From Sorghum bicolor (lineage: Eukaryota; Streptophyta; Magnoliopsida; Poales; Poaceae), in assembly GCF_000003195.3 (NCBI RefSeq), contig NC_012877.2:17229344-17293343 (forward strand): a DNA stretch of 64,000 nt, read 5' to 3'. The notes below the pieces were generated by a model. That model was not told the DNA's origin. It saw nothing but the letters and a program-made list of their open reading frames with translations, and ran no database searches. The stretch's first letter is position 1. The number at the start of each line of letters is the position of its first letter. Positions 1 through 64,000 of the stretch are shown piece by piece. A program made the translations under genes and the position numbers.

Positions 1-1251
1 CGAGACCGAGAGGGAGCTCACCTCCGACGAGCAGATCTCGCCGGCGGTGAGGTCTCCGGCCACGAGGTAAGCACCAACGTGCTCCCTGCAGCGAGGCGCA
101 CCCAACGGTACCCTTGGATTGGCCGGAGGATGACCGGAACACCTCCGACGAGCATGCATGGCGGCACGGCGGCGCTGCTCGTCGTGGCCAGGCCGCTCCG
201 GCGCGGTAGAGCGTGCGCAAACGCCTCTCCGAGCTTCCTCACCACCCTACCGACCTAGCGCACCCAAGAACCAGCGAAAAGAGGCAGAGAAACACAAGAT
301 CCGTCGCGGCGGAGTACTCCGGCGAGCTCGGGGTAACTCCGGCGAGCGATTCACGGCGCTCGACGGACTCTCACCTCGGTAGAACGCGCGCACAAGCTTA
401 CCCTAACGATGACGAAGGCGCTGGTGCTCTCGGCGGTGAGCTTGAGGCTCTGGTGCGAGCGGCGGGGCTTTCTCCGGCAATGGCGCGCGGAGGAGCTGCT
501 GCTGCTGCGCGGTGCGAGCGGAGGGAGGAAGGAGAAGGAGGGCGCGGGGGACAGAACGGGGGAAATGGCCTGGGAGCCCGAGCCGGCGTCCCGACCAGGG
601 GGGTTGGAGGCCGGCCGCGGCGCGTCCAATGCCGGCGTACGGCCGCCACGTGGCCGGTGCCGGGTGGAGCGAGGCGCGTCCGCGTGCGGGAGAGAGGGGG
701 AGAGGGGGAGCAGGCCGGGCCGCTCGCTGGGCCGAAAGGGAAGCGGGGTTGGCCCAGCAGCGCCTGCCCCTTTCTTTTTTTTGAATCTCTTTTCTCCAAA
801 TTCTTTCTATATTCATTTGGACCAATTTAAAATCATTTTCACCTCTTGCTCCCAAAAACAAAGTTGTTCGAAAACAAAAACTCTACAACTTTGCTTTAAT
901 AAGCAAGACCAAATTCTAAATAGAATTTGAATTACAAATTAAAACTTAGTTCTAGGTTTTTAAATAAATTCAATTTGGAAATCTTGTATAAATTCCATTT
1001 CTCAAATTCCATAGCTCCAAAATTTACACAAAAATACCCTAAATTCTTCTTACTCATAGATCAACCTAGTTTGAATATTTCACATTTTTAGAAGCAAGCA
1101 TCATATTTTTAGCATAATTAAAACACATGAAATAAAGCACATAAAATCATGTTTTGGGATGAATGACATGCCCATGATGCTATGCTTGATGAGAATGCTT
1201 ATGCATTGCTTTGATAAGGCTAAGTGCAAGCTTAACACCTAGGGTGTTACA
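1..1251 (-). mobile_element. LTR of a Gypsy-like retrotransposon (TGTAACACCC family), partial
   Basis: Read on the minus strand, the segment begins at 1251 with TGTAACACCCTAGGTGTTAA, a start typical of long grass Gypsy LTRs of the Del/Tekay type. It then runs through an AT-rich part (about 770-1251) into a GC-rich part (1-770). The same order of sequence, with clear similarity, recurs on the plus strand from 10855, which marks both as one LTR family. The open frames in the GC-rich part occur in several overlapping frames on both strands and look like composition artefacts. The element body would lie to the left of the window. The lineage is inferred from the LTR start only. Confidence 0.6.
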
Positions 1252-3379
1252 ATATGCCCCATAATGTTGAAATGAAGGCTAAATTGTGTATTGTTGTATT
1301 GGAGGATTATAGAAACAATCTAGCTCAATCAAAAGACAACAATGCAAATGAAATCTACGGAATGGCTTCTATGTTGTAAGATATCATAGCATCATGTGAA
1401 AGCAAGCATATTTGGCAAATGGCAAAAGAGACATGAGTTGATGTTCTTGGGTTGGTCTCTACAATGGCTTGCTTTTCATGAACAAGAAGAGTTTGATAGT
1501 GAACTATCTTTGATCAAGGATTGAAGAATGAATCAAAAATGTATAAGTGAGGAAATAACAAGCAAAGGTCAAATGATAAAGGACATGATTCATATTGGAT
1601 ATAAATTGATCTCCACATTAGTTTGCTTGTATGAATAAAGATTTGGTAAATCACTTTGCAATGGTTGAAGTATGAAGATAAAGATTGAAGTGAGTATTGA
1701 GTGTCAAGCCAAAATGAAGAGGATTTAAGGAATCATGAATTAGCTTGACCATATTGATGTTGATCCATATATGTCTCTATGTGAGTCAAACTAAAGCTTG
1801 ATTGATCTCAATATTTATATCTAGAAGATATTCATGCAAGGATCACAATATTGAAGAAATGGTTATTCATTGGATTCTTAATGTGATGTGACTTGTCTAT
1901 GGCTTGATAAGGTAAAGATAGCAAGGAAAGGGCTTCAAGGGACTAAACAGAGGTGAAGGGACAAGCGACGGCTTAAGGATCGAGGTACTGCTATGACGAA
2001 GAAGAGAGTACTTGCATTGAGTAAAGGAACTAATCAAGCTATGAGGGGTCATATTGTGTTGAGGATCAAATCATTAGTGAAAGTGACTTGAAGCCATGGA
2101 GGTGAACTCATATTTATGGAAATGGTTCAAGTCACATGCTCAAGGTGTGTTTGCTCAAAGAAAGGAGACAAAGTTGATTGCAACCCTTTATGGAGTAATT
2201 TTGAGAAGAAATGGCATATGAAGACACTGAAGACTCAAGTGGTTAAATTGGTTATATTCTCTTGTTCTTGAGTATAGGTATGCTGTACTATCAAGGGGGA
2301 TGCAATACGAATAATAGACAAGTCTCAAGTGCTCAAACTAACCGAACCCAAGTGCTAACATGAGAGAAAACACTTAGGACTGCACCTGCACAAGTTGATC
2401 TTGGAGCTTGTTCTCTACAGGGTTGGATAGCGCTTGAAACAAACTTTCCAAAAAGTTTAAGATCACTAGAATCAGAGTTTGGAGTAAAAACTTATGGCTT
2501 TTTTCTGTAAGGTGACCTATGTTGTTTTGGGAGGGCACCAGTGCCGCACTTAATGGGTGGCAGTGCCGCCCCTGTATAGTCACAATGGCTAGTTTTCAAA
2601 TCCTAACAGCTAGTTGAAGTAGGATGAGTATATATACCCATCCCACGGCTCCTAGTCGTGCTACTGATGGTCCAGACCTTCTCAACCTTTCCAAAGCCTC
2701 TCCCCAACCCTCTCTTTGTGAGAGTGAAGTGCTTAGTGCACAATTAAGTGTTGGGGCTATGTGAGTAAGTGTTAGAGAGCTGATTAGAGCAAGATTAACC
2801 TTGAGCACTTATTGGGCTTCATCGATCTTCATTGTGCATTTATTACTCTTGGAGGTGAAGTCTCCTAGATAGCTAGACGTGGCTCGGCAAGCTCCCGTGC
2901 TTGTGGTGAGCAGCGAGACAGTTTGTAACCTTCTCTTGTAGCTAGTGAAATCACCCCTAATTCAAGAGGTAACACTCTTGTTTAGAGAACGAGGGAAGGG
3001 CAAGCCTTGGTGGCAAGCCGGTCCTTGTGTGGGCACCTCAACAACATGGACTTAGGCTAGCCTTAGTGGTGACACCAAACCACGGGTTAAATATCATGTG
3101 CTGATTTACATTCTTGCATTACTTTTGTTGATGAGGTGCTTGCAGGGTTTGTGGCCGATCTACTCGGTGGTACATGTTCCGCTACATATAACTGTTATTC
3201 AGTGGCTAACATACTTGCAGGAAGCTACAAAATTTACTTGATCTGAATTCCCTTGTTTGAATTTTGAATTGTACTAAGTTCCTCCCGCAGGGCGTCAGTG
3301 CCGCCCTACAAGGCTGGTAGTGCCACCCTCTAATCTGATAGAGTTTCGAGTTGAAACTTTGTAGATTTGTCACTAGATA
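1252..3379 (+). mobile_element. 5' LTR of a Sirevirus-like Copia element, first part
   Basis: AT-rich, non-coding sequence that continues past a LINE insertion to the LTR end at 5238, just before a tRNA-Met primer-binding site. It contains a stretch around 2530-2575 with the doublet motif CAGTGCCGC at 2539 and 2561, and a second doublet at 3296 and 3318. Such conserved motif pairs in LTR and non-coding regions are known from grass Sireviruses. The exact LTR start is not visible; it could lie anywhere from about 1252 to 2270. No gene is supported here. Confidence 0.5.
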
Positions 3380-5107
3380 TTTTCTCGAATACGCAGGAGG
3401 ACTGCGTATCATTGTATTAATAGAAGGAAAAAAACTGAGCCGTACAGAAACTCAAACAAACCACACACGCAGACTCACGCGCGCACACACAAAATAAACT
3501 CCTAATAACAGATTAATAAAGAAGAAAAAAACACCTGAGACTAAGAAAAAGACCTGACCACCAAACTCCCTTTATCTATTCTCCTGAGCTGGGTTCCGGG
3601 ACAGCCCCTTGGCCCCAGACAAGGACCAAAGCATAGCTTCCTCCTGAGCAAGAGTCAAAGTTGTGACCAGATTTGGGGTGGCTCCATTGAAGACGCAGTC
3701 ATTACGATGCTTCTAGATGGTCCAGGCACCTAAGATGATAAGAGAGTTCAAACCCCTTTTCACATCACCATTGACCATCAAAACCGTCTTGTCCCACCAG
3801 ACATCAAAGGAGGAATCAGAAGGCTGTGGGGCAAGAGCTGCCAGACCAAAATTGTGCAAGATGACAAGCCAAAACTGTTTTGCAAACACACAGCCAATAA
3901 GAAGGTGTTGGATGTTCTCATCCTCTTGATCACAAAGCGGACATTGGTCCGGATGGGGGAGGCCACGACGCACCAATCTATCAGCTGTCCAGCATCGGTT
4001 GTGAGCAACCAACCACATGAAGAAGTGGCATTTTGGGAGTGCCCAAGATTTCCAAATTCGCTCAAATGGGGCAAAACTAATGGCACCCTCAAAAAGAATA
4101 TCATAGGCAGATTTTGCTGTATAATCCCCTGAAGCAGAAAACTTCCAAATGTGTTTATCGGGGATCCCTTCCTGTAAAACAAATCCCTCAAGAATGTCCC
4201 ACAAAACAAGGTATTCCGCTAAAGCTTGTGTGGAGATTTCCCCCTGAATGTCTTCTATCCACTTATTCTCATTAAGAGCATTCAACACAGTGCGCCTGTT
4301 TGCTCTTCGTTTGGATACTAGCACATACAGATTGGGTGCCAGGATCTGGATACTTTTGCCAGACAGCCATTTGTCCTTCCAAAATAAGGTATTAGCTCCA
4401 TCACCGACTTCAGTAATAGTGGCCAGAGACAGGAGATCCTCAACCTCCTTACTAGCATGGAGAGGCAAGTGTGCCCAAGGTTTACTGGGTTGAGATTTCT
4501 TGAGCCATGGCCATCTTACTCTTAGAGCCACTCCCAAGGCTTTCATATCGGATATACCAAGCCCTCCAAGCTCCTTAGATCTACAGACTTTAGGCCAAGC
4601 GATAAGACAATGCCCGCCTTTTGCGTCCTTACGTCACCTCCACAAGAAACCTCTTCTAATTTTATCAATGGCCTTAATTGCCTAGGGGGGTAGGTCGACA
4701 GCCATGGCTAGATAAATCATCATGGCTGTTAGAACATGTTGCACTTGCACAGCCCTGCCAGCCTTTGTCATCAAATCAGCATTCCACCCGGCAATTGGTC
4801 AGCAATTCTATCAATTATTGGCTGCAATTGATCCTTTGTTAGTTTCCAGAGAGATAGCGGAAGACCCAAATATTTGCAAGGAAAGTCCATGATTTCACAT
4901 GGCAGCAAGCTCCGAATCACATTCAAATCCACATCTGTGCATCGGATGGGCATCACATTGCTCTTCTGAATGTTGGTCCTCAACCCCGAAGCATCTCCAA
5001 ATAACTGTAGCATGTCAAGTGTCAGCGAAATATCTTCAGCAGCCGGTCTGAGAAAGATGGCCACATCTCGTACATCTTCATCAAGTTTGGATTGTGTTGG
5101 ACACATA
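3380..5107 (-). mobile_element. 5'-truncated LINE (L1-type) inserted in the Sirevirus-like LTR
   Basis: The minus strand carries the 3' part of a plant non-LTR retrotransposon. It has the end of a reverse transcriptase, a zinc-finger RVT C-terminal domain (zf-RVT) and a 3' untranslated region of about 330 bp. The low-coordinate end (3380-3420) has the small inverted repeat GATACGCAG/CTGCGTATC seen near the 3' ends of many grass LINEs. It is cut at the 5' side near 5107, and the interrupted LTR resumes there. I could not define a target-site duplication, so the boundaries may be off by some tens of bases. Confidence 0.75.
3713..5106 (-). pseudogene. LINE ORF2 remnant: reverse transcriptase end plus zf-RVT domain
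   Basis: Two minus-strand frames belong to one broken protein. The segment 5106-4771 (about 111 codons) matches the LINE reverse-transcriptase thumb region, with the typical CKYLGLPLS motif at its middle. After stops and frame changes between 4770 and 4547, a 277-codon frame (4546-3713) continues with WPKV/GGLG-type sequence, the WKDKW block, and the zf-RVT signature (FFMWL, W..RL..RG, CPLC...E...HLL..C). The catalytic YADD part is missing because the copy is 5'-truncated. It is non-functional and part of the LINE insertion at 3380-5107. Confidence 0.8.
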
Positions 5108-5238
5108 GTTGTAGGAAGGCAGTGCCGCCCTCAAGGGAGGCAGTGCCTCCCTGACTTTTAATTTCTATTTGAGCGGAATTTTTATAGGCCTATTCACCCG
5201 CCCCTCTAGGCCTCCTAGGCGACATCAAGGTCCTTTCA
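5108..5238 (+). mobile_element. 3' end of the Sirevirus-like 5' LTR
   Basis: The LTR resumes after the LINE with another CAGTGCC doublet (5120 and 5141). It ends with a stretch typical of grass Sireviruses (TATTCACCCGCCCCTCTAGG at 5189-5208), finishing in TTCA at 5238, right before the primer-binding site. Confidence 0.6.
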
Positions 5239-5240
5239 AT

Positions 5241-5256
5241 TGGTATCAAAGATAGG
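5241..5256 (+). other. Primer-binding site (initiator tRNA-Met type)
   Basis: TGGTATCAAAGATAGG lies directly downstream of the LTR end. It matches the usual plant Copia primer-binding site TGGTATCAGAGC with one change in the core. It sets plus as the element's coding strand and fixes the LTR boundary. Confidence 0.75.
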
Positions 5257-5300
5257 CTCTCAATTTTGGGCTTAACCGCCTTGAGAGATGATGTCGACAA

Positions 5301-7315
5301 GTGAGGGGTATCTCTAGAACTTCTACTTTTAGTTGGCTCAAATCTTGGTCTGCTTGTATGCTTGATATTTTGAGGGCCATGGGTCCTCGAATAGAGCAGA
5401 TTGTAGATGTGAGCATTTCACCTCCTAGTGATAAATTGGACTATATATCTAGAGAGGAAGTGAAATGCTTAAAATACAATGCTCAAGCTACTAATGTCTT
5501 ATTTAGTGCTTTGAGTGAAGATGTTCTTGATGATGTCATATTTGGTGATGGTGAACCACTTGATGATGCTCATATCATTTGGACTATGCTCAAAGAAAGA
5601 TATGGCAGCTCCAAATGTGATGAGAAGTTGCTCTCATTGGAGGAACCACTTGAGAGATGCTCAACTTCACCGACAAATGATGAGCCACAAGTGATTCTCC
5701 CAAAAGGCCTAACGGATCATACCACATCCACTTCCTCGTCAACACATAACTTAATGGATGGTAATGAAATGGTTGGTGAGAACAATGCTTTTACATGTGG
5801 TACTCCTACTTTCTCTAGTTTTTGTTGTTCTAACATTTTGAAGGAAGGAGAAGCTTGTGATTGGTGGAGACCAAATGATGAATCCACCTCACCTAGAAGC
5901 TCAGCTCTCCATGTCACTTCTCTTATGTGTCTCATGGCAAAAGGTGAGAAGGTAAAATCAAAATCCAAACCTTCTTCACCTCCTAGTGACATCTCTAGTA
6001 GTGATCTTAGTGATAGCTCTAGTGATGAAGAGATTGATAACATAATTAAAAATTTGGATCCTAAGACCAAACTCTTCATCTCTAAACTAATGGAGAATTT
6101 AGAGGGCATCCTAGCTGAATTAGCAACTAGAGATAATGATCTCATTGCACAAGAAAAAATTTATATTGCTAGTAAGGAAGCTCTTGCATTAGAGAGAAAT
6201 GAGGTGGCCTCCTTGCGCAAGACTTTGGTTAAAGAGCAAGATGACCATGCTCTCACAAAGAAGACAAATGCTGCACTCAACCAAAAGTATTGCAACTTAC
6301 ATGAAAAGCACAAAGAGCTTGAGTTGCAATATAGTCTTCTTTGGGAGAGCACATCAAATCCCTCTAAGGCAAAGGATGCCTCTACTCCCTCCACTAGCCA
6401 AGGTTGTGAAAAATGCTTTAATATTTATTTGAATATATTTATGCCACTAACCTTGCTAATATGGAGGTCATGAGAAAGGAGATTGCTAGGCTCAATGAAA
6501 TCATAGCAGGAGGGTGCATGAATGACACAACTCAAGATGCTAGCAAGAAAGTTGTGAATGGCTTTGAATGTGTGCAGTTTGAGAGAAGAAAGTAGTTTGG
6601 TATAGTTTAGCCTGCACAGACCGTGGCAGTGCCGCACCCCAAGGGTGGTAGTGCCATGCCCCACAAAAATGGGAAGGCTACCAATCTGTCTGCTAATCAA
6701 ACTAAGCTCATAATGAAAAAGCATAGGCAGAACAACAAAGCTCCCAAGGCCATCAAGGTGCAGCATCAACCAAAGAAGACTCTCATCGCTTGCTTCAAGT
6801 GCAAGAAAGAGGGTCACCATGTGAAGGACTGCACCTTAAAGAAAGAAGATAAGAGCATGAACAAGATCCAAGAGAAGAAGAAGAAGATGGTTCACGTAAA
6901 GTCCTCTGGTATGGGATATAGTGCCCTTATGTGTTCCAACAAGGTTGATGACCAAGTCACACTTCCAAAGAACAAGACAAGAAGAAGCAAGAGGAAGTGT
7001 TATGAATGCAATGAGAAGGGACATGAAATTGACTCATGTCTCAACAAAAAAAGTGAAGGTTTGTCATCATCAACAAAGAGGCTCTTTAGCAAGGTAGCAA
7101 GCAAAATACAAGAAAAGAAGGCTAACAAGAACAAGAGTTGTCTATGCTACACTTGTAGAGGAAAGGGACACCTAAGCATGGATTGTCCCATAGGTAAAAC
7201 TCTTAAGCTCAACTCATCAATTGATTCAAATACACTTAGGAGACCTAAAAATGACACTTGTATTAGAAAGGTGATTGGTTCACCAAGTGCTAGCACAAAG
7301 GCCATGGGTGCCTAA
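5301..7315 (+). pseudogene. Sirevirus-like gag, broken, with three CCHC zinc knuckles
   Basis: This is a gag (nucleocapsid) remnant starting shortly after the primer-binding site. The first frame (5301-6473) has the UBN2-like N-terminal region, then a Ser/Asp-rich stretch (about 5960-6050) and a predicted coiled coil (about 6080-6330). A one-base frameshift near 6435 moves the sequence to another frame, which hits stops at 6593 and just after. That second frame resumes at 6623-7315 with three zinc knuckles, CFKCKKEGHHVKDC near 6793, CYECNEKGHEIDSC near 7000 and CYTCRGKGHLSMDC near 7141. No protease, integrase, RT or RNase H follows, so the element is either internally deleted or non-autonomous. 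A further copy of the CAGTGCCGC doublet (6627 and 6649) sits inside the broken gag. Confidence 0.75.
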
Positions 7316-10300
7316 GTCTTTTGTGATTAACCATGATGGATCCAATATAGTTTGGGTACCAAATTGTGCTTGATGAGTGTTGCAGGTACTTGAAGGTGAT
7401 ATGAAGCTTCGGGGTGCTTGAGCAAGTTGATTGAAAATATTCACTCAAGCTATCAACCAATTCATATTGTATCTACTTATATGGTTGACCCAAAGATAAA
7501 TTAATGGAATTACTTGAAACTTCATATTCACCTTAGTAACTAGTACCAAACCCTTGCTAGATAGCCATTTGACTTGTGTTGTCTCTAGTAGTTCATAAGT
7601 ATGTGTGTATTTGAGAATTATTGGGAGTGGCTAGAGTATTTAAAGTTAAATGAACCATTTTCCATATGATGCTTTTAATGGCTCTCTAGTAGAGCAAGAT
7701 CTTATTCATGTTGAAGGTAATGAGGTAATCAAGAAAATGGCCACTGATGATATGAGACCAAAGAAGTCCAAGTTATAGTGATAAGGATATCCTCAAGCTA
7801 CTACTGCATCTGATTCCGCTAACACCTCTGATACGGTAGTGCCGCGCCTCACAGCAGCAGTGTCGCCCCTATATAGATAGCAGCAGTTGACTTCAGTAAG
7901 ACATGGATAAAGCGTAGAACATGGTGATAAGAAAAGTGAAGATGAAGAGACCATCTCATCTATTATATCTCAAGAAAGGTGGTAACAACTATATCTCAAG
8001 TGCAACTAATTTCAAAACTGAACTCCTTTGTGCCTTGTGTAGTCACTTAGGATAAATAAAGTACTTGGAGATACTCATTGGTTGCTGGTCATGAAAGAAA
8101 AAGTATGATTGGTGTTGAATAGATCATCCACACCAAGCAACATAGATTACTTGAGTTTCCTCTGTGGACCTCAAACTATGAATTTCAAGAAAGCTCAAGT
8201 AGAGGCACTTATTATTCATAATTTAAGAACTCTCTACTTGCTCCCAGTGTATGGGCGGGGCCAGGGTTCGGGGGTTTTCTGGGCCTGTGTGAGAAGGTCT
8301 TTCTTCTTAGTTCAAAGCCCGGGGGGCGGCTTGCCCCTCGCAGGTCCAGTATTTTTTATGAAATCTAGACATATGGTAGATTGCCAAACTTTTCATTTTT
8401 CATCTTATCGGCATCTACATGTTGCAATAGTTGTGAGTATCCCTTAACATATTTCAATTTGAATATTCTATTGCTGCCATGACCTAGACATAGAGTGAAA
8501 ATCCCAAGTTCTTAAATGAATAAAGTGTTATATGAGAAATTCAAATGCTTAGAGCACTTATCAAAAGGGAATTTACTATATGACTAGAGTTGTGAGACTA
8601 ATCATTTCTCTTAGTGATTTATGTAGTCTCACTAAATGAGAATGTATTTCTCAAGTAGAATGTGCTATTATATGAAGATCATTGTTCCAAAACCATGTGA
8701 TGTATTCTCTCTAGCTAATTTGAAATTGATTCATCTATGATTAGCCACTCACCATTATATGGATTAAATCTACCCTTTGAGCTTAATTGACCAACCATGC
8801 ACATTCACACTTTCATTCCACTCAAAGAGTGCGCATGAGGCATCAAGGGAGATTTAGTCCATATTATGAGATTTCTCTATTTAGTGACCCACTTGCCATC
8901 CACATAAAAAGGGTTACTAAGTGAGAACCTAGTGCTTGTATTTCTAATACACTCTTGTGTTTAGCATGCATAGAAAATCAATAAGAGATCAAAATCTAAA
9001 TTTGAATGAAATCAAGTTTGAGATTAAATTGAATGAGCTATATTGGAGAAATTAACAAGATTACAAGCATTGATAAGGGGACTGAATGGAAATTGCATCT
9101 TGTGAGTATTCTCAACCAAATCCACCTCTAGATTGGACAAGAAGCAAAGAAGAGTTGTGAAATATCAAATCTGTCTAGGAATTTAAAAAATCTGAATTGC
9201 CTTCCTTCAAGCATGGGTTTGGACATCCAAATACTGATGAATTGACCTAAAACTTTATGAGCATGACATACATATCTAGTACTTGTTGCTGTACAGTTTT
9301 CATGAAGATTTGTTAAGAGGAAAATCAGTTTTGTTGAATTCTGTCAGCTTCAGCATTGCAGATTCAGACCATAGCAGTTTTAGTAGAAATTTATTTTAAA
9401 TGATCAAATGGAGTCCAGATGCACTGAAATTTATACATAAGTTAGTGGACTCATAGATGAAGATCTCTACCAAATTTCATGCATATTGGGCTGGTGGTCT
9501 GAGAGATATGAATTTTTCTCTGAGGGTGATAGAATCTGAAAACTGACTGTTTGAAATTGGATTGCATTATAACAACAAGATTCAGTTAGCTCTCAAGTTG
9601 CTCATAAAAGATTCACCAAAATGAGAAGAATCAGTTTAGGATAAAGGAGTTTTATTGGAAGAAACAACACACACAAGGGTTCAAATAAGTTGCAATCAGA
9701 TTACAAGCAGCATCAAGCAATTGCAACTAGTTGGAACTAGAATAGTTCACAGACTTTTAGAAACAGCAGCCTAAAGGAGCTTGAAATCAATTGGAATATA
9801 GTGTAAACTTCCCTCTTGACCTTATATTGTTAATATTCTTAAGTGTACTTTGTGTACTCCTCTATGCACAAATTAAGGGGGAGTTTAGACTATATCTTGT
9901 TGGACTATTGGTTTCTTTCAAGTACATATTATGCAGTCTTACACATGGGAAAAAGAAGGATGGATGGTTCCAATGGATTCACTAAGTGCTTCAATGCCCC
10001 AAGCCTTTAGTGGAACTAAATTTGAATGAATTGGAGAAAAGAATTAAAGAATGGGCTTTCATTGTTATTTGTCCTCTCTAGAGCTCATCAAGTGTTCATG
10101 ACCCATCCCATTGAACACCTAGGATCTTGTCAACAAAGAGTAGTAACTTCTAGTTCATAATTTGTAAATTTCATGAATTTTACCTTTTTCTCTCTATGTG
10201 GGTCGCCTTAGGTAAAGGAGAACTAGGAATATAATTTGTATCTTGGATGATCACAAGAGCTCTAATTCACCACGCATCATCAATTGAGAAATATATGGCC

Positions 10301-10854
10301 ATCCAAATCATTGGAGTCTCACTTATGATGGTCATATCAATGAAAATCTGTGTGGTGATCTATCTACCTTAGTGGTGGTATGTCTTCTTGGCATAATTTC
10401 AATTATTGCAAATTTATGATGCCTTGACCAAGGTATAGGATGAACTCCACTTGACTCTTAAATTGATTCAAATGCACTTTACAAGTAATTCGAGTACTTG
10501 CTGCATATATTAAGGGGGAGCCCATTCTATATCTTGTGTCTTTGAGACTAACCTCTTCTTCTAGTGAATTTGTGTAGTCTCTCGATAAAAATGAGTTTCT
10601 CATGGGTATGCTACATTAACTCAATCCAAATGGGTAAAGTTGTCTCTCATATTTACTTGGATTGCAATTTTACCTCTTAAGTAGCTACTCTCCATAATAT
10701 AGCTTAAATTCCCTTATTCGGACTTAATGGACCAAAAGTGCATATGTTCTTGCCTTCCAAACATATATGTATGCACTGTCAAAAAAAGGGAGAATTTAGT
10801 CTATGTTATAAGGTTTTGCAATTAGTGACTTACCATGCTATGCTTAGAAATGTT
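7316..10854 (+). repeat. Non-coding 3' part of the Sirevirus-like element with repeated polypurine-like sites
   Basis: No protein-coding gene is visible. The stretch holds degenerate direct repeats: the neighbourhoods of 8560-8900 and 10530-10850 share the same order of short words, including TTTGTGTAGTCTC-like and TTAGTCTAT-like blocks. Polypurine tracts of the form AAGGG(GG)AG followed by TTTAG[TA]C or a variant occur at 8844, 9871, 10509 and 10781. Grass Sireviruses are known for conserved repeats near the polypurine tract. A doublet motif lies at 7838/7859. No matching 3' LTR is seen before the next LTR starts at 10855. Confidence 0.5.
8235..8362 (+). mobile_element. 3' tail of a second LINE (3' UTR fragment)
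   Basis: A GC-rich island in AT-rich surroundings contains the words GGGTTCGGGGGTTTTCTGGG, GCCTGTGTGAGAAGGT and GGGGGCGGCTTGCCCC, followed by CAGGTCCAG and a T-rich end. From memory this arrangement resembles the 3' untranslated region of a common grass LINE family. No open frame is attached, so it would be a very short 5'-truncated copy. This is recognition of a repeat type, not a database match. Confidence 0.45.
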
Positions 10855-13800
10855 TGTGATGCCTAGATTAAGTTGTTTTATGTCTAAATTAAATTAAGAA
10901 ATATTAAGTGATATTTTTGAAGCACTAGATTTGAGGGATTTGAATTTATCTCAAATTTTCTCAAAATGAATTTATTTAATTCTACAACTAGCTTTAATTT
11001 GTAATTCAAAATCCATTTAGATTCTTGGGTTGCACCTTAAAGAAAAGTTGTAGAGAATTTTATTTTGAATAACTTTTGTTTTAAGGGAAACTTCTGAAAA
11101 TGCTTTTAAAATAATCAAAAAGGCTTTTGAAACCGATTTAGAAAATAAATTCAAAAAAAGAAAAGAGAGGGCACCCAGCTGGGCCAAGCGCCCCACTTCT
11201 GGCCCAACGACCGAAGCCAGCGCGGCCTGCTCCCCTCTCCCCTCCCCCGCGCACATGCCTGGCGGCCGGCGTCACCGTGGCCTAACATCGGGAGGCCGCT
11301 GCCGTCGCGTGGCGGCCATGCGATAGCACGACAGCGTCCTGGTTGGCCACAAGCCGAACAGCAGTGCTCACCACGCTCCCCTCTGCCATTTGCACCCGCC
11401 AGCGCTCGCTCTCACCCTCTCTCTTGCTCGCGCGCCATAGCGGCAGCGCCGCCACTCGCCATTGTTGCCGAAGCTCAAAGCCCTTCTCCTACCTCACTCT
11501 GACCCTCTCCTTCAAATCCGAGGCCTCCTCGAGCTCCGCCTCGACTTCCTCCACCTCGTGCGCGAGCTCTACTGCTAAGGTGAGCCCCGACGAGGTCGAT
11601 AGATCTCGCCAGAGTCCGCACGACCTCGTCGGAGTGCTTGGCTTGCATGGACAACCGCTTTCCCCTGGTCCTTTCTAATTGATCTTGCGCCCATCATCTT
11701 CGCCTCAACCCCGCTAACCCTCCTCACTCCTTTCCCCGTGCTCTACTGGCCGGAGCTGGCTGGACCACAGCGAGCAGCATAGTCGTGTCTGCCATGCTCG
11801 AAGGCAAGCCTCTAGCAGTGCTCGCCAGGCTTCGTTTTGGGCATAGTTGGGTTTGCCTCGCTGAGAGGAAGCGATTGGTGGCCTCGGCACCGTCGGAGGA
11901 CTCACCATCGACGAGATCCCCTCGTCGAGATCCTTCCCCGCGATGGGGAAGATGACAGGTGGGACCACGAGCCCAGCCACGCGCTCCTACGTGTAGATCT
12001 GGGTGTCCTTAGCATTTTCCAACGCTGGATTTGAAAAAGAATTTCAGAAATGATTTTCAGAAATGTTTTAATCCTTTGGAAATTCCTAACTTGAGTTCTA
12101 GAGCTCCAAAAATGATGAAACTAATTTTGTTGTACTCTATAACTGTAGATCCACAGTTTTATGTATTTGTATGTCATGTTTGAATATTTTTTTGTAGATT
12201 TATTTAATACATGAAAATGCTGATTTCTTAGAAAATGTGTAGAAAATAGAATATGAGTTAGAAAATTATGGTTCTTATTTTGGTAGGTTTGCATGATCAT
12301 GTATTCTCTGTGAAAAACGGGAGAATGAATATTTGCCGTATAAAATGATATTGATGAATTAAATGCTTGCATGTCGATGGTTTATGATTTTTAATAAATA
12401 GTTTGTACATGCAATTAATCTGAGAATTTTTGTAGGGCTTTATTATGTTACTGAGTATTTAAGAAAAATATGAAATCTGCTATTTTACACTTTTGCATGT
12501 GTAGAGTATTTTCCATTAATTATATCTAGGTTATTTGTGAATTTTGTGCGGGCCATGTTACTTGCCCAGATATAGTGAAAAATTTATGGTAGGCTATATG
12601 TGTGGTCTGTATTCTACTGTAATTTTTATGGAAATTATTGAGTGAAAGAAATATATATTGTTGTTGTAGGCCTAGTAATAAGGCAAAATAAATAATTGTT
12701 TTTTGTAAACTTAAAGTTGAATGAGTAGTTTGGTGTGTCTTTGAAGCATCTCTTTGCTTTCTGGTTTGTCTTAGTAACCTGTAGAAGGGAATGCAATGGA
12801 TGATTTATACTTAGGGTACGTGTTCTTGGATGATGTTGACTAGTTAGTAGAAGTAGTATTGCGATTTTGTGTGTCACGGCTCTTCTCTACCGGAGAGGAG
12901 ATATGCACCTACTCGATAAATAGCATGTCATGACTATCTAGCAATCATCTGTATTATCATGCACAGCGAGGATCCTGCACCTTCGCTCACTTAAAGCATA
13001 CACATCATACATGCTCGTAGGAGAACGAGGCAGTGACTGAACCTGAGGAGCAAGAGGAGACCCAATTGCTGGAGGTTTCCGAAGGGGAAAATCAGGAAGA
13101 GGAGCTACAAGAGTGTCTGGATCATCATCCTAATTCCTTTGAGAAAGGCAAGCTCGGGAGCATTCTAAGTCTCCCTAATTTCCGCTAACTTATATAAATA
13201 TATCATGATTGCTTATATATTGCTACATTAAGTTATAGGAGTTGCTTGATACCATTGATGCATTACTATTCCTTGGATTAACACCTGTTTACTTACCTTC
13301 TCCTATGTAGTATAGGCTCAGAGTCGTTGCTTCGCTTACGTAGAAGTCAGGTGATTCCTTGTCACCTGCGAGATATAGATGGATACCAAAAGGTTGGTAG
13401 TATGTTTGATATCGCACGAAATAACCAAGTATGGGAAAGTAAGCTGAGACCGGGCAGAGCCTTATTTGGGTGTTGGATCATAATGATTATGTCTGTGTTG
13501 ATTAAGGACCGATCATTAACGGCCCTCTTGTCATGTTGAATGCATTCCCCACATTTAAGTGGAAGGATAAGTCGTTCTGGGCCAAGAATCGGTCCGTTGT
13601 ACGCACTGTATTGGTGATGGTTGAGGAGACTGACGAGGGCATGGCACGCAACCTTGGGTTAATCTAGATGATAGATTAATACTACTCAACTTGAGCTAAT
13701 TAATGAATGAGTTACTTACTTAGTAACTTAAGCTTTTACACAAGGTCGTGTCAGCTACCCCACCATATAGCCTTACATGATCCTTAGAGTCATTTATTTC

Positions 13801-14330
13801 TGGTTTATGACGTGTAAGTCTAGCTGAGTACATTCTCATATTTAGGGCTCTGCTCCCATATTGTTTTGCAGATGGGCAGATGTATTATAGGTATGCATCA
13901 ATTGTCTTTACCCAGCTATGGGAGATGATTAGACCAAGGGTGTGGTCACTATGTCTTACCTTTTACTTTTGCGAGAATGATCAGACTCTAGCACTGTAAT
14001 GAACTAAGTGTGTACGTGGTTTCAAAAACTAAATGCTTCTGCTACTTTTGAACCTGGTTTGTAATAACTATATTTGAACTCTGATGTAACTCTGGAATGT
14101 TACGAACGTTTATGTAACTTATGGACGGCGATCGCTGAACTTATTATGATCGTGGTTGTGCATGTGGAAAAGTTTGAAATCCTTCAAGATTTCACGGACT
14201 ACCAGGATTATATGGGCTTAAGCCTGATGGTGTGACTGTGAAAATGGTTGCTATTAGACTTAATCTCTTATAATTTAGGTGGTTCTATTATAGCTTTCAT
14301 AATTCCACGATTACTGTCCACCTGTTCTCC
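10855..14330 (+). mobile_element. Long LTR, same family as 1-1251, plus orientation
   Basis: It starts with TGTGATGCCTAGATTAAG, a diverged form of TGTAACACCCTAGGTGTTAAG. It then runs in parallel with the reverse complement of 1-1251: an AT-rich part with GTTGTAGAG..TTTTG words (10980-11100), then a GC-rich part (11160-11990). Beyond that it continues as AT-rich sequence with stretches typical of long Tekay-type LTRs. No gag or pol follows, so this is probably a solo or truncated LTR. The right boundary is approximate. Open frames inside it (for example 11343-11678) have no recognisable domain. Confidence 0.5.
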
Positions 14331-14334
14331 CACT

Positions 14335-16558
14335 TAGCTAGGTCATAAATGTTTCACTAGGTGTGGGTAGGGAGCACACCATCATCAAGTTCATAGTGGC
14401 CATGCCCATAGGTCGAATAGGGTCGCTAACGATCATAGAAATATAGAGTTTACTAAGGCATGAGAGAATGGACTTGCTAGGTGTTACGGCTATGGCAAGG
14501 TGAACTTGTGGTCGCATCGGACAAGCAAGTCGCTTCCCAATCGGCTCGAAGGCTCGGTCCACGGTCAACAATAACGACACAAAAACGACCAACAGCCGAA
14601 CAACACAACAACCACAAAGTAGAGTAGCACACATCCATCGCACAAGAGAGAGATATAAAGACCAGCACGAAGGCACAACACAGGCATATAGATACAATTG
14701 ATTAGGTGGAAAGTATATGAATGAGGAGATATGAAGTAGGAGTTTTGTCCATTTTGCGAATGGCATCGGTGAAGGTTTCAAGGGATCAACCTTGCTACAA
14801 GAAGGTGAGGGCTACTGCAACTTGTCCTGACAGCTATAGCTAGCTGTTGGCCACACTGGCCGGCTGTGGCTCACTGCTGGCCGATTCTGGCTAGCAACAT
14901 CTTGTTGTTGGCTAGTCACAGCTAGCTGCAGCATGGTCGGTCATGGCTACGGCTTGCTAGAGGAGGCTATGGCTGACCAGGGGCTGGCTGCTACCGACTA
15001 GGATAGGGCAGCAGGCGGCCGATGGCTAATGATGCTCCAACTTCATGGAATAGGCAGCCACGCCAAGGAGAAAATGAGGCACCGCCTTCCTGCAAGGCAC
15101 AAAAACATGACATGATGGCTGGTCTTAGACAAGAATGCCCAGTACACCATCAGAGAGAAAAGGTGGGAGCTTTGGCGGCTTACTTGTGAAGTGTTGTTGT
15201 CCAGCATCATGGGGAAGGAGTTCGACGACGTGGACAACTCCAGTCATCATGGTTGAGCAGAGGCCAAGTCATCTGCCAATAGTGGCTCTTGACTGCGGTG
15301 CTTGCAGATGGGAAGGCAGAGGGGGTCATGGTCATGGTGGTGGAGAGGCATGGCTGACCTTAGTCGTGGCAAGGACAAGGCGGGCAGGGGCTCGCGGTGT
15401 TCTTAGCTCAGCGTTGTAGGGCAACGAGGGGGCTCGGTAGCATCACAGGATTGATGTCGTGCTTGTGGTTGTGCCTAGTAAGGACGAGGCATGGTGGCCG
15501 AGTCATCATGGCTAAGATGGGTTGATGCTTGGCATAGCCATGGCCTCACATTGGCACTCTAGTGAGGGCTCAGTATTAGGTGCTCAGCATCGGTGCTAGT
15601 CGAGGACAAGCTAAGGGTGATGGCGTGGTGGAACAGAGGAGGATCTCTAGTGGCATTGTGAGCTGCTCTTGAAGAAGTGCTCAGTGAGTCAAGGCTTGGC
15701 ACCATGTTTGCAGATGTGGATGCCACGACAAGGAGGTCACGGTGCGGAGGAGGAAGAGCCAAGCTGTGGTGGTGTCTGGGAAGAGCAGAGGAGCAGCAGC
15801 GGCAGTGGTTCTTATAGGGGGAGTGGCTAGGGCTATGATGTGATGGATGGCAAGGAGCCTTGGCTTCCATACATAGGGACGTGTGGAGCGCATCAGCATA
15901 GACACCAAGGGAGCGGGCGTGGGTGCACGCCCTCCAGGCAGCGATGGTGGCACCTAGGAGAGGCAGGGGGCATGCCCTAGAGTTGCCCACCCTAGGAGGC
16001 GCGGGTCGCTTGGGCCGGGAGGCCAGATGGGCTGCGTGGGCTGTTGTATGCGCGAGCTGGGCCATGTGTGCTTGTGTGGGCCAGAAGGGAGAGGGAGCAC
16101 AACCTGGGCCTGGTATATCAGAAAGGGGCACGGGGGTGCCACGCGGGCCGAGGGAGGCAAGTTGGGCTAGTAGAGGAATGGGAGTGGGGGAGCTAGGCCG
16201 GTGGGAAGGAGGAAAGGAGGATGGTGCTAGCCCAAGAGGATGAAAGATGGTTTCCCATTAACATATCAAGAAGTTGAGTTGGAATTTGAAAAGAAAATTA
16301 GATATGAATCCAAAGGAGATTTGAGAGAGATTCAAAAGGATTGAGAGAAACTTCGCTACGGATTTGTGGACTCCAAACAAAACTCAAAACCGACTCACGA
16401 ACAAAAGCACTCACCTATAATCAAATCTACATGAATGCAACGATTTGTTAGCGGGCTAGACTCGGGTTTAACCTATAAACTATATGCTTCACACAATTAT
16501 GGGGAAAATTTTAAAAAGCTCATATTTTGGGTTTGCACAAAAAGCCGGCATGTTACAA
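14335..16558 (-). mobile_element. LTR-like block of another family, minus orientation
   Basis: Read on the minus strand it begins at 16558 with TGTAACATGCCGGC and goes from AT-rich (16250-16558) to GC-rich (about 14800-16240), the same overall plan as Del/Tekay-type LTRs. GC-rich frames on both strands (for example 15559-16131) show only compositional bias. Around 14820-15010 there is imperfect internal repetition of GGCTGGC/GGCTAGC-like words. The far boundary near 14335 is a guess, and no paired LTR is in view. Confidence 0.4.
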
Positions 16559-17837
16559 TCAGCTTCAGAAAGGAAAACAGATTGACGAATGGTGGAAACA
16601 AATGACGAAAGGTAATTGCTTACTCTGGAAGTACCATTGTGATTTTGGTATATAGATTACCCGATAGATCCAGAATTCATGGAAGGAAATTTGTTTTTTT
16701 ATCCAACATACCTATATTGATAGTTAAGGATACCATATAAGGACTAATACAAGTAGAGATACATTAACAAAGGATAAAGAAGATAGCTTTTCTGAGGAAA
16801 ACACACAAAGGTCCCTAAAAAATAAAGAAATTACAAGCCAATTCTTGGAACCCCTGCAGCCCAAATCCTCCTGATTCCATCACCGCCAGCCACTGCTGGA
16901 AGCCAAACACCACCAACCACAGGTCAACCAGAGCTCCATCGCTAGCAGGCTTTGAGAAGAGCCACAGTAGACACCCGCCATCTTGGACGAGATGTAGCAA
17001 ACGCTGAGGATCCGTCGGCCGAGGACGCGCCCCAAGCCGTGGTGACCCTAGATGCAAACTCGCCATCGCCGACTGACGCCACCGTGGAACAACCAAGTCT
17101 GCAGCTCCACAAGACAAAACCAACCTGTGTACTGGCAATTATGTTGTGACCCACTCTTGTTTCCTCTCTGAAATGTGGAAAACAAGTGGGAAAAGAGAAT
17201 AAATACCATACGATAAATGGGCAAAATAAAAAAACAAGGAAAAAGTTAATAGATAAATAAGCAGATGTCTAGAATTTCTTTAGGTATGTCTCTAGAAAAC
17301 AAACCAAAACTAATGGTAGAGCAGCTTACTTGTAGTCCACATGGCATGCAGAGCTCGTACCTGGATGAAACTGCAGTAGATAATTACCATCATATGAACA
17401 AGACCCAACTGCATAAATCTGGACAAATTTCTTAACATCAAGGCAACTCCTCAACAGTAAATAGGAGTGCATCATTTAGCATTCATAAAAATTTTTTGTA
17501 GGTACTAAAGTTTAGTGTACTCTGTAATATTCATACCGAAGGTATCGCCAGCCAGGTTGGCGCACCAAGTCCGTGCTCTCCCTAGTAGTCACATTAGGTT
17601 GTTAACATTCAGGACTCCAGACCTAACATGAGATGGCGGATTTGGGCCTAGGGCAACTAAGGCCATGGCCCTAAACGTGGCCCAAAAAGACCCTTATAGT
17701 CGTATGTAATTTTCTAGCCTGGTATAGACATTGGTCCAAATGTATACACCCCAACCAGCCCAACAGTCGAGAGAGAAGAGAGGCAGAGCGCATAGACGAA
17801 TCATGAGCACGGAGTCCGTCACTGTTTGGCCGTTCTT
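16559..17837. other. Intergenic sequence, no feature recognised
   Basis: About 1.3 kb without a supportable gene. Short overlapping frames on both strands at 16815-17154 lie in a locally GC-rich patch and show no domain. Part of it is probably older repeat DNA, because the Copia remnant starting at 17838 is inserted beside it. Confidence 0.5.
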
Positions 17838-17938
17838 GCAGAATATGTTCCAAATTCAGTTGCACATTATAAAGTTCGACTTCTGACGGAGTGCAGCGGA
17901 GGCCCGTCGCTAGAGGCTTGGGCCGGAGCGAAGCGGAG

Positions 17939-18350
17939 TACATGGCTGTTTCTAAGCACGCGCAAGGAATTAATTTGGTTGAAAGGTCTGTATGCTGAGT
18001 TGTGTGGAGTTGATTCTTGCATTAATTTATTTTATGACAGTCAAAGTGTCATTTATCTTACTAAAGATCAGATATTTCATGAGAGAACTAAATATATTGA
18101 CATCAAATACCTGTTCATGATGTGATCGATGATGGTAAGTTAAAGGTATGCAAGATCAATACTCATGATAATCCTGCTGATATGATGACTAAACATGTTC
18201 CTATTGCTAAGTTTGAGCTGTGCTCAAGCTTAGTTGGTTTAGTGGATTAGTCCAAGAGGCTATTTTGGCGCCAGTGGTATTTTTCTTTGTTATGTTCAGG
18301 ATGAAGGTGTTGATTTATGCTACAAGATGAATTTGTCTCAAGGTGGAGTT
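17939..18350 (+). pseudogene. Copia RNase H C-terminal fragment fused to an LTR fragment
   Basis: The translated segment corresponds to the end of a Copia RNase H ([15 protein letters not shown]...DSQSVIYLT...[11 protein letters not shown]) and matches the intact-looking copy at 21241-21549 almost word for word. It has one small deletion that breaks the frame near 18110. It joins the upstream LTR piece at GAAGC-GAGTACATGG, a word nearly shared by the LTR (GCGAAGCGGAG) and the RNase H (GAAGCAGAGTACATGG). This suggests a deletion by recombination at microhomology. It is followed by the polypurine tract and LTR start at 18351. Confidence 0.75.
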
Positions 18351-18442
18351 TGTTGAATATGTTCTAAATTTAGTTGCACATTATAAAGGCCGACTTCTGA
18401 CAGAGCGAAGCGAAGGCCCGTCGCCAGAGGCTTGGGCCAGAG
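18351..18442 (+). mobile_element. Copia LTR fragment
   Basis: Starts TGTTGAATATGTTC right after AAGGTGGAGTT and matches the first 90 or so bases of the 3' LTR at 21650. It then ends abruptly and passes into the pol piece at GAAGTGGATGATGAGG. The fragment at 17838-17938 ends at the same LTR word (GGAGCGAAG). Confidence 0.7.
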
Positions 18443-19072
18443 CGAAGTGGATGATGAGGCAGGTGTGCAGGTGGAGCCAGTTGATACTCATGATGATGAA
18501 GTTGTTGATGATAATACTCATGATGATGTTCGACAGCACTCACCTCCTATTTTACAGTTAGAGGAGGATTTGCCTATTGCTCATTGTAGGTCAAAGAGGG
18601 GTTGTGGACCTCCAGCTCGTCTTAATGAAGAATGTAGTTTGACTTATTATGCTTTGAGTTGTGCTGAACAGGTGGAGAATACTCATGAGCCAGCAACTTA
18701 TCGTGAAGTCATTGGTTGTGGTGATCGTGAGAAGTGCATTTCAGCTATGCATGAGGAGATGCAGTCTCTTGAGAAGAATAACACATGGAAGGTTGTCCCT
18801 TTGCCTAAGAAGAAGACGACCATCCGATGCAAATAGATCTTCAAGAGAAAGGAGGGTTTAACTCCAAGTGAGCCTCCAAAGTTTAAGGCAAGGTTAGTAG
18901 CAAAAGGCTACGGTCAGATTCCTGGTATTGACTATAACGATGTGTTCTCTCTAGTTGTAAAGCACAGTTCTATTCGTACATTTTTTAGTATTGTTGCTTC
19001 ACATGATCTTGAGCTTGAGTGGTTAGATGTGAAGACTGCGTTTTTGCATGGAGAGCTTGGGGAGGATATATA
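18443..19072 (+). pseudogene. Copia pol, N-terminal part of reverse transcriptase (RVT_2), interrupted
   Basis: It encodes the linker and start of the Copia reverse transcriptase: the SLEKNNTWKVVPLPKKK block near 18770, the RLVAKGYGQIPGIDYNDVFS block near 18895, and the DVKTAFLHGEL block near 19030. An in-frame TAG near 18835 stops the reading. The frame is then cut by the Pack-MULE at 19073 and resumes after its right end at 20371. The two target-site copies flanking the Pack-MULE show where the original reading frame continued. Upstream integrase and protease are missing. Confidence 0.8.
19064..19072 (+). repeat. 9-bp target-site duplication, left copy (GGATATATA)
   Basis: Identical to 20371-20379 and immediately outside the terminal inverted repeats of the Pack-MULE. 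A 9-bp duplication is characteristic of Mutator-like elements. Removing the element plus one copy would leave the Copia reading frame continuous, which supports these exact boundaries. Confidence 0.92.
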
Positions 19073-19311
19073 CCCAATTTTTTACAATTTGACCCTTTTT
19101 TGAAGAAATTTCTCTTTTGGACCCATGTAAAACTTAAACTCAGTTTTGGACCCATGGGGTTGACGCCATGCTTCATGGCGTCGAGGTTACACGTCTCGAC
19201 GCCATGGATCACGGCGTTGAGCTCCCTGGCCGAGCCCAGCGTGGCGTCCGACGTGGCAGAGACATCGACGCCGTAGATCACGGCGTCGAGCCTTCAACTA
19301 CAAACCAGCAG
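19073..19311 (+). repeat. Left terminal inverted repeat of the Pack-MULE
   Basis: Inverted match of 20132-20370. The outer 90 bp is AT-rich; the inner 150 bp is GC-rich and holds three short palindromes: GACGCCATG-CTT-CATGGCGTC at 19162-19182, an imperfect one at 19198-19218, and GACGCCGTA-GAT-CACGGCGTC at 19267-19287. Long open frames on both strands through the repeat (rich in DAMxHGVE-like words) come from this palindromic composition and are not genes. Confidence 0.9.
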
Positions 19312-20131
19312 ACGCCGTCGACATGGCGTACCCCACCGACCAGATCTTCATGCTCGACTGGGTCGCCGGCTGTCCGACGAGGGGAAGCTGCTCGACGCCG
19401 CGGACGCAAAGCTGCCGGACGGTGGCGCCTCCGCGTTGTTCGACGTCGGAAGGGTCATGCACCTCGGCCTCCTCTGCTCGCTGCACGACCCCAGGACGCG
19501 TCCGACCATGAGGTGGGTGGTGGAGAACCTCTCCGACGGCTACTCCGGCGGCGAACTCCTGCGTCTGCCGTCGTTCGTGGCACTCCCGAAGTACATCTCC
19601 CTCACCACTTCGTCGGCCTCCGACTCCGGTGCCACGACCGTCACCACCGACAGGAGCACAGCGACGACGTCTCTGTCCAATCCCATCTACACCACCGCGG
19701 CCGCGGACACCATCTACCACACCGCGGAAGACGAGAGTAGGGCCGGCTCCAGGTCCGCGTCCGCTGACTCCGGCTCCGGCCGGCGGTCGTCGTCGCGGCA
19801 ATCTCTCGTGGCGGCGATCCCGCACGTGGACATGCCACGTGAGATACCCTACAAGGAGATCGTCGCCATCACCAACGACTTCTCCGAGTCGTAGGTGGTC
19901 GCGGAGCTGGACTTCGGGACAGGGTACGAGGGCTTCCTGGACACCGGCCACGGCCGCGTCCACGTCCTCGTGAAGCGCCTGGGCATGAAGACGTGCCCGG
20001 CGCTGCGCGTCTGCTTCGCCAGGGAGCTCTGCAACCTAGCCAAGCTCCGGCACAGGAACCTCGTGCAGCTGCGCGGGTGGTGCACGGACCACGGCGAGAT
20101 GCTCGTCGTCTACGACTACGCCCCGGGGAGC
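19312..20131 (+). pseudogene. Captured gene fragment: linker between two kinase domains of a receptor-like kinase (S.2 type)
   Basis: The plus strand first encodes the end of a kinase domain (DVGRVMHLGLLCSLHDP then RPTMRWVVENL, near 19440-19540). A Ser/Thr/Ala-rich linker follows (LPKYISLTTSSASDSG and so on to about 19800). The start of a second kinase domain comes next (REIPYKEIVAITNDFSES near 19840, VHVLVKRLG near 19960 with the ATP-binding lysine, RHRNLVQLRGWC near 20055). This order fits plant receptor-like protein kinase S.2, a lectin-receptor-kinase relative with tandem kinase domains. An in-frame TAG at about 19891 and truncation at both ends make it non-functional. The identification is from memory of the family. 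Confidence 0.75.
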
Positions 20132-20370
20132 CTGCTGATTTGTAATTGAAGGCTCGACGCCGTGATCTACGGCGTCGACCTCTCTGCCACGTCGGATGCC
20201 ACGCTGGGCTCGGCCAGGGAGCTCGACGCCGTGATCCATGGCGTCGAGACGTGTAACCTCGACGCCATGAAGCATGGCGTCGACCCCCTGGGTCCAAAAT
20301 TGAGTTTAAGTTTTTCAGGGGTCCAAAAGAGAATTTTCTTCAAAAAAGGGCCAAATTGTAAAAAATTGGG
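20132..20370 (-). repeat. Right terminal inverted repeat of the Pack-MULE
   Basis: Reverse complement of the left repeat with scattered substitutions (for example the ATG/GTG-type changes near 20200 and 20285). It carries the same three palindromes. The TAA in TTGTAATTGAAGG at its inner edge ends the captured kinase frame. Confidence 0.9.
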
Positions 20371-20379
20371 GGATATATA
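20371..20379 (+). repeat. 9-bp target-site duplication, right copy (GGATATATA)
   Basis: Second copy of the Mutator-type target duplication. The Copia coding sequence resumes directly behind it. Confidence 0.92.
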
Positions 20380-21549
20380 CATGGACCATCCGGAAGGGTT
20401 CATACTGCCTGCAAGGAGAAATTTGTTTGCAAGTTAAAGAGATCCTTGAATTGTTTGAAGTAGTTCCCTCATCAGTGGAATAAGAGGTTTGATTTATTTA
20501 TGTTGTTGCATGGTTTTAAGAGGTCTAGATATGATAGTTGTGTTTACATCAAGCATATTAATGGATCACCTATATACTTGTTGTTGTATGTTGATGATAT
20601 GTTGATTGCTGCCAAGAGTAAGGTTGAAATCACTAAATTGAAGAAATTGTTGAGTAGTGAGTTTGACATGAAAGATCTTGGTGCTGCTAAGAAAATTCTC
20701 GGTACAGAAATTACTAGAGACAGAAAATCTGGTTTGCTATTTCATAGTCAGCAAAATTATATTAAGAAAGTTCTTCAACATTTCAACATGCATAATGCTA
20801 AGGTTGTTAGTACTCCTATTGCACCTTATTTTAAATTATCAGCTACACAATGTCCTAGTACAAATCAAGATATTGAGTACATGTCAAGAGTTCCTTATTC
20901 TAGTGTTGTTGGGTCTTTGATGTATGCCATGGTTTGCTCTCGTCCAGATTTATCATATACTATGAGTTTGGTTAGTAGATATATGTCTAATTCTGGTAAA
21001 GAATAATGGAGGGCAGTTCAGTGGATTTTTAGGTATCTCAGAGGCACAGCAGATTCTGGTTTGAAATTTGGTAGAACCAAGAAGAGACTTATTGGTTATG
21101 TGGATTCAGATTATGCTGCTAATCTGGACAGGTGCAGATCACTCACTGGCTATGTGTTCACAACCAGCAGTTGTGCTGTAAGTTGGAGGGCTATACTGCA
21201 GTCTGTTGTTGCTTTGTCAACTACTGAAGCAGAGTACATGGCTGTTTCTGAGGCGTGCAAGGAATTAATTTGGCTGAAAGGTCTGTATGCTGAGCTATGT
21301 GGAGTTGATTCTTGCATTAATTTATTATGTGATAGTCAAAGTGCCATTTACCTTACCAAAGATAAGATGTTTCATGAGAGAACTAAACATATTGACATCA
21401 AGTACCATTTTGTTCGTGATGTGATCGATGATGGTAAGTTAAAGGTATGCAAGATCAATACTCATGATAATTCTGCTGATGTGATGACTAAACCTGTTTA
21501 TGTTGCTAAGTTTGAGCTGTGCCCAAGCTTAATTGGTTTAGTGAATTAG
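20380..21549 (+). pseudogene. Copia pol, rest of reverse transcriptase plus RNase H
   Basis: It continues the reverse transcriptase interrupted at 19072. After stops and a frame change near 20440-20490, the frame 20500-21006 contains the catalytic YVDDML motif near 20587 and the RT thumb region (KDLGAAKKILGTEI). A TAA at 21004 ends it. The next frame (21061-21549) is a nearly whole Copia RNase [13 protein letters not shown] near 21097, [13 protein letters not shown] near 21220, DSQSAI near 21331 and [11 protein letters not shown] near 21390, ending at a natural stop before the polypurine tract. It carries at least three disabling lesions. Confidence 0.85.
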
Positions 21550-21638
21550 TCCAAGAGGCTATTTTGGCGCCAATGGTATTTTTCTTTGTTATGTTTAGGA
21601 TGAAGGTGTTGATTTATGCTACAAGATGAATTTATCTC

Positions 21639-21649
21639 AAGGTGGAGTT
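21639..21649 (+). other. Polypurine tract of the Copia remnant
   Basis: AAGGTGGAGTT immediately precedes the 3' LTR start TGTTGAATATG at 21650. The same arrangement occurs at 18340-18351. Confidence 0.7.
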
Positions 21650-22290
21650 TGTTGAATATGTTCCAAATTCAGTTGCACATTATAAAGGCTGACTTCTGAC
21701 GGAGCGAAGCGGAGGTCCATCATCGGCCCTCGTTGTCACTCGAGGGGTGCGGGAGGCTGGCCCCCGCGGTACAGTACATATACCCAAATTAGGGTTCCGA
21801 TCTTGTAAGCCGTCGCACGACATTGTAACCCAACTCTTGATAATAGCGAGGAGTGTTTGTTGGCTGGCGCCTATGTTTTTTCCCTTCGCATTGGAGGGGT
21901 TTTTCATGTTAAATCTTATGTCTCCACTGTTTTTTTGATCTTGTGTTCCTCTCCCTCGCTTCCTCTCCAACTCCGCGTTCTGAGGTCGCTGCTAACCGAA
22001 GCGCCAACGGTCGTCCTTCGCCGAGGGCCAAGGGCCGGTTCTCCCTTGTCCCTCGCCTGTTGTCTGTCGTCCTCCCAGAGTCCCGTCGGGCACAGGTCCT
22101 CCACGTGCCAATCCTCTCAGCCTCGGCGTCACTACTCGTGTAGCCCGGCACGGCGGTGTCCCCCTGGGCGCGGCCAGCAGTTAGCACCAGCAACACCCAA
22201 CAGGCAGGCACAGGCCACAGCCTACATGTCTGCTAGAGCACAGAGTACTGCTATGTGCCTGTCTCTGTGTTCTGTTGGACTATGACTCAC
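21650..22290 (+). mobile_element. 3' LTR of the Copia remnant (right end uncertain)
   Basis: Starts TGTTGAATATGTTCC after the polypurine tract and includes a TTATAAAGG promoter-like box at about 21680. Its first 75 bp match the two upstream LTR fragments. Without a complete second LTR, the end could lie anywhere between about 21970 and 22290. Confidence 0.55.
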
Positions 22291-24005
22291 CGATTGCAAG
22301 AGGATCAGTTGAATAACCCTTGGTAATTCTTCCCCGTTCTGGAATCTAAGTTCTATTCTAATTTTTTAATCTAAGTTCTCAAATCTAAAAAAATTTCTTG
22401 TGTATTCAAGCATGGAATTAAGATATACGTACCATCTATACCATCTAAATATTTGCATTTACAAGCTAGTTTGTTATCCGTCTTTTTAGGACCAGTATGG
22501 TTAGTATTTTAACCCAGTGCGGGACATAAGGCACTTAGACAGTGGCCCTAGGCGTCAAAATCGACAAGCTCCGCCACTGATGAGATGTGCATAGAAGAAA
22601 TTAAATCGCTTTGATTTTTTGGCATATCAATTTTACTATGCATCTAAATATAACGTATCTCTAGATACATAGCAAATCTATGTATTAAAAACGTCAAGTA
22701 CTTGAAATGGTCATAGATGAAAATTTCTAACAATAACAATGATCCTTAAAGGGGAAATCGAGATACATACCAGCCATCATCAAGTTGGAAGGCTAATTGA
22801 TATGAACAACTAGGTTCGAAGGCTACCAACAGATTGGACTTGAAACAATGTTCGTTTGTTCCTGAAAAATATCAATGCCAGAACAATGGTTCAGGTAGAT
22901 GTGGGCTTTTAGAGATATTGGCACGATTTTAGATCAAGTACCGGTCACATAAATTAGTAGTAGAAAGTTTGCTATACGTGATTTTAATTGGTCTAGCTGA
23001 TGTTTGATAATTGATACACCATTTTCGATTGGTAGCTCGAAGAGATATTTTAGCATGATTTCAATTCAAGTACGGGTCACATAAATTTGTAAGAAAAAGT
23101 TTGCTATATGTGGTTTTTTATCCTCCCACATGGTATTGTATGCCTCATGGGTGATAATGTTGTAAGTATCCCAACCTTCTCATGTATGGCACCAGCATAA
23201 GTTGGTAATATACTCGTGCCTTTTCTTATCTATAATACAATGATATGCAGCTTTCCGGCATATTTGAGAAAAAAGATTGATGCCTTTTGATGTGAGCATG
23301 TAAGAATTTACGTAATACAAGACTGCCCATTACAAAACATGGTTGAGGCTGTCACGGAACAAGACCACCGTACATTGGTCCTGAAGTTGCACTCTAGAGC
23401 CACCATAATGCTCATTTACGAATTCAAATGGCACCTGTTTAGCAGAGCAGTTCCATTTGACTTTATTTTTGCCAAGACCATTTGCACAAGCCAATATACA
23501 TTTGCATCTTCCTATGTCAGTATATAGATACACTGTCTTACATTTGAGTCAAAACCTACACTAGCACTGCACTCTCTATCAGGTATTCAGAGATACCGGG
23601 TGCACTCCACAAACGCGAACGGCTTAACATGGCAGTTTGCATCCGTCGCAAAAGAATACACAAAAGAACACACAACTGAACTAGAAATTTCACTCCCTCT
23701 GCAAGGAACTGAAATTGCACACTCGGCACAAGCTAAAACCAGATGACAAGTAAAATTGGAGAAAACACAAAGCTAAAAGGGAGAAGCAAGAATTTACAAA
23801 AGAATGGCTCGTTGAGCACTCTATTACCTCAAAAATAAAGAGCAAATGCACCACAACCAGAAAAATTGTAGGTCGCTGTTGCTGACAGAAGCAGGTGGGT
23901 GCAGGTTCATTTATGTTAGCTCACTTGCGTGCAAATAATAACAGGCAACCATGGCTTTCAGTAATCATAACAAGTATCCTTGCCAACTTGAGTTCATGGA
24001 TAACT
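22291..24005. other. Downstream flank of the host gene, including its probable 3' untranslated region
   Basis: No gene is supported. The part next to 24006 should hold the 3' untranslated region of the minus-strand gene. A TTTATT (AATAAA on the minus strand) at 23462 is a possible but unproven polyadenylation signal. Short frames at 23330-23533 have no recognisable features. Confidence 0.4.
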
Positions 24006-24421
24006 CTACATAATTGCACAGTTGCACTTTGATTCGACCTTTGCAGGCTTCATGCTGCCTGATGTCCTTGAAAATTCAGGAACTGGCCGAACAAGTACAG
24101 GATCTTTAGCAACCACTTCCATCTTGTCAGTTTCTTTGACTGTTTCACCTTCTGATCTTTTCCTATGTCTTGGCATTCGTCTGTGGGGTGGTTTCAGTGA
24201 ACCATCACTCCTTGGAATGGATTGTCCTACCATGGTAACTGTTGGGTGGAGAGCAGAAGCAAGTTCTGATTGCTGCTCATGCTCCAGTCCAATTGTTGCA
24301 GCCCTGTATGCAATGTCATGGGCAATGGAACTGCAGAAGAGAATTGTATCGGTAGCCTCTTCTAGTGTGAAGCATCTCTGAGTTTGTTCTCTTGATACCT
24401 CAACTGTAGCCAGTGATTCTT
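24006..24421 (-). CDS. Host gene, coding exon 6 (C-terminus, CaaX box)
   Basis: The acceptor is ..GACCTTAG|AAGAATC at 24421. The exon encodes [12 protein letters not shown], then [23 protein letters not shown], a Lys/Arg-rich patch ([11 protein letters not shown]), and ends KCNCAIM before TAG at 24006-24008. The 2-nt start phase fits exon 5, which ends in one base (G). Confidence 0.88.
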
Positions 24422-27400
24422 CTAAGGTCAGACATAAATCAGTGTTATTGTTATATCAATTGACAGCACCAAATATGGTAATCAAATTGAAATGGAAACG
24501 GCAGCAAAACAACAGTGATGTAGACAGAAATGCGTAATTGACTTGGTACTTTAAGCAGAACAAAAATGCATTACAATCAATACCAAGGTTACAAAAGTGC
24601 TAGTCGCTAAGTGAGTGATCAGTGATGACCCTCTGCCTAGAGCTTAGGCATGTTTAGGCATTCTAAGCGCTTTCTACTATAGCAAGCTGAACTGTACAAT
24701 TTTGGAAATCGCCATGACACAAAGCAATCTATGTGGGCAGGCTAGCATGCGAAGAAGCAAAGAAAAGCAATCAACGTAGGCAGCCCAGCACGTACAGAAG
24801 CAATCTAGGCTGCCCAGTGCGCCCATGGACCTTTCAGCCAAATAAAGGGCCCATTCAGGGGTTTGATTAAAAGTATGGAAAAGAGGTTTCGAAAAAGTCA
24901 AAAAAAATCAAATTTGTAACTTTTAGATTTAAAGAAACCAAAATATGAAAGCCCAAATGGCTCTATGAGAAAATATCTTCTGCCCCATCCCCCAGGGCCC
25001 ACAGCTCAAATACAGTGCAAAAATAGATTGCCTATTGCATGTGTAGTCCTCTACTGTGCTCTCAATTTCATCAGACATGGACTAATTTTGCATCCCAAAT
25101 CCCAGCTTGTGTGCAGCAGAGGGGGGAATAGGGAGGAAGGAGCTGAGGAGGGAGGAACCAAGAAGGGAGCTCTCACCGTGGAGCCAACAGCCAAAAGGAG
25201 GGGTGTAGGGGTCAGGCAGTGCATCGCTGGGAACCGACAGACACCTAGTTACCGTTTATACCTCAAGGCGATGCACTCCTCTGCTCAGCACTTTAGTGTG
25301 CCCAAGCAAGCACCTACTACTGTCTTTGCAACCTTGATCAACCAAGTTTAAGCACATGTGCAGTGTATTGTGTGTATGCAATCTCGTCCCTTGTATGTTA
25401 TCTAAATCGAATATGGATACACATGCAGCTGTAGATTATATTCCTCTCCCCTAAATCTAGTACTAAGTATGCATTGAAGATTCAGGTTTGTGTTGTGACT
25501 TGTGATACACCCATTTGAACGAAACCTCAAGAGCATATTAGATTGTATTATGCTGCTTCACACTTAATAACATAAAGAAACTACTTTATTGGTATTATGA
25601 CCTTCAGCAAATGAAGGGGGTATTTGGTTTGACTTAGATTTACACAAAGCTTAGACAGCCATACTTTTCTAGTCATGTTATGAGTTATCTTTAGATAATA
25701 TCTGCCTTCTCACACTAACCAACCACTCAGAATCCTTTTTTCTCAACTCTACTATGTACGTGAATTTGGTTGTAATACAACCAAGGATACAATAACCAAA
25801 TTAGTCAATTTTACTGGTTCAGTTCAGTATGGCGGGTTCCAATTAATCGCCATTAATAGTCCTAGTCGGTCCCTTGGACTCAATTAGAGCAACCAGAAAC
25901 CGGGTTGTCCGATTAATCATTGACTAATCATGATTAATCATCCGATTAGTTGGATGACTAGACAGGCAGTTGCGAACTAGGCTACATCAGATCACTGGGC
26001 TAGGATGGCCAAAGCCCAATAGGGTTTCTCTCCTATACCACTCCACCCGCATCCCCAGCTGCCAGGAGCTCGTGCACCCATTGCCGGCCACCAGCGCAAG
26101 TGCACAAGCACAACAATCCCTGCTGCCACCGGTCGTTCCCTCCTTCCTTCTAGCCTTCCCAGCTGTTGTGCCTCCTACCTCCTGCTGCAGCTGCTGCCTC
26201 TCGTCCCCACCTCAGCTGTGCGGGGAAAGCTTATGGGGCACGAAAAGAAGCACCAGCTCTCTTTCCCGCCTCAACCAGGTCAAGCACTGCCGGATAAAGG
26301 ATCTGCTCCCACTGGATCACACCTCCATCAATTAAGGTCCAAGGGAGCAAGAAGATGAGCTCCTCCTCCGAAGGCTAGTCATTGCTGGGTCACTCCTTGC
26401 TGCAGCTTGTCTTTCCTTGAAGATGGATGCTGTTTCTAATAGCAAGTAGCAACTGTGTCACACTTCTAGTCTTGGTGCTTGATTTATACTAGCAGGGTCA
26501 ACTAGTCGCCTGGTCGGTACTGTGGCGACTAGGGTTGACTACCCGATTTAATAACATTGTTGGCAACCATTGACAACTGACTGGTTGCTGGTACTATTTC
26601 AATTCGTATTTCATTCTTTTTACACCTACATCCTCAAAATATTGTGCTTGTTTTGTTTTTTATTTGACAAGCATTGACACTAAGACAACATAAAAAAAGG
26701 TATGCAATCAGCTTGTGTTGGCAACAAAATTACTTGAAAAGATGCTGCTCCCTAACTCCCACGTCCAAATATTGAAAAAAAAAGGGCTACTGAAAAGTCA
26801 CTACAATACCAAAAGAAGCCTATTTACAAAATAAAATGTATATGTTTTTTCAATAAGGATGTATGGTGTTCACATTGAAAATGCTTAGCATCGTTTGCAA
26901 GAATACTAAGAATATGATAGAAAACCAGAACTTTTGGAGCTAACAAGTGAGTACAAAAATTAGCAAGTCATGAATACATACCATTACCAGGAAGCTCCAT
27001 TATGTTGGCCACTGCTGCAGGAATCAACACATCCTCCTCAGAGATGACAGACACACAACCATCATCCAACCTATTTGCCTCATTAGGATCAGGAATTGTT
27101 TCATGCTTCATTTGGTAACTATTGATGCCACAATCATCATCTGGGTGTTCTGGAGTGCCAACTGAGGTACCTTCAATTTTCTGTACGCAACTTTCCTCAG
27201 GAGCCAGAGAGAGTGGGATATTGCTACACGTTTCGGTATCTGATGAACATGAGTTATCACTTATGTTATCTTTGTGAGCCATCCTACCTGTACATTGTTT
27301 CTGAATCATTACATCTTCAGTTAAACCAATGTCAACATTAACAATAGCCTGTGCAGCAGACCAGCACTCTATAGCGCTTGAGAGTGTGTAGTTACACGAC

Positions 27401-30400
27401 TCATTAAGTTCTTCAGTACAAATCATGGTTCTTGGAACACTGCTTTCTGAATTGTCGGTTAGGAAGCCAGTATCTACAGTTCTATCACCCCGAGGACAAA
27501 CTGAAACTGAACAAGTGCTAGTTGACATATCTGACATGGATGCAATGCTTTTACAACTCATGGTACTACTTATTTGAGACTTCTCAAAGTCATGACGATT
27601 ACTACTTTTATGGCGTTCCAAATGTCCAGATTGCCTTGTAGACCCTTGATCAATGGAAGAAGAAGCTGATGAGCTATCCAATCCAATCGTATGCTTCAGC
27701 GTACTGACACCATCCCTTGTATAATAGGGTTCTGAACAGATAATGTTTGTACCAGCTAAGGGTCTCCCTTCTATAACAGGCCATTTGTTGCTGCTTGACT
27801 TCTGCAGCAAGAGTACCGAAATCCCAGCACCCTCTGTATTTTCAACCTTTAGATTTGAACGCGTTGCTGATCCCTGTTTACAAGAACTGTCAATGGTAAG
27901 TGTATCAGAGGCAAATTCAATACTTTCATACACTGACCCTGGCAGGCATTGTAACACCTCATTGTGGTGGTTGGCAGTTTGATCTCTTAAATTATCACAC
28001 TCAACTACAGACGCTGGTTCCGTTTGTTGATGATTATTTATGCTACATTGATGGAATGAAATATCGAGGCTATTTCCTTGGGAAGAGTTGCCAACGTCAT
28101 TTGGCCATAAATTTTCAGTAACATTCTCTCCATGCATTCTGTTGGTTGTATCCATTGTTGACTGAGATGGAGGACACTTTTGCAGACAATCAGCTGGAGG
28201 TTCATCATTCACTAGCTGACTGTCAAGAGATGACTTCTTGATATGTTCACCATGATCTGGAGTAATGTGAGGAGCTTCCAATGCAACACAAGGTTTAGAA
28301 CTTCTGTAATCCTTTCGATGTTCTTCTTCCGAAGTCTCTATCTTGGGGTCCACAAAAAGAACCTCATCTAAACCACATTCTTCACAGAAATCAACTTCTC
28401 CATCATCTTCTATCGCATTAAATAACTTTCCACACCTAGTGCATGTTGCCATTTTAGTTTGCCCAGCCTTAGAACCACTTGCAACATTACATGAAGTCTG
28501 AGCTATTCTACTTCTTTCCGTATTGAGGCCCTCTATGTTACTTTCCACATATTTTTCTGTGCTTGGAGATTTCGGGCCACTTTGAGTAGCAGACAAACTG
28601 TGCTGTTGACCACTGGATCCTTCATCCAATTGATCAAACATAAATATACCACCATGAATCAAGGAACTAGGTGTTGCTTCACAGTCACCGACTATATCAT
28701 TCGGTTCTAGTTCATTACCCATACAAGGGCTAAAAGTGACACCATGGTCAGAGCTTAAATTACTGCTTGTTGTGAGTGAGGAATTATGTGACAACATAGA
28801 TGAGTGTACATTATCTCCTTTGCCAACACCAAATGTCGTGCAAGGAACACTTGATAGAAGTGGCCTGAACTTATCTTGAGGAGCTTTGCGACGATCCTAG
28901 AGAAGGGTATAGCATTTTGTTATATTGCGGACAATTGAAAACATAAAACAAGAGAAAGGGCTCTTGCTTGCATTAAAAGCAAACTAACTGCAAAAAAGTT
29001 CTACAAGAGAAGGTACAATGGACAACGAAATGACTACAGAACAGTATATGACATGTAATCATATACCAGATCATTAGGAGCCATCAATACGACTGATCAA
29101 ATACAACGGTGGTCACAAAATACAGGAAAAGTACAAATCATCTCTTTGTTTCAACAATCATATGAAGCAAAGGCAATGACAACATACTTTCACGCAAAGG
29201 TGTAACAAAATTATATGGATAGCAAACCTTTTCAACTTACTACATGAATTACAAATTGGCTCCTAGGGGGATTTTACCATGCAATGCAGAACAAATATTA
29301 CATCATACTAAAAGTAATGGAATAATGCTTACCATCAACCAGACTGCAGAATCGAAGGACCTCTTTGGAGCAGAACTAGGGGAGAAACTCTTGGATGGCT
29401 TCTTAGGTGATGCAATAGTTCTGGATTTCATTACTGACAAGTTCTTTCTTAGGGCTGGACTACTGGAGTAACTAATTGGCACAGACTGCATAGACTCTAG
29501 ATCATCTTCAGCAGAAGATGTTGCAGATGCTTTGCTGTACGAGCTGAATCGATCATTGCTATGCGATGAACTGGCTCTTCTTGATGGAGTGGGAGACATA
29601 GATTGCCTTCTACCTCTCCAATTCATGTCCAATCCACTGAAAGATGAAGGAGATCCACCCCTTGAACGGGATACTGGACGATCTGACAGAGATGTGCGTA
29701 GATTGGGAGGTGCGTCAAAAGAGAAACCAGGGTCACTTGATTGCCAACCTTGAAGTTTTGGCGAAGATGACCTGTTACTGGTTTTAATAGGCGAAGTTCC
29801 TCCTTTTCTGTTTAAAATTGGGTCACTTGAGCCAGTACTCAACCTCCTTGAAGCAGGACTTGGTGACCTTCGTGGAGGGGTTGATGTCTTAGAAGCTGGA
29901 GGAGTTGAAGACCTTCGTGATGGTGCTGCTGGTTGCAAATGAAGTGCAGGGCTGCTTCGTGAAGACGAATTTGATGATCGAGTCCTTGTCAACACAGTGC
30001 TGCTACATGAGCGTGGTGATGGGCTAAGCCTACTTGGACTTGCACTGCTTCTGTTAGACCTTCGAGTATTTTCCATCTGTGTAAAATCACAAAGGATTAT
30101 TCACACTTCAACAGGTAGGTCCTGTCAACTGAAAATTATGAATGCAGGAACAATGTCATGAGGTGAGCACTCACTGTGGATGACCTCGAAATTGATATTG
30201 GCTTAATCTGCGGCCTAACCCTATGAGCCATACTAATGTGCTGGTCTTCTTCATCATCCAATGAACGAAAAAGTGGGGTCTCTGGTGGAGTCAACAACCT
30301 ATTAAGCCAAAAGTTAGATGGTAGACATGTGATGGCTTACATTCGCATAAAAAATGCCAAATTGCTAATAAAACAATTGATAACTTATATGGTAAGTGGT

Positions 30401-33400
30401 TTAGGCCCTGCACATCAACAGCAGTAGACATGGAGATAGTGTGTTGAAACTCAAGCTCCCTAACTTAATGGCCAAAGCAAAGCCAGGCCATGACACCGGC
30501 CCTAGGCTGCGCAGCCCTGGATTCAATGCCAGCTGTAGCTGCCCCTGGCCCCCACACGTATACCCCACATGACACAAGCACTATAAGTAAGTGGAGTCTT
30601 ACTATTTTAGAAAGGAAAAAAGTCAATAAGTCCAACAAACATGTGAAAGGTACAGTCAGCAAGCATCAGTTCATAATGATGGTTGGGACCCTTGCATCAT
30701 TTTTTCTGTGCACTTCAGATAAGAAAAAACTAAAACTAGACGAAAAAAGAAATGGAAAACTAGCTCATGAAGCTTCTTGAAGGGTACAGGAATCACACAC
30801 CAATCAGAAACCATTACTCAGCAGAGATGAGATGTTTGGCCATAAAAGCAACTACTCGACAAGAAAACAAGCACATGCCATGTTTGCAAAAAATGTAGAA
30901 CTCGATTGTCCATATAAACTTATTGTATGCCAAGAATAAGCAGAACTAATAACAAGAGAAAGGTTCTAACAACATGTTATTGTTTGATAGTATTCAGATT
31001 GATAACTGCTTTTTGTTGATGAAGCACCTAGGGCAATGTGGCCTAATTGATCTAATTATGTGGCCTAGCCAGCAATTGTACAGTGACAGGTAAATGCATC
31101 CGTTCATTTATATGGCGTGATAGAATAGTTGTCGACCGAACAAAAGCACCAATCTTACAGAGAGAATGCTTAGTGAGGAATAGTAAAAAGAGTGAAATAC
31201 ACTAATGGTCCTTAAACTGGTTTAGGGATATCATCTAGGGGCACGTTTAGTTCTTGGATGAATCCTTGCCTCACCTTACCTTGCTAAGTGACCAAAGGAA
31301 GATGTTTGGATTCCAGGCAAGCCATCCTTGGGGTCTATGCTGTTAGATAAGCCTTGCGCCTTAGACTTAGCTGCATGTTTTTTCATTCAGTTGTGCATGC
31401 GCACGAGCACTGACTTGTGGTTGCCGTGCGCCTAGGAGAACTGGCCGAGATTAGCTCGCCATGACTCGCGACATGCAGCCACGGCTCCAACGAAAGTGGC
31501 GCGTGGGGATGGACGCGCGCAATGCGCTGCGTGGGCGCCGTGGCTGGGTGTGTTTGTTTCTATATTTACCGCAATCAAAAACAGAAAACGCTGCTTGTTG
31601 TTCGCAGCACCAAAACTCGATCGTGTCCAAGTGTTCGCGTGTGTTTCTCTCGCCGCCGCTCGTGCGCTCACCGCGGCGTTCACCGCCGTTCGGTTTCCAA
31701 CAAGTGGTATCAGAGCTAGGAGCGAGATCTTCCGTCGTTCGCCATGTCGTCTCCGACGAAGACTCGCGGCCGTTCCCCGGCTGGGAAGGAGAAAGGCGAC
31801 GGGTCCGGTAGCAAGTCTACCGACAAGTCGCCGTGCGCGCCGCGCAGGTCCCCGGCGCGGCGTTCACGCACGCGCGACGCACGGCGCATCCGGGAAGTCG
31901 TCGTCGAGCGGATCGTGCGCGAAGGAGGCGGTTCCGGCAATTGGCCGCAGCTGACGCGGACCAACTACTACGAATGGTCCCTCCGCATGAAGCTGAAGCT
32001 GCAAGCACGCCGCCTCTGGGAAGCCATCGAGGACGACGAAGCCGACTTCGACCAAGACCGGGGCGCCCTCGACGCCATCTGCTCCGCCGTCCCAGGCGAC
32101 ATGGTGCCGGTGCTCGCGACGAAGGAAACCGCCAAGGACGCCTGGGAGGCCATCAAGACTCTCCGCATCGGCGACGACCGCGTGCGGATTGCGACCGCGC
32201 AGAACCTACGCACGGAGTATGAAGGCCTTGCACTCCGAGACGGCGAGTCGATCGAAGAGTTCGCACTGCGCCTGACCAGCGCCTCGCCACGCTCGGTGAT
32301 CCAGAGGACGAAGCCAAGGTCGTGAGGAAGTATCTGCGCATCGCCCGCTCCCGCTACAAGCAACTGGTAGTGTCCATCGAAACTTTGCTCGATATCTCAA
32401 CCTTGTCAATCGAGGAAGTTACAGGGAGGCCCAAGGCAGCCGACGACGCCGAACCAGCTGCTCAGCACGCCGCCAACGGCAAGCTGCTCCTCACTGAGGA
32501 GTGGGTCGAAAGGTACAAGAAGTCGTCAGGGTCGAGCCACAGTGGCTCGAGCGCTGGCGGCCGTGGCAAAGGCCGCGGCCGGGGCCGTGGTCGTGGCGCC
32601 GGTGGTGACTCCCGTGGCTCGCGTCCGCCGCCGGACGATCCCTGCCCGCGCTGTGGCAAGAAGGGCCACTGGGCCCGTGACTGCCGCAGTAAGAAGAAGG
32701 ATGAGGACTCGGCACAGCAGGCCCATGTGGCCCAAGAGCAAGAGGAGGCCACGCTCATGCTGGCTATCAGCTCGGCCCAGGAGGAGCCGGCACCCCCAAT
32801 CCTCACCAAATCGGCGCTGCCGCCATCGGCGCCGACACCTGAGCTCTTCGTCGTGGAGAAGAAGGTCCACGCCAAGCTCGATGACGCCCTCGACCGCGAC
32901 CCGACGCGCTGGATCCTGGACACCGGCGCCTCCAATCACATGTCCAGATCCCGCGCCGCCTTCGCTGATCTCGACGCCAGGGTGACAGGTAACGTCCGCT
33001 TTGGGGATGGATCTGTCGCCCGGATTGAGGGCTCCGGCACGGTGCTCTTCCACTGCAAGAACGGGGAGCACCGAGCGCTCGCCAACGTCTACTTCCTGCC
33101 TCGACTCACCGCCAACATAATCTCCGTCGGGCAGCTTGACGAAGGCGGGTACGAGGTGCTGGTGAAGCACGGTGTGATGCGGGTGTGGGATGAAGACCAG
33201 CGGCTTCTCGCCAAGATACCGCGGAGTCCGGGCCGCCTCTACACGCTTGAGGTCACCATCGCTCGTCCGGTGTGCCTTGCGGCGCGCACGGACGACGACG
33301 CCTGGAGGTGGGACCAGCGCTTCGGCCACATCCATTTTGCCGCCCTGCGCAAGATGGGGCGGGAGAACCTGGTGCGCGGTCTGCCCGTCATCGACCAAGT

Positions 33401-36400
33401 GCAGCAAGTCTGCGAGGCCTGCCTCGCCGGCAAGCAGAGAAGGACGCCGTTCCCTCAGAAGGCGCTGTGGCGCTCTACCGAGCCGCTGCAGCTCCTCCAC
33501 GGCGACATCTGCGGCCCTATCACACCGGCGACCCCGAGCGGTAATAAGTACTTCCTTCTACTTGTGGATGACTACTCACGCTTCATGTGGATCGCCCTGC
33601 TGCCGTCCAAAGATGCCGCGGCCACCGCTATCAGGAACATTCAGGCCGCGGCGGAACGCAAGAGTGGCAAGAAGCTGCTGATGCTGCGCACCGACCGTGG
33701 AGGAGAGTTCGCTGCGGCTGACTTCATCGACTACTGCGCCCAACTCGGTGTTCGCCGGCAGTTCACGGCACCGTACACGCCGCAGCAAAACGGTGTCGTC
33801 GAGCGCCGGAATCAAACCGTGGTGGGCACAGCCAGGAGCATGATGAAGGCCAAGTCTCTCCCTGGTGTGTTCTGGGGAGAGGCAGTGTCGACGGCGGTGT
33901 ATTTGCTGAACAGGTCTTCCTGCAAGGCGATCGGTGGACGCACCCCCTACGAGCTCTGGAACGGGCATACACCGGCCGTCCAGCACCTGAGGACGTTCGG
34001 CTGCATCGCCCACACGAAGGTGACCACACCGCACCAGAAGAAGCTTGATGACCGAAGCCGGCGCACGGTGTTCATCGGCTATGAGCCAGGGTCCAAGGCC
34101 TACAGGGTCTACGACCCCACGACCCGCCGTGTCCACATCAGCCGCGACGTCGTCTTCGACGAAGCGGCTGCGTGGGCGTGGACTGGAACGAACCCTGCCG
34201 AGCCTGATGACTTCACCGTCGAGGAGCCAGACGACCCGGAGTCTTCAGTGATCACCACCACCAGAACGACGACCGTGGTCCACCCATCGTCAGGCTCGAC
34301 ATCCCCGGCTCCATCAGCGCCGACTACGTCCCCAGCACCAAGCATGCCCGCGCTCGGCTCTCCGGCGTTCGCTGGCACGCCTCCATCTCTCGGCTCCACA
34401 GCACACCCTCAGGTGGAGTTCGCAACTCCACCAGGGGCCGAGGTGGAGGACTACCTCGACGCCGATCACGACGACGACGCTCCCCTCAGGTTCCGTCGTG
34501 TCGACAACGTTCTGGGAGGAGCCCCGACGCCCGGGCTCGCTCACCGGGAGCTGGAGGAGCGCCTGTTGCTGGCAAGTGACGCCGAGCCAACCTCTTTCGA
34601 AGAAGCTGTACGCCATGAGTGCTGGCGCCTCGCCATGCTCGACGAAATGACTTCAATTGAAGCCAGCAGCACTTGGAAGCTGGTGGATCCACCTGCGCAC
34701 GCCAAGCCTATCGGCCTCAAGTGGGTCTTCAAGGCGAAGAAGGACGCGGCCGGCATCGTCACCAAGCACAAAGCCCGTCTCGTGGCGAAGGGCTATGTCC
34801 AGAGGCAGGGGATCGACTTCGACGAAGTCTTCGCGCCGGTCGCCCGCCTGGAGTCCGTGCGACTGCTCCTGGCACATGCTGCTTGCGAGGGATGGGCAGT
34901 CCATCACATGGACGTTAAGTCCGCGTTCCTCAACGGCGTGATCCAGGAGGAGGTCTACGTCGCGCAACCCCCCGGCTTCATCTTGCGCGGCCAAGAGAAC
35001 AAGTTGCTGCGCCTCGTCAAGGCGCTGTATGGACTGCGTCAGGCTCCTCGCGCCTGGTACTCCAAGCTGGACGAGTCCTTGATCGCTCTCGGCTTCAGGA
35101 TGAGTGAGTCCGAGCACGCCGTCTACCTCCGGGGCTCTGGTGCTCGGCGGCTGGTGGTGGGGGTTTACGTTGATGACCTCATCATCGCCGGTGGCCACCA
35201 GATCGACATCGACACCTTCAAGAAGGAGATGCAGTCCACGTTCAAGATGAGCGACCTGGGGCTGCTGCGCTACTACCTCGGGCTGGAGGTCACACAGTCG
35301 GAGGAGGGCATCACAGTGTGTCAAAGCGCGTACGCCGCCAAGATCCTGGAGACGGCGGGGCTGACTGGCTGCAAGTCGAGCTGCACGCCCATGGAACCTC
35401 GTCTGAAACTCAGTAAGCAAAGCACCTCTCCTGCTGTTGACGCCACTCACTACAGGAGCATTGTTGGATCGCTGCGCTACTTGGTGAACTCAAGGCCAGA
35501 CTTGGCATACTCGGTGGGCTACGTGAGTCGCTTCATGGAAAATCCAACCACCGAGCACCTGGCTGCAGTCAAGAGGATCCTCAGGTACATAGCCGGGACT
35601 CTCGGGTATGGCTGCAGCTACCAGAGGAGGAAGAAGGAGCTGCCTCTGCTGATCGGCTACAGTGATAGCGACTTGGCAGGGGACATTGACACTCGAAGGA
35701 GCACCACAGGCGTCCTCTTCTTCCTCGGTAACAATCTGATTACTTGGCAGTCACAAAAGCAGAAGGTTGTGGCGTTATCGTCCTGCGAAGCAGAGTACAT
35801 GGCCGCCACCACAGCTGCTTGCCAGGGCATTTGGCTGGCACGGCTGATCGCTGAGCTCAGAGGTCAAGAAGCTGGCGCCACCAAGCTGTTTGTTGACAAC
35901 CAGTCTGCCATAGCTCTCAGCAGAAACCCTGTCTTCCATGATCGTTCAAAGCACATCGATGTCAGGTACCACTTCATCCGCGAGTGTGTTGAAGATGGCA
36001 GGGTGATGATCGACTCCATCAGCACTGACGAGCAGCTGGCGGACATTCAGACAAAGGCCCTGACACGGGAGCGCTTCTGTGAGCTGCGTTCTCGCATTGG
36101 GGTTCATGATGTACATAATCGGCACAAGGCTTAGGAGGAGATTTGTTAGATAAGCCTTGCGCCTTAGACTTAGCTGCATGTTTTTTCATTCAGTTGTGCA
36201 TGCGCACGAGCACTGACTTGTGGTTGCCGTGCGCCTAGGAGAACTGGCCGAGATTAGCTCGCCATGACTCGCGACATGCAGCCACGGCTCCGACGAAAGT
36301 GGCGCGTGGGGATGGACGCGCGCAATGCGCTGCGTGGGCGCCGTGGCTGGGTGTGTTTGTTTCTATATTTACCGCAATCAAAAACAGAAAACGCTGCTTG

Positions 36401-39400
36401 TTGTTCGCAGCACCAAAACTCGATCGTGTCCAAGTGTTCGCGTGTGTTTCTCTCGCCGCCGCTCGTGCGCTCACCGCGGCGTTCACCGCCGTTCGGTTTC
36501 CAACATATGTTGGGAAGCTTTTTGCTTGCTATGGTGGGAGTTCTCACCTGAGCTAGCAAGGTGAGTTCGCTCGCGCAGGCAAGGCTAGGCAATACTAGCC
36601 TGGGGACCGAACACACCCTAGGTCCCTCGACTATTAATTTGCAGTTTCACCTCCCTGAAATTGCTAGCAGATTCTGCAGAGATCAAAACCTTCCCTCCCT
36701 CTCCCTCTCTGAACATCGGGGTGGCACGGGCTAAGCTGCTCCATGGCTAGTTTCTTTGTCAAGGGCGTCAAGCCCCCGACGTGCAGGGCCTCGGCTACGG
36801 AGCTCGTAGCCGTCGGCCGTCTTCTCCGGTGAGGTTATACCCCTCTACCGCAGGCTTAGGGTTTAGAGAAGAGATAGGATAATAATCTTTGCTTGCCTCC
36901 AATGTTCACGGTTACAGAATATAAGGCCTTAGCCCAAACTAATAGGGGTAACAAATCCCCTTAAAACCAGGAATAGATAATAGCAAATAGAAACTAGAAA
37001 TATCTTTCCTAATCTTATTCACCTAGGGCATCACGCCCAGGCTTGCGCGGCTCACGCCCAAGCTCGCGCTCCGCGCGCTCACGCGCGCGACGAACGTCTC
37101 GCGCCCGAGACCGGCGCGTATAGACGCGTCCCCACATGACATCTCCCCCCCCCCCCCCGTCGAGGTTCAGCTCGTCCTCAAGCTGGAAGGTAGGGTGCTT
37201 GGCGAGGAATGTGTCGACGTCTTCCCACGTGGACGAGGCTGTGGACTCGCCTTTCCACTTGATCAGCACCTGACGGATGCCTCTGGCCAGGCGATAGCGC
37301 ACCGCGCGCTCTGGTTCAGGTGCAATGGCGCCATGATGCACCTGCGGTAGAGGCGGAGGTGCTGTCGGAGGTGGCCCTTCGAACTTCTTGAGCAGGCCGA
37401 CATGAAAAACGTCGTGAAGGCGCGCGTTGGGCGGCAGGGCGAGGCGAACAGCGACCTCATTGATGAGCTCCACGACTTGGTAGGGCCCGTAGAAGCGCGG
37501 CTTAAGCTTGCCCTTCGTCTGCTGCTGCAGGGAGGAGGCCGCAAGCTGGCGAAGGCGAAGAAGGGCCCAGTCGCCCACCTGATAGGTCACTGGACGATGG
37601 CCAGCGTCGTAGAAGCGCTTCTGGACCGCCTGGGCCTGTTCAAGGCGGTAGCGGATGTCGGCGAGGAACTCCTCGCGTTCCTCTAGGGTCTTGGCGACAG
37701 CAGCAACCCTGGTTTCACCAGGTTCATAAGACCGGAGCGACGGAGGGTCCCGACCATACACCACGCGAAAGGGGGTGTCGCGGAGCGAAGACTGGTAGGC
37801 GGTATTGAAGACAAACTCCGCCCACGGAAGCCAGCGTAGCCATTGCCGAGGACGATCACCTGTGAGACAGCGCAAGTACATGATAATGACTCGGTTAGCA
37901 ACTTCAGATTGGCCGTCCGACTGAGGGTGGAAGGCCGTTGTCATCTGCAGTTTGGTGCCCGTCAAGCGCATGAGTTCACACCAGAACGCCGAGGTGAAAA
38001 CCGGGTCACGGTCAGACACCATGGACTGGGGAACGCCGTGGAGGCGAACAATGTCGGCGAAGAACGCTTCGGCGACGGACTCCGCAGTGTACGGGTGTGC
38101 CAATGGGACAAAGTGGCAGTACTTGCTGAAACGATCGACCACCGTCAGGATCACTGTCTTGCCACGGACGCGGGGTAGAGCCTCGACGAAGTCCAGGGCG
38201 ATGTCCGTCCAAATGCCTTGCGGCACCGAGAGGGGCAGCAGGAGCCCGGTGGGTTGCAGGTGCTCTGATTTATACCGTTGGCAGACAACGCAGACTCGAA
38301 TAAGCTCCTGCACAACCTGTTTCATGTTAGGAAAATGGAAGTCGCGGCGGAGGCGGTGTAGAGTGCGTTGGACACCCTCATGTCCGTCCTCGTGCACTGC
38401 CAGCACAAGCTCCTGCAGCAACGGCGAGCCTGGGGGAATGTACAGGCGGCCGCTGTACTGCACCATGTCGTCCACCACGGACCAGGGCATGCCGCGGGCG
38501 CCGCTGCTGATGTCTTCCCGAAGAGCGACCATGGCCGGGTCTCCCGCATTGGCCTGGCGAAGCCGTGTGATGAAGTCAAAACGGGGAGCCGAGAGTGCCA
38601 GCACCGCGCCTGCTGTCTCCTCTTCTGTATCACGGCGGGACAGCGCGTCGGCGACCGTGTTCGTCACACCCGGTTTGTACTCGACGGAGAAATCGAACCC
38701 GAGGAGCTTGCCCACCCAATGGTGCTGCGGGATCGTCGAGAGCCTCTGGTCGAGCAGATATTTGAGGTTGTAGTGGTCGGTCTTCACAACGAAACGGCGC
38801 CCCCACAGGTACGGCCGCCAGTGACGTACTGCGTGGACGAGGCCGATGAGCTCCCGTTCGTAGGCGGCGAGGGCGCGGTGGCGCGGTGCGACCGGTCTGC
38901 TGAAAAACGCAATGGGATGCCCTTCCTGGATCAGAACAGCTCCAAAGCCATGGGTCGATGCGTCGCACTCTACTGTAAACGGCTTGGCGAAGTCCGGCAT
39001 GGTGAGGACGGGGGCCGAGGTGACCGCGGCCTTGAGAGCGCCGAAGGCGGAGGCCGCGGCGTCGGTCTAGGTGAAACCGTCCTTCTTGAGGAGGGCGGTG
39101 AGTGGGGCGGCGACCGCACCGTAGTTGAGGACGAATTTGCGGTAGTAGCCGGCGAGGCCCAGGAAGCCGCGCAGTGCGCGGACCGACCGAGGCACAGGCC
39201 AGTCGCGAATGGCCTGCACCTTCGTCGGGTCCATCGCGACGCCCTCCGCTGAAGTCACATGGCCCAGGTAGGCTACCGTGGCCTCGCCGAACGCACACTT
39301 GCTGCGTTTGATGAAAAGCCGATGGCGCCGCAGCTCGGAGAAGACAGCACGCAGGTGGCGAAGGTGATCGGCCCACGTCTCACTGTAAATAAGGATGTCG

Positions 39401-42400
39401 TCAAAAAAGACAAGCACGAACCGTCGGAGGAAGGGCCGGAGAACGTCGTTCATCAACGCCTGGAATGTGGCCGGAGCATTGCAGAGACCGAACGGCATGA
39501 CGAGGAACTCATAGAGTCCATCGTGGGTCCGGAACGCCGTCTTGTGGACGTCGGCGGGCAGCATGCGTACTTGGTGATATCCGGATCGCAAGTCGAGCTT
39601 GGTGAAGAAGCAGGCGCCATGCAGCTCGTCCAGCAACTCGTCGACCACAGGGATCGGAAAGGTGTCCTTGACGGTGAGGGCGTTCAAGGCCCTGTAGTCG
39701 ATGCAGAAACGCCACCCGCTGTCCGCCTTCTTGACGAGAAGCACCGGGGACGAGAAAGCGGAGTCGCTGCGCCGAATAATGCCTTGCTGCAGCATGGTCG
39801 CACATTGCTTCTCCAATTCGTCCTTGTGGGCAGCAGGGTACCGGTAGGGCCGGACCGCTACTGGTTGTGCGCCGGCCTTGAGGTTGATGGCGTGATCGCG
39901 GGCGCGCTGGGGAGGCATGCCGTGGGGCTCGGCGAAGATGTCGACGAACTCCGCCAGTAGTGCATCGAGGAGGGGCGCGCTGGACGTCGTGGCGCAGGTC
40001 TCCAGTGTACTCGTGGGCGCCACCCCTGGCCAACGGACGGTGCTGCCCTGATGCTGGAAGGAGACGGAGCCATCGATGAAGTCCCACACCAGGCGGCCCA
40101 GCGTGGCCATCCACTGCGTCCCCAGCACCAAGTCGTGGCCTGCAAGGGGCATAACAAAGAGGTCGACGGCGAAAACGGAGTCGTGGATCGCAATCGGGGC
40201 ATGCTTGATGACGCCTGGGCACGGCACCTTCTCGCCATTGGCCACCATGGCAGTGAGGCGCGGTTGGGACTGGATGGGAAGGCCAGACCGCGCTGCTGCT
40301 GTCTCGGCAATGAAGTTGTGGGTGCTGCCTGTGTCGAGCAGGGCAATGAGTGGAGTTGAGCCCACCCGGACACGGACCTGCATGGTCCTGCCCACAGACA
40401 CGCCAGCAACGGCGTGCAGGGAAAATATCGGCGCCTCCTGCGCCACTGCGTCTGCGGCTGCATCGGTCTCTTCCGCCTGGGCGTCGTCAATCTCCACGCC
40501 TTCGAGGAAGAACAGACGCTTACAGAATCGGTTGTGGCCACGGGAGAACTTCTCATTGCAGTTGAAGCACAGCCCTTGGCGTCGGCGCTCGGCCATCTCC
40601 TCGGGAGTCAGACGGCGCTGGTTGCCCTCGGCGTGGCCCTGTTGTGCAGCCGCGGGCGGTGCTGGTAGGGCCAAGAGCGGCGGTGACAGTGGCAGGGCGG
40701 CCCTGGCCGCAGGCGCCGACAGGCCGCGCGGGGGCGCCCTTGATGGAACAGGCGCCGGACGCTCCAGCTCCATCAACTCAACCTGGCGAGCCAAGCTGAT
40801 GGCGGCGGCGAGGGAGTCCGGGTTGTGGAGGCGGACGGTGCTGCTTAGCGGTGGTCGGAGCCCGCCAGTAAAGAGCTGCACCCGCTGCGCTTCGTCGAGT
40901 CTGCCGGCGCGAGGTAGGAGGGCCTGGAACCGGTTAGCATACTCCTCCACGGTTCCTGTGCGGCGGCACTCCGCGAGCTCAAACATTGGGGCGGAACAGA
41001 GAGGAGGGCCGAACCGCAAATTGAGGAGATCCTTGAAGTTAACCCACGTTGGCGTGCCCTCATCGTCTTGTAGTTGGATGAACCACAGCTGCGCAGCATC
41101 GTCCAGATGGTAGGACGCCATGCGCACGCGCTCTTCCGCCATGGTGCGATGTTGGCGGAAGTAGGCCTCGCATTTGTTGAGGAATAGCATCGGGTCGGTC
41201 GAGCCGTCGAAGTGGGGAAAGTCCCACTTCTTATGCTTCGGGTGGAAATCCTGCTTGCTCGCGGTGTCCTTCAGGGCGGCGGTTCTCGCTGCTTTCATCC
41301 GTCGAGGCCTTCTCTTTGATGGAGGCGACGTCGGTCTTCAGCGCTGAGATCTCGGCCGACATGGTCTTGATCTCCTTGAGGAGATCGGCGAGGGTTGGTT
41401 CAGCCATGGAGGACTGCGAGGTGTGCGTGGCAGAGGTAGATGGCGGCGGCTAGTGGTGGGCGGGTGTGGCAGCGGTAGATGGCTCAGAACGAGCGCGAGA
41501 GGAGCGGCTGACTGCTGATACCAGGTTGTCAAGGGCGTCAAGCCCCCGACGTGCAGGGCCTCGGCTACGAAGCTCGTAGCCGTCGGCCGTCTTCTCCGGT
41601 GAGGTTATACCCCTCTACCGCAGGCTTAGGGTTTAGAGAAGAGATAGGATAATAATCTTTGCTTGCCTCCAATGTTCACGGTTACAGAATATAAGGCCTT
41701 AGCCCAAACTAATAGGGGTAACAAATCCCCTTAAAACCAGGAATAGATAATAGCAAATAGAAACTAGAAATATCTTTCCTAATCTTATTCACCCAGGGCA
41801 TCACGCCCAGGCTTGCGCGGCTCACGCCCAGGCTCGCGCTCCGCGCGCTCACGCGCGCGACGAACGTCTCGCGCCCGAGACCGGCGCGTATAGACGCGTC
41901 CCCACATGACATTCTTGCACATGAAATAAGGAGAGCCTGAGGTTACTATATGATTTTATTACTTTCTATGCATTCATACAGCATTGTTAGGCAACTGACT
42001 CTAAACAATGGGCAGGAGTCATCAATGAAGGGCAAGGAACTGTCAAGGAACACTCCCCACTCCCTGTCTCTCTCCTACAGTAAGGGGTGCTCCACTTTAG
42101 GTGGCACAGCTCCAGGCTCATGCCGAGGGCCAGGACCCCAGCCTTGCACCTCTCACGCATCCCATCCACTCTCAGATCTTGTATTTTGCTCTCAGAACGC
42201 TTGATTTTAAGAGCTGTATGCATCCGATGTCAGGAATCTGATGATGAGGATCTATCACATCTGATCCACTACCTATGACAGTAAGCCACACCACATAATG
42301 AACCAGACGACTAAGCAAATTGTAACTCTCGGCTTAACTACTGAAAATCATATGGGAGTCAATTTGTACTAAACATAAGCAATAGATATGGCATCCCTCA

Positions 42401-42972
42401 CATTGCTCCACAAACTATAGTAATCATTGAAATCTTAAACTTCCAAAAGATACTATATTTGTTGAAACTAAACAAAGTAACATGTGCATTAAGCATGGAG
42501 CAAAACAAAGAAACATGTGCTATTAAGTGTGCATACCAATCATAATCATTTCTTTCACCATCAGCATTAAGCAAATCACGGTTTTCTCCCCGTGCAGCGA
42601 TGTTGACACCAAGCTTTAAATCCCGAAAATAGCTCAGTTTTGCTGATAAACAGGACCAGAAATAAAGAACAGACAGTACATATCAGTAAAGTGTTAGTGA
42701 AAAAAAATCAGTTAAATCACAAAGTTCACACTAGGTAGTGTTACAAAAACTGGGGGCAGATTACAGCAATGATATTTATGAGACTTACAGATGGATTCAT
42801 CAAAATCCTCTGCTGGTTCCAGTAAGAAGTTATCCCTCTCATGTTTCTGCATATCCTTGAACAACGTGAGTTCATCATCCTTCGATTTAGCAGGTAGAAT
42901 ACTCACAAAACTATGCCCTCTTGTGTGGGAGATTTCTTTCAGAGATCTCCTAGGTGATGGTGAGGGGGGCAT
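24006..42972 (-). CDS. Host gene: BPP-like basic Ser/Pro-rich protein with zinc-ribbon-like motif and CaaX end (six coding exons)
   Basis: Joining 42972-42789, 42642-42537, 30298-30175, 30076-29333, 28896-26982 and 24421-24006 gives 3489 nt (1162 residues plus stop). All splice sites are GT-AG and all phases agree. Residues 1-140 hold the [17 protein letters not shown] start, an acidic/basic motif ([21 protein letters not shown]) and [16 protein letters not shown]. Residues 139-386 are Ser/Arg/Pro-rich and strongly basic. CxxC pairs at about 538/541 and 557/560 form a zinc-ribbon-like motif. The C-terminus has [14 protein letters not shown] and ends CAIM, a CaaX box suggesting farnesylation. 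This layout fits the plant family around Arabidopsis BPP microtubule-associated proteins; a role at microtubules or membranes is inferred. The reading frame is intact, although 12.2 kb of retroelements sit in one intron. Confidence 0.85.
24422..26981 (-). other. Host gene, coding intron 5 (2.56 kb)
   Basis: Donor GTATGT at 26981 and acceptor TTAG at 24422. It contains no supported exon. 25820-26545 looks like an insertion: TAATCATTGACTAATCATGA-type palindromic AT words near 25910, a GC-rich middle, and a GACTAGTCG/CGACTAGG-rich end near 26500. It is possibly a hAT-type non-autonomous element, but I could not find matching terminal repeats or a target duplication. Confidence 0.6.
26982..28896 (-). 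CDS. Host gene, coding exon 5 (large exon, zinc-ribbon-like motif)
   Basis: The acceptor is TTCTCTAG|GATCGTC at 28896. The exon opens with [18 protein letters not shown] and runs 638 codons without a stop to the donor at 26981. The only clear motif is CTRCGKLF...DFCEECG (CxxC-x15-CxxC). The rest is acidic, Ser-rich and probably disordered. A Met inside the exon (28797) is not the start, because the frame is open up to the acceptor and the phase matches exon 4. Confidence 0.88.
28897..29332 (-). other. Host gene, coding intron 4
   Basis: Donor GTAAGC at 29332 and acceptor CTCTAG at 28897. No repeat or exon is recognised in the 436 bp. Confidence 0.8.
29333..30076 (-). CDS. Host gene, coding exon 4 (Ser/Arg/Pro-rich basic domain)
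   Basis: The acceptor is TTTACACAG|ATG at 30076. It has 248 codons in phase 0 at both ends, with a donor ATG|GTAAGC at 29333. Composition is dominated by Ser, Pro and Arg ([20 protein letters not shown], then many RSPSP and SRGGSPSS words), with the conserved tryptophan motifs [15 protein letters not shown] and [12 protein letters not shown] typical of BPP-type proteins. Reading past the donor gives a spurious hydrophobic tail that is intron. Confidence 0.88.
30175..30298 (-). CDS. Host gene, coding exon 3
   Basis: 124 bp between the acceptor TTAATAG|G and the donor ACA|GTGAGT. It encodes [19 protein letters not shown] and continues to [13 protein letters not shown]. The first base completes a Trp codon begun by exon 2. 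The [14 protein letters not shown] block is the best conserved signature of the family. Confidence 0.88.
31341..31702 (+). repeat. 5' LTR of the intronic Copia element
   Basis: TGTTAGATAAG...TTCCAACA, 362 bp, followed directly by the tRNA-Met primer-binding site. Confidence 0.93.
31705..31716 (+). other. Primer-binding site of the intronic Copia element
   Basis: TGGTATCAGAGC, complementary to the 3' end of plant initiator tRNA-Met, two bases after the 5' LTR. Confidence 0.9.
31744..32325 (+). pseudogene. Copia gag, N-terminal part, ending at a frameshift
   Basis: It starts at an ATG 28 bp after the primer-binding site. A basic Ser/Arg/Pro stretch is followed by the UBN2/DUF4219-type gag core: [20 protein letters not shown], then [18 protein letters not shown]. 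The frame leaves the expected sequence at about 32272-32285. The continuation [20 protein letters not shown] is in another frame and runs into the pol frame without a stop. A small deletion here separates gag from pol in what should be one polyprotein. Confidence 0.85.
32280..36134 (+). pseudogene. Copia gag C-terminus and pol polyprotein (PR, INT, RT, RNase H), intact after the gag frameshift
   Basis: One uninterrupted frame to the stop at 36132. Domains in order: zinc knuckle [14 protein letters not shown] (about 32643); protease with DTGA (about 32919); integrase with its HHCC zinc region (33320-33440), catalytic aspartates in LLHGDICGP and RTDRGGEF and glutamate in NGVVERRNQ (to about 33815); reverse transcriptase with [20 protein letters not shown] (about 34775) and YVDDLI (about 35167); RNase H with [15 protein letters not shown] (about 35660), SSCEAEYMA and VDNQSAIAL. 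It ends shortly before the polypurine tract. No lesion is seen in pol itself. I list it as a pseudogene only because the gag part is out of frame. The Copia lineage is left open. Confidence 0.88.
36144..36505 (+). repeat. 3' LTR of the intronic Copia element
   Basis: 362 bp, one visible difference from the 5' LTR. Preceded by the polypurine stretch TTAGGAGGAGATT. Confidence 0.93.
36757..37141 (-). repeat. 3' LTR of the Reina-type element
   Basis: 385 bp, ends TGTC/GACA, preceded (on the minus strand) by a run of at least 14 G followed by AGA. Confidence 0.93.
37015..39066 (-). pseudogene. Reina-type pol, second part: RNase H, integrase and chromodomain
   Basis: This continues the polyprotein after an in-frame TAG at 39067-39069. 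The RNase H has [25 protein letters not shown] and [13 protein letters not shown]. The integrase has an HHCC zinc region (HEDGHEGVQ...CVVCQRYK), catalytic aspartates in [10 protein letters not shown] and VSDRDPVF, and glutamate in [11 protein letters not shown] chromodomain-like end ([23 protein letters not shown]) follows, then a [10 protein letters not shown] stretch. The frame runs on through the polypurine tract (encoding the glycines) and about 127 nt into the 3' LTR before its stop at 37015. Confidence 0.87.
37142..37158 (-). other. Polypurine tract of the Reina-type element
   Basis: On the minus strand, a homopolymer G run ending in AGA directly before the 3' LTR (TGTCATG). Confidence 0.8.
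39067..41407 (-). pseudogene. Reina-type gag, protease and reverse transcriptase
   Basis: The natural start is the ATG at 41407 ([16 protein letters not shown]). A frameshift at about 41270-41305 shifts into the long frame that begins at 41298. Gag follows ([20 protein letters not shown]), then a zinc-knuckle-like [16 protein letters not shown], a protease with [11 protein letters not shown] (near 40340), and reverse transcriptase with [33 protein letters not shown] and the catalytic FFDDILIYS (near 39400). A TAG at 39067-39069 replaces the usual Trp of the RT/RNase H junction. Apart from these two lesions the protein is complete. Confidence 0.87.
41511..41523 (-). other. Primer-binding site of the Reina-type element
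   Basis: TGGTATCAGCAGT on the minus strand, three bases inside the 5' LTR. tRNA-Met type. Confidence 0.8.
41527..41911 (-). repeat. 5' LTR of the Reina-type element
   Basis: 385 bp, three differences from 36757-37141 (near the AGCTCG, CAGGGC and CCCAGG words). Confidence 0.93.
42537..42642 (-). CDS. Host gene, coding exon 2
   Basis: 106 bp between the acceptor TTTATCAG|CA and the donor ATTG|GTATGC. It encodes [19 protein letters not shown], then [16 protein letters not shown]. Both borders split codons in the phases required by exons 1 and 3. Confidence 0.88.
42789..42972 (-). CDS. Host gene, coding exon 1
   Basis: Starts at ATG 42972 ([20 protein letters not shown]) and ends at the donor CCATCT|GTAAGT. 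The [21 protein letters not shown] motif marks the N-terminus of the family. No earlier in-frame Met is needed, and a stop (TAG) lies just upstream. Confidence 0.88.
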
Positions 42973-43064
42973 CTTTATAGTCTATTAGTCTCGCAAAGGG
43001 AGTGTAGCTATGATCTTTCTTTTTCAGATATCAAACTGAGTCCATAATAGTCCATTTGAAGTAT
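42973..43064 (-). promoter_or_regulatory. 5' untranslated exon with a short upstream ORF
   Basis: A good acceptor (TCTATTTGCAG|ATACTTC at 43064) would place 92 nt of leader on the coding exon. It contains an ATG at 43055 that opens a 15-codon upstream frame (MDYYGLSLISEKERS) closed by TAG at 43008, 35 nt before the main ATG. This upstream ORF could lower translation of the main frame. The exon itself is predicted, not proven. Confidence 0.5.
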
Positions 43065-44150
43065 CTGCAAATAGACTTTTGTTAGTAAAGAACACAAACA
43101 GAAAATGCTCCAAAATTCAAAAGGGATTTGACATGTATCTTTGTGAAATATACAAAGAGCGTTGCTGACACTGCAAACGGAAGGCAAGAAATGGAAAGTA
43201 ATGAAAGAACCCTTCACTTGTGAACGATGCATTGCCCAAAGTAGCCAAGCGAACTCACCACCGCACGAAATTATCTACCCAATACCTCATGCTAACATAG
43301 GTAGTACTACCTTTCTAGAAAGCAAACTGACAGGATGAACCTAACAAAAAGGCCCCCAAGAGGACCCTCAAAACTTGAAGTGTATCATAATTGTTGCACT
43401 CCACAGCCCAATCTGCCCAATCCATCACATTCTGGACGAAAAGTTCCACCCAATCCAGAGAAAACAGCCAACCCAAAACAAACCAGACAAACACCACACC
43501 ACTGGAAAAGCTCACATTCAAGCCGACACCATCTCACAATCTACAAACACTGCTAGCCACATCTGGTGCGTCAACAGGGAGATGATCCAAATGATATACT
43601 AACCTCGCAATTAAAGAAACCCTTAGAAAAAAGGGAAAAGAAAGAAGCATGAAACGTCTGATATTCACTTAGTTGCTCAAGCAGCACCTAGTAATCAAGA
43701 AAGGTGCTCGTAAGAACTAACAATTACACACTTCACTGAACAACACCACTCTTCATCTTTTTCTTTTTCTTTTTTTTGCGAGACCCAGTTACAGGATCCA
43801 CTATTAACCTACCGCAATAGCAAAACTCGACCGCCAATAACATCCCCTAAGATTTCTGACCATAAACCCTCGAGAATTGAGTAGAAAAAAAAGACTGAAC
43901 CCTAAAAAATTGTTAGAAAAAGAACTTCAGATTGGGGACGAAGAGGCACCATTGTGCCATTGTAGAAGCTCATTCCAGTCTCGCGCGCCGGAGGAGAGGA
44001 AGAAGAACCTAATCACGGATAGACGCACGCTTATCCACAGCACAATGCGTGCGGGAGAAGTAAGATTCGGTTCGCCTGGCGAGAAAGAATCGAAAACTCC
44101 TAGACTAGGAGGGAATCCGTCCAGGCAAAGCCCGACCAGGAATCACTTAC
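43065..44150 (-). other. Probable intron in the 5' untranslated region
   Basis: A strong donor (TCTGTTG|GTAAGTG) lies at 44150 on the minus strand, and the acceptor above is at 43065. The 1.1 kb between has no coding potential that I can support and no clear repeat. Confidence 0.5.
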
Positions 44151-44400
44151 CAACAGAGGAAGAAACTAATCCGCCGACTCCCGGGTGGATCTCTCCGCAT
44201 TCCACTGGGCGGGCGGGCGGAGGAGCAGCGCTGCGGCGGGGAGGGTGGAGCGGGAGCGCGGAGGATCCGGCGGAGAAAATGGCGGCGGGTGCGGCGAGCG
44301 CTTGGAGCGAGTGTGTCAGGTTGCCGAGTGGAGATCCCCCTCTCGCGCTCCCGGCTCCTCCCCTCTTCCCCGGGCCTTCTCTCCTGCAGTTTCCCAAAGA
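44151..44400 (-). promoter_or_regulatory. Probable first untranslated exon and CpG-rich promoter region of the host gene
   Basis: This GC-rich, CpG-rich stretch ends in a canonical donor at 44150, the usual look of a grass housekeeping promoter and first exon. CpG richness continues to about 44760. Open frames on the plus strand here (43877-44728) arise from GC content and show no domain. I see no clear TATA box, so the start site is not placed. Confidence 0.45.
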
Positions 44401-46319
44401 AACAGTGGCTACTGGCTATTGGGCCTTGGTGCCGCCTTTCTTCCCCGTCGTGGGAGCACAGTCAGTGGTAGCTGGGCTCCCGTCGCTCGCCGCCGCCCCT
44501 GCGGTCCGCCTCCTCGAGTCCTCGGGCCCCGCTGCCCTCCCCCGTTGGTTCAGCCTTTCTGCAGATAGTCGCCCGCGGCAGCTCCCTGCTAGGGGTCCGT
44601 GCCCTAGCGCCGCCACCGCCGCCGCCGCTACGGGTTGCCCGTCGCCGACTTGCTCCCTCCAGGGTCCAGGCCAAAGCTCCTTCCTATGGCCTATGGGTCA
44701 GCTGCTGCTGCGGGTTTTGCAGGTTTGAGTTGGCGGCAGGACTGGTCCAGCGGCTTTCGCTGCCGTTCTTCCCCTAATAACAGTCTTTTGATGTCCGTTA
44801 CAGGTCATCATCATCGGAGCCATGAGCCTTTTAAGCTCAGGAGCCTCCCCAGTTCAACAATGCAGCGCCTGACATCATCATCTACACGTACTACTGTGAT
44901 TTTCATATCAGAAACTCATTACTGCAGCTCAGTTAATTGATCATTTTCAGATTACTGCAACTCAGTTAATGATCATTTTCCTGTAGGAGACGTAGTTTGG
45001 CCCCCCATCATCAGTCTTTGGGCGATGTGAACTGATGTTATATACTACTCCTATGTTAATATTAATAGTTTCGTCTACCCACTACTATATGTGTTCGCAT
45101 ATAAAGTGTGATGCTGTTAATTTTAATTTAATTTGCCTATACGGAGGTCCCCATCACCAATGACTTTCATTTATATGTGGCAGGCTACTTTTTTTGATTA
45201 TGCAAAATTAGGAAATACCCACTCTATGCATCGAGGATCTTAACATTATTATGCATCCAAATAAAAAGTGGAGCGGGGCCTGGACACGTGCTTATCCCAT
45301 AAGCAATGCTGTTTAATTGATCTTGTAACCTGTTTAGTTGTATCTGTGGTAATGCAAACGCAAATGGAAACAGATTTAAACTAATTCTTGTGTTACCGTG
45401 GAAGGAACCAAACAACACATTGGTTAAGATAACCGAGCTACTTATACTTGACTGACAAGTGTTTTACAAGTAATCCTAACTTTTGGGGGTTTGAATAGAT
45501 CTCTTGGAAATTGCAATTGGTGCCAAACTTTCCTCAAACTATGGTCTATCACTTGCCAATGACGTACAGCGATCGGGATCCAATTCTAGTTTGTTCTACA
45601 TCCCACTTGCCCAAAGTCCAAAAGAAGGTTTAAATTTTAAAACTACTGGCTAAGTAGGGAGGATTTTCATGATGTTGCTATCCAGACTTGGTTCCAAAAT
45701 TCTGGTAAACCTATCCATCAACACACTAAGGCTTTAACAACTACTATGAAAAATAGGTCAACAAAAAGAAACCTTTCAATTTTGAATCAACAGCTTCATA
45801 ACATTGAGCAAGAGCTTTCTCTTCTTCAATAGGCTCCACCTTAACCATGCTAAAAATAAAGTTTAACCCAACTCCGTGATCAGATCCTTTACAGTTTACT
45901 CATTACAATAAACAATTATCAAAAAAGTGTAAGGTCTACTTCGGCAGCAAAAGGAAGTTTTTCCTAGGAAGATTGCCTTGCGGGTAGAAAAAATTTGAAC
46001 TTTCTATTCCGATCTCTTCCCAGGGTAAGTAACCACGCATGAGGTAGTTTCTTTGCTCCCATTTGGCAGCAGGTTGTCTGACGTGGGGAACTTAACTAAG
46101 CACAACGTCTATCAGAAATATTGGTTGTCTAAGCAGATTATCTAGTTTTGCGGCTAAAATTGAAAACAATGTCTTAGAAAAACAAGAAAAATCATAATTT
46201 TTTGGATAATATAAGAAAATCACCACAAATCGATACCAACCACAATATTTTTAAGATACTCTCACCGATATGCTGAAATGGTTTTAAGATACTCTCCTAA
46301 AAAAATTACTACGTGATTT
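44401..46319. other. Upstream region of the host gene, largely featureless
   Basis: The first 350 bp belong to the CpG-rich block. The rest is AT-rich with no supported gene, apart from the possible LINE relic below. Confidence 0.45.
45640..45960 (+). pseudogene. Possible LINE ORF2 relic (endonuclease/RT linker)
   Basis: The plus strand reads roughly WLSREDFHDVAIQTWF, then an HTKALTTTMKNRSTKRNLSIL stretch and LNQQLHNIEQELSLLQ, with stops. This resembles the region just before the reverse transcriptase in plant L1 elements. It is short and weak evidence. Confidence 0.3.
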
Positions 46320-46324
46320 GATGG
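46320..46324 (+). repeat. 5-bp target-site duplication of the Tat composite, left copy (GATGG)
   Basis: Identical to 61698-61702, directly outside the two outer LTRs. Confidence 0.88.
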
Positions 46325-47000
46325 TGTTGATGCAAAACAGGTCTGCAAACACAAAGGGCTAATACCCGATTCAAACGTTAAGGCGTGCCAGCCGATTTGA
46401 CCTTACTATCGGCAAAGGTGATAACTCGAATACTTTAGTCCTGACAACAGCGATGCGCCCGGATGTCACGGCTAAGAGGTACTCACACGGAACTCGAGAA
46501 CGCGCCGAGCTTAAGTCGACGGATTCCTAAGAACTCGTAATAAAAGGAAAAAGTATGACGAAGTCGTCGAAAAGTAGATGCTGGAATATGAGTAAAAACG
46601 TGTGTTTGATTGATTTCTTCCTCTTTATTACAAGGCCCTAGGGTTTATATTTATACCCTGCCCAAAGAGCTACAACCAGACATGATTAGAATTCGAATTC
46701 CAAATTACACGGAATCCGTATACAAAACGATGCAAATAATTAAGGAAATAACAAACTATTCCTCGTGACAAATCGAGACTCCTCCATATGACAACTGGCA
46801 GCTTCCGGACTCCTCCTTTGCATCATCGGCAGATCCTTTGCCATAGTCATCGGCAGACTTTCTTATCTAGCCATCGGCACCATATTACTGTCTGTCACAT
46901 TCAACTCCACCCTCATCGGCAACCATCCTCATCGGTAACCCGCATCGTACTGCCACCTTATCCTGCCATCCTAGACACGTGCCCAAAAACGGTGTCAACA
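46325..47000 (-). repeat. LTR A (3' LTR of the Tat composite)
   Basis: 676 bp, TGTTGACACC...GCATCAACA on the minus strand. It differs from C at three visible positions and holds several CATCGGCA words. A polypurine tract (AACTGGGGGG, 47005-47014) lies on its internal side. Confidence 0.92.
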
Positions 47001-47473
47001 CATGCCCCCCAGTTTCGGAGTATAAAACTATTAATGCTCCGAAATTCTCTGCAGTAATGATGCCTTCTCCCGCAATCAATGCTCCTAATCTGGTAACCGA
47101 CAACCTCAATCTAGACAACTCTGATCCTAATTCTCCGCAGATTCCTCGAAATCCCCAACTTCCTAAACGGACATTTTTCTTGGTCGTACATCGGCAACAA
47201 TACCGTTACAAAGATCTGCCGATGATCTGACCAGGATATTCGCAAAAACGGTTACCTCCCCTCTATCCGCCCATCGGCAAGATGACCGTTATAGAATATC
47301 GCCGATGGACCGACCAGGAAATCTCGCACAGTAAAATATCTTCAGATAATGACCGCTTCCCGTCAAATCACCTGCACAATCCCTGGATTACCGTGCGAAC
47401 AGTTACCATATCCACCTGAGTACCCTCGGGTTTCTCGGATGCGGCAAAGAGATAAGTCGGATTTGCCCTTGCC
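47001..47473 (-). mobile_element. Tat block 2: 3' non-coding end next to LTR A
   Basis: Reverse complement of 54233-54704, i.e. the sequence that precedes the 3' LTR in this family. It ends at a TGCC word shared with the RT block that follows. Confidence 0.85.
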
Positions 47474-47816
47474 TGGTTTAGACCGATCAATTGTTGAACA
47501 TCGGTTACCCATCAAGTCTGGGTTTCGGCCACATCAGCAACCAGCCCGCCGATGTAATCCTAACATTCTACCTGATATTAAGGCCGAAATCACTAAACTT
47601 ATTGAAGCTAAGTTTATTCAGCAGTGTCGGTATGCCGAATGGATTTCCAATATTGTTCCGGTTTACAAGAAGAACGGGAAGCTTCGGGTGTGCATTGATT
47701 TCAGGAATCTCAATAAAGCTACGCCGATGGATGGATACCCAATGCCTGTCGCCGATCTACTGGTTGATGCTGCGGCTGGCCATCGGGTCATCAGCTTCAT
47801 GGATGGTAATGCAGGT
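47470..47816 (+). pseudogene. Tat block 3: reverse transcriptase fragment, plus strand
   Basis: It encodes PGLDRSIVEHRLPIKSGFRP, then CRYAEWISNIVPVYKKNGKL and FRNLNKATPMDGYPMP, up to FMDGNAG. It is nearly identical to the reverse complement of 56790-57136 (one visible change, Gln for Arg). Cut on both sides. Confidence 0.85.
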
Positions 47817-48074
47817 TGTCCATACACCAATTGATAGGGTGATACCTTGGTCGATCCATGACAAGCCATCCGATAAGACCACAATGCTTCATTTAATAAT
47901 GTATGCCACCGCCTAGGATTTTCTTCAATCTTTCGTTTAATAAGCTTGATAATTCCTTTGTTAGACGCTTCGGCCTGCCCATTGGCTTGCGCATAATAAG
48001 GAGAAGAATTCAACACTTTAATTCCCATACCGATTGCGAATTCATCGAACTCCCCCGACGTGAACATGGTGCCC
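47817..48074 (-). pseudogene. Tat block 4: integrase core fragment, minus strand
   Basis: On the minus strand it reads TMFTSGEFDEFAIGMGIKVL, then PYYAQANGQAEASNKGI with the catalytic Glu, to VSPYQLVYG. It matches plus-strand 49940-50190. The right end shares GCCC with the next block. Confidence 0.85.
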
Positions 48075-48741
48075 GGTGGGACAGATTCAAGATCAAGATC
48101 AACATGTCGATCTCTGACCTCGATCAAGAGAACGTCATCCCCGTGACGGAGGCCAACCTCAAGGATGAGCAGAAGCAAGCTATTGCCCAAGCCATGGAAG
48201 AGTTCAAGCAGCAATGCCTGAGGTCTTTCAGCATAAACAGGAGCGGCGAAGTGGTCCAGAAAGATGCACTGCCGGCACCACGGCAGGTTACCTTTGACGC
48301 CAATCCTGGCAAGCTTCAAGATATGGTTGACAATGCCATCAATCGAGCGTTGATTAACCAAGCTGGTGTATTGTCTAATACGGTTTTCAATGCCGTGGCA
48401 AGAACTTTCAAGGAAGGACAAATCCCACCAGATTATGTGGGCCCCTCCCATCATCAGCCAACGGCACCAGAGGTCACGGCTCCATCGGCTGCCTTGACGA
48501 ATGCAAGTGCACAACCTGCCGTCCCTCCAAGTACATCGGGGACTACTGGTGCACTATCTATGCCGATGGCAACCAACCCACAATTTTCAGTTGGGTAGCA
48601 TAAACTGACAACAGATATGTTGGCATCGGCAATGTCAGGGTTGACTCTTCCTCCCAATTGGTGGGGTTACGGTATGCCTCCAGAGCTGACGCCGGGAACA
48701 TCACAAATAACTGACATGAGGGGCAAAACTCCTATGACATC
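48071..48741 (+). pseudogene. Tat block 5: primer-binding-site remnant and gag N-terminal fragment, plus strand
   Basis: Begins inside the primer-binding site (GCCCGGTGGGAC) and encodes the gag start MSISDLDQENVIPVTEANLK to about GKTPMTS. An in-frame TAG at about 48597 interrupts it. It matches the reverse complement of 60345-61006 with about three visible differences. Confidence 0.85.
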
Positions 48742-49350
48742 TCATTACCCAAGCATCGGAGAAGAATTCCGTCGATAGTTCGATAATACAATTCATTTTT
48801 AAGGAGCACATACTTGGTTGCTTGAAATCGAACCCGTCTTTCAACTTTCTTGGATGGATCTTTTAGATAATCAATAATTTCTTTCCTCCAATCATCGGCA
48901 CCGACTACCGATGTCGCATTAATCATTGGCTGATATCCCGAGGCATGCTGAGCTAACCGATTAGTGTCTTCATTATGCAATCGGGGAACATGCTCCAATC
49001 GGAAATCCTTGAATTCCTTTAACAATTGCATACTTCTCTCGAAATACGTTATGAGAACTTCACTTCGGCATTCATAGCTTCCGGCCAATTGATTTATAAC
49101 CAACATAGAATCCCCGAATATTTCAACAGCATCAGCACGAACTTCTCTCAGCAACTCCAATCCCTTGATCAGAGCTTGATACTCAGCCTGATTATTTGTC
49201 GATGTGGCAACAATCGGCAAGGAAAACTCATACTTCCTCCCCTTAGGGGAAACTAATACAATGCCGATTCCTGCCCCTCGGTCACAAGTAGATCCATCAA
49301 AGAAGAGCGTCCAGGGTACAATTTCCAAGGTTTCCACTAGACCGCAATGC
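48742..49350 (-). pseudogene. Tat block 6: RNase H to integrase N-terminal fragment, minus strand
   Basis: The minus strand encodes WTLFFDGSTCDRGAGIGIVL (RNase H), then HVPRLHNEDTNRLAQHASGY and the linker to INT (NELYYRTIDGILLRCLGN). It overlaps in content both 55396-55806 (about four differences in 410 bp) and plus-strand 49348-49505. It joins the next block at a shared TGC. Confidence 0.85.
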
Positions 49351-50614
49351 CGATGATTGGAGGAAAGAAATTATTGATTATCTAAAAGATCCATCCAAGA
49401 AAGTTGAAAGACGGGTTCGATTTCAAGCAACCAAGTATGTGCTCCTTGAAAATGAATTGTATTATCGAACTATCGACGGAATTCTTCTCCGATGCTTGGG
49501 TAATGATGAAGCTAGAAGTTTGATGGGGGAAATCCATGAGGGAGTGTGTGGAGCGCATCAGTCAGCTTTTAAGATGAAGTGGATGATTCGAAGGAATGGA
49601 TATTTTTGGCCAACCATACTTGAAGATTGTTTTAAATATTTCAAGGGATGTCAAGGTTGTCAAAAGTTTGGTAATATCCAGAGAGCACCCGCATCGGCTA
49701 TGAACCCTATAATAAAGCCTTGGCCGTTCCGGGGATGGGCCATCGATCTGATCGGCCAGATTTATCCACCATCTAGCAAAGGGCATAAGTTCATTCTAGT
49801 TGCCACTGACTATTTCACTAAGTGGGTTGAAGCTATTCCTTTGAAGAAAGTCACATCGGCCAATATGATTGATTTTGTGAAGGAGCATATTATTTACCGA
49901 TTTGGGATTCCCCAAACGATTACTACCGATCAGGGCACCATGTTCACGTCGGGGGAGTTCGATGAATTCGCAATCGGTATGGGAATTAAAGTGTTGAATT
50001 CTTCTCCTTATTATGCTCAAGCCAATGGGCAGGCCGAAGCGTCTAACAAAGGAATTATCAAGGTTATTAAACGAAAGATTGAAGAAAATCCTAGGCGGTG
50101 GCATACATTATTAAATGAAGCATTGTGGTCTTATCGGATGGCTTGTCATGGATCGACCAAGGTATCACCCTATCAATTGGTGTATGGACATGATGCAGTG
50201 TTGCCTTGGGAAATTAAGGCTGGATCTAGGCGATTATCTTTTCAAGATCAATTAACTTCCGACAATTATGCCACTTTGATGACCGATGAATTGGATGATC
50301 TAGCAGGGCATCGGTTAAAAGCTTTAATGAGTATAGAAGAAAATAAGAAAATAGTTGCTAGATGGTATGATAAGAAAGTGAAGGCTAAAGAGTTTGCCGA
50401 TGGGGATTTGGTATGGAAATTAATTTTACCAGTTGGGACCAAAAGTTCGAAGTTTGGAAAGTGGTCTCCTAATTGGGAGGGTCCTTATCGGATAAGTCGG
50501 TCGGCTCCTGGTAATGCCTACATTCTAGAAACCCTCGAAGGAATTGAATTTCCCAGAGCATTAAACGGTAAATATTTAAAGAAGTACTACCCCAGTATAT
50601 GGGTCGATGCATAG
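49348..50614 (+). pseudogene. Tat block 7a: integrase, plus strand, apparently complete
   Basis: An open frame from the linker through the whole integrase. The HHCC zinc region is HEGVCGAHQS...CQGCQKFG. The catalytic core has WAIDLIGQI (first Asp), TTDQGTMF (second Asp) and NGQAEASNK (Glu). The C-terminal part is FADGDLVWK...GPYRISRSAPGN, with the natural stop TAG at 50612. It lacks a start because the upstream pol is on the other strand across the junction at 49348. No lesion is seen in INT itself. Confidence 0.85.
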
Positions 50615-50624
50615 AAGTTTAGGT

Positions 50625-50714
50625 GCCGATAACACTCCTATCGGCTGGATCCAAATGATTGGGGACAAGACTTGGTGTTTCAAAAGTTTAGGCGCCGATA
50701 ACAGTCCTATCGGC
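50625..50714 (+). repeat. Two tandem hairpins just after the integrase stop
   Basis: GCCGATA-ACACTCC-TATCGGC (50625-50645) and GCCGATA-ACAGTCC-TATCGGC (50694-50714) have 7-bp stems and 7-nt loops, 69 bp apart, embedded in repeated AAGTTTAGG.GCCGATA words. Confidence 0.75.
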
Positions 50715-50767
50715 TAGACTAAAAGCTGAGGAAGCAGGAAAGCGCAGATACAATGCCGATGGAAACT

Positions 50768-53700
50768 CTATGTGTTAAGCAGCGTCTGGATAGCCGATAT
50801 AGCACGTAGCCGAATTTGGTTGGCTGCTTCTATCTCCTTGATGTCATCATCGGCAGAACCTTCTATCGGCTTCAGCTTCTTCTTCAGTTGGAGTGCCTTG
50901 CGACCATGAACATTTCGCTCGTGCTCAAGAAGCCTGATGGTCTCTGGCAATTGGTTCTCTTCCTGTTGGGCTTGGGATAAGGCGTTCTCCACTTCCTTGA
51001 GTTCCGCCAACAGGGATTCTCTTCTTGCCGATAGATCGGATATCTTCTGCTTCAGCGCATCTCCTGAAGATTTCAGGATACCGATGTTCTTGTGCTTCTC
51101 ATCGGTCAGGAGTTTCTCTTTCCTCATTTCATCGGAGAGCTGAGTTTGAGCAGCTCTATCGGCAAGACGCCGAGAAGCTCTCTGGTACTGCAGCTGGCGA
51201 CTCTCTAGATGAGCGGCTTGGAACAGGATCTCTTCGACGTCGGCCGGGATTTGGCCTCTGAGAGTTCTGAACAGGGTCTTGGTAGGGTCGGAGTCGTCGA
51301 CCAAATGCGCTGTATCCTGGTGAAGGAGAACTGACAATTCTTCCAGCCTGGCCCTGATCTCTGCCGATGTAATGCCAACTGTCTGAGAAGAGCTTGCTTC
51401 TTCGCCTTCTTCTTCAGAGAGATCGATGGCGAAGGAAAATAAGCTATCAGGGGAATCTTGTTCCTGGGAGGGAAAGCAAGGTTAGCTCATATTCGGAGAA
51501 TCGGCAAATGATACTGGCGGTAAACAGTGACTTACTTGCTTCAAGGCGATCTCTTGCCTTGGACTGGGAGGTGCTGACGGAGCTGCGGACTGACCGGCCA
51601 AAGATGCCGATGGAACTATATGTTGATCGGTTAAGGTTGCCGATGGGACGATATCGATTGAAGGAAGACAAGAAAGGTTATGAGACTAAATGAAAATGAG
51701 TTCATCGGCAACGGTATTGTTAAAGTATGTTACCTGGAGGGGGAACCACGGTTGTCTGAATCGGGAGAGCCGCCGATGATATAATTGGACCCACCGGACC
51801 AGTTGTTTGTTCGCCCACATCAACTGACGTACCTTCTGTTTGAGGCTCTTCCTGCTGGGATTCTTCCATCTGTGGTGCATCCTGCATTGGTTGGGGAGAT
51901 GGCGCTTGCCGTGTCTGGGCTTCTGGAGAAGAAGGAGAAGACTCCACTGGGATTGGAGATACCGGAGGAGGAGGGGGAGTTGCTACTTTTTGACGTTTCG
52001 TTTCGGCCCTGGTGCTCTTGACACCCTTCCTCTTTGGCTGGCTGGACTGGGTGGCATCGGCACCTTGACGTGTGACCTTTGCCGATGCACTCGTTTGCTG
52101 CAATAACGAACAAGTGTTTATAAGTATAAATAAAGCCGATATAAAGATAGTCAGCGTAAAAGATAAAGATTTGACAAATTGCCTTGAAAGCCCGCGCCAG
52201 AGTGGGAGCAGCTACCGTTGGTGATGTCTGGGTTCTCCTGGTCGTAACTTTCCTGAGGCGCACGCCCCGATGCACGGTGGAAGCCAGAGTGGGAGCATTG
52301 TGGCCGATTGAGGAAATCGGGCCTGATGGAAACAAGTCGATCGGCTTGCCACTCCTGCTAACCAATGGAGGAATATTGTCAACCTGCAAAAGGAATACAA
52401 GGGTAAGCTGCCGATAGAAGTAATAGTGAGAAAATGAAACGTTGGTTTGAGTTACTTACAGTGTCATCGGGAACTTCGTATTCGGGGTCAATCATGCCGC
52501 GGTATGAAAGTGCCGATCTGCAGAATAGATGCTCTTTCCATTCTGCCCACCATAACTTGTATGCCTGAGTGATAAAAGCAGCCGGAACCCATTCTGACAG
52601 ATCTACATCTACATCGGCGTTTGGTGGTAATTGGGCTACTCGAGTCCACTCAAGAAGGTTGTTGATGGTTTCTCTGGGTTTTATCACATCGGCATAGGGA
52701 AGTGCAATCGGCAACTGGCCGAAAGCTAACTGGCGAGCTAATGCCGATGGATTGTAAAATTCGTAAGTTTGGGGAGAAGTTTTCGTGCTACCGAAGAAAT
52801 TCACTGGAATGGCTCTGGGAGTCACAATTGCCATCATCGCCTCATTGTCCCTGTCGAGAGCTTCATCAAATGGATTGAAGGTCAGAGGGAGCATGCTATC
52901 TGGGTCATCATAAGCCAGCCATGGTCGTTCATCTCTGGCCAGACCCTCATACAGAGTCTCGAAGAATCGGCCGATCTGATCCGGATTATTCCCTGAACCG
53001 GGTAGGACTATAACGGCTTCGCCAAAGTTCAAGGGGGCACGCGTTGCCGATTCCTCTTCACCCAACACATGATTTTCGGCTATATCTCTTGGGAAGTGCT
53101 GTGAGAACAAGTTGAAATCAAGGCGCTTATGCAGGTGCAGATTGAGCCACATATTAATAAACCACCAGGGGCCTCCCAAGTTGCCGATGGATTGGCCAAG
53201 CAGGAGTTTCTGGGCTACCTGATGAAGAAGGTGGTAAACAGCGCTGAGCAAATATCGGCCGAGAGGAAATTGGCCACCGTTAGCCAGTCTTTCTGCTGCC
53301 GATAGATAGACAGAAGTCGGTCCTGCCGATCGACCACAGAATACAAACTTGTCCAGCCACATGTTCAGAAAGGTGGTTTGCTCCTTTATGGTGACAGGCC
53401 CTCTCCCGCGGTACTTCTGAATGTACCCTGACCAACCGCCGATAGCGTGAGTCTCCACTTTGGCACTGGGGGCAGTATCAAAAAAGTGGGTGCTATCGGC
53501 AGAAGATATATCTAGCCCAGTGAGCATGGCTACATCGGCAAGGGTAGGAGAAGCAGGGCCGTGGCCAAAAACAAAAGCATTGAGGGTGTCTGACCAAAAG
53601 TAGGATGCAGCTATCAGCAGTGACTCGTTCCTGTGCATATCGGCAATGGATAGCCTAATGCATTGGGCTAGCTTCCTCTCACCCCACTGGACTTCATAAG

Positions 53701-54205
53701 AATTGCTGACCCTCAAGAACCAGTCTTTCCACCCTACGGTAGGGCTGGGCCAAGAGCGAAAAGTGTCTTTCCACAGATCTACAGAAAAGTTTTCAGCTCT
53801 AAAGGGGATCCTATTGGTTTCTGCGTTGATAAGATTGGTTGGATCTGAATCCCCTAGAGGACCGAGACATTGAAGGTGTGGTTGATCGGTGGGGATGACA
53901 ATTTTATTGGACAACTCCTAGTGATTTTGGGGGAATAAAAATACAAAGAAAAAGGAAAAGGAGAATATTCAGTAAGATGAATCGCGGATGAATAGGAATA
54001 AAAAAAATATACACAGAAGATGAGATGGAAATCTGACCTCAGGGACGACGAAGCCAATGGCCATCTTGTCGTGAAGAGGACGTTGGAGGGCACCGGAGTT
54101 GATGAAGAGGAGTGCTTGTCGGAGGTCTTGAAGGTTGTAAATGGCGCCGCCGCTGGAAAAGTAAAGTTGGATAGTAGAATGGTGTGATGGGGAAGGAGTA
54201 CCCAA
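50768..54205 (-). CDS. Antisense, intron-containing gene in the retroelement: plant mobile domain protein with coiled-coil tail
   Basis: It lies between the plus-strand integrase and LTR B, on the opposite strand. Proposed exons: 54205-54038 (MGTPSPSHHSTIQ.., 56 codons), 53917-52460 (486 codons), 52383-52183 (67 codons, GC-AG donor), 52097-51734, about 51690-51536, and 51463-50768. Exons 1-4 and 5-6 join in phase; the 4/5 junction does not, so this copy may be damaged there. Exon 2 is an aminotransferase-like plant mobile domain (WKDWFLRVSNSYEVQWGERK, LADVAMLTGLDI, PWWFINMWLNLHL). Exon 4 is Pro/Gln-rich; exon 6 is a long coiled coil. Extra antisense ORFs at this position, and mobile-domain genes in retroelements, are known from Tat-type elements. 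Its function for the element is unknown. Confidence 0.7.
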
Positions 54206-54704
54206 GAAGGAACTATTTATAGGACAAGATGGGCAAGGGCAAATCCGACTTATCTCTTTGCCGCATCCGAGAAACCCGAGGGTACTCAGGTGGATATGGT
54301 AACTGTTCGCACGGTAATCCAGGGATTGTGCAGGTGATTTGACGGGAAGCGGTCATTATCTGAAGATATTTTACTGTGCGAGATCTCCTGGTCGGTCCAT
54401 CGGCGATATTCTATAACGGTCATCTTGCCGATGGGCGGATAGAGGGGAGGTAACCGTTTTTGCGAATATCCTGGTCAGATCATCGGCAGATCTTTGTAAC
54501 GGTATTGTTGCCGATGTACGACCAAGAAAAATGCCCGTTTAGGAAGTTGGGGATTTCGAGGAATCTGCGGATAATTAGGATCAGAGTTGTCCAGATTGAG
54601 GTTGTCGGTTACCAGATTAGGAGCATTGATTGCGGGAGAAGGCATCATTACTGCAGAGAATTTCGGAGCATTAATAGTTTTATACTCCGAAACTGGGGGG
54701 CATG
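54206..54704 (+). mobile_element. Tat 3' non-coding region with polypurine tract (plus copy)
   Basis: AT/GC-mixed sequence dense in GCCGAT/ATCGGC, ending in AACTGGGGGGCATG (54691-54704) directly before LTR B. It may also serve as the promoter of the antisense gene that starts at 54205. Confidence 0.65.
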
Positions 54705-55380
54705 TGTTGACACCGTTTTTGGGCACGTGTCTAGGATGAGAGGATAAGGTGGCAGTACGATGCGGGTTACCGATGAGGATGGTTGCCGATGAGGGAGGAG
54801 TTGAATGTGACAGGCAGTAATATGGTGCCGATGGCTAGATAAGAAAGTCTGCCGATGACTATGGCAAAGGATCTGCCGATGATGCAAAGGAGGAGTCCGG
54901 AAGCTGCCAGTTGTCATGTGGAGGAGTCTCGATTTGTCACGAGGAATAGTTTGTTATTTCCTTAATTATTTGCATCGTTTTGTATACGGATTCCGTGTAA
55001 TTTGGAATTCGAATTCTAATCATGTCTGGTTGTAGCTCTTTGGGCAGGGTATAAATATAAACCCTAGGGCCTTGTAATAAAGAGGAAGAAATCAATCAAA
55101 CACACGTTTTTACTCATATTCCAGCATCTACTTTTCGACGACTTCGTCATACTTTTTCCTTTTATTACGAGTTCTTAGGAATCCGTCGACTTAAGCTCGG
55201 CGCGTTCTCGAGTTCCGTGTGAGTACCTCTTAGCCGTGACATCCGGGCGCATCGCTGTTGTCAGGACTAAAGTATTCGAGTTATCACCTTTGCCGATAGT
55301 AAGGTCAAATCGGCTGGCACGCCTTAACGTTTGAATCGGGTATTAGCCCTTTGTGTTTGCAGACCTGTTTTGCATCAACA
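54705..55380 (+). repeat. LTR B, inverted relative to LTRs A and C
   Basis: 676 bp, TGTTGACACC...ATCAACA on the plus strand. It has a polypurine tract on its left and CATCTT, the first six bases of the normal post-LTR leader, on its right, so element sequence flanks it on both sides. It differs from C at two adjacent visible positions. Confidence 0.92.
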
Positions 55381-55395
55381 CATCTTCCGGACTGC

Positions 55396-57329
55396 TATCC
55401 CGAGGCATGCTGAGCTAACCGATTAGTGTCTTCATTATGCAATCGGGGAACATGCTCCAATCGGGAATCCTTGAATTCCTTTAACAGTTGCATACTTCTC
55501 TCGAAATACGTTATGAGAACTTCACTTCGGCATTCATAGCTTCCGACCAATTGATTTATAACCAACATAGAATCCCCGAATATTTCAATAGCATCAGCAC
55601 GAACTTCTCTCAGCAACTCCAATCCCTTGATCAGAGCTTGATACTCAGCCTGATTATTTGTCGATGTGGCAACAATCGGCAAGGAAAACTCATACTTCCT
55701 CCCCTTAGGGGAAACTAATACAATGCCGATTCCTGCCCCTCGGTCACAAGTAGATCCATCAAAGAAGAGCGTCCAGGGTACAATTTCCAAGGTTTCCACT
55801 AGACCGCAATGCTGAGTCACAAAATCGGCCATAATCTGCCCTTTGACTGCCTTAGCCGATTCGTAACGCAAATCGAACTCCGACAGCGCTAAAATCCATT
55901 TACCGATCCTACCACTCATAATCGGCATAGATAGCATGTATCGGACCACGTCATCTTTGCAAACGACAGTGCATTCGGCCGATAACAGGTAATGTCTCAG
56001 CTTGATACATGAAAAATATAAGCATAAGCATAGTTTATCAATGGCCGAATACCTGGTTTCAGCATCAATCAACCTCCTACTCAAATAATAAATTACCCTT
56101 TCTTTCCCTTCAAATTCTTGAACTAAAGCTGAACCGACAACCGATCCATCGGTAGATAAATACAATCTGAAGGGCTTCCCTTGTTGAGGTGGAACTAAAA
56201 CTGGAGGATTTACTAGATACTTCTTGATTTCATCCAGAGCCAACTGCTGTTCTTCTCCCCAAACAAACTCTTGATCGGCTTTCAATTTAAGAAGAGGATT
56301 GAAAGCACGAATCCTTCCAGATAAATTCGATATAAATCTCCTGATAAAATTTACCTTGCCGATCAAGGATTGGAGCTCGGTTTTGTTGGTAGGGGCCACT
56401 ATTTTATTGATGGCATCAATAGATCTTCGACTAATTTCAATACCCCTCTGATGTACCATGAAACCAAGAAACTGCCCTGCCCATACGCCAAATGCACACT
56501 TGTTGGGATTCATCTTCAATCCATGCTTCCTTGTGCACTCTAACACTTTTCGTAAATCGGCAAGATGCTTTGAGAAATCTCCAGACTTAACCACCACATC
56601 ATCAATATAAATCTCTACGAGCTTGCCGATGAACTCATGAAATATAAAATTCATAGCCCTTTGATAAGTAGCACCAGCGTTCTTCAACCCAAAAGTCATG
56701 ACTATCCATTCAAATAATCCAACATGACCAGGACACCTGAATGCGGTTTTTGGAATATCCTCCTCTGCCATGAATATTTGATTGTAACCTGCATTACCAT
56801 CCATGAAGCTGATGACCCGATGGCCAGCCGCAGCATCAACCAGTAGATCGGCGACAGGCATTGGGTATCCATCCATCGGCGTAGCTTTATTGAGATTCCT
56901 GAAATCAATGCACACCCGAAGCTTCCCGTTCTTCTTGTAAACCGGAACAATATTGGAAATCCATTCGGCATACCGACACTGCCGAATAAACTTAGCTTCA
57001 ATAAGTTTAGTGATTTCGGCCTTAATATCAGGTAGAATGTTAGGATTACATCGGCGGGCTGGTTGCTGATGTGGCCGAAACCCAGACTTGATGGGTAACC
57101 GATGTTCAACAATTGATCGGTCTAAACCAGGCATCTCTGTATAATCCCAAGCAAAGCAATCTTTATATTCCTTTAACAAACTAGTCAATTGTCGCTTACT
57201 CTCAGGATCTAATTGAGCACTAATAAAAGTAGGCCTAGGCTTATCACCATTACCTATATCTACTTCTACCAAATCATCGGCCGATGTGAATCCCTGGCCT
57301 AATTTTCCATCATCGGCGAATCTATCCAT
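55396..57329 (-). pseudogene. Tat block 9a: reverse transcriptase and RNase H, minus strand
   Basis: A long open frame, MDRFADDGKLGQGFTSADDL and onward. The RT has KNGKLRVCIDFRNLNKATPM, MTFGLKNAGATYQRAM and the catalytic YIDDVVVKS. The RNase H follows in two parts (GKPFRLYLSTDGSVVGSALV; WTLFFDGSTCDRGAGIGIVL with NNQAEYQAL and GDSMLV). The frame is cut at 55396 by the junction with LTR B, so integrase does not follow on this strand. Its start overlaps the stop of the protease frame (TAATG), which a single lost T in a T run would explain. Confidence 0.85.
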
Positions 57330-58755
57330 TAAAAACCGTCGTCAGAACCGACTGCTTGGATCGGTGGAATCTCATAGTCGGCAACTTTGAGAAAATCTTT
57401 CTCCCAAACTTCTCCTGAAATGCACCTGGTCCTTTCGTAAGTATCCGCTTCTGCCGATGCGATAACATAAGAAGAATCTCCTGGGACAATCTCAATCTTG
57501 TCACCTACCCACTGAACCAAGCACTGATGCATTGTAGATGGGACACAACAATTGGCATGAATCCAATCTCTCCCCAATAATAAATTGTAGGCACCTTTTC
57601 CGCTGATCACGAAAAAAGTTGTCGGCAAGGTTTTGCTGCCGATGGTCAACTCTGCACATATCGCCCCCTTGACTGGAGACACGTTTCCTTCAAAGTCTTT
57701 GAGCATCATATCGGTCTTGGTCAAATCTTGATCCCCTTTCCCAAGCTTCCGATATACTGCATACGGCATAATATTAATAGCAGCTCCACCATCAACTAGG
57801 ATCTTGGTCATTGGCTGCCCATCAACCCTTCCTTTGAGGAACAAAGCTTTAAGATGCTGCCTCTCGTCATCGGCAGGTTTCTCCAAGATAGCCGTCATCG
57901 GATCCAGAGCCAACTGAGCTATCTGATCAGAAAATTCCAACTCATCATCACTGGCTGGTGCAAGAAACTCCATCGGCAACATGAAGACCATGTTGACGCC
58001 TGCCGATGGACCTTCCCTCTTAGTGTCTGACGGCTGCCGACTTCCAGAGTTCTCTCCTTTGTTTAGCTCTTCTTGCCTTTCTCGTTGCAATCTCCTTTTC
58101 TGTGTTTTGGTTAGTCCTCGAGGGCACCATGGAGGAAGTGGCCTTTGCCTTGCCGTCGGGCGTCGATTCTCCCTTGACTCCATACGATGCGTGTTAGCAT
58201 CCCTGCAAAATATGAATTCATCGGGAACCCGCGCATCAGCCATTCCTTCGAGCTCCTCTTGGTTCCTGGGAAAATACTGGACACGGTCACTAAGTCTGTT
58301 GTGCCCACTAAATCTGCCCCCCAGCCGGTCATGAACTGACACCCTTCCTCTGATCGGCCCAATAGCTCGCCGTTCATCATCATGATAATGCCGATCGATC
58401 CTATCGTACCGATCATAACCGTTGCATTCAGGGCAGTTTCTGACAGTAGGAAGCTTGATATTTTCCTCCCAACAATGGATGAAGAATGGACAATTCCAAT
58501 GATCCCTGTGCCGATTCCACTCCTGTCGGCGTCTTTCTTCTTCCCGTCGATAATCTTCCTGCTGGCGCCGATACCGATCTTCCCGTTGTTGCCATTTTTC
58601 TCGAGGCCTTCTATGAGTTATGACGATACCAGATCGAGGAAGCCTTCCTGAGCTAGTTCCCTCCTGGACCAAGCCCTTACTTCTTGCATCGACAGTAGTA
58701 ACTCGATGCTGAGGATCTACCGATGCACTCTTCTCAGCTGTCTCGATGTTAAGAC
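57329..58755 (-). pseudogene. Tat block 9b: gag C-terminal linker and protease, minus strand
   Basis: A basic, Arg/Gln-rich region (REKWQQREDRYRRQQEDYRR), a CPxC-like site (NCPFFIHC, NCPECNGY), and then an aspartic protease with the Tat-type active site VDGGAAINIMP (near 57780) and LLLGRDWIHAN. A frameshift near 58757 separates it from gag. The end frame-shifts into RT at the TTTTTAATGG run. Confidence 0.8.
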
Positions 58756-60975
58756 CTTAGCCTTCCCTTTAGCATCCAACATGTTTGTCGGGAAAGGATG
58801 TTGGTCTATCTTCATCGGCTTCTGGGCTTTGGAATTGTCAAACTTGATTTTCCCTGACTCTATAGCCGATTGCAGCTGCTGTCTGAATACTTTGCACTCG
58901 TTGGTGTCATGGGAAGTTGCATTATGCCACTTGCAATATCTCATCCTCTTCAACTCTTCTGCCGATGGGATCACATGGTTAGGTGACAGTTTGATCTGAC
59001 CTTCCTGAAGTAGAAAGTCAAATATCCTATCAGCCTTAGCGGTGTCAAAGGCAAACTTCTCTGGTTCCTTTTGCCCAAAAGGACAAGACATCGGCTTTTT
59101 GTTTTTTACCCACTCTGCCAAACCGATTACTGGTTCTTCATCAGAATCTGAGCTTGTTGCTTCATCGACAAACGACACTTTCTTATTCCATGCCCTCTTA
59201 GGCTCGAAAGGCTTGATGTCTTGATCAGAAATCCTCTGCACCAAATGACTTAAACTTTCGAACTCCTGAGAGGCATACTTATCCCTGATATGTGGCAACA
59301 AACCCTGGAAAGCCAAATCGGCTAGCTGCCGATCATCTAGAACCAGGCTATAACATTTATTCTTGACCTCTCGTATCCTCTGCACAAATCCCTCAACCGA
59401 CTCATCATTACGTTGCCTCAACTTGACCAAGTCGGTGATCTTCTTCTCATGAACCCTCGAGAAGAAGTATTTGTGGAATTGCTTCTCTAGATCGGCCCAA
59501 GTAATTACTGAGTTGGGAGGTAATGATATGAACCAAGTAAAGGCCGATCCAGACAATGATGACGAAAATAGACGAACCCTCAATTCGTCCCTGTTACCAG
59601 CCTCTCCACATTGAATAATGAACCTGTTGACATGCTCCATGGTTGACGTGTCGTCCTGTCCGGAAAACTTTGTAAAATCCGGTACCTTGTACCGATGTGG
59701 AAGCGGGATCAAATCATACGCGGGAGGATACGGTGTCCGATAAGAATAAGTGTTGACTTTGGGTTTTATCCCAAATTGTTCCCTCATTACTTCAGCAATC
59801 TTATCGACCTAATATGCATCGGCATCTTGCCGATGAGGCGGCTGCGGATCTGGCACTTGGTGGCGAACCTCCACGTGTCTGTTCGGGACGTGATCTACAC
59901 GGAACATTGTATTGATCACCTGTCCTCCAATCTGCGGACCACCAAACTGCTGTCCACCGATTGGCTGTCCTCCGAGTTGCTGTCCAAAATTCATTGGCTG
60001 GTTGGGAATCCCCTGTCCTTGGAACCCGGGATAGACCTGCCCTTGCTGGAACCCTGTAGTCTGGTAACTCTGCTGGGGTGATTGTGGAAAGGCTTGTTGT
60101 CCAAGCCTTCCATTATTAGCGTTCATCGGCATAGGCGCTGCCGATGATTGGTAATTGGGTACCGTCGTTGAATTGACATACCCCGACTGGGCCATAGGCC
60201 TCTGTTGCATCAGCATTGACTCTGCCGATGCGTTGGGCATCTGGAACATTGAATCTTGAGGATTCCCAGTGTGAGGCCTTGCAGTAGTGGTTGTGGTATA
60301 CCGAGGACTCTGGTTCACCGGCGCATTGGGAAGTGCCGATGTCATAGGAGTTTTGCCCCTCATGTCAGTTATTTGTGATGTTCCCGGCGTCAGCTCTGGA
60401 GGCATACCGTAACCCCACCAATTGGGAGGAAGAGTCAACCCTGACATTGCCGATGCCAACATATCTGTTGTCAGTTTATGCTGCCCAACTGAAATTTGTG
60501 GGTTGGTTGCCATCGGCATAGATAGTGCACCAGTAGTCCCCGATGTACTTGGAGGGACGGCAGGTTGTGCACTTGCATTCGTCAAGGCAGCCGATGGAGC
60601 CGTGACCTCTGGTGCTGTTGGCTGATGATGGGAGGGGCCCACATAATCTGGTGGGATTTGTCCTTCCTTGAAAGTTCTTGCCACGGCATTGAAAACCGTA
60701 TTAGACAATACACCAGCTTGGTTAATCAACGCTCGATTGATGGCATTGTCAACCATATCTTGAAGCTTGCCAGGATTGGCGTCAAAGGTAACCTGCCGTG
60801 GTGCCGACAGTGCATCTTTCTGGACCACTTCGCCGCTCCTGTTTATGCTGAAAGACCTCAGGCATTGCTGCTTGAACTCTTCCATGGCTTGGGCAATAGC
60901 TTGCTTCTGCTCATCCTTGAGGTTGGCCTCCGTCACGGGGATGACATTCTCTTGATCGAGGTCAGAGATCGACAT
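58717..60975 (-). pseudogene. Tat block 9c: gag, minus strand
   Basis: It starts at ATG 60975 (MSISDLDQENVIPVTEANLK), 22 bp after the primer-binding site. A Pro/Gln/Gly-rich middle (GQQAFPQSPQQSYQTTGFQQ, then repeated GGQ.IGGQQFGGPQ) ends at an in-frame TAG (59809) just before VDKIAEVMREQFG. The retrotransposon gag domain follows (YKVPDFTKFSGQDDTSTMEH, AFTWFISLPPNSVITWADLE, YFFSRVHEKKITDLVKLRQR). A frame change near 58757 gives the second break. Confidence 0.82.
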
Positions 60976-60996
60976 GTTGATCTTGATCTTGAATCT

Positions 60997-61014
60997 GTCC
61001 CACCGGGCGTGCCA
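60997..61014 (-). other. Primer-binding site of the Tat element
   Basis: TGGCACGCCCGGTGGGAC on the minus strand, seven bases inside LTR C. This type is used by Grande/RIRE2-like Tat elements and is not the tRNA-Met type. Confidence 0.75.
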
Positions 61015-61021
61015 AAAGATG

Positions 61022-61697
61022 TGTTGATGCAAAACAGGTCTGCAAACACAAAGGGCTAATACCCGATTCAAACGTTAAGGCGTGCCAGCCGATTTGACCT
61101 TACTATCGGCAAAGGTGATAACTCGAATACTTTAGTCCTGACAACAGCGATGCGCCCGGATGTCACGGCTAAGAGGTACTCACACGGAACTCGAGAACGC
61201 GCCGAGCTTAAGTCGACGGATTCCTAAGAACTCGTAATAAAAGGAAAAAGTATGACGAAGTCGTCGAAAAGTAGATGCTGGAATATGAGTAAAAACGTGT
61301 GTTTGATTGATTTCTTCCTCTTTATTACAAGGCCCTAGGGTTTATATTTATACCCTGCCCAAAGAGCTACAACCAGACATGATTAGAATTCGAATTCCAA
61401 ATTACACGGAATCCGTATACAAAACGATGCAAATAATTAAGGAAATAACAAACTATTCCTCGTGACAAATCGAGACTCCTCCACATGACAACTGGCAGCT
61501 TCCGGACTCCTCCTTTGCATCATCGGCAGATCCTTTGCCATAGTCATCGGCAGACTTTCTTATCTAGCCATCGGCACCATATTACTGCCTGTCACATTCA
61601 ACTCCTCCCTCATCGGCAACCATCCTCATCGGTAACCCGCATCGTACTGCCACCTTATCCTGCCATCCTAGACACGTGCCCAAAAACGGTGTCAACA
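61022..61697 (-). repeat. LTR C (5' LTR of the Tat composite)
   Basis: 676 bp. Right boundary TGTTGACACC (minus) at 61697, followed outside by GATGG. Confidence 0.92.
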
Positions 61698-61702
61698 GAT
61701 GG
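61698..61702 (+). repeat. 5-bp target-site duplication of the Tat composite, right copy (GATGG)
   Basis: Matches 46320-46324 exactly. Confidence 0.88.
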
Positions 61703-62123
61703 AGTTGCCCTAAAGAGGCTTATATTCAGTGTGTAACATAACCCAACTTTGGAGGGTAAAACCTATCCACAACCCCATCAACAATAATACAAATGATTTC
61801 AGAATTATTTAACAAATTTGGGGGTTGTATAACAATACATTCCAATTCCAATATCCTGATTCCCTTGAATTATTTTCATGCTACACATAGCACTCAACAA
61901 TCAAGTAAAACATGTATTCAGAACAAATACATCCACTTGTGAAATGTGAAAAGCATGTTCCTATCATCATTTAACTTTTATACATCATGTAAAAAAAATT
62001 ATACAATTCTAGAGATGGTAGCATGTCATCCTCAATCTTCTATACTGCTAGTAAGCAAGCGATTAAAAAAGCAAGTGTTAAAAATTAAAGAAATCAAAGC
62101 ATGTGAACTATATAGTATATACA
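61703..62123. other. Short intergenic stretch, no feature
   Basis: AT-rich, no gene or repeat recognised between the Tat insertion and the CACTA end. Confidence 0.5.
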
Positions 62124-62330
62124 CACTACAAGATATGTGTGTCTTTTTGACGTATTTAGTATGACGATGGGTCATTACATCACTATATTATCTATTTTTG
62201 ACGTTATTTTCTAGGAATTTTGATTTAGTGAGCTTTAAAAATTGTACGTCACAATATATGTCATATACCTATTTGAAGTTCATTTATTGACACTATTTTC
62301 TACGTCATCAGGCCTATTTTGTAGTGTCAT
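62124..62330 (+). repeat. CACTA terminal repeat and subterminal TGACGT-type repeats
   Basis: The terminus plus at least five TGACGT/ACGTCA or TGACACTA-like words within 200 bp. Such subterminal repeats bind the element's DNA-binding protein in En/Spm. Confidence 0.65.
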
Positions 62331-63530
62331 GAGCCTTTGACAAAGATTTGGTGTCACAAAAATATTGATTGAATTATTTTAAATAATATTTCTGATGTTG
62401 GCATGCCTTGTTGCCAAAAAAAATTATTTTTTTAGATGTTAATTTTAGCCCAACTATTGTTTCCTATTCTAGTTGGACCACCTGTGTAAAGAAGCCACCA
62501 CCAATCTCTCATGGACCACTTAATTTAGTTTTTTTCCATTCTAGTTGGGCCACCTGGGTAAAGAGAACCCTAGCCACCTGCATCATAACTCACAGCCAAC
62601 TAAACTAGCCACTACACCTCATAAGTGTTTGTAATAGGTTGCTCGTTTTATTGTTTTATTGTATATATTCGTATACAACAGATGCTACACCATACAACCT
62701 CCTATTTGGATCGAACACTTAGTCGAAATAGGTTTGCCTTGCGAGCGTGAGTCAAGGCGACCCGACGGCGAGGGTAGTGGCCGGCGGGGCGGCTGTCGTA
62801 GGCGAGGATAGCAGCTGGCGTCACAGCCGGCGTCGGTGAGGTGCGCAACCAGCTGTCTAGCCCACGGCTAGTGCCACAGCTGTCAAGCCTGTGGCCAGCG
62901 CCGGCGGCCATCGAGGAGCGCGGCCAGGGCCGGCGGCCGTCCAGGATAGCGGCTGGGGCGCGGCTAGGAAAGTGCAAGGCCGGTGGTGGGCGACGAGAGT
63001 GCAGCAGCCGGCGAGGTGAGCTGCTGCAGCCATCGGCCATTGAGGGGACCTGCTAGCGGCTGGGGCCACGTCTGGCGAGGTGTGTGGTTAGGTCCAGCGC
63101 CCGGTGCGGACGACCGACAGCAGGCAGCGCTGCTATCCGCGAAGCACCGTGCGGCAACGGGGCGGCTTTGCGAGTGGGCTGACAAGCATTGATTTGTTGC
63201 AGCGGGGCAGCTGGAGCTGATTTCCATCAAGACTGAGTACCATTGATTTGTTGTCCACAGTGTGGTAGCTGCAAGAAAGGTACAATTTTGCATCTCGGTG
63301 CTTGGTAGCTGCTGCCTGCTAAAGTATTTGTTAGCCTATGTGAATGTTGATCCTGTCTTCAGTTAGAGCATGATATTTTTCTAAATATTTGTTCAACACA
63401 TTATTGGAGATAAAATAATGCTAAACTATTGCATACAAAATGCATATAAATAATATGTGTGATAACTTTGGTTCAACATCATGTATATGTAATGTTTTTT
63501 TGAGGAATTGTATCTCATAATTTGGTGTAG
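62331..63530 (+). other. CACTA leader region, no separate gene recognised
   Basis: 62700-63200 is GC-rich with frames on both strands but no domain. The rest is AT-rich. Confidence 0.4.
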
Positions 63531-64000
63531 ATGGATAGATCTTGGATCAAGAGTAGGATGTTCAGTAGGGACGATGTGGAAGGGGTGAAGGAATTCATGA
63601 ACTTTGTTTCTAAGAGATTCAATTATGATGACTTGCTCTATCCACGTCATCAGTGTTTGAACCATGTTCGCAAACCTAAAGGACAGGTGGAGGATCACTT
63701 ATATATTCACGGGATGGCTGCTACTTACACTAGATGGGTATATCATGGAGAACCATTGGTGGTTGTACCACATGAAATTGATCACCATATTGATGAACAT
63801 AGCCTCAATGATGATTTTGACATGGATGTGGCTGATGAAAATGACCTTGATGATGCAATTTGTGGTTTGGTAGAGGAGTTGTACATAGCTGAAGAGGAAG
63901 GTAAAAGGAAAGAGTCCATGTTTGCAATTCTATTGGAAGAGATGAAACAAGAGTTGTACCCTAGTGGTCCTTGCAAAATGTTTTATTTTGTGGTGGGTTA
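63531..64000 (+). CDS. CACTA transposase (TNP2-like), N-terminal part, truncated by the window edge
   Basis: Begins at ATG 63531 and stays open to the last base (156 codons). The first 80 residues form the transposase-associated domain of En/Spm proteins: MDRSWIKSRMFSRDDVEGVK, the EFMNFVSKRFNYDD stretch, a C..H pair in YPRHQCLNHVRKP, then HLYIHGMAATYTRWVYHGEP. An acidic linker follows (DENDLDDAICGLVEELY), which is also usual there. The central transposase_21 domain would lie to the right of the window. The start fits because the W-I-K motif normally sits at residues 5-7. Confidence 0.8.
   Translation, partial: MDRSWIKSRMFSRDDVEGVKEFMNFVSKRFNYDDLLYPRHQCLNHVRKPKGQVEDHLYIHGMAATYTRWVYHGEPLVVVPHEIDHHIDEHSLNDDFDMDVADENDLDDAICGLVEELYIAEEEGKRKESMFAILLEEMKQELYPSGPCKMFYFVVG

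Follow-up and report, generated by a model that had tools for sequence, protein, structure and literature searches.

How can a retrotransposon bounded by one pair of long terminal repeats (LTRs) and one target duplication carry pieces of its own sequence on alternating strands? The question is raised by a 15.4-kb unit at positions 46320-61702 of a 64,000-nucleotide stretch of Sorghum bicolor DNA (the window, on contig C8; positions given without a contig refer to it). The two outer LTRs of the unit, at 46325-47000 and 61022-61697, are 676 bp each, lie in the same orientation on the minus strand, read TGTTGA...TCAACA, and differ from one another at 3 of 676 positions. A perfect 5-bp target duplication, GATGG, flanks them at 46320-46324 and 61698-61702. 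These boundaries bear out an earlier note on this DNA, made from the sequence alone, which had described two LTRs of 676 bp in the same orientation, a perfect duplication of GATGG outside them, and had proposed that a cDNA was scrambled before a single integration.

Architecture of the unit

Comparison of the window with itself revealed inverted and direct matches within the unit, 159-1150 bp long and 98.6-99.7% identical, that are far beyond chance. The unit is made up of seven blocks, all from one element, with the strand alternating across six junctions (J1 to J6). All seven blocks listed in the earlier note are recovered in the order it gave; its "at least seven" strand changes and seven junctions become six, the number of switches between seven blocks.

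The sense strand of the element within the unit is the minus strand, and we number element coordinates (E) from position 61697, where the outer 5' LTR begins. Read in element sense, the unit opens with block F1 (E 1-6306; 55392-61697, minus strand), which carries the 5' LTR, primer-binding site (PBS), gag, protease, reverse transcriptase (RT) and RNase H. It is followed by the inverted block F2 (E 12374-6336; 49348-55386, plus strand), which runs from integrase (INT) to a 3'-type LTR plus 6 bp. Three shorter blocks come next: F3, forward, from RNase H to INT (E 5886-6494; 48742-49350, minus strand); F4, inverted, from the PBS to gag (E 1360-690; 48071-48741, plus strand); and F5, a forward INT fragment (E 6921-7178; 47817-48074, minus strand). 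An inverted RT fragment, F6 (E 4912-4565; 47470-47817, plus strand), and the forward 3' end of the element with its LTR, F7 (E 11220-12368; 46325-47473, minus strand), complete the unit. F2 thereby places a third LTR inside the unit (54705-55380, plus strand), inverted relative to the outer LTRs. All five interior blocks come from the same element, and F3 to F7 are mutually non-overlapping.

From the blocks we infer an unscrambled element of 12,368 bp, in agreement with the 12,365 bp that separate the outer LTR ends of an ordinary copy of the family at C8:48470496-48482860. The stretch represented by F3, from RNase H to INT, is ungapped and contiguous in all four ordinary copies used for comparison. 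The INT open reading frame of F2 spans 49292-50614, with its first codons lying within F3, and antisense open reading frames occupy 50768-54216 of F2.

Element family and neighbouring elements

Pfam domains identified in the unit comprise gag, aspartyl protease, RT, a Ty3-type RNase H together with a second, RVT_3 RNase H, and integrase. A dual RNase H, in which an archaeal-type RNase H follows the Ty3/Gypsy RNase H, marks the plant Tat lineage according to the part of PMC5348765 consulted. The unit has a second RNase H in this place, putatively of the archaeal type: the open reading frame at 55395-57341 (minus strand) contains RVT_1, RT_RNaseH and RVT_3 in that order. The gene order is that of Ty3/Gypsy elements, with gag, protease and RT-RNase H in F1, and RNase H followed by INT in F3. 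Some Tat members carry an extra antisense open reading frame downstream of integrase, and F2 contains one that is antisense to INT and encodes a plant mobile domain by Pfam (52379-53917, minus strand). Judged by its domains, the element appears to be a Tat-like LTR retrotransposon. Among the best 120 protein relatives in each of two sets, the closest of those that bear an organism name come from grasses (Lolium, Oryza, Setaria); eudicots rank further down. A search for integrase relatives in viral contigs and genome contigs found none. The family is large, with 4461 first-look LTR candidates in the genome.

Other mobile elements populate the window. At 19066-20378, terminal inverted repeats of ~246 bp (94%) with an apparent 10-bp flanking repeat, GGATATATAC, lie within a Copia-type pol and enclose a GC-rich fragment that by eye resembles a receptor-like kinase gene; we take this to be a likely Pack-MULE. 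Two adjacent pairs of direct repeats, at 31341-36505 (362 bp, 99.7%) and 36756-41912 (387 bp, 99.2%), enclose sequence of ~60% GC and may be two young LTR elements.

Junctions between blocks

We next considered how the blocks are joined. Microhomology at J2 to J6 measures 3, 0, 4, 1 and 4 bp, respectively: TGC at J2 (49348-49350), none at J3 (48741-48742), GCCC within the putative PBS at J4 (48071-48074), a single base at J5 (47817) and TGCC at J6 (47470-47473). The sum of 12 bp exceeds that of random joins (p = 0.0017, in a model of independent, equally frequent bases). J1 is built differently: between the inner LTR and RNase H stand the hexamer CATCTT and a filler of ~5-10 bp (CCGGACTGCT, 55387-55396). 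We considered a templated origin for this filler; its 10 bases have no second match in the window, and the junction is single in the genome. By eye, a degraded TTGGC microhomology common to the start of the PBS and to RNase H is possible at J1, with four changes needed. Five of the six junctions make no contact with an LTR.

Three further properties of the breakpoints bear on mechanism. With both end blocks fixed, strict strand alternation has a chance of 1 in 32 by arithmetic. A distance of 29 bp separates the break of F1 (E 6306) from that of F2 (E 6336), and some pair of breaks this close arises by chance in 7% of simulations. The start of F4 falls 6-9 nt within the putative PBS, near the point at which a minus strand would be expected to end ahead of the second transfer.

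The earlier note had proposed searching the genome for other copies with the same junctions. We ran this search for J1, J2, J3, J4 and J6 across 709,120,108 bases, permitting three mismatches; each matched once, at the unit itself and with no mismatch, so no other copy with these five junctions was found. The scrambled unit seems not to have given rise to further copies.

The inner LTR and its flanks

The inner LTR combines flanks that normally belong to opposite ends of the element. Upstream lies the polypurine tract GGGGGGCATG, as at 3' LTRs; downstream lies CATCTT (55381-55386, plus strand), the spacer that normally follows the 5' LTR. In ordinary copies this spacer separates the 5' LTR from the putative PBS, TGGCACGCC..., and reads CATCTT(T) in three of four copies and CATATT(T) in the fourth. 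Where the 3' LTR ends of ordinary copies are readable, other sequence follows, and two copies have duplications on both sides (GATAC and GCTTC). Comparison of the inner LTR's own flanks, GCATG before it and CATCT after it, found no duplication, and the inner LTR has no partner, as the earlier note had recognized in reporting neither a second LTR pair nor a second target duplication.

The simplest source of an LTR with 3'-type sequence upstream and the spacer downstream would be the untrimmed free end of a linear cDNA. A 3'-type LTR ahead of the spacer would likewise be expected of a one-LTR circle or of a tandem element; since the break falls at most 6-7 bases from the end of the inner LTR, a free end seems likelier than either.

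To consider whether CATCTT after an LTR marks a whole class of unprocessed ends, we collected genomic sites at which an LTR end is followed by CATCTT and a non-T base. There are 52, the scrambled unit included; of the remaining 51, 39 pass a PBS filter, six are PBS-like by eye and six are not. At two of these last six (L035 and L048), CATCT also precedes a presumed partner LTR ~12 kb away, and CATCTT there is an ordinary target duplication of CATCT. At another of the six, no LTR start was found in the stretch examined. The two duplications call for caution in reading the inner LTR, as chance CATCT target duplications do exist in the family; there, however, the LTR borders host DNA, unlike the inner LTR.

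Several loci in this genome are of interest in their own right. At L037, L061 and L076, the LTR ends, CATCTT follows, and the sequence beyond is not PBS; CATCTT there may be a target duplication of CATCT, as it is at L035 and L048. At L049 (C5:29733348-29734367), an LTR end and CATCTT are followed directly by GTTGACACC, which resembles an LTR start and is possibly a junction of the two-LTR-circle type within a chromosome. At L070 (C9:16155569-16156588), a family LTR has a polypurine tract upstream and a PBS downstream, an arrangement as would be expected of a three-LTR tandem element.

Parentage and age of the blocks

We next asked whether the blocks share one parent. Between the members of internal block pairs, 17 of 2313 sites are different when one difference beside J1 is omitted (18 of 2317 with it included), a level of divergence not distinguishable from that of the outer LTRs (3 of 676; Fisher p = 0.59). 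Thirteen differences fall in coding sequence, of which nine are replacements and four are silent, near the neutral ratio (72% replacement expected); one replacement is a stop codon, which lies among the changes between F4 and F1.

Parts of four ordinary copies, from a family that has many, then served as a reference for the blocks. Paired blocks show 22 differences, of which 20 are private to a single block, with all four reference copies carrying the other state, and two segregate in the family. The private differences are split between partners, 13 in one and 7 in the other. Conversely, 12 states are common to both blocks of a pair and not found in the reference copies, of which three or more were readable at each such site; five of the 12 lie in the LTR. 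Over the same sites, summed by hand, the four copies diverge from the unit by about 1.8-2.6%, versus about 0.7% between blocks. The simplest reading of this pattern is that all blocks derive from one parental sequence and have since diverged for as long as the outer LTRs. The difference between the outer LTRs corresponds to an age of the order of 170,000 years if substitutions accrue at 1.3e-8 per site per year.

The shared and private states disfavor an origin of the blocks from two different family members. Three observations nevertheless leave some room for two parents: two sites segregate in the family; one base of the spacer is T after the outer 5' LTR and possibly C at J1, both of which occur in the family; and the identity of the nearest reference copy shifts, being the one at C8:48.47 Mb for the LTR and others for gag, RNase H and integrase. 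Variation of the nearest copy from block to block is what a recombining family would show, so two near-identical, co-packaged parents would be indistinguishable from one. On the earlier note's question of one or two parental elements, the four-copy comparison favors one, and two near-identical co-packaged parents still fit.

Origin of the scrambled unit

Overall, the unit is best read as a single insertion of a Tat-like element whose DNA was scrambled before integration, probably by RT jumping between opposite-sense templates within the particle; we put the probability of this reading at roughly 0.58. The cDNA-type end of the inner LTR and the apparently common parental sequence of the block pairs make scrambling before one integration, as the earlier note proposed, the best fit. 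Of the two mechanisms that note offered, strand switching survives; self-integration does not, as no processed CA end is found at an internal site with a 5-bp duplication. The order of the blocks, their junctions, the spacer behind the inner LTR, the distribution of shared and private differences and the target duplication are all observed in the assembly; a single parent, a free cDNA end, template jumping, its setting in the particle and the order of synthesis are our interpretation.

In outline, the plus strand of the window can be read as the growing minus strand of the element, which would have started normally at the 3' LTR (F7). F6, F4 and F2 would then be plus-sense stretches copied from minus-strand DNA, and F5, F3 and F1 minus-sense stretches copied from RNA. 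In this scheme the minus-sense pieces F7, F5, F3 and F1 would follow broadly the normal order, with three plus-sense excursions between them; F1 would recopy the last 420 bases of F3. The long excursion F2 would have continued to the end of its template, the minus strand's own 5' end, yielding the LTR, CATCTT and the filler; an enzyme running off a template end could append untemplated bases. A jump back after F2 would have allowed the minus strand to be completed through F1, and normal second-strand transfer followed by integrase action would have produced two outer LTRs and the 5-bp duplication.

Strict alternation, filler at a template end and the start of F4 near the minus-strand end favor RT jumping, and jumping would also best fit the microhomologies. 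The strongest objection to it is the 29-bp spacing of the F1 and F2 breaks, which looks as though a single molecule had snapped and its right half had been turned round. End joining of cDNA fragments would account for this more simply; under jumping, the RNA must have been broken or the strand have stalled there. A break in the RNA template near these breakpoints would square the spacing with jumping. Also against jumping, microhomology and filler are compatible with repair by polymerase theta or non-homologous end joining (NHEJ), CATCTT after a 3'-type LTR can come from target duplication as at the two loci above, and six jumps in one cDNA is extreme. We regard as tentative, and somewhat less probable than not, the full scenario of six switches by RT between RNA and minus-strand DNA templates within a single particle, during which a truncated minus strand was copied from the 3' end as far as the 5' end next to the primer, and the product was nonetheless competent for integration.

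A rather unlikely route, which we nonetheless take seriously, is that breakage of two linear cDNAs, both from this element, was followed by joining of their pieces end to end, by NHEJ or microhomology-mediated joining, before integrase inserted the product by its intact outer ends. The 29-bp spacing would then mark F1 and F2 as halves of one molecule, the non-overlapping F3-F7 could derive from the second copy, and the unprocessed LTR end with filler at J1 is like NHEJ joins. Random joins, however, would alternate strictly in only 1 of 32 cases, and integrase would have to use two ends from different cDNAs. End joining also takes place in the nucleus, in the presence of other DNA, but the blocks all come from one element. 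We consider it unlikely that an ordinary copy inserted first and that a later internal double-strand break was repaired with captured pieces of family cDNA. The part of PMC4516963 consulted documents, for mouse zygotes, that retrotransposon sequences can be captured at breaks, and microhomology and filler fit such repair. The captured pieces, however, share the host copy's private states, whereas other scored genomic LTRs are 94-98% identical (best 40 of the 4461 candidates), and F2, despite its free-cDNA-type end, starts 29 bp from the F1 break.

Fusion of several family members by assembly error seems improbable. The family is large and the unit is described from assembled sequence, but the fourfold set of ordinary copies differs more from the unit than its blocks differ from one another, the 12 shared states are absent from those copies, the outer duplication is perfect, and the five searched junctions are single-copy without mismatch. 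Least credible is autointegration by integrase or the later nesting of a second element. Either would account for a third LTR in opposite orientation within the unit, but the inner LTR does not end at a processed CA end and has no 5-bp duplication, a second LTR is absent, and most junctions lie away from LTRs. We rejected autointegration on the continuation of the LTR into CATCTT and filler without a duplication, and a nested LTR element on the single inner LTR with its unlike flanks.

Relation to known systems and implications

Template-switched LTR elements are already known in grasses, and the sorghum unit is a strand-alternating variant of them. Sabot and Schulman (2007, PMC1950507) described complex LTR elements of grasses in which three LTRs lie within a single target duplication, and proposed that they arose by aberrant template switching ahead of integration. 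The sorghum unit resembles these in its single 5-bp duplication (GATGG twice), near-identical outer LTRs (3/676) and inner LTR. Those elements contain two complete cores sharing the inner LTR, whereas the second core here is partial, and we did not find an inner LTR between two complete cores of the same orientation; also unlike them, the sorghum unit has its inner LTR and three blocks inverted, with six junctions.

More distant parallels exist. HIV-1 proviruses share internal inversion, which is among the defects screened in PMC8809251; the part of that account consulted gives neither a mechanism nor a multi-block example. At HIV-1 2-LTR circle junctions, free cDNA ends are end-joined, some with primer or tract remnants, according to the consulted part of PMC5618025; those junctions are in circles, whereas the cDNA-type end in sorghum lies inside an integrated linear unit. 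In Arabidopsis epigenetic mutants, the consulted part of PMC10462705 reports extrachromosomal copies that are rearranged, truncated or chimeric, as well as one chimeric insertion that has a 5-bp duplication; these are fusions and truncations, and the main text has no word starting "inver". The openly licensed literature we searched, mostly titles and the starts of abstracts, contained no strand-alternating LTR retrotransposon, nor was one found in the consulted parts of PMC12312487 and PMC12786077.

An LTR preceded by a polypurine tract and followed by the LTR-to-PBS spacer is a candidate diagnostic for distinguishing pre-integration scrambling from nested insertion, provided that chance target duplications starting with CATCT are excluded. 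If RT jumping is true, the entire path of the enzyme would be readable at one plant locus. If our reading is right, the cDNA of a plant retrotransposon can be heavily strand-inverted before integration and yet insert normally. Such cDNAs would give rise to inverted repeats and to novel element structures, visible in ordinary assemblies and potentially feeding small-RNA silencing.
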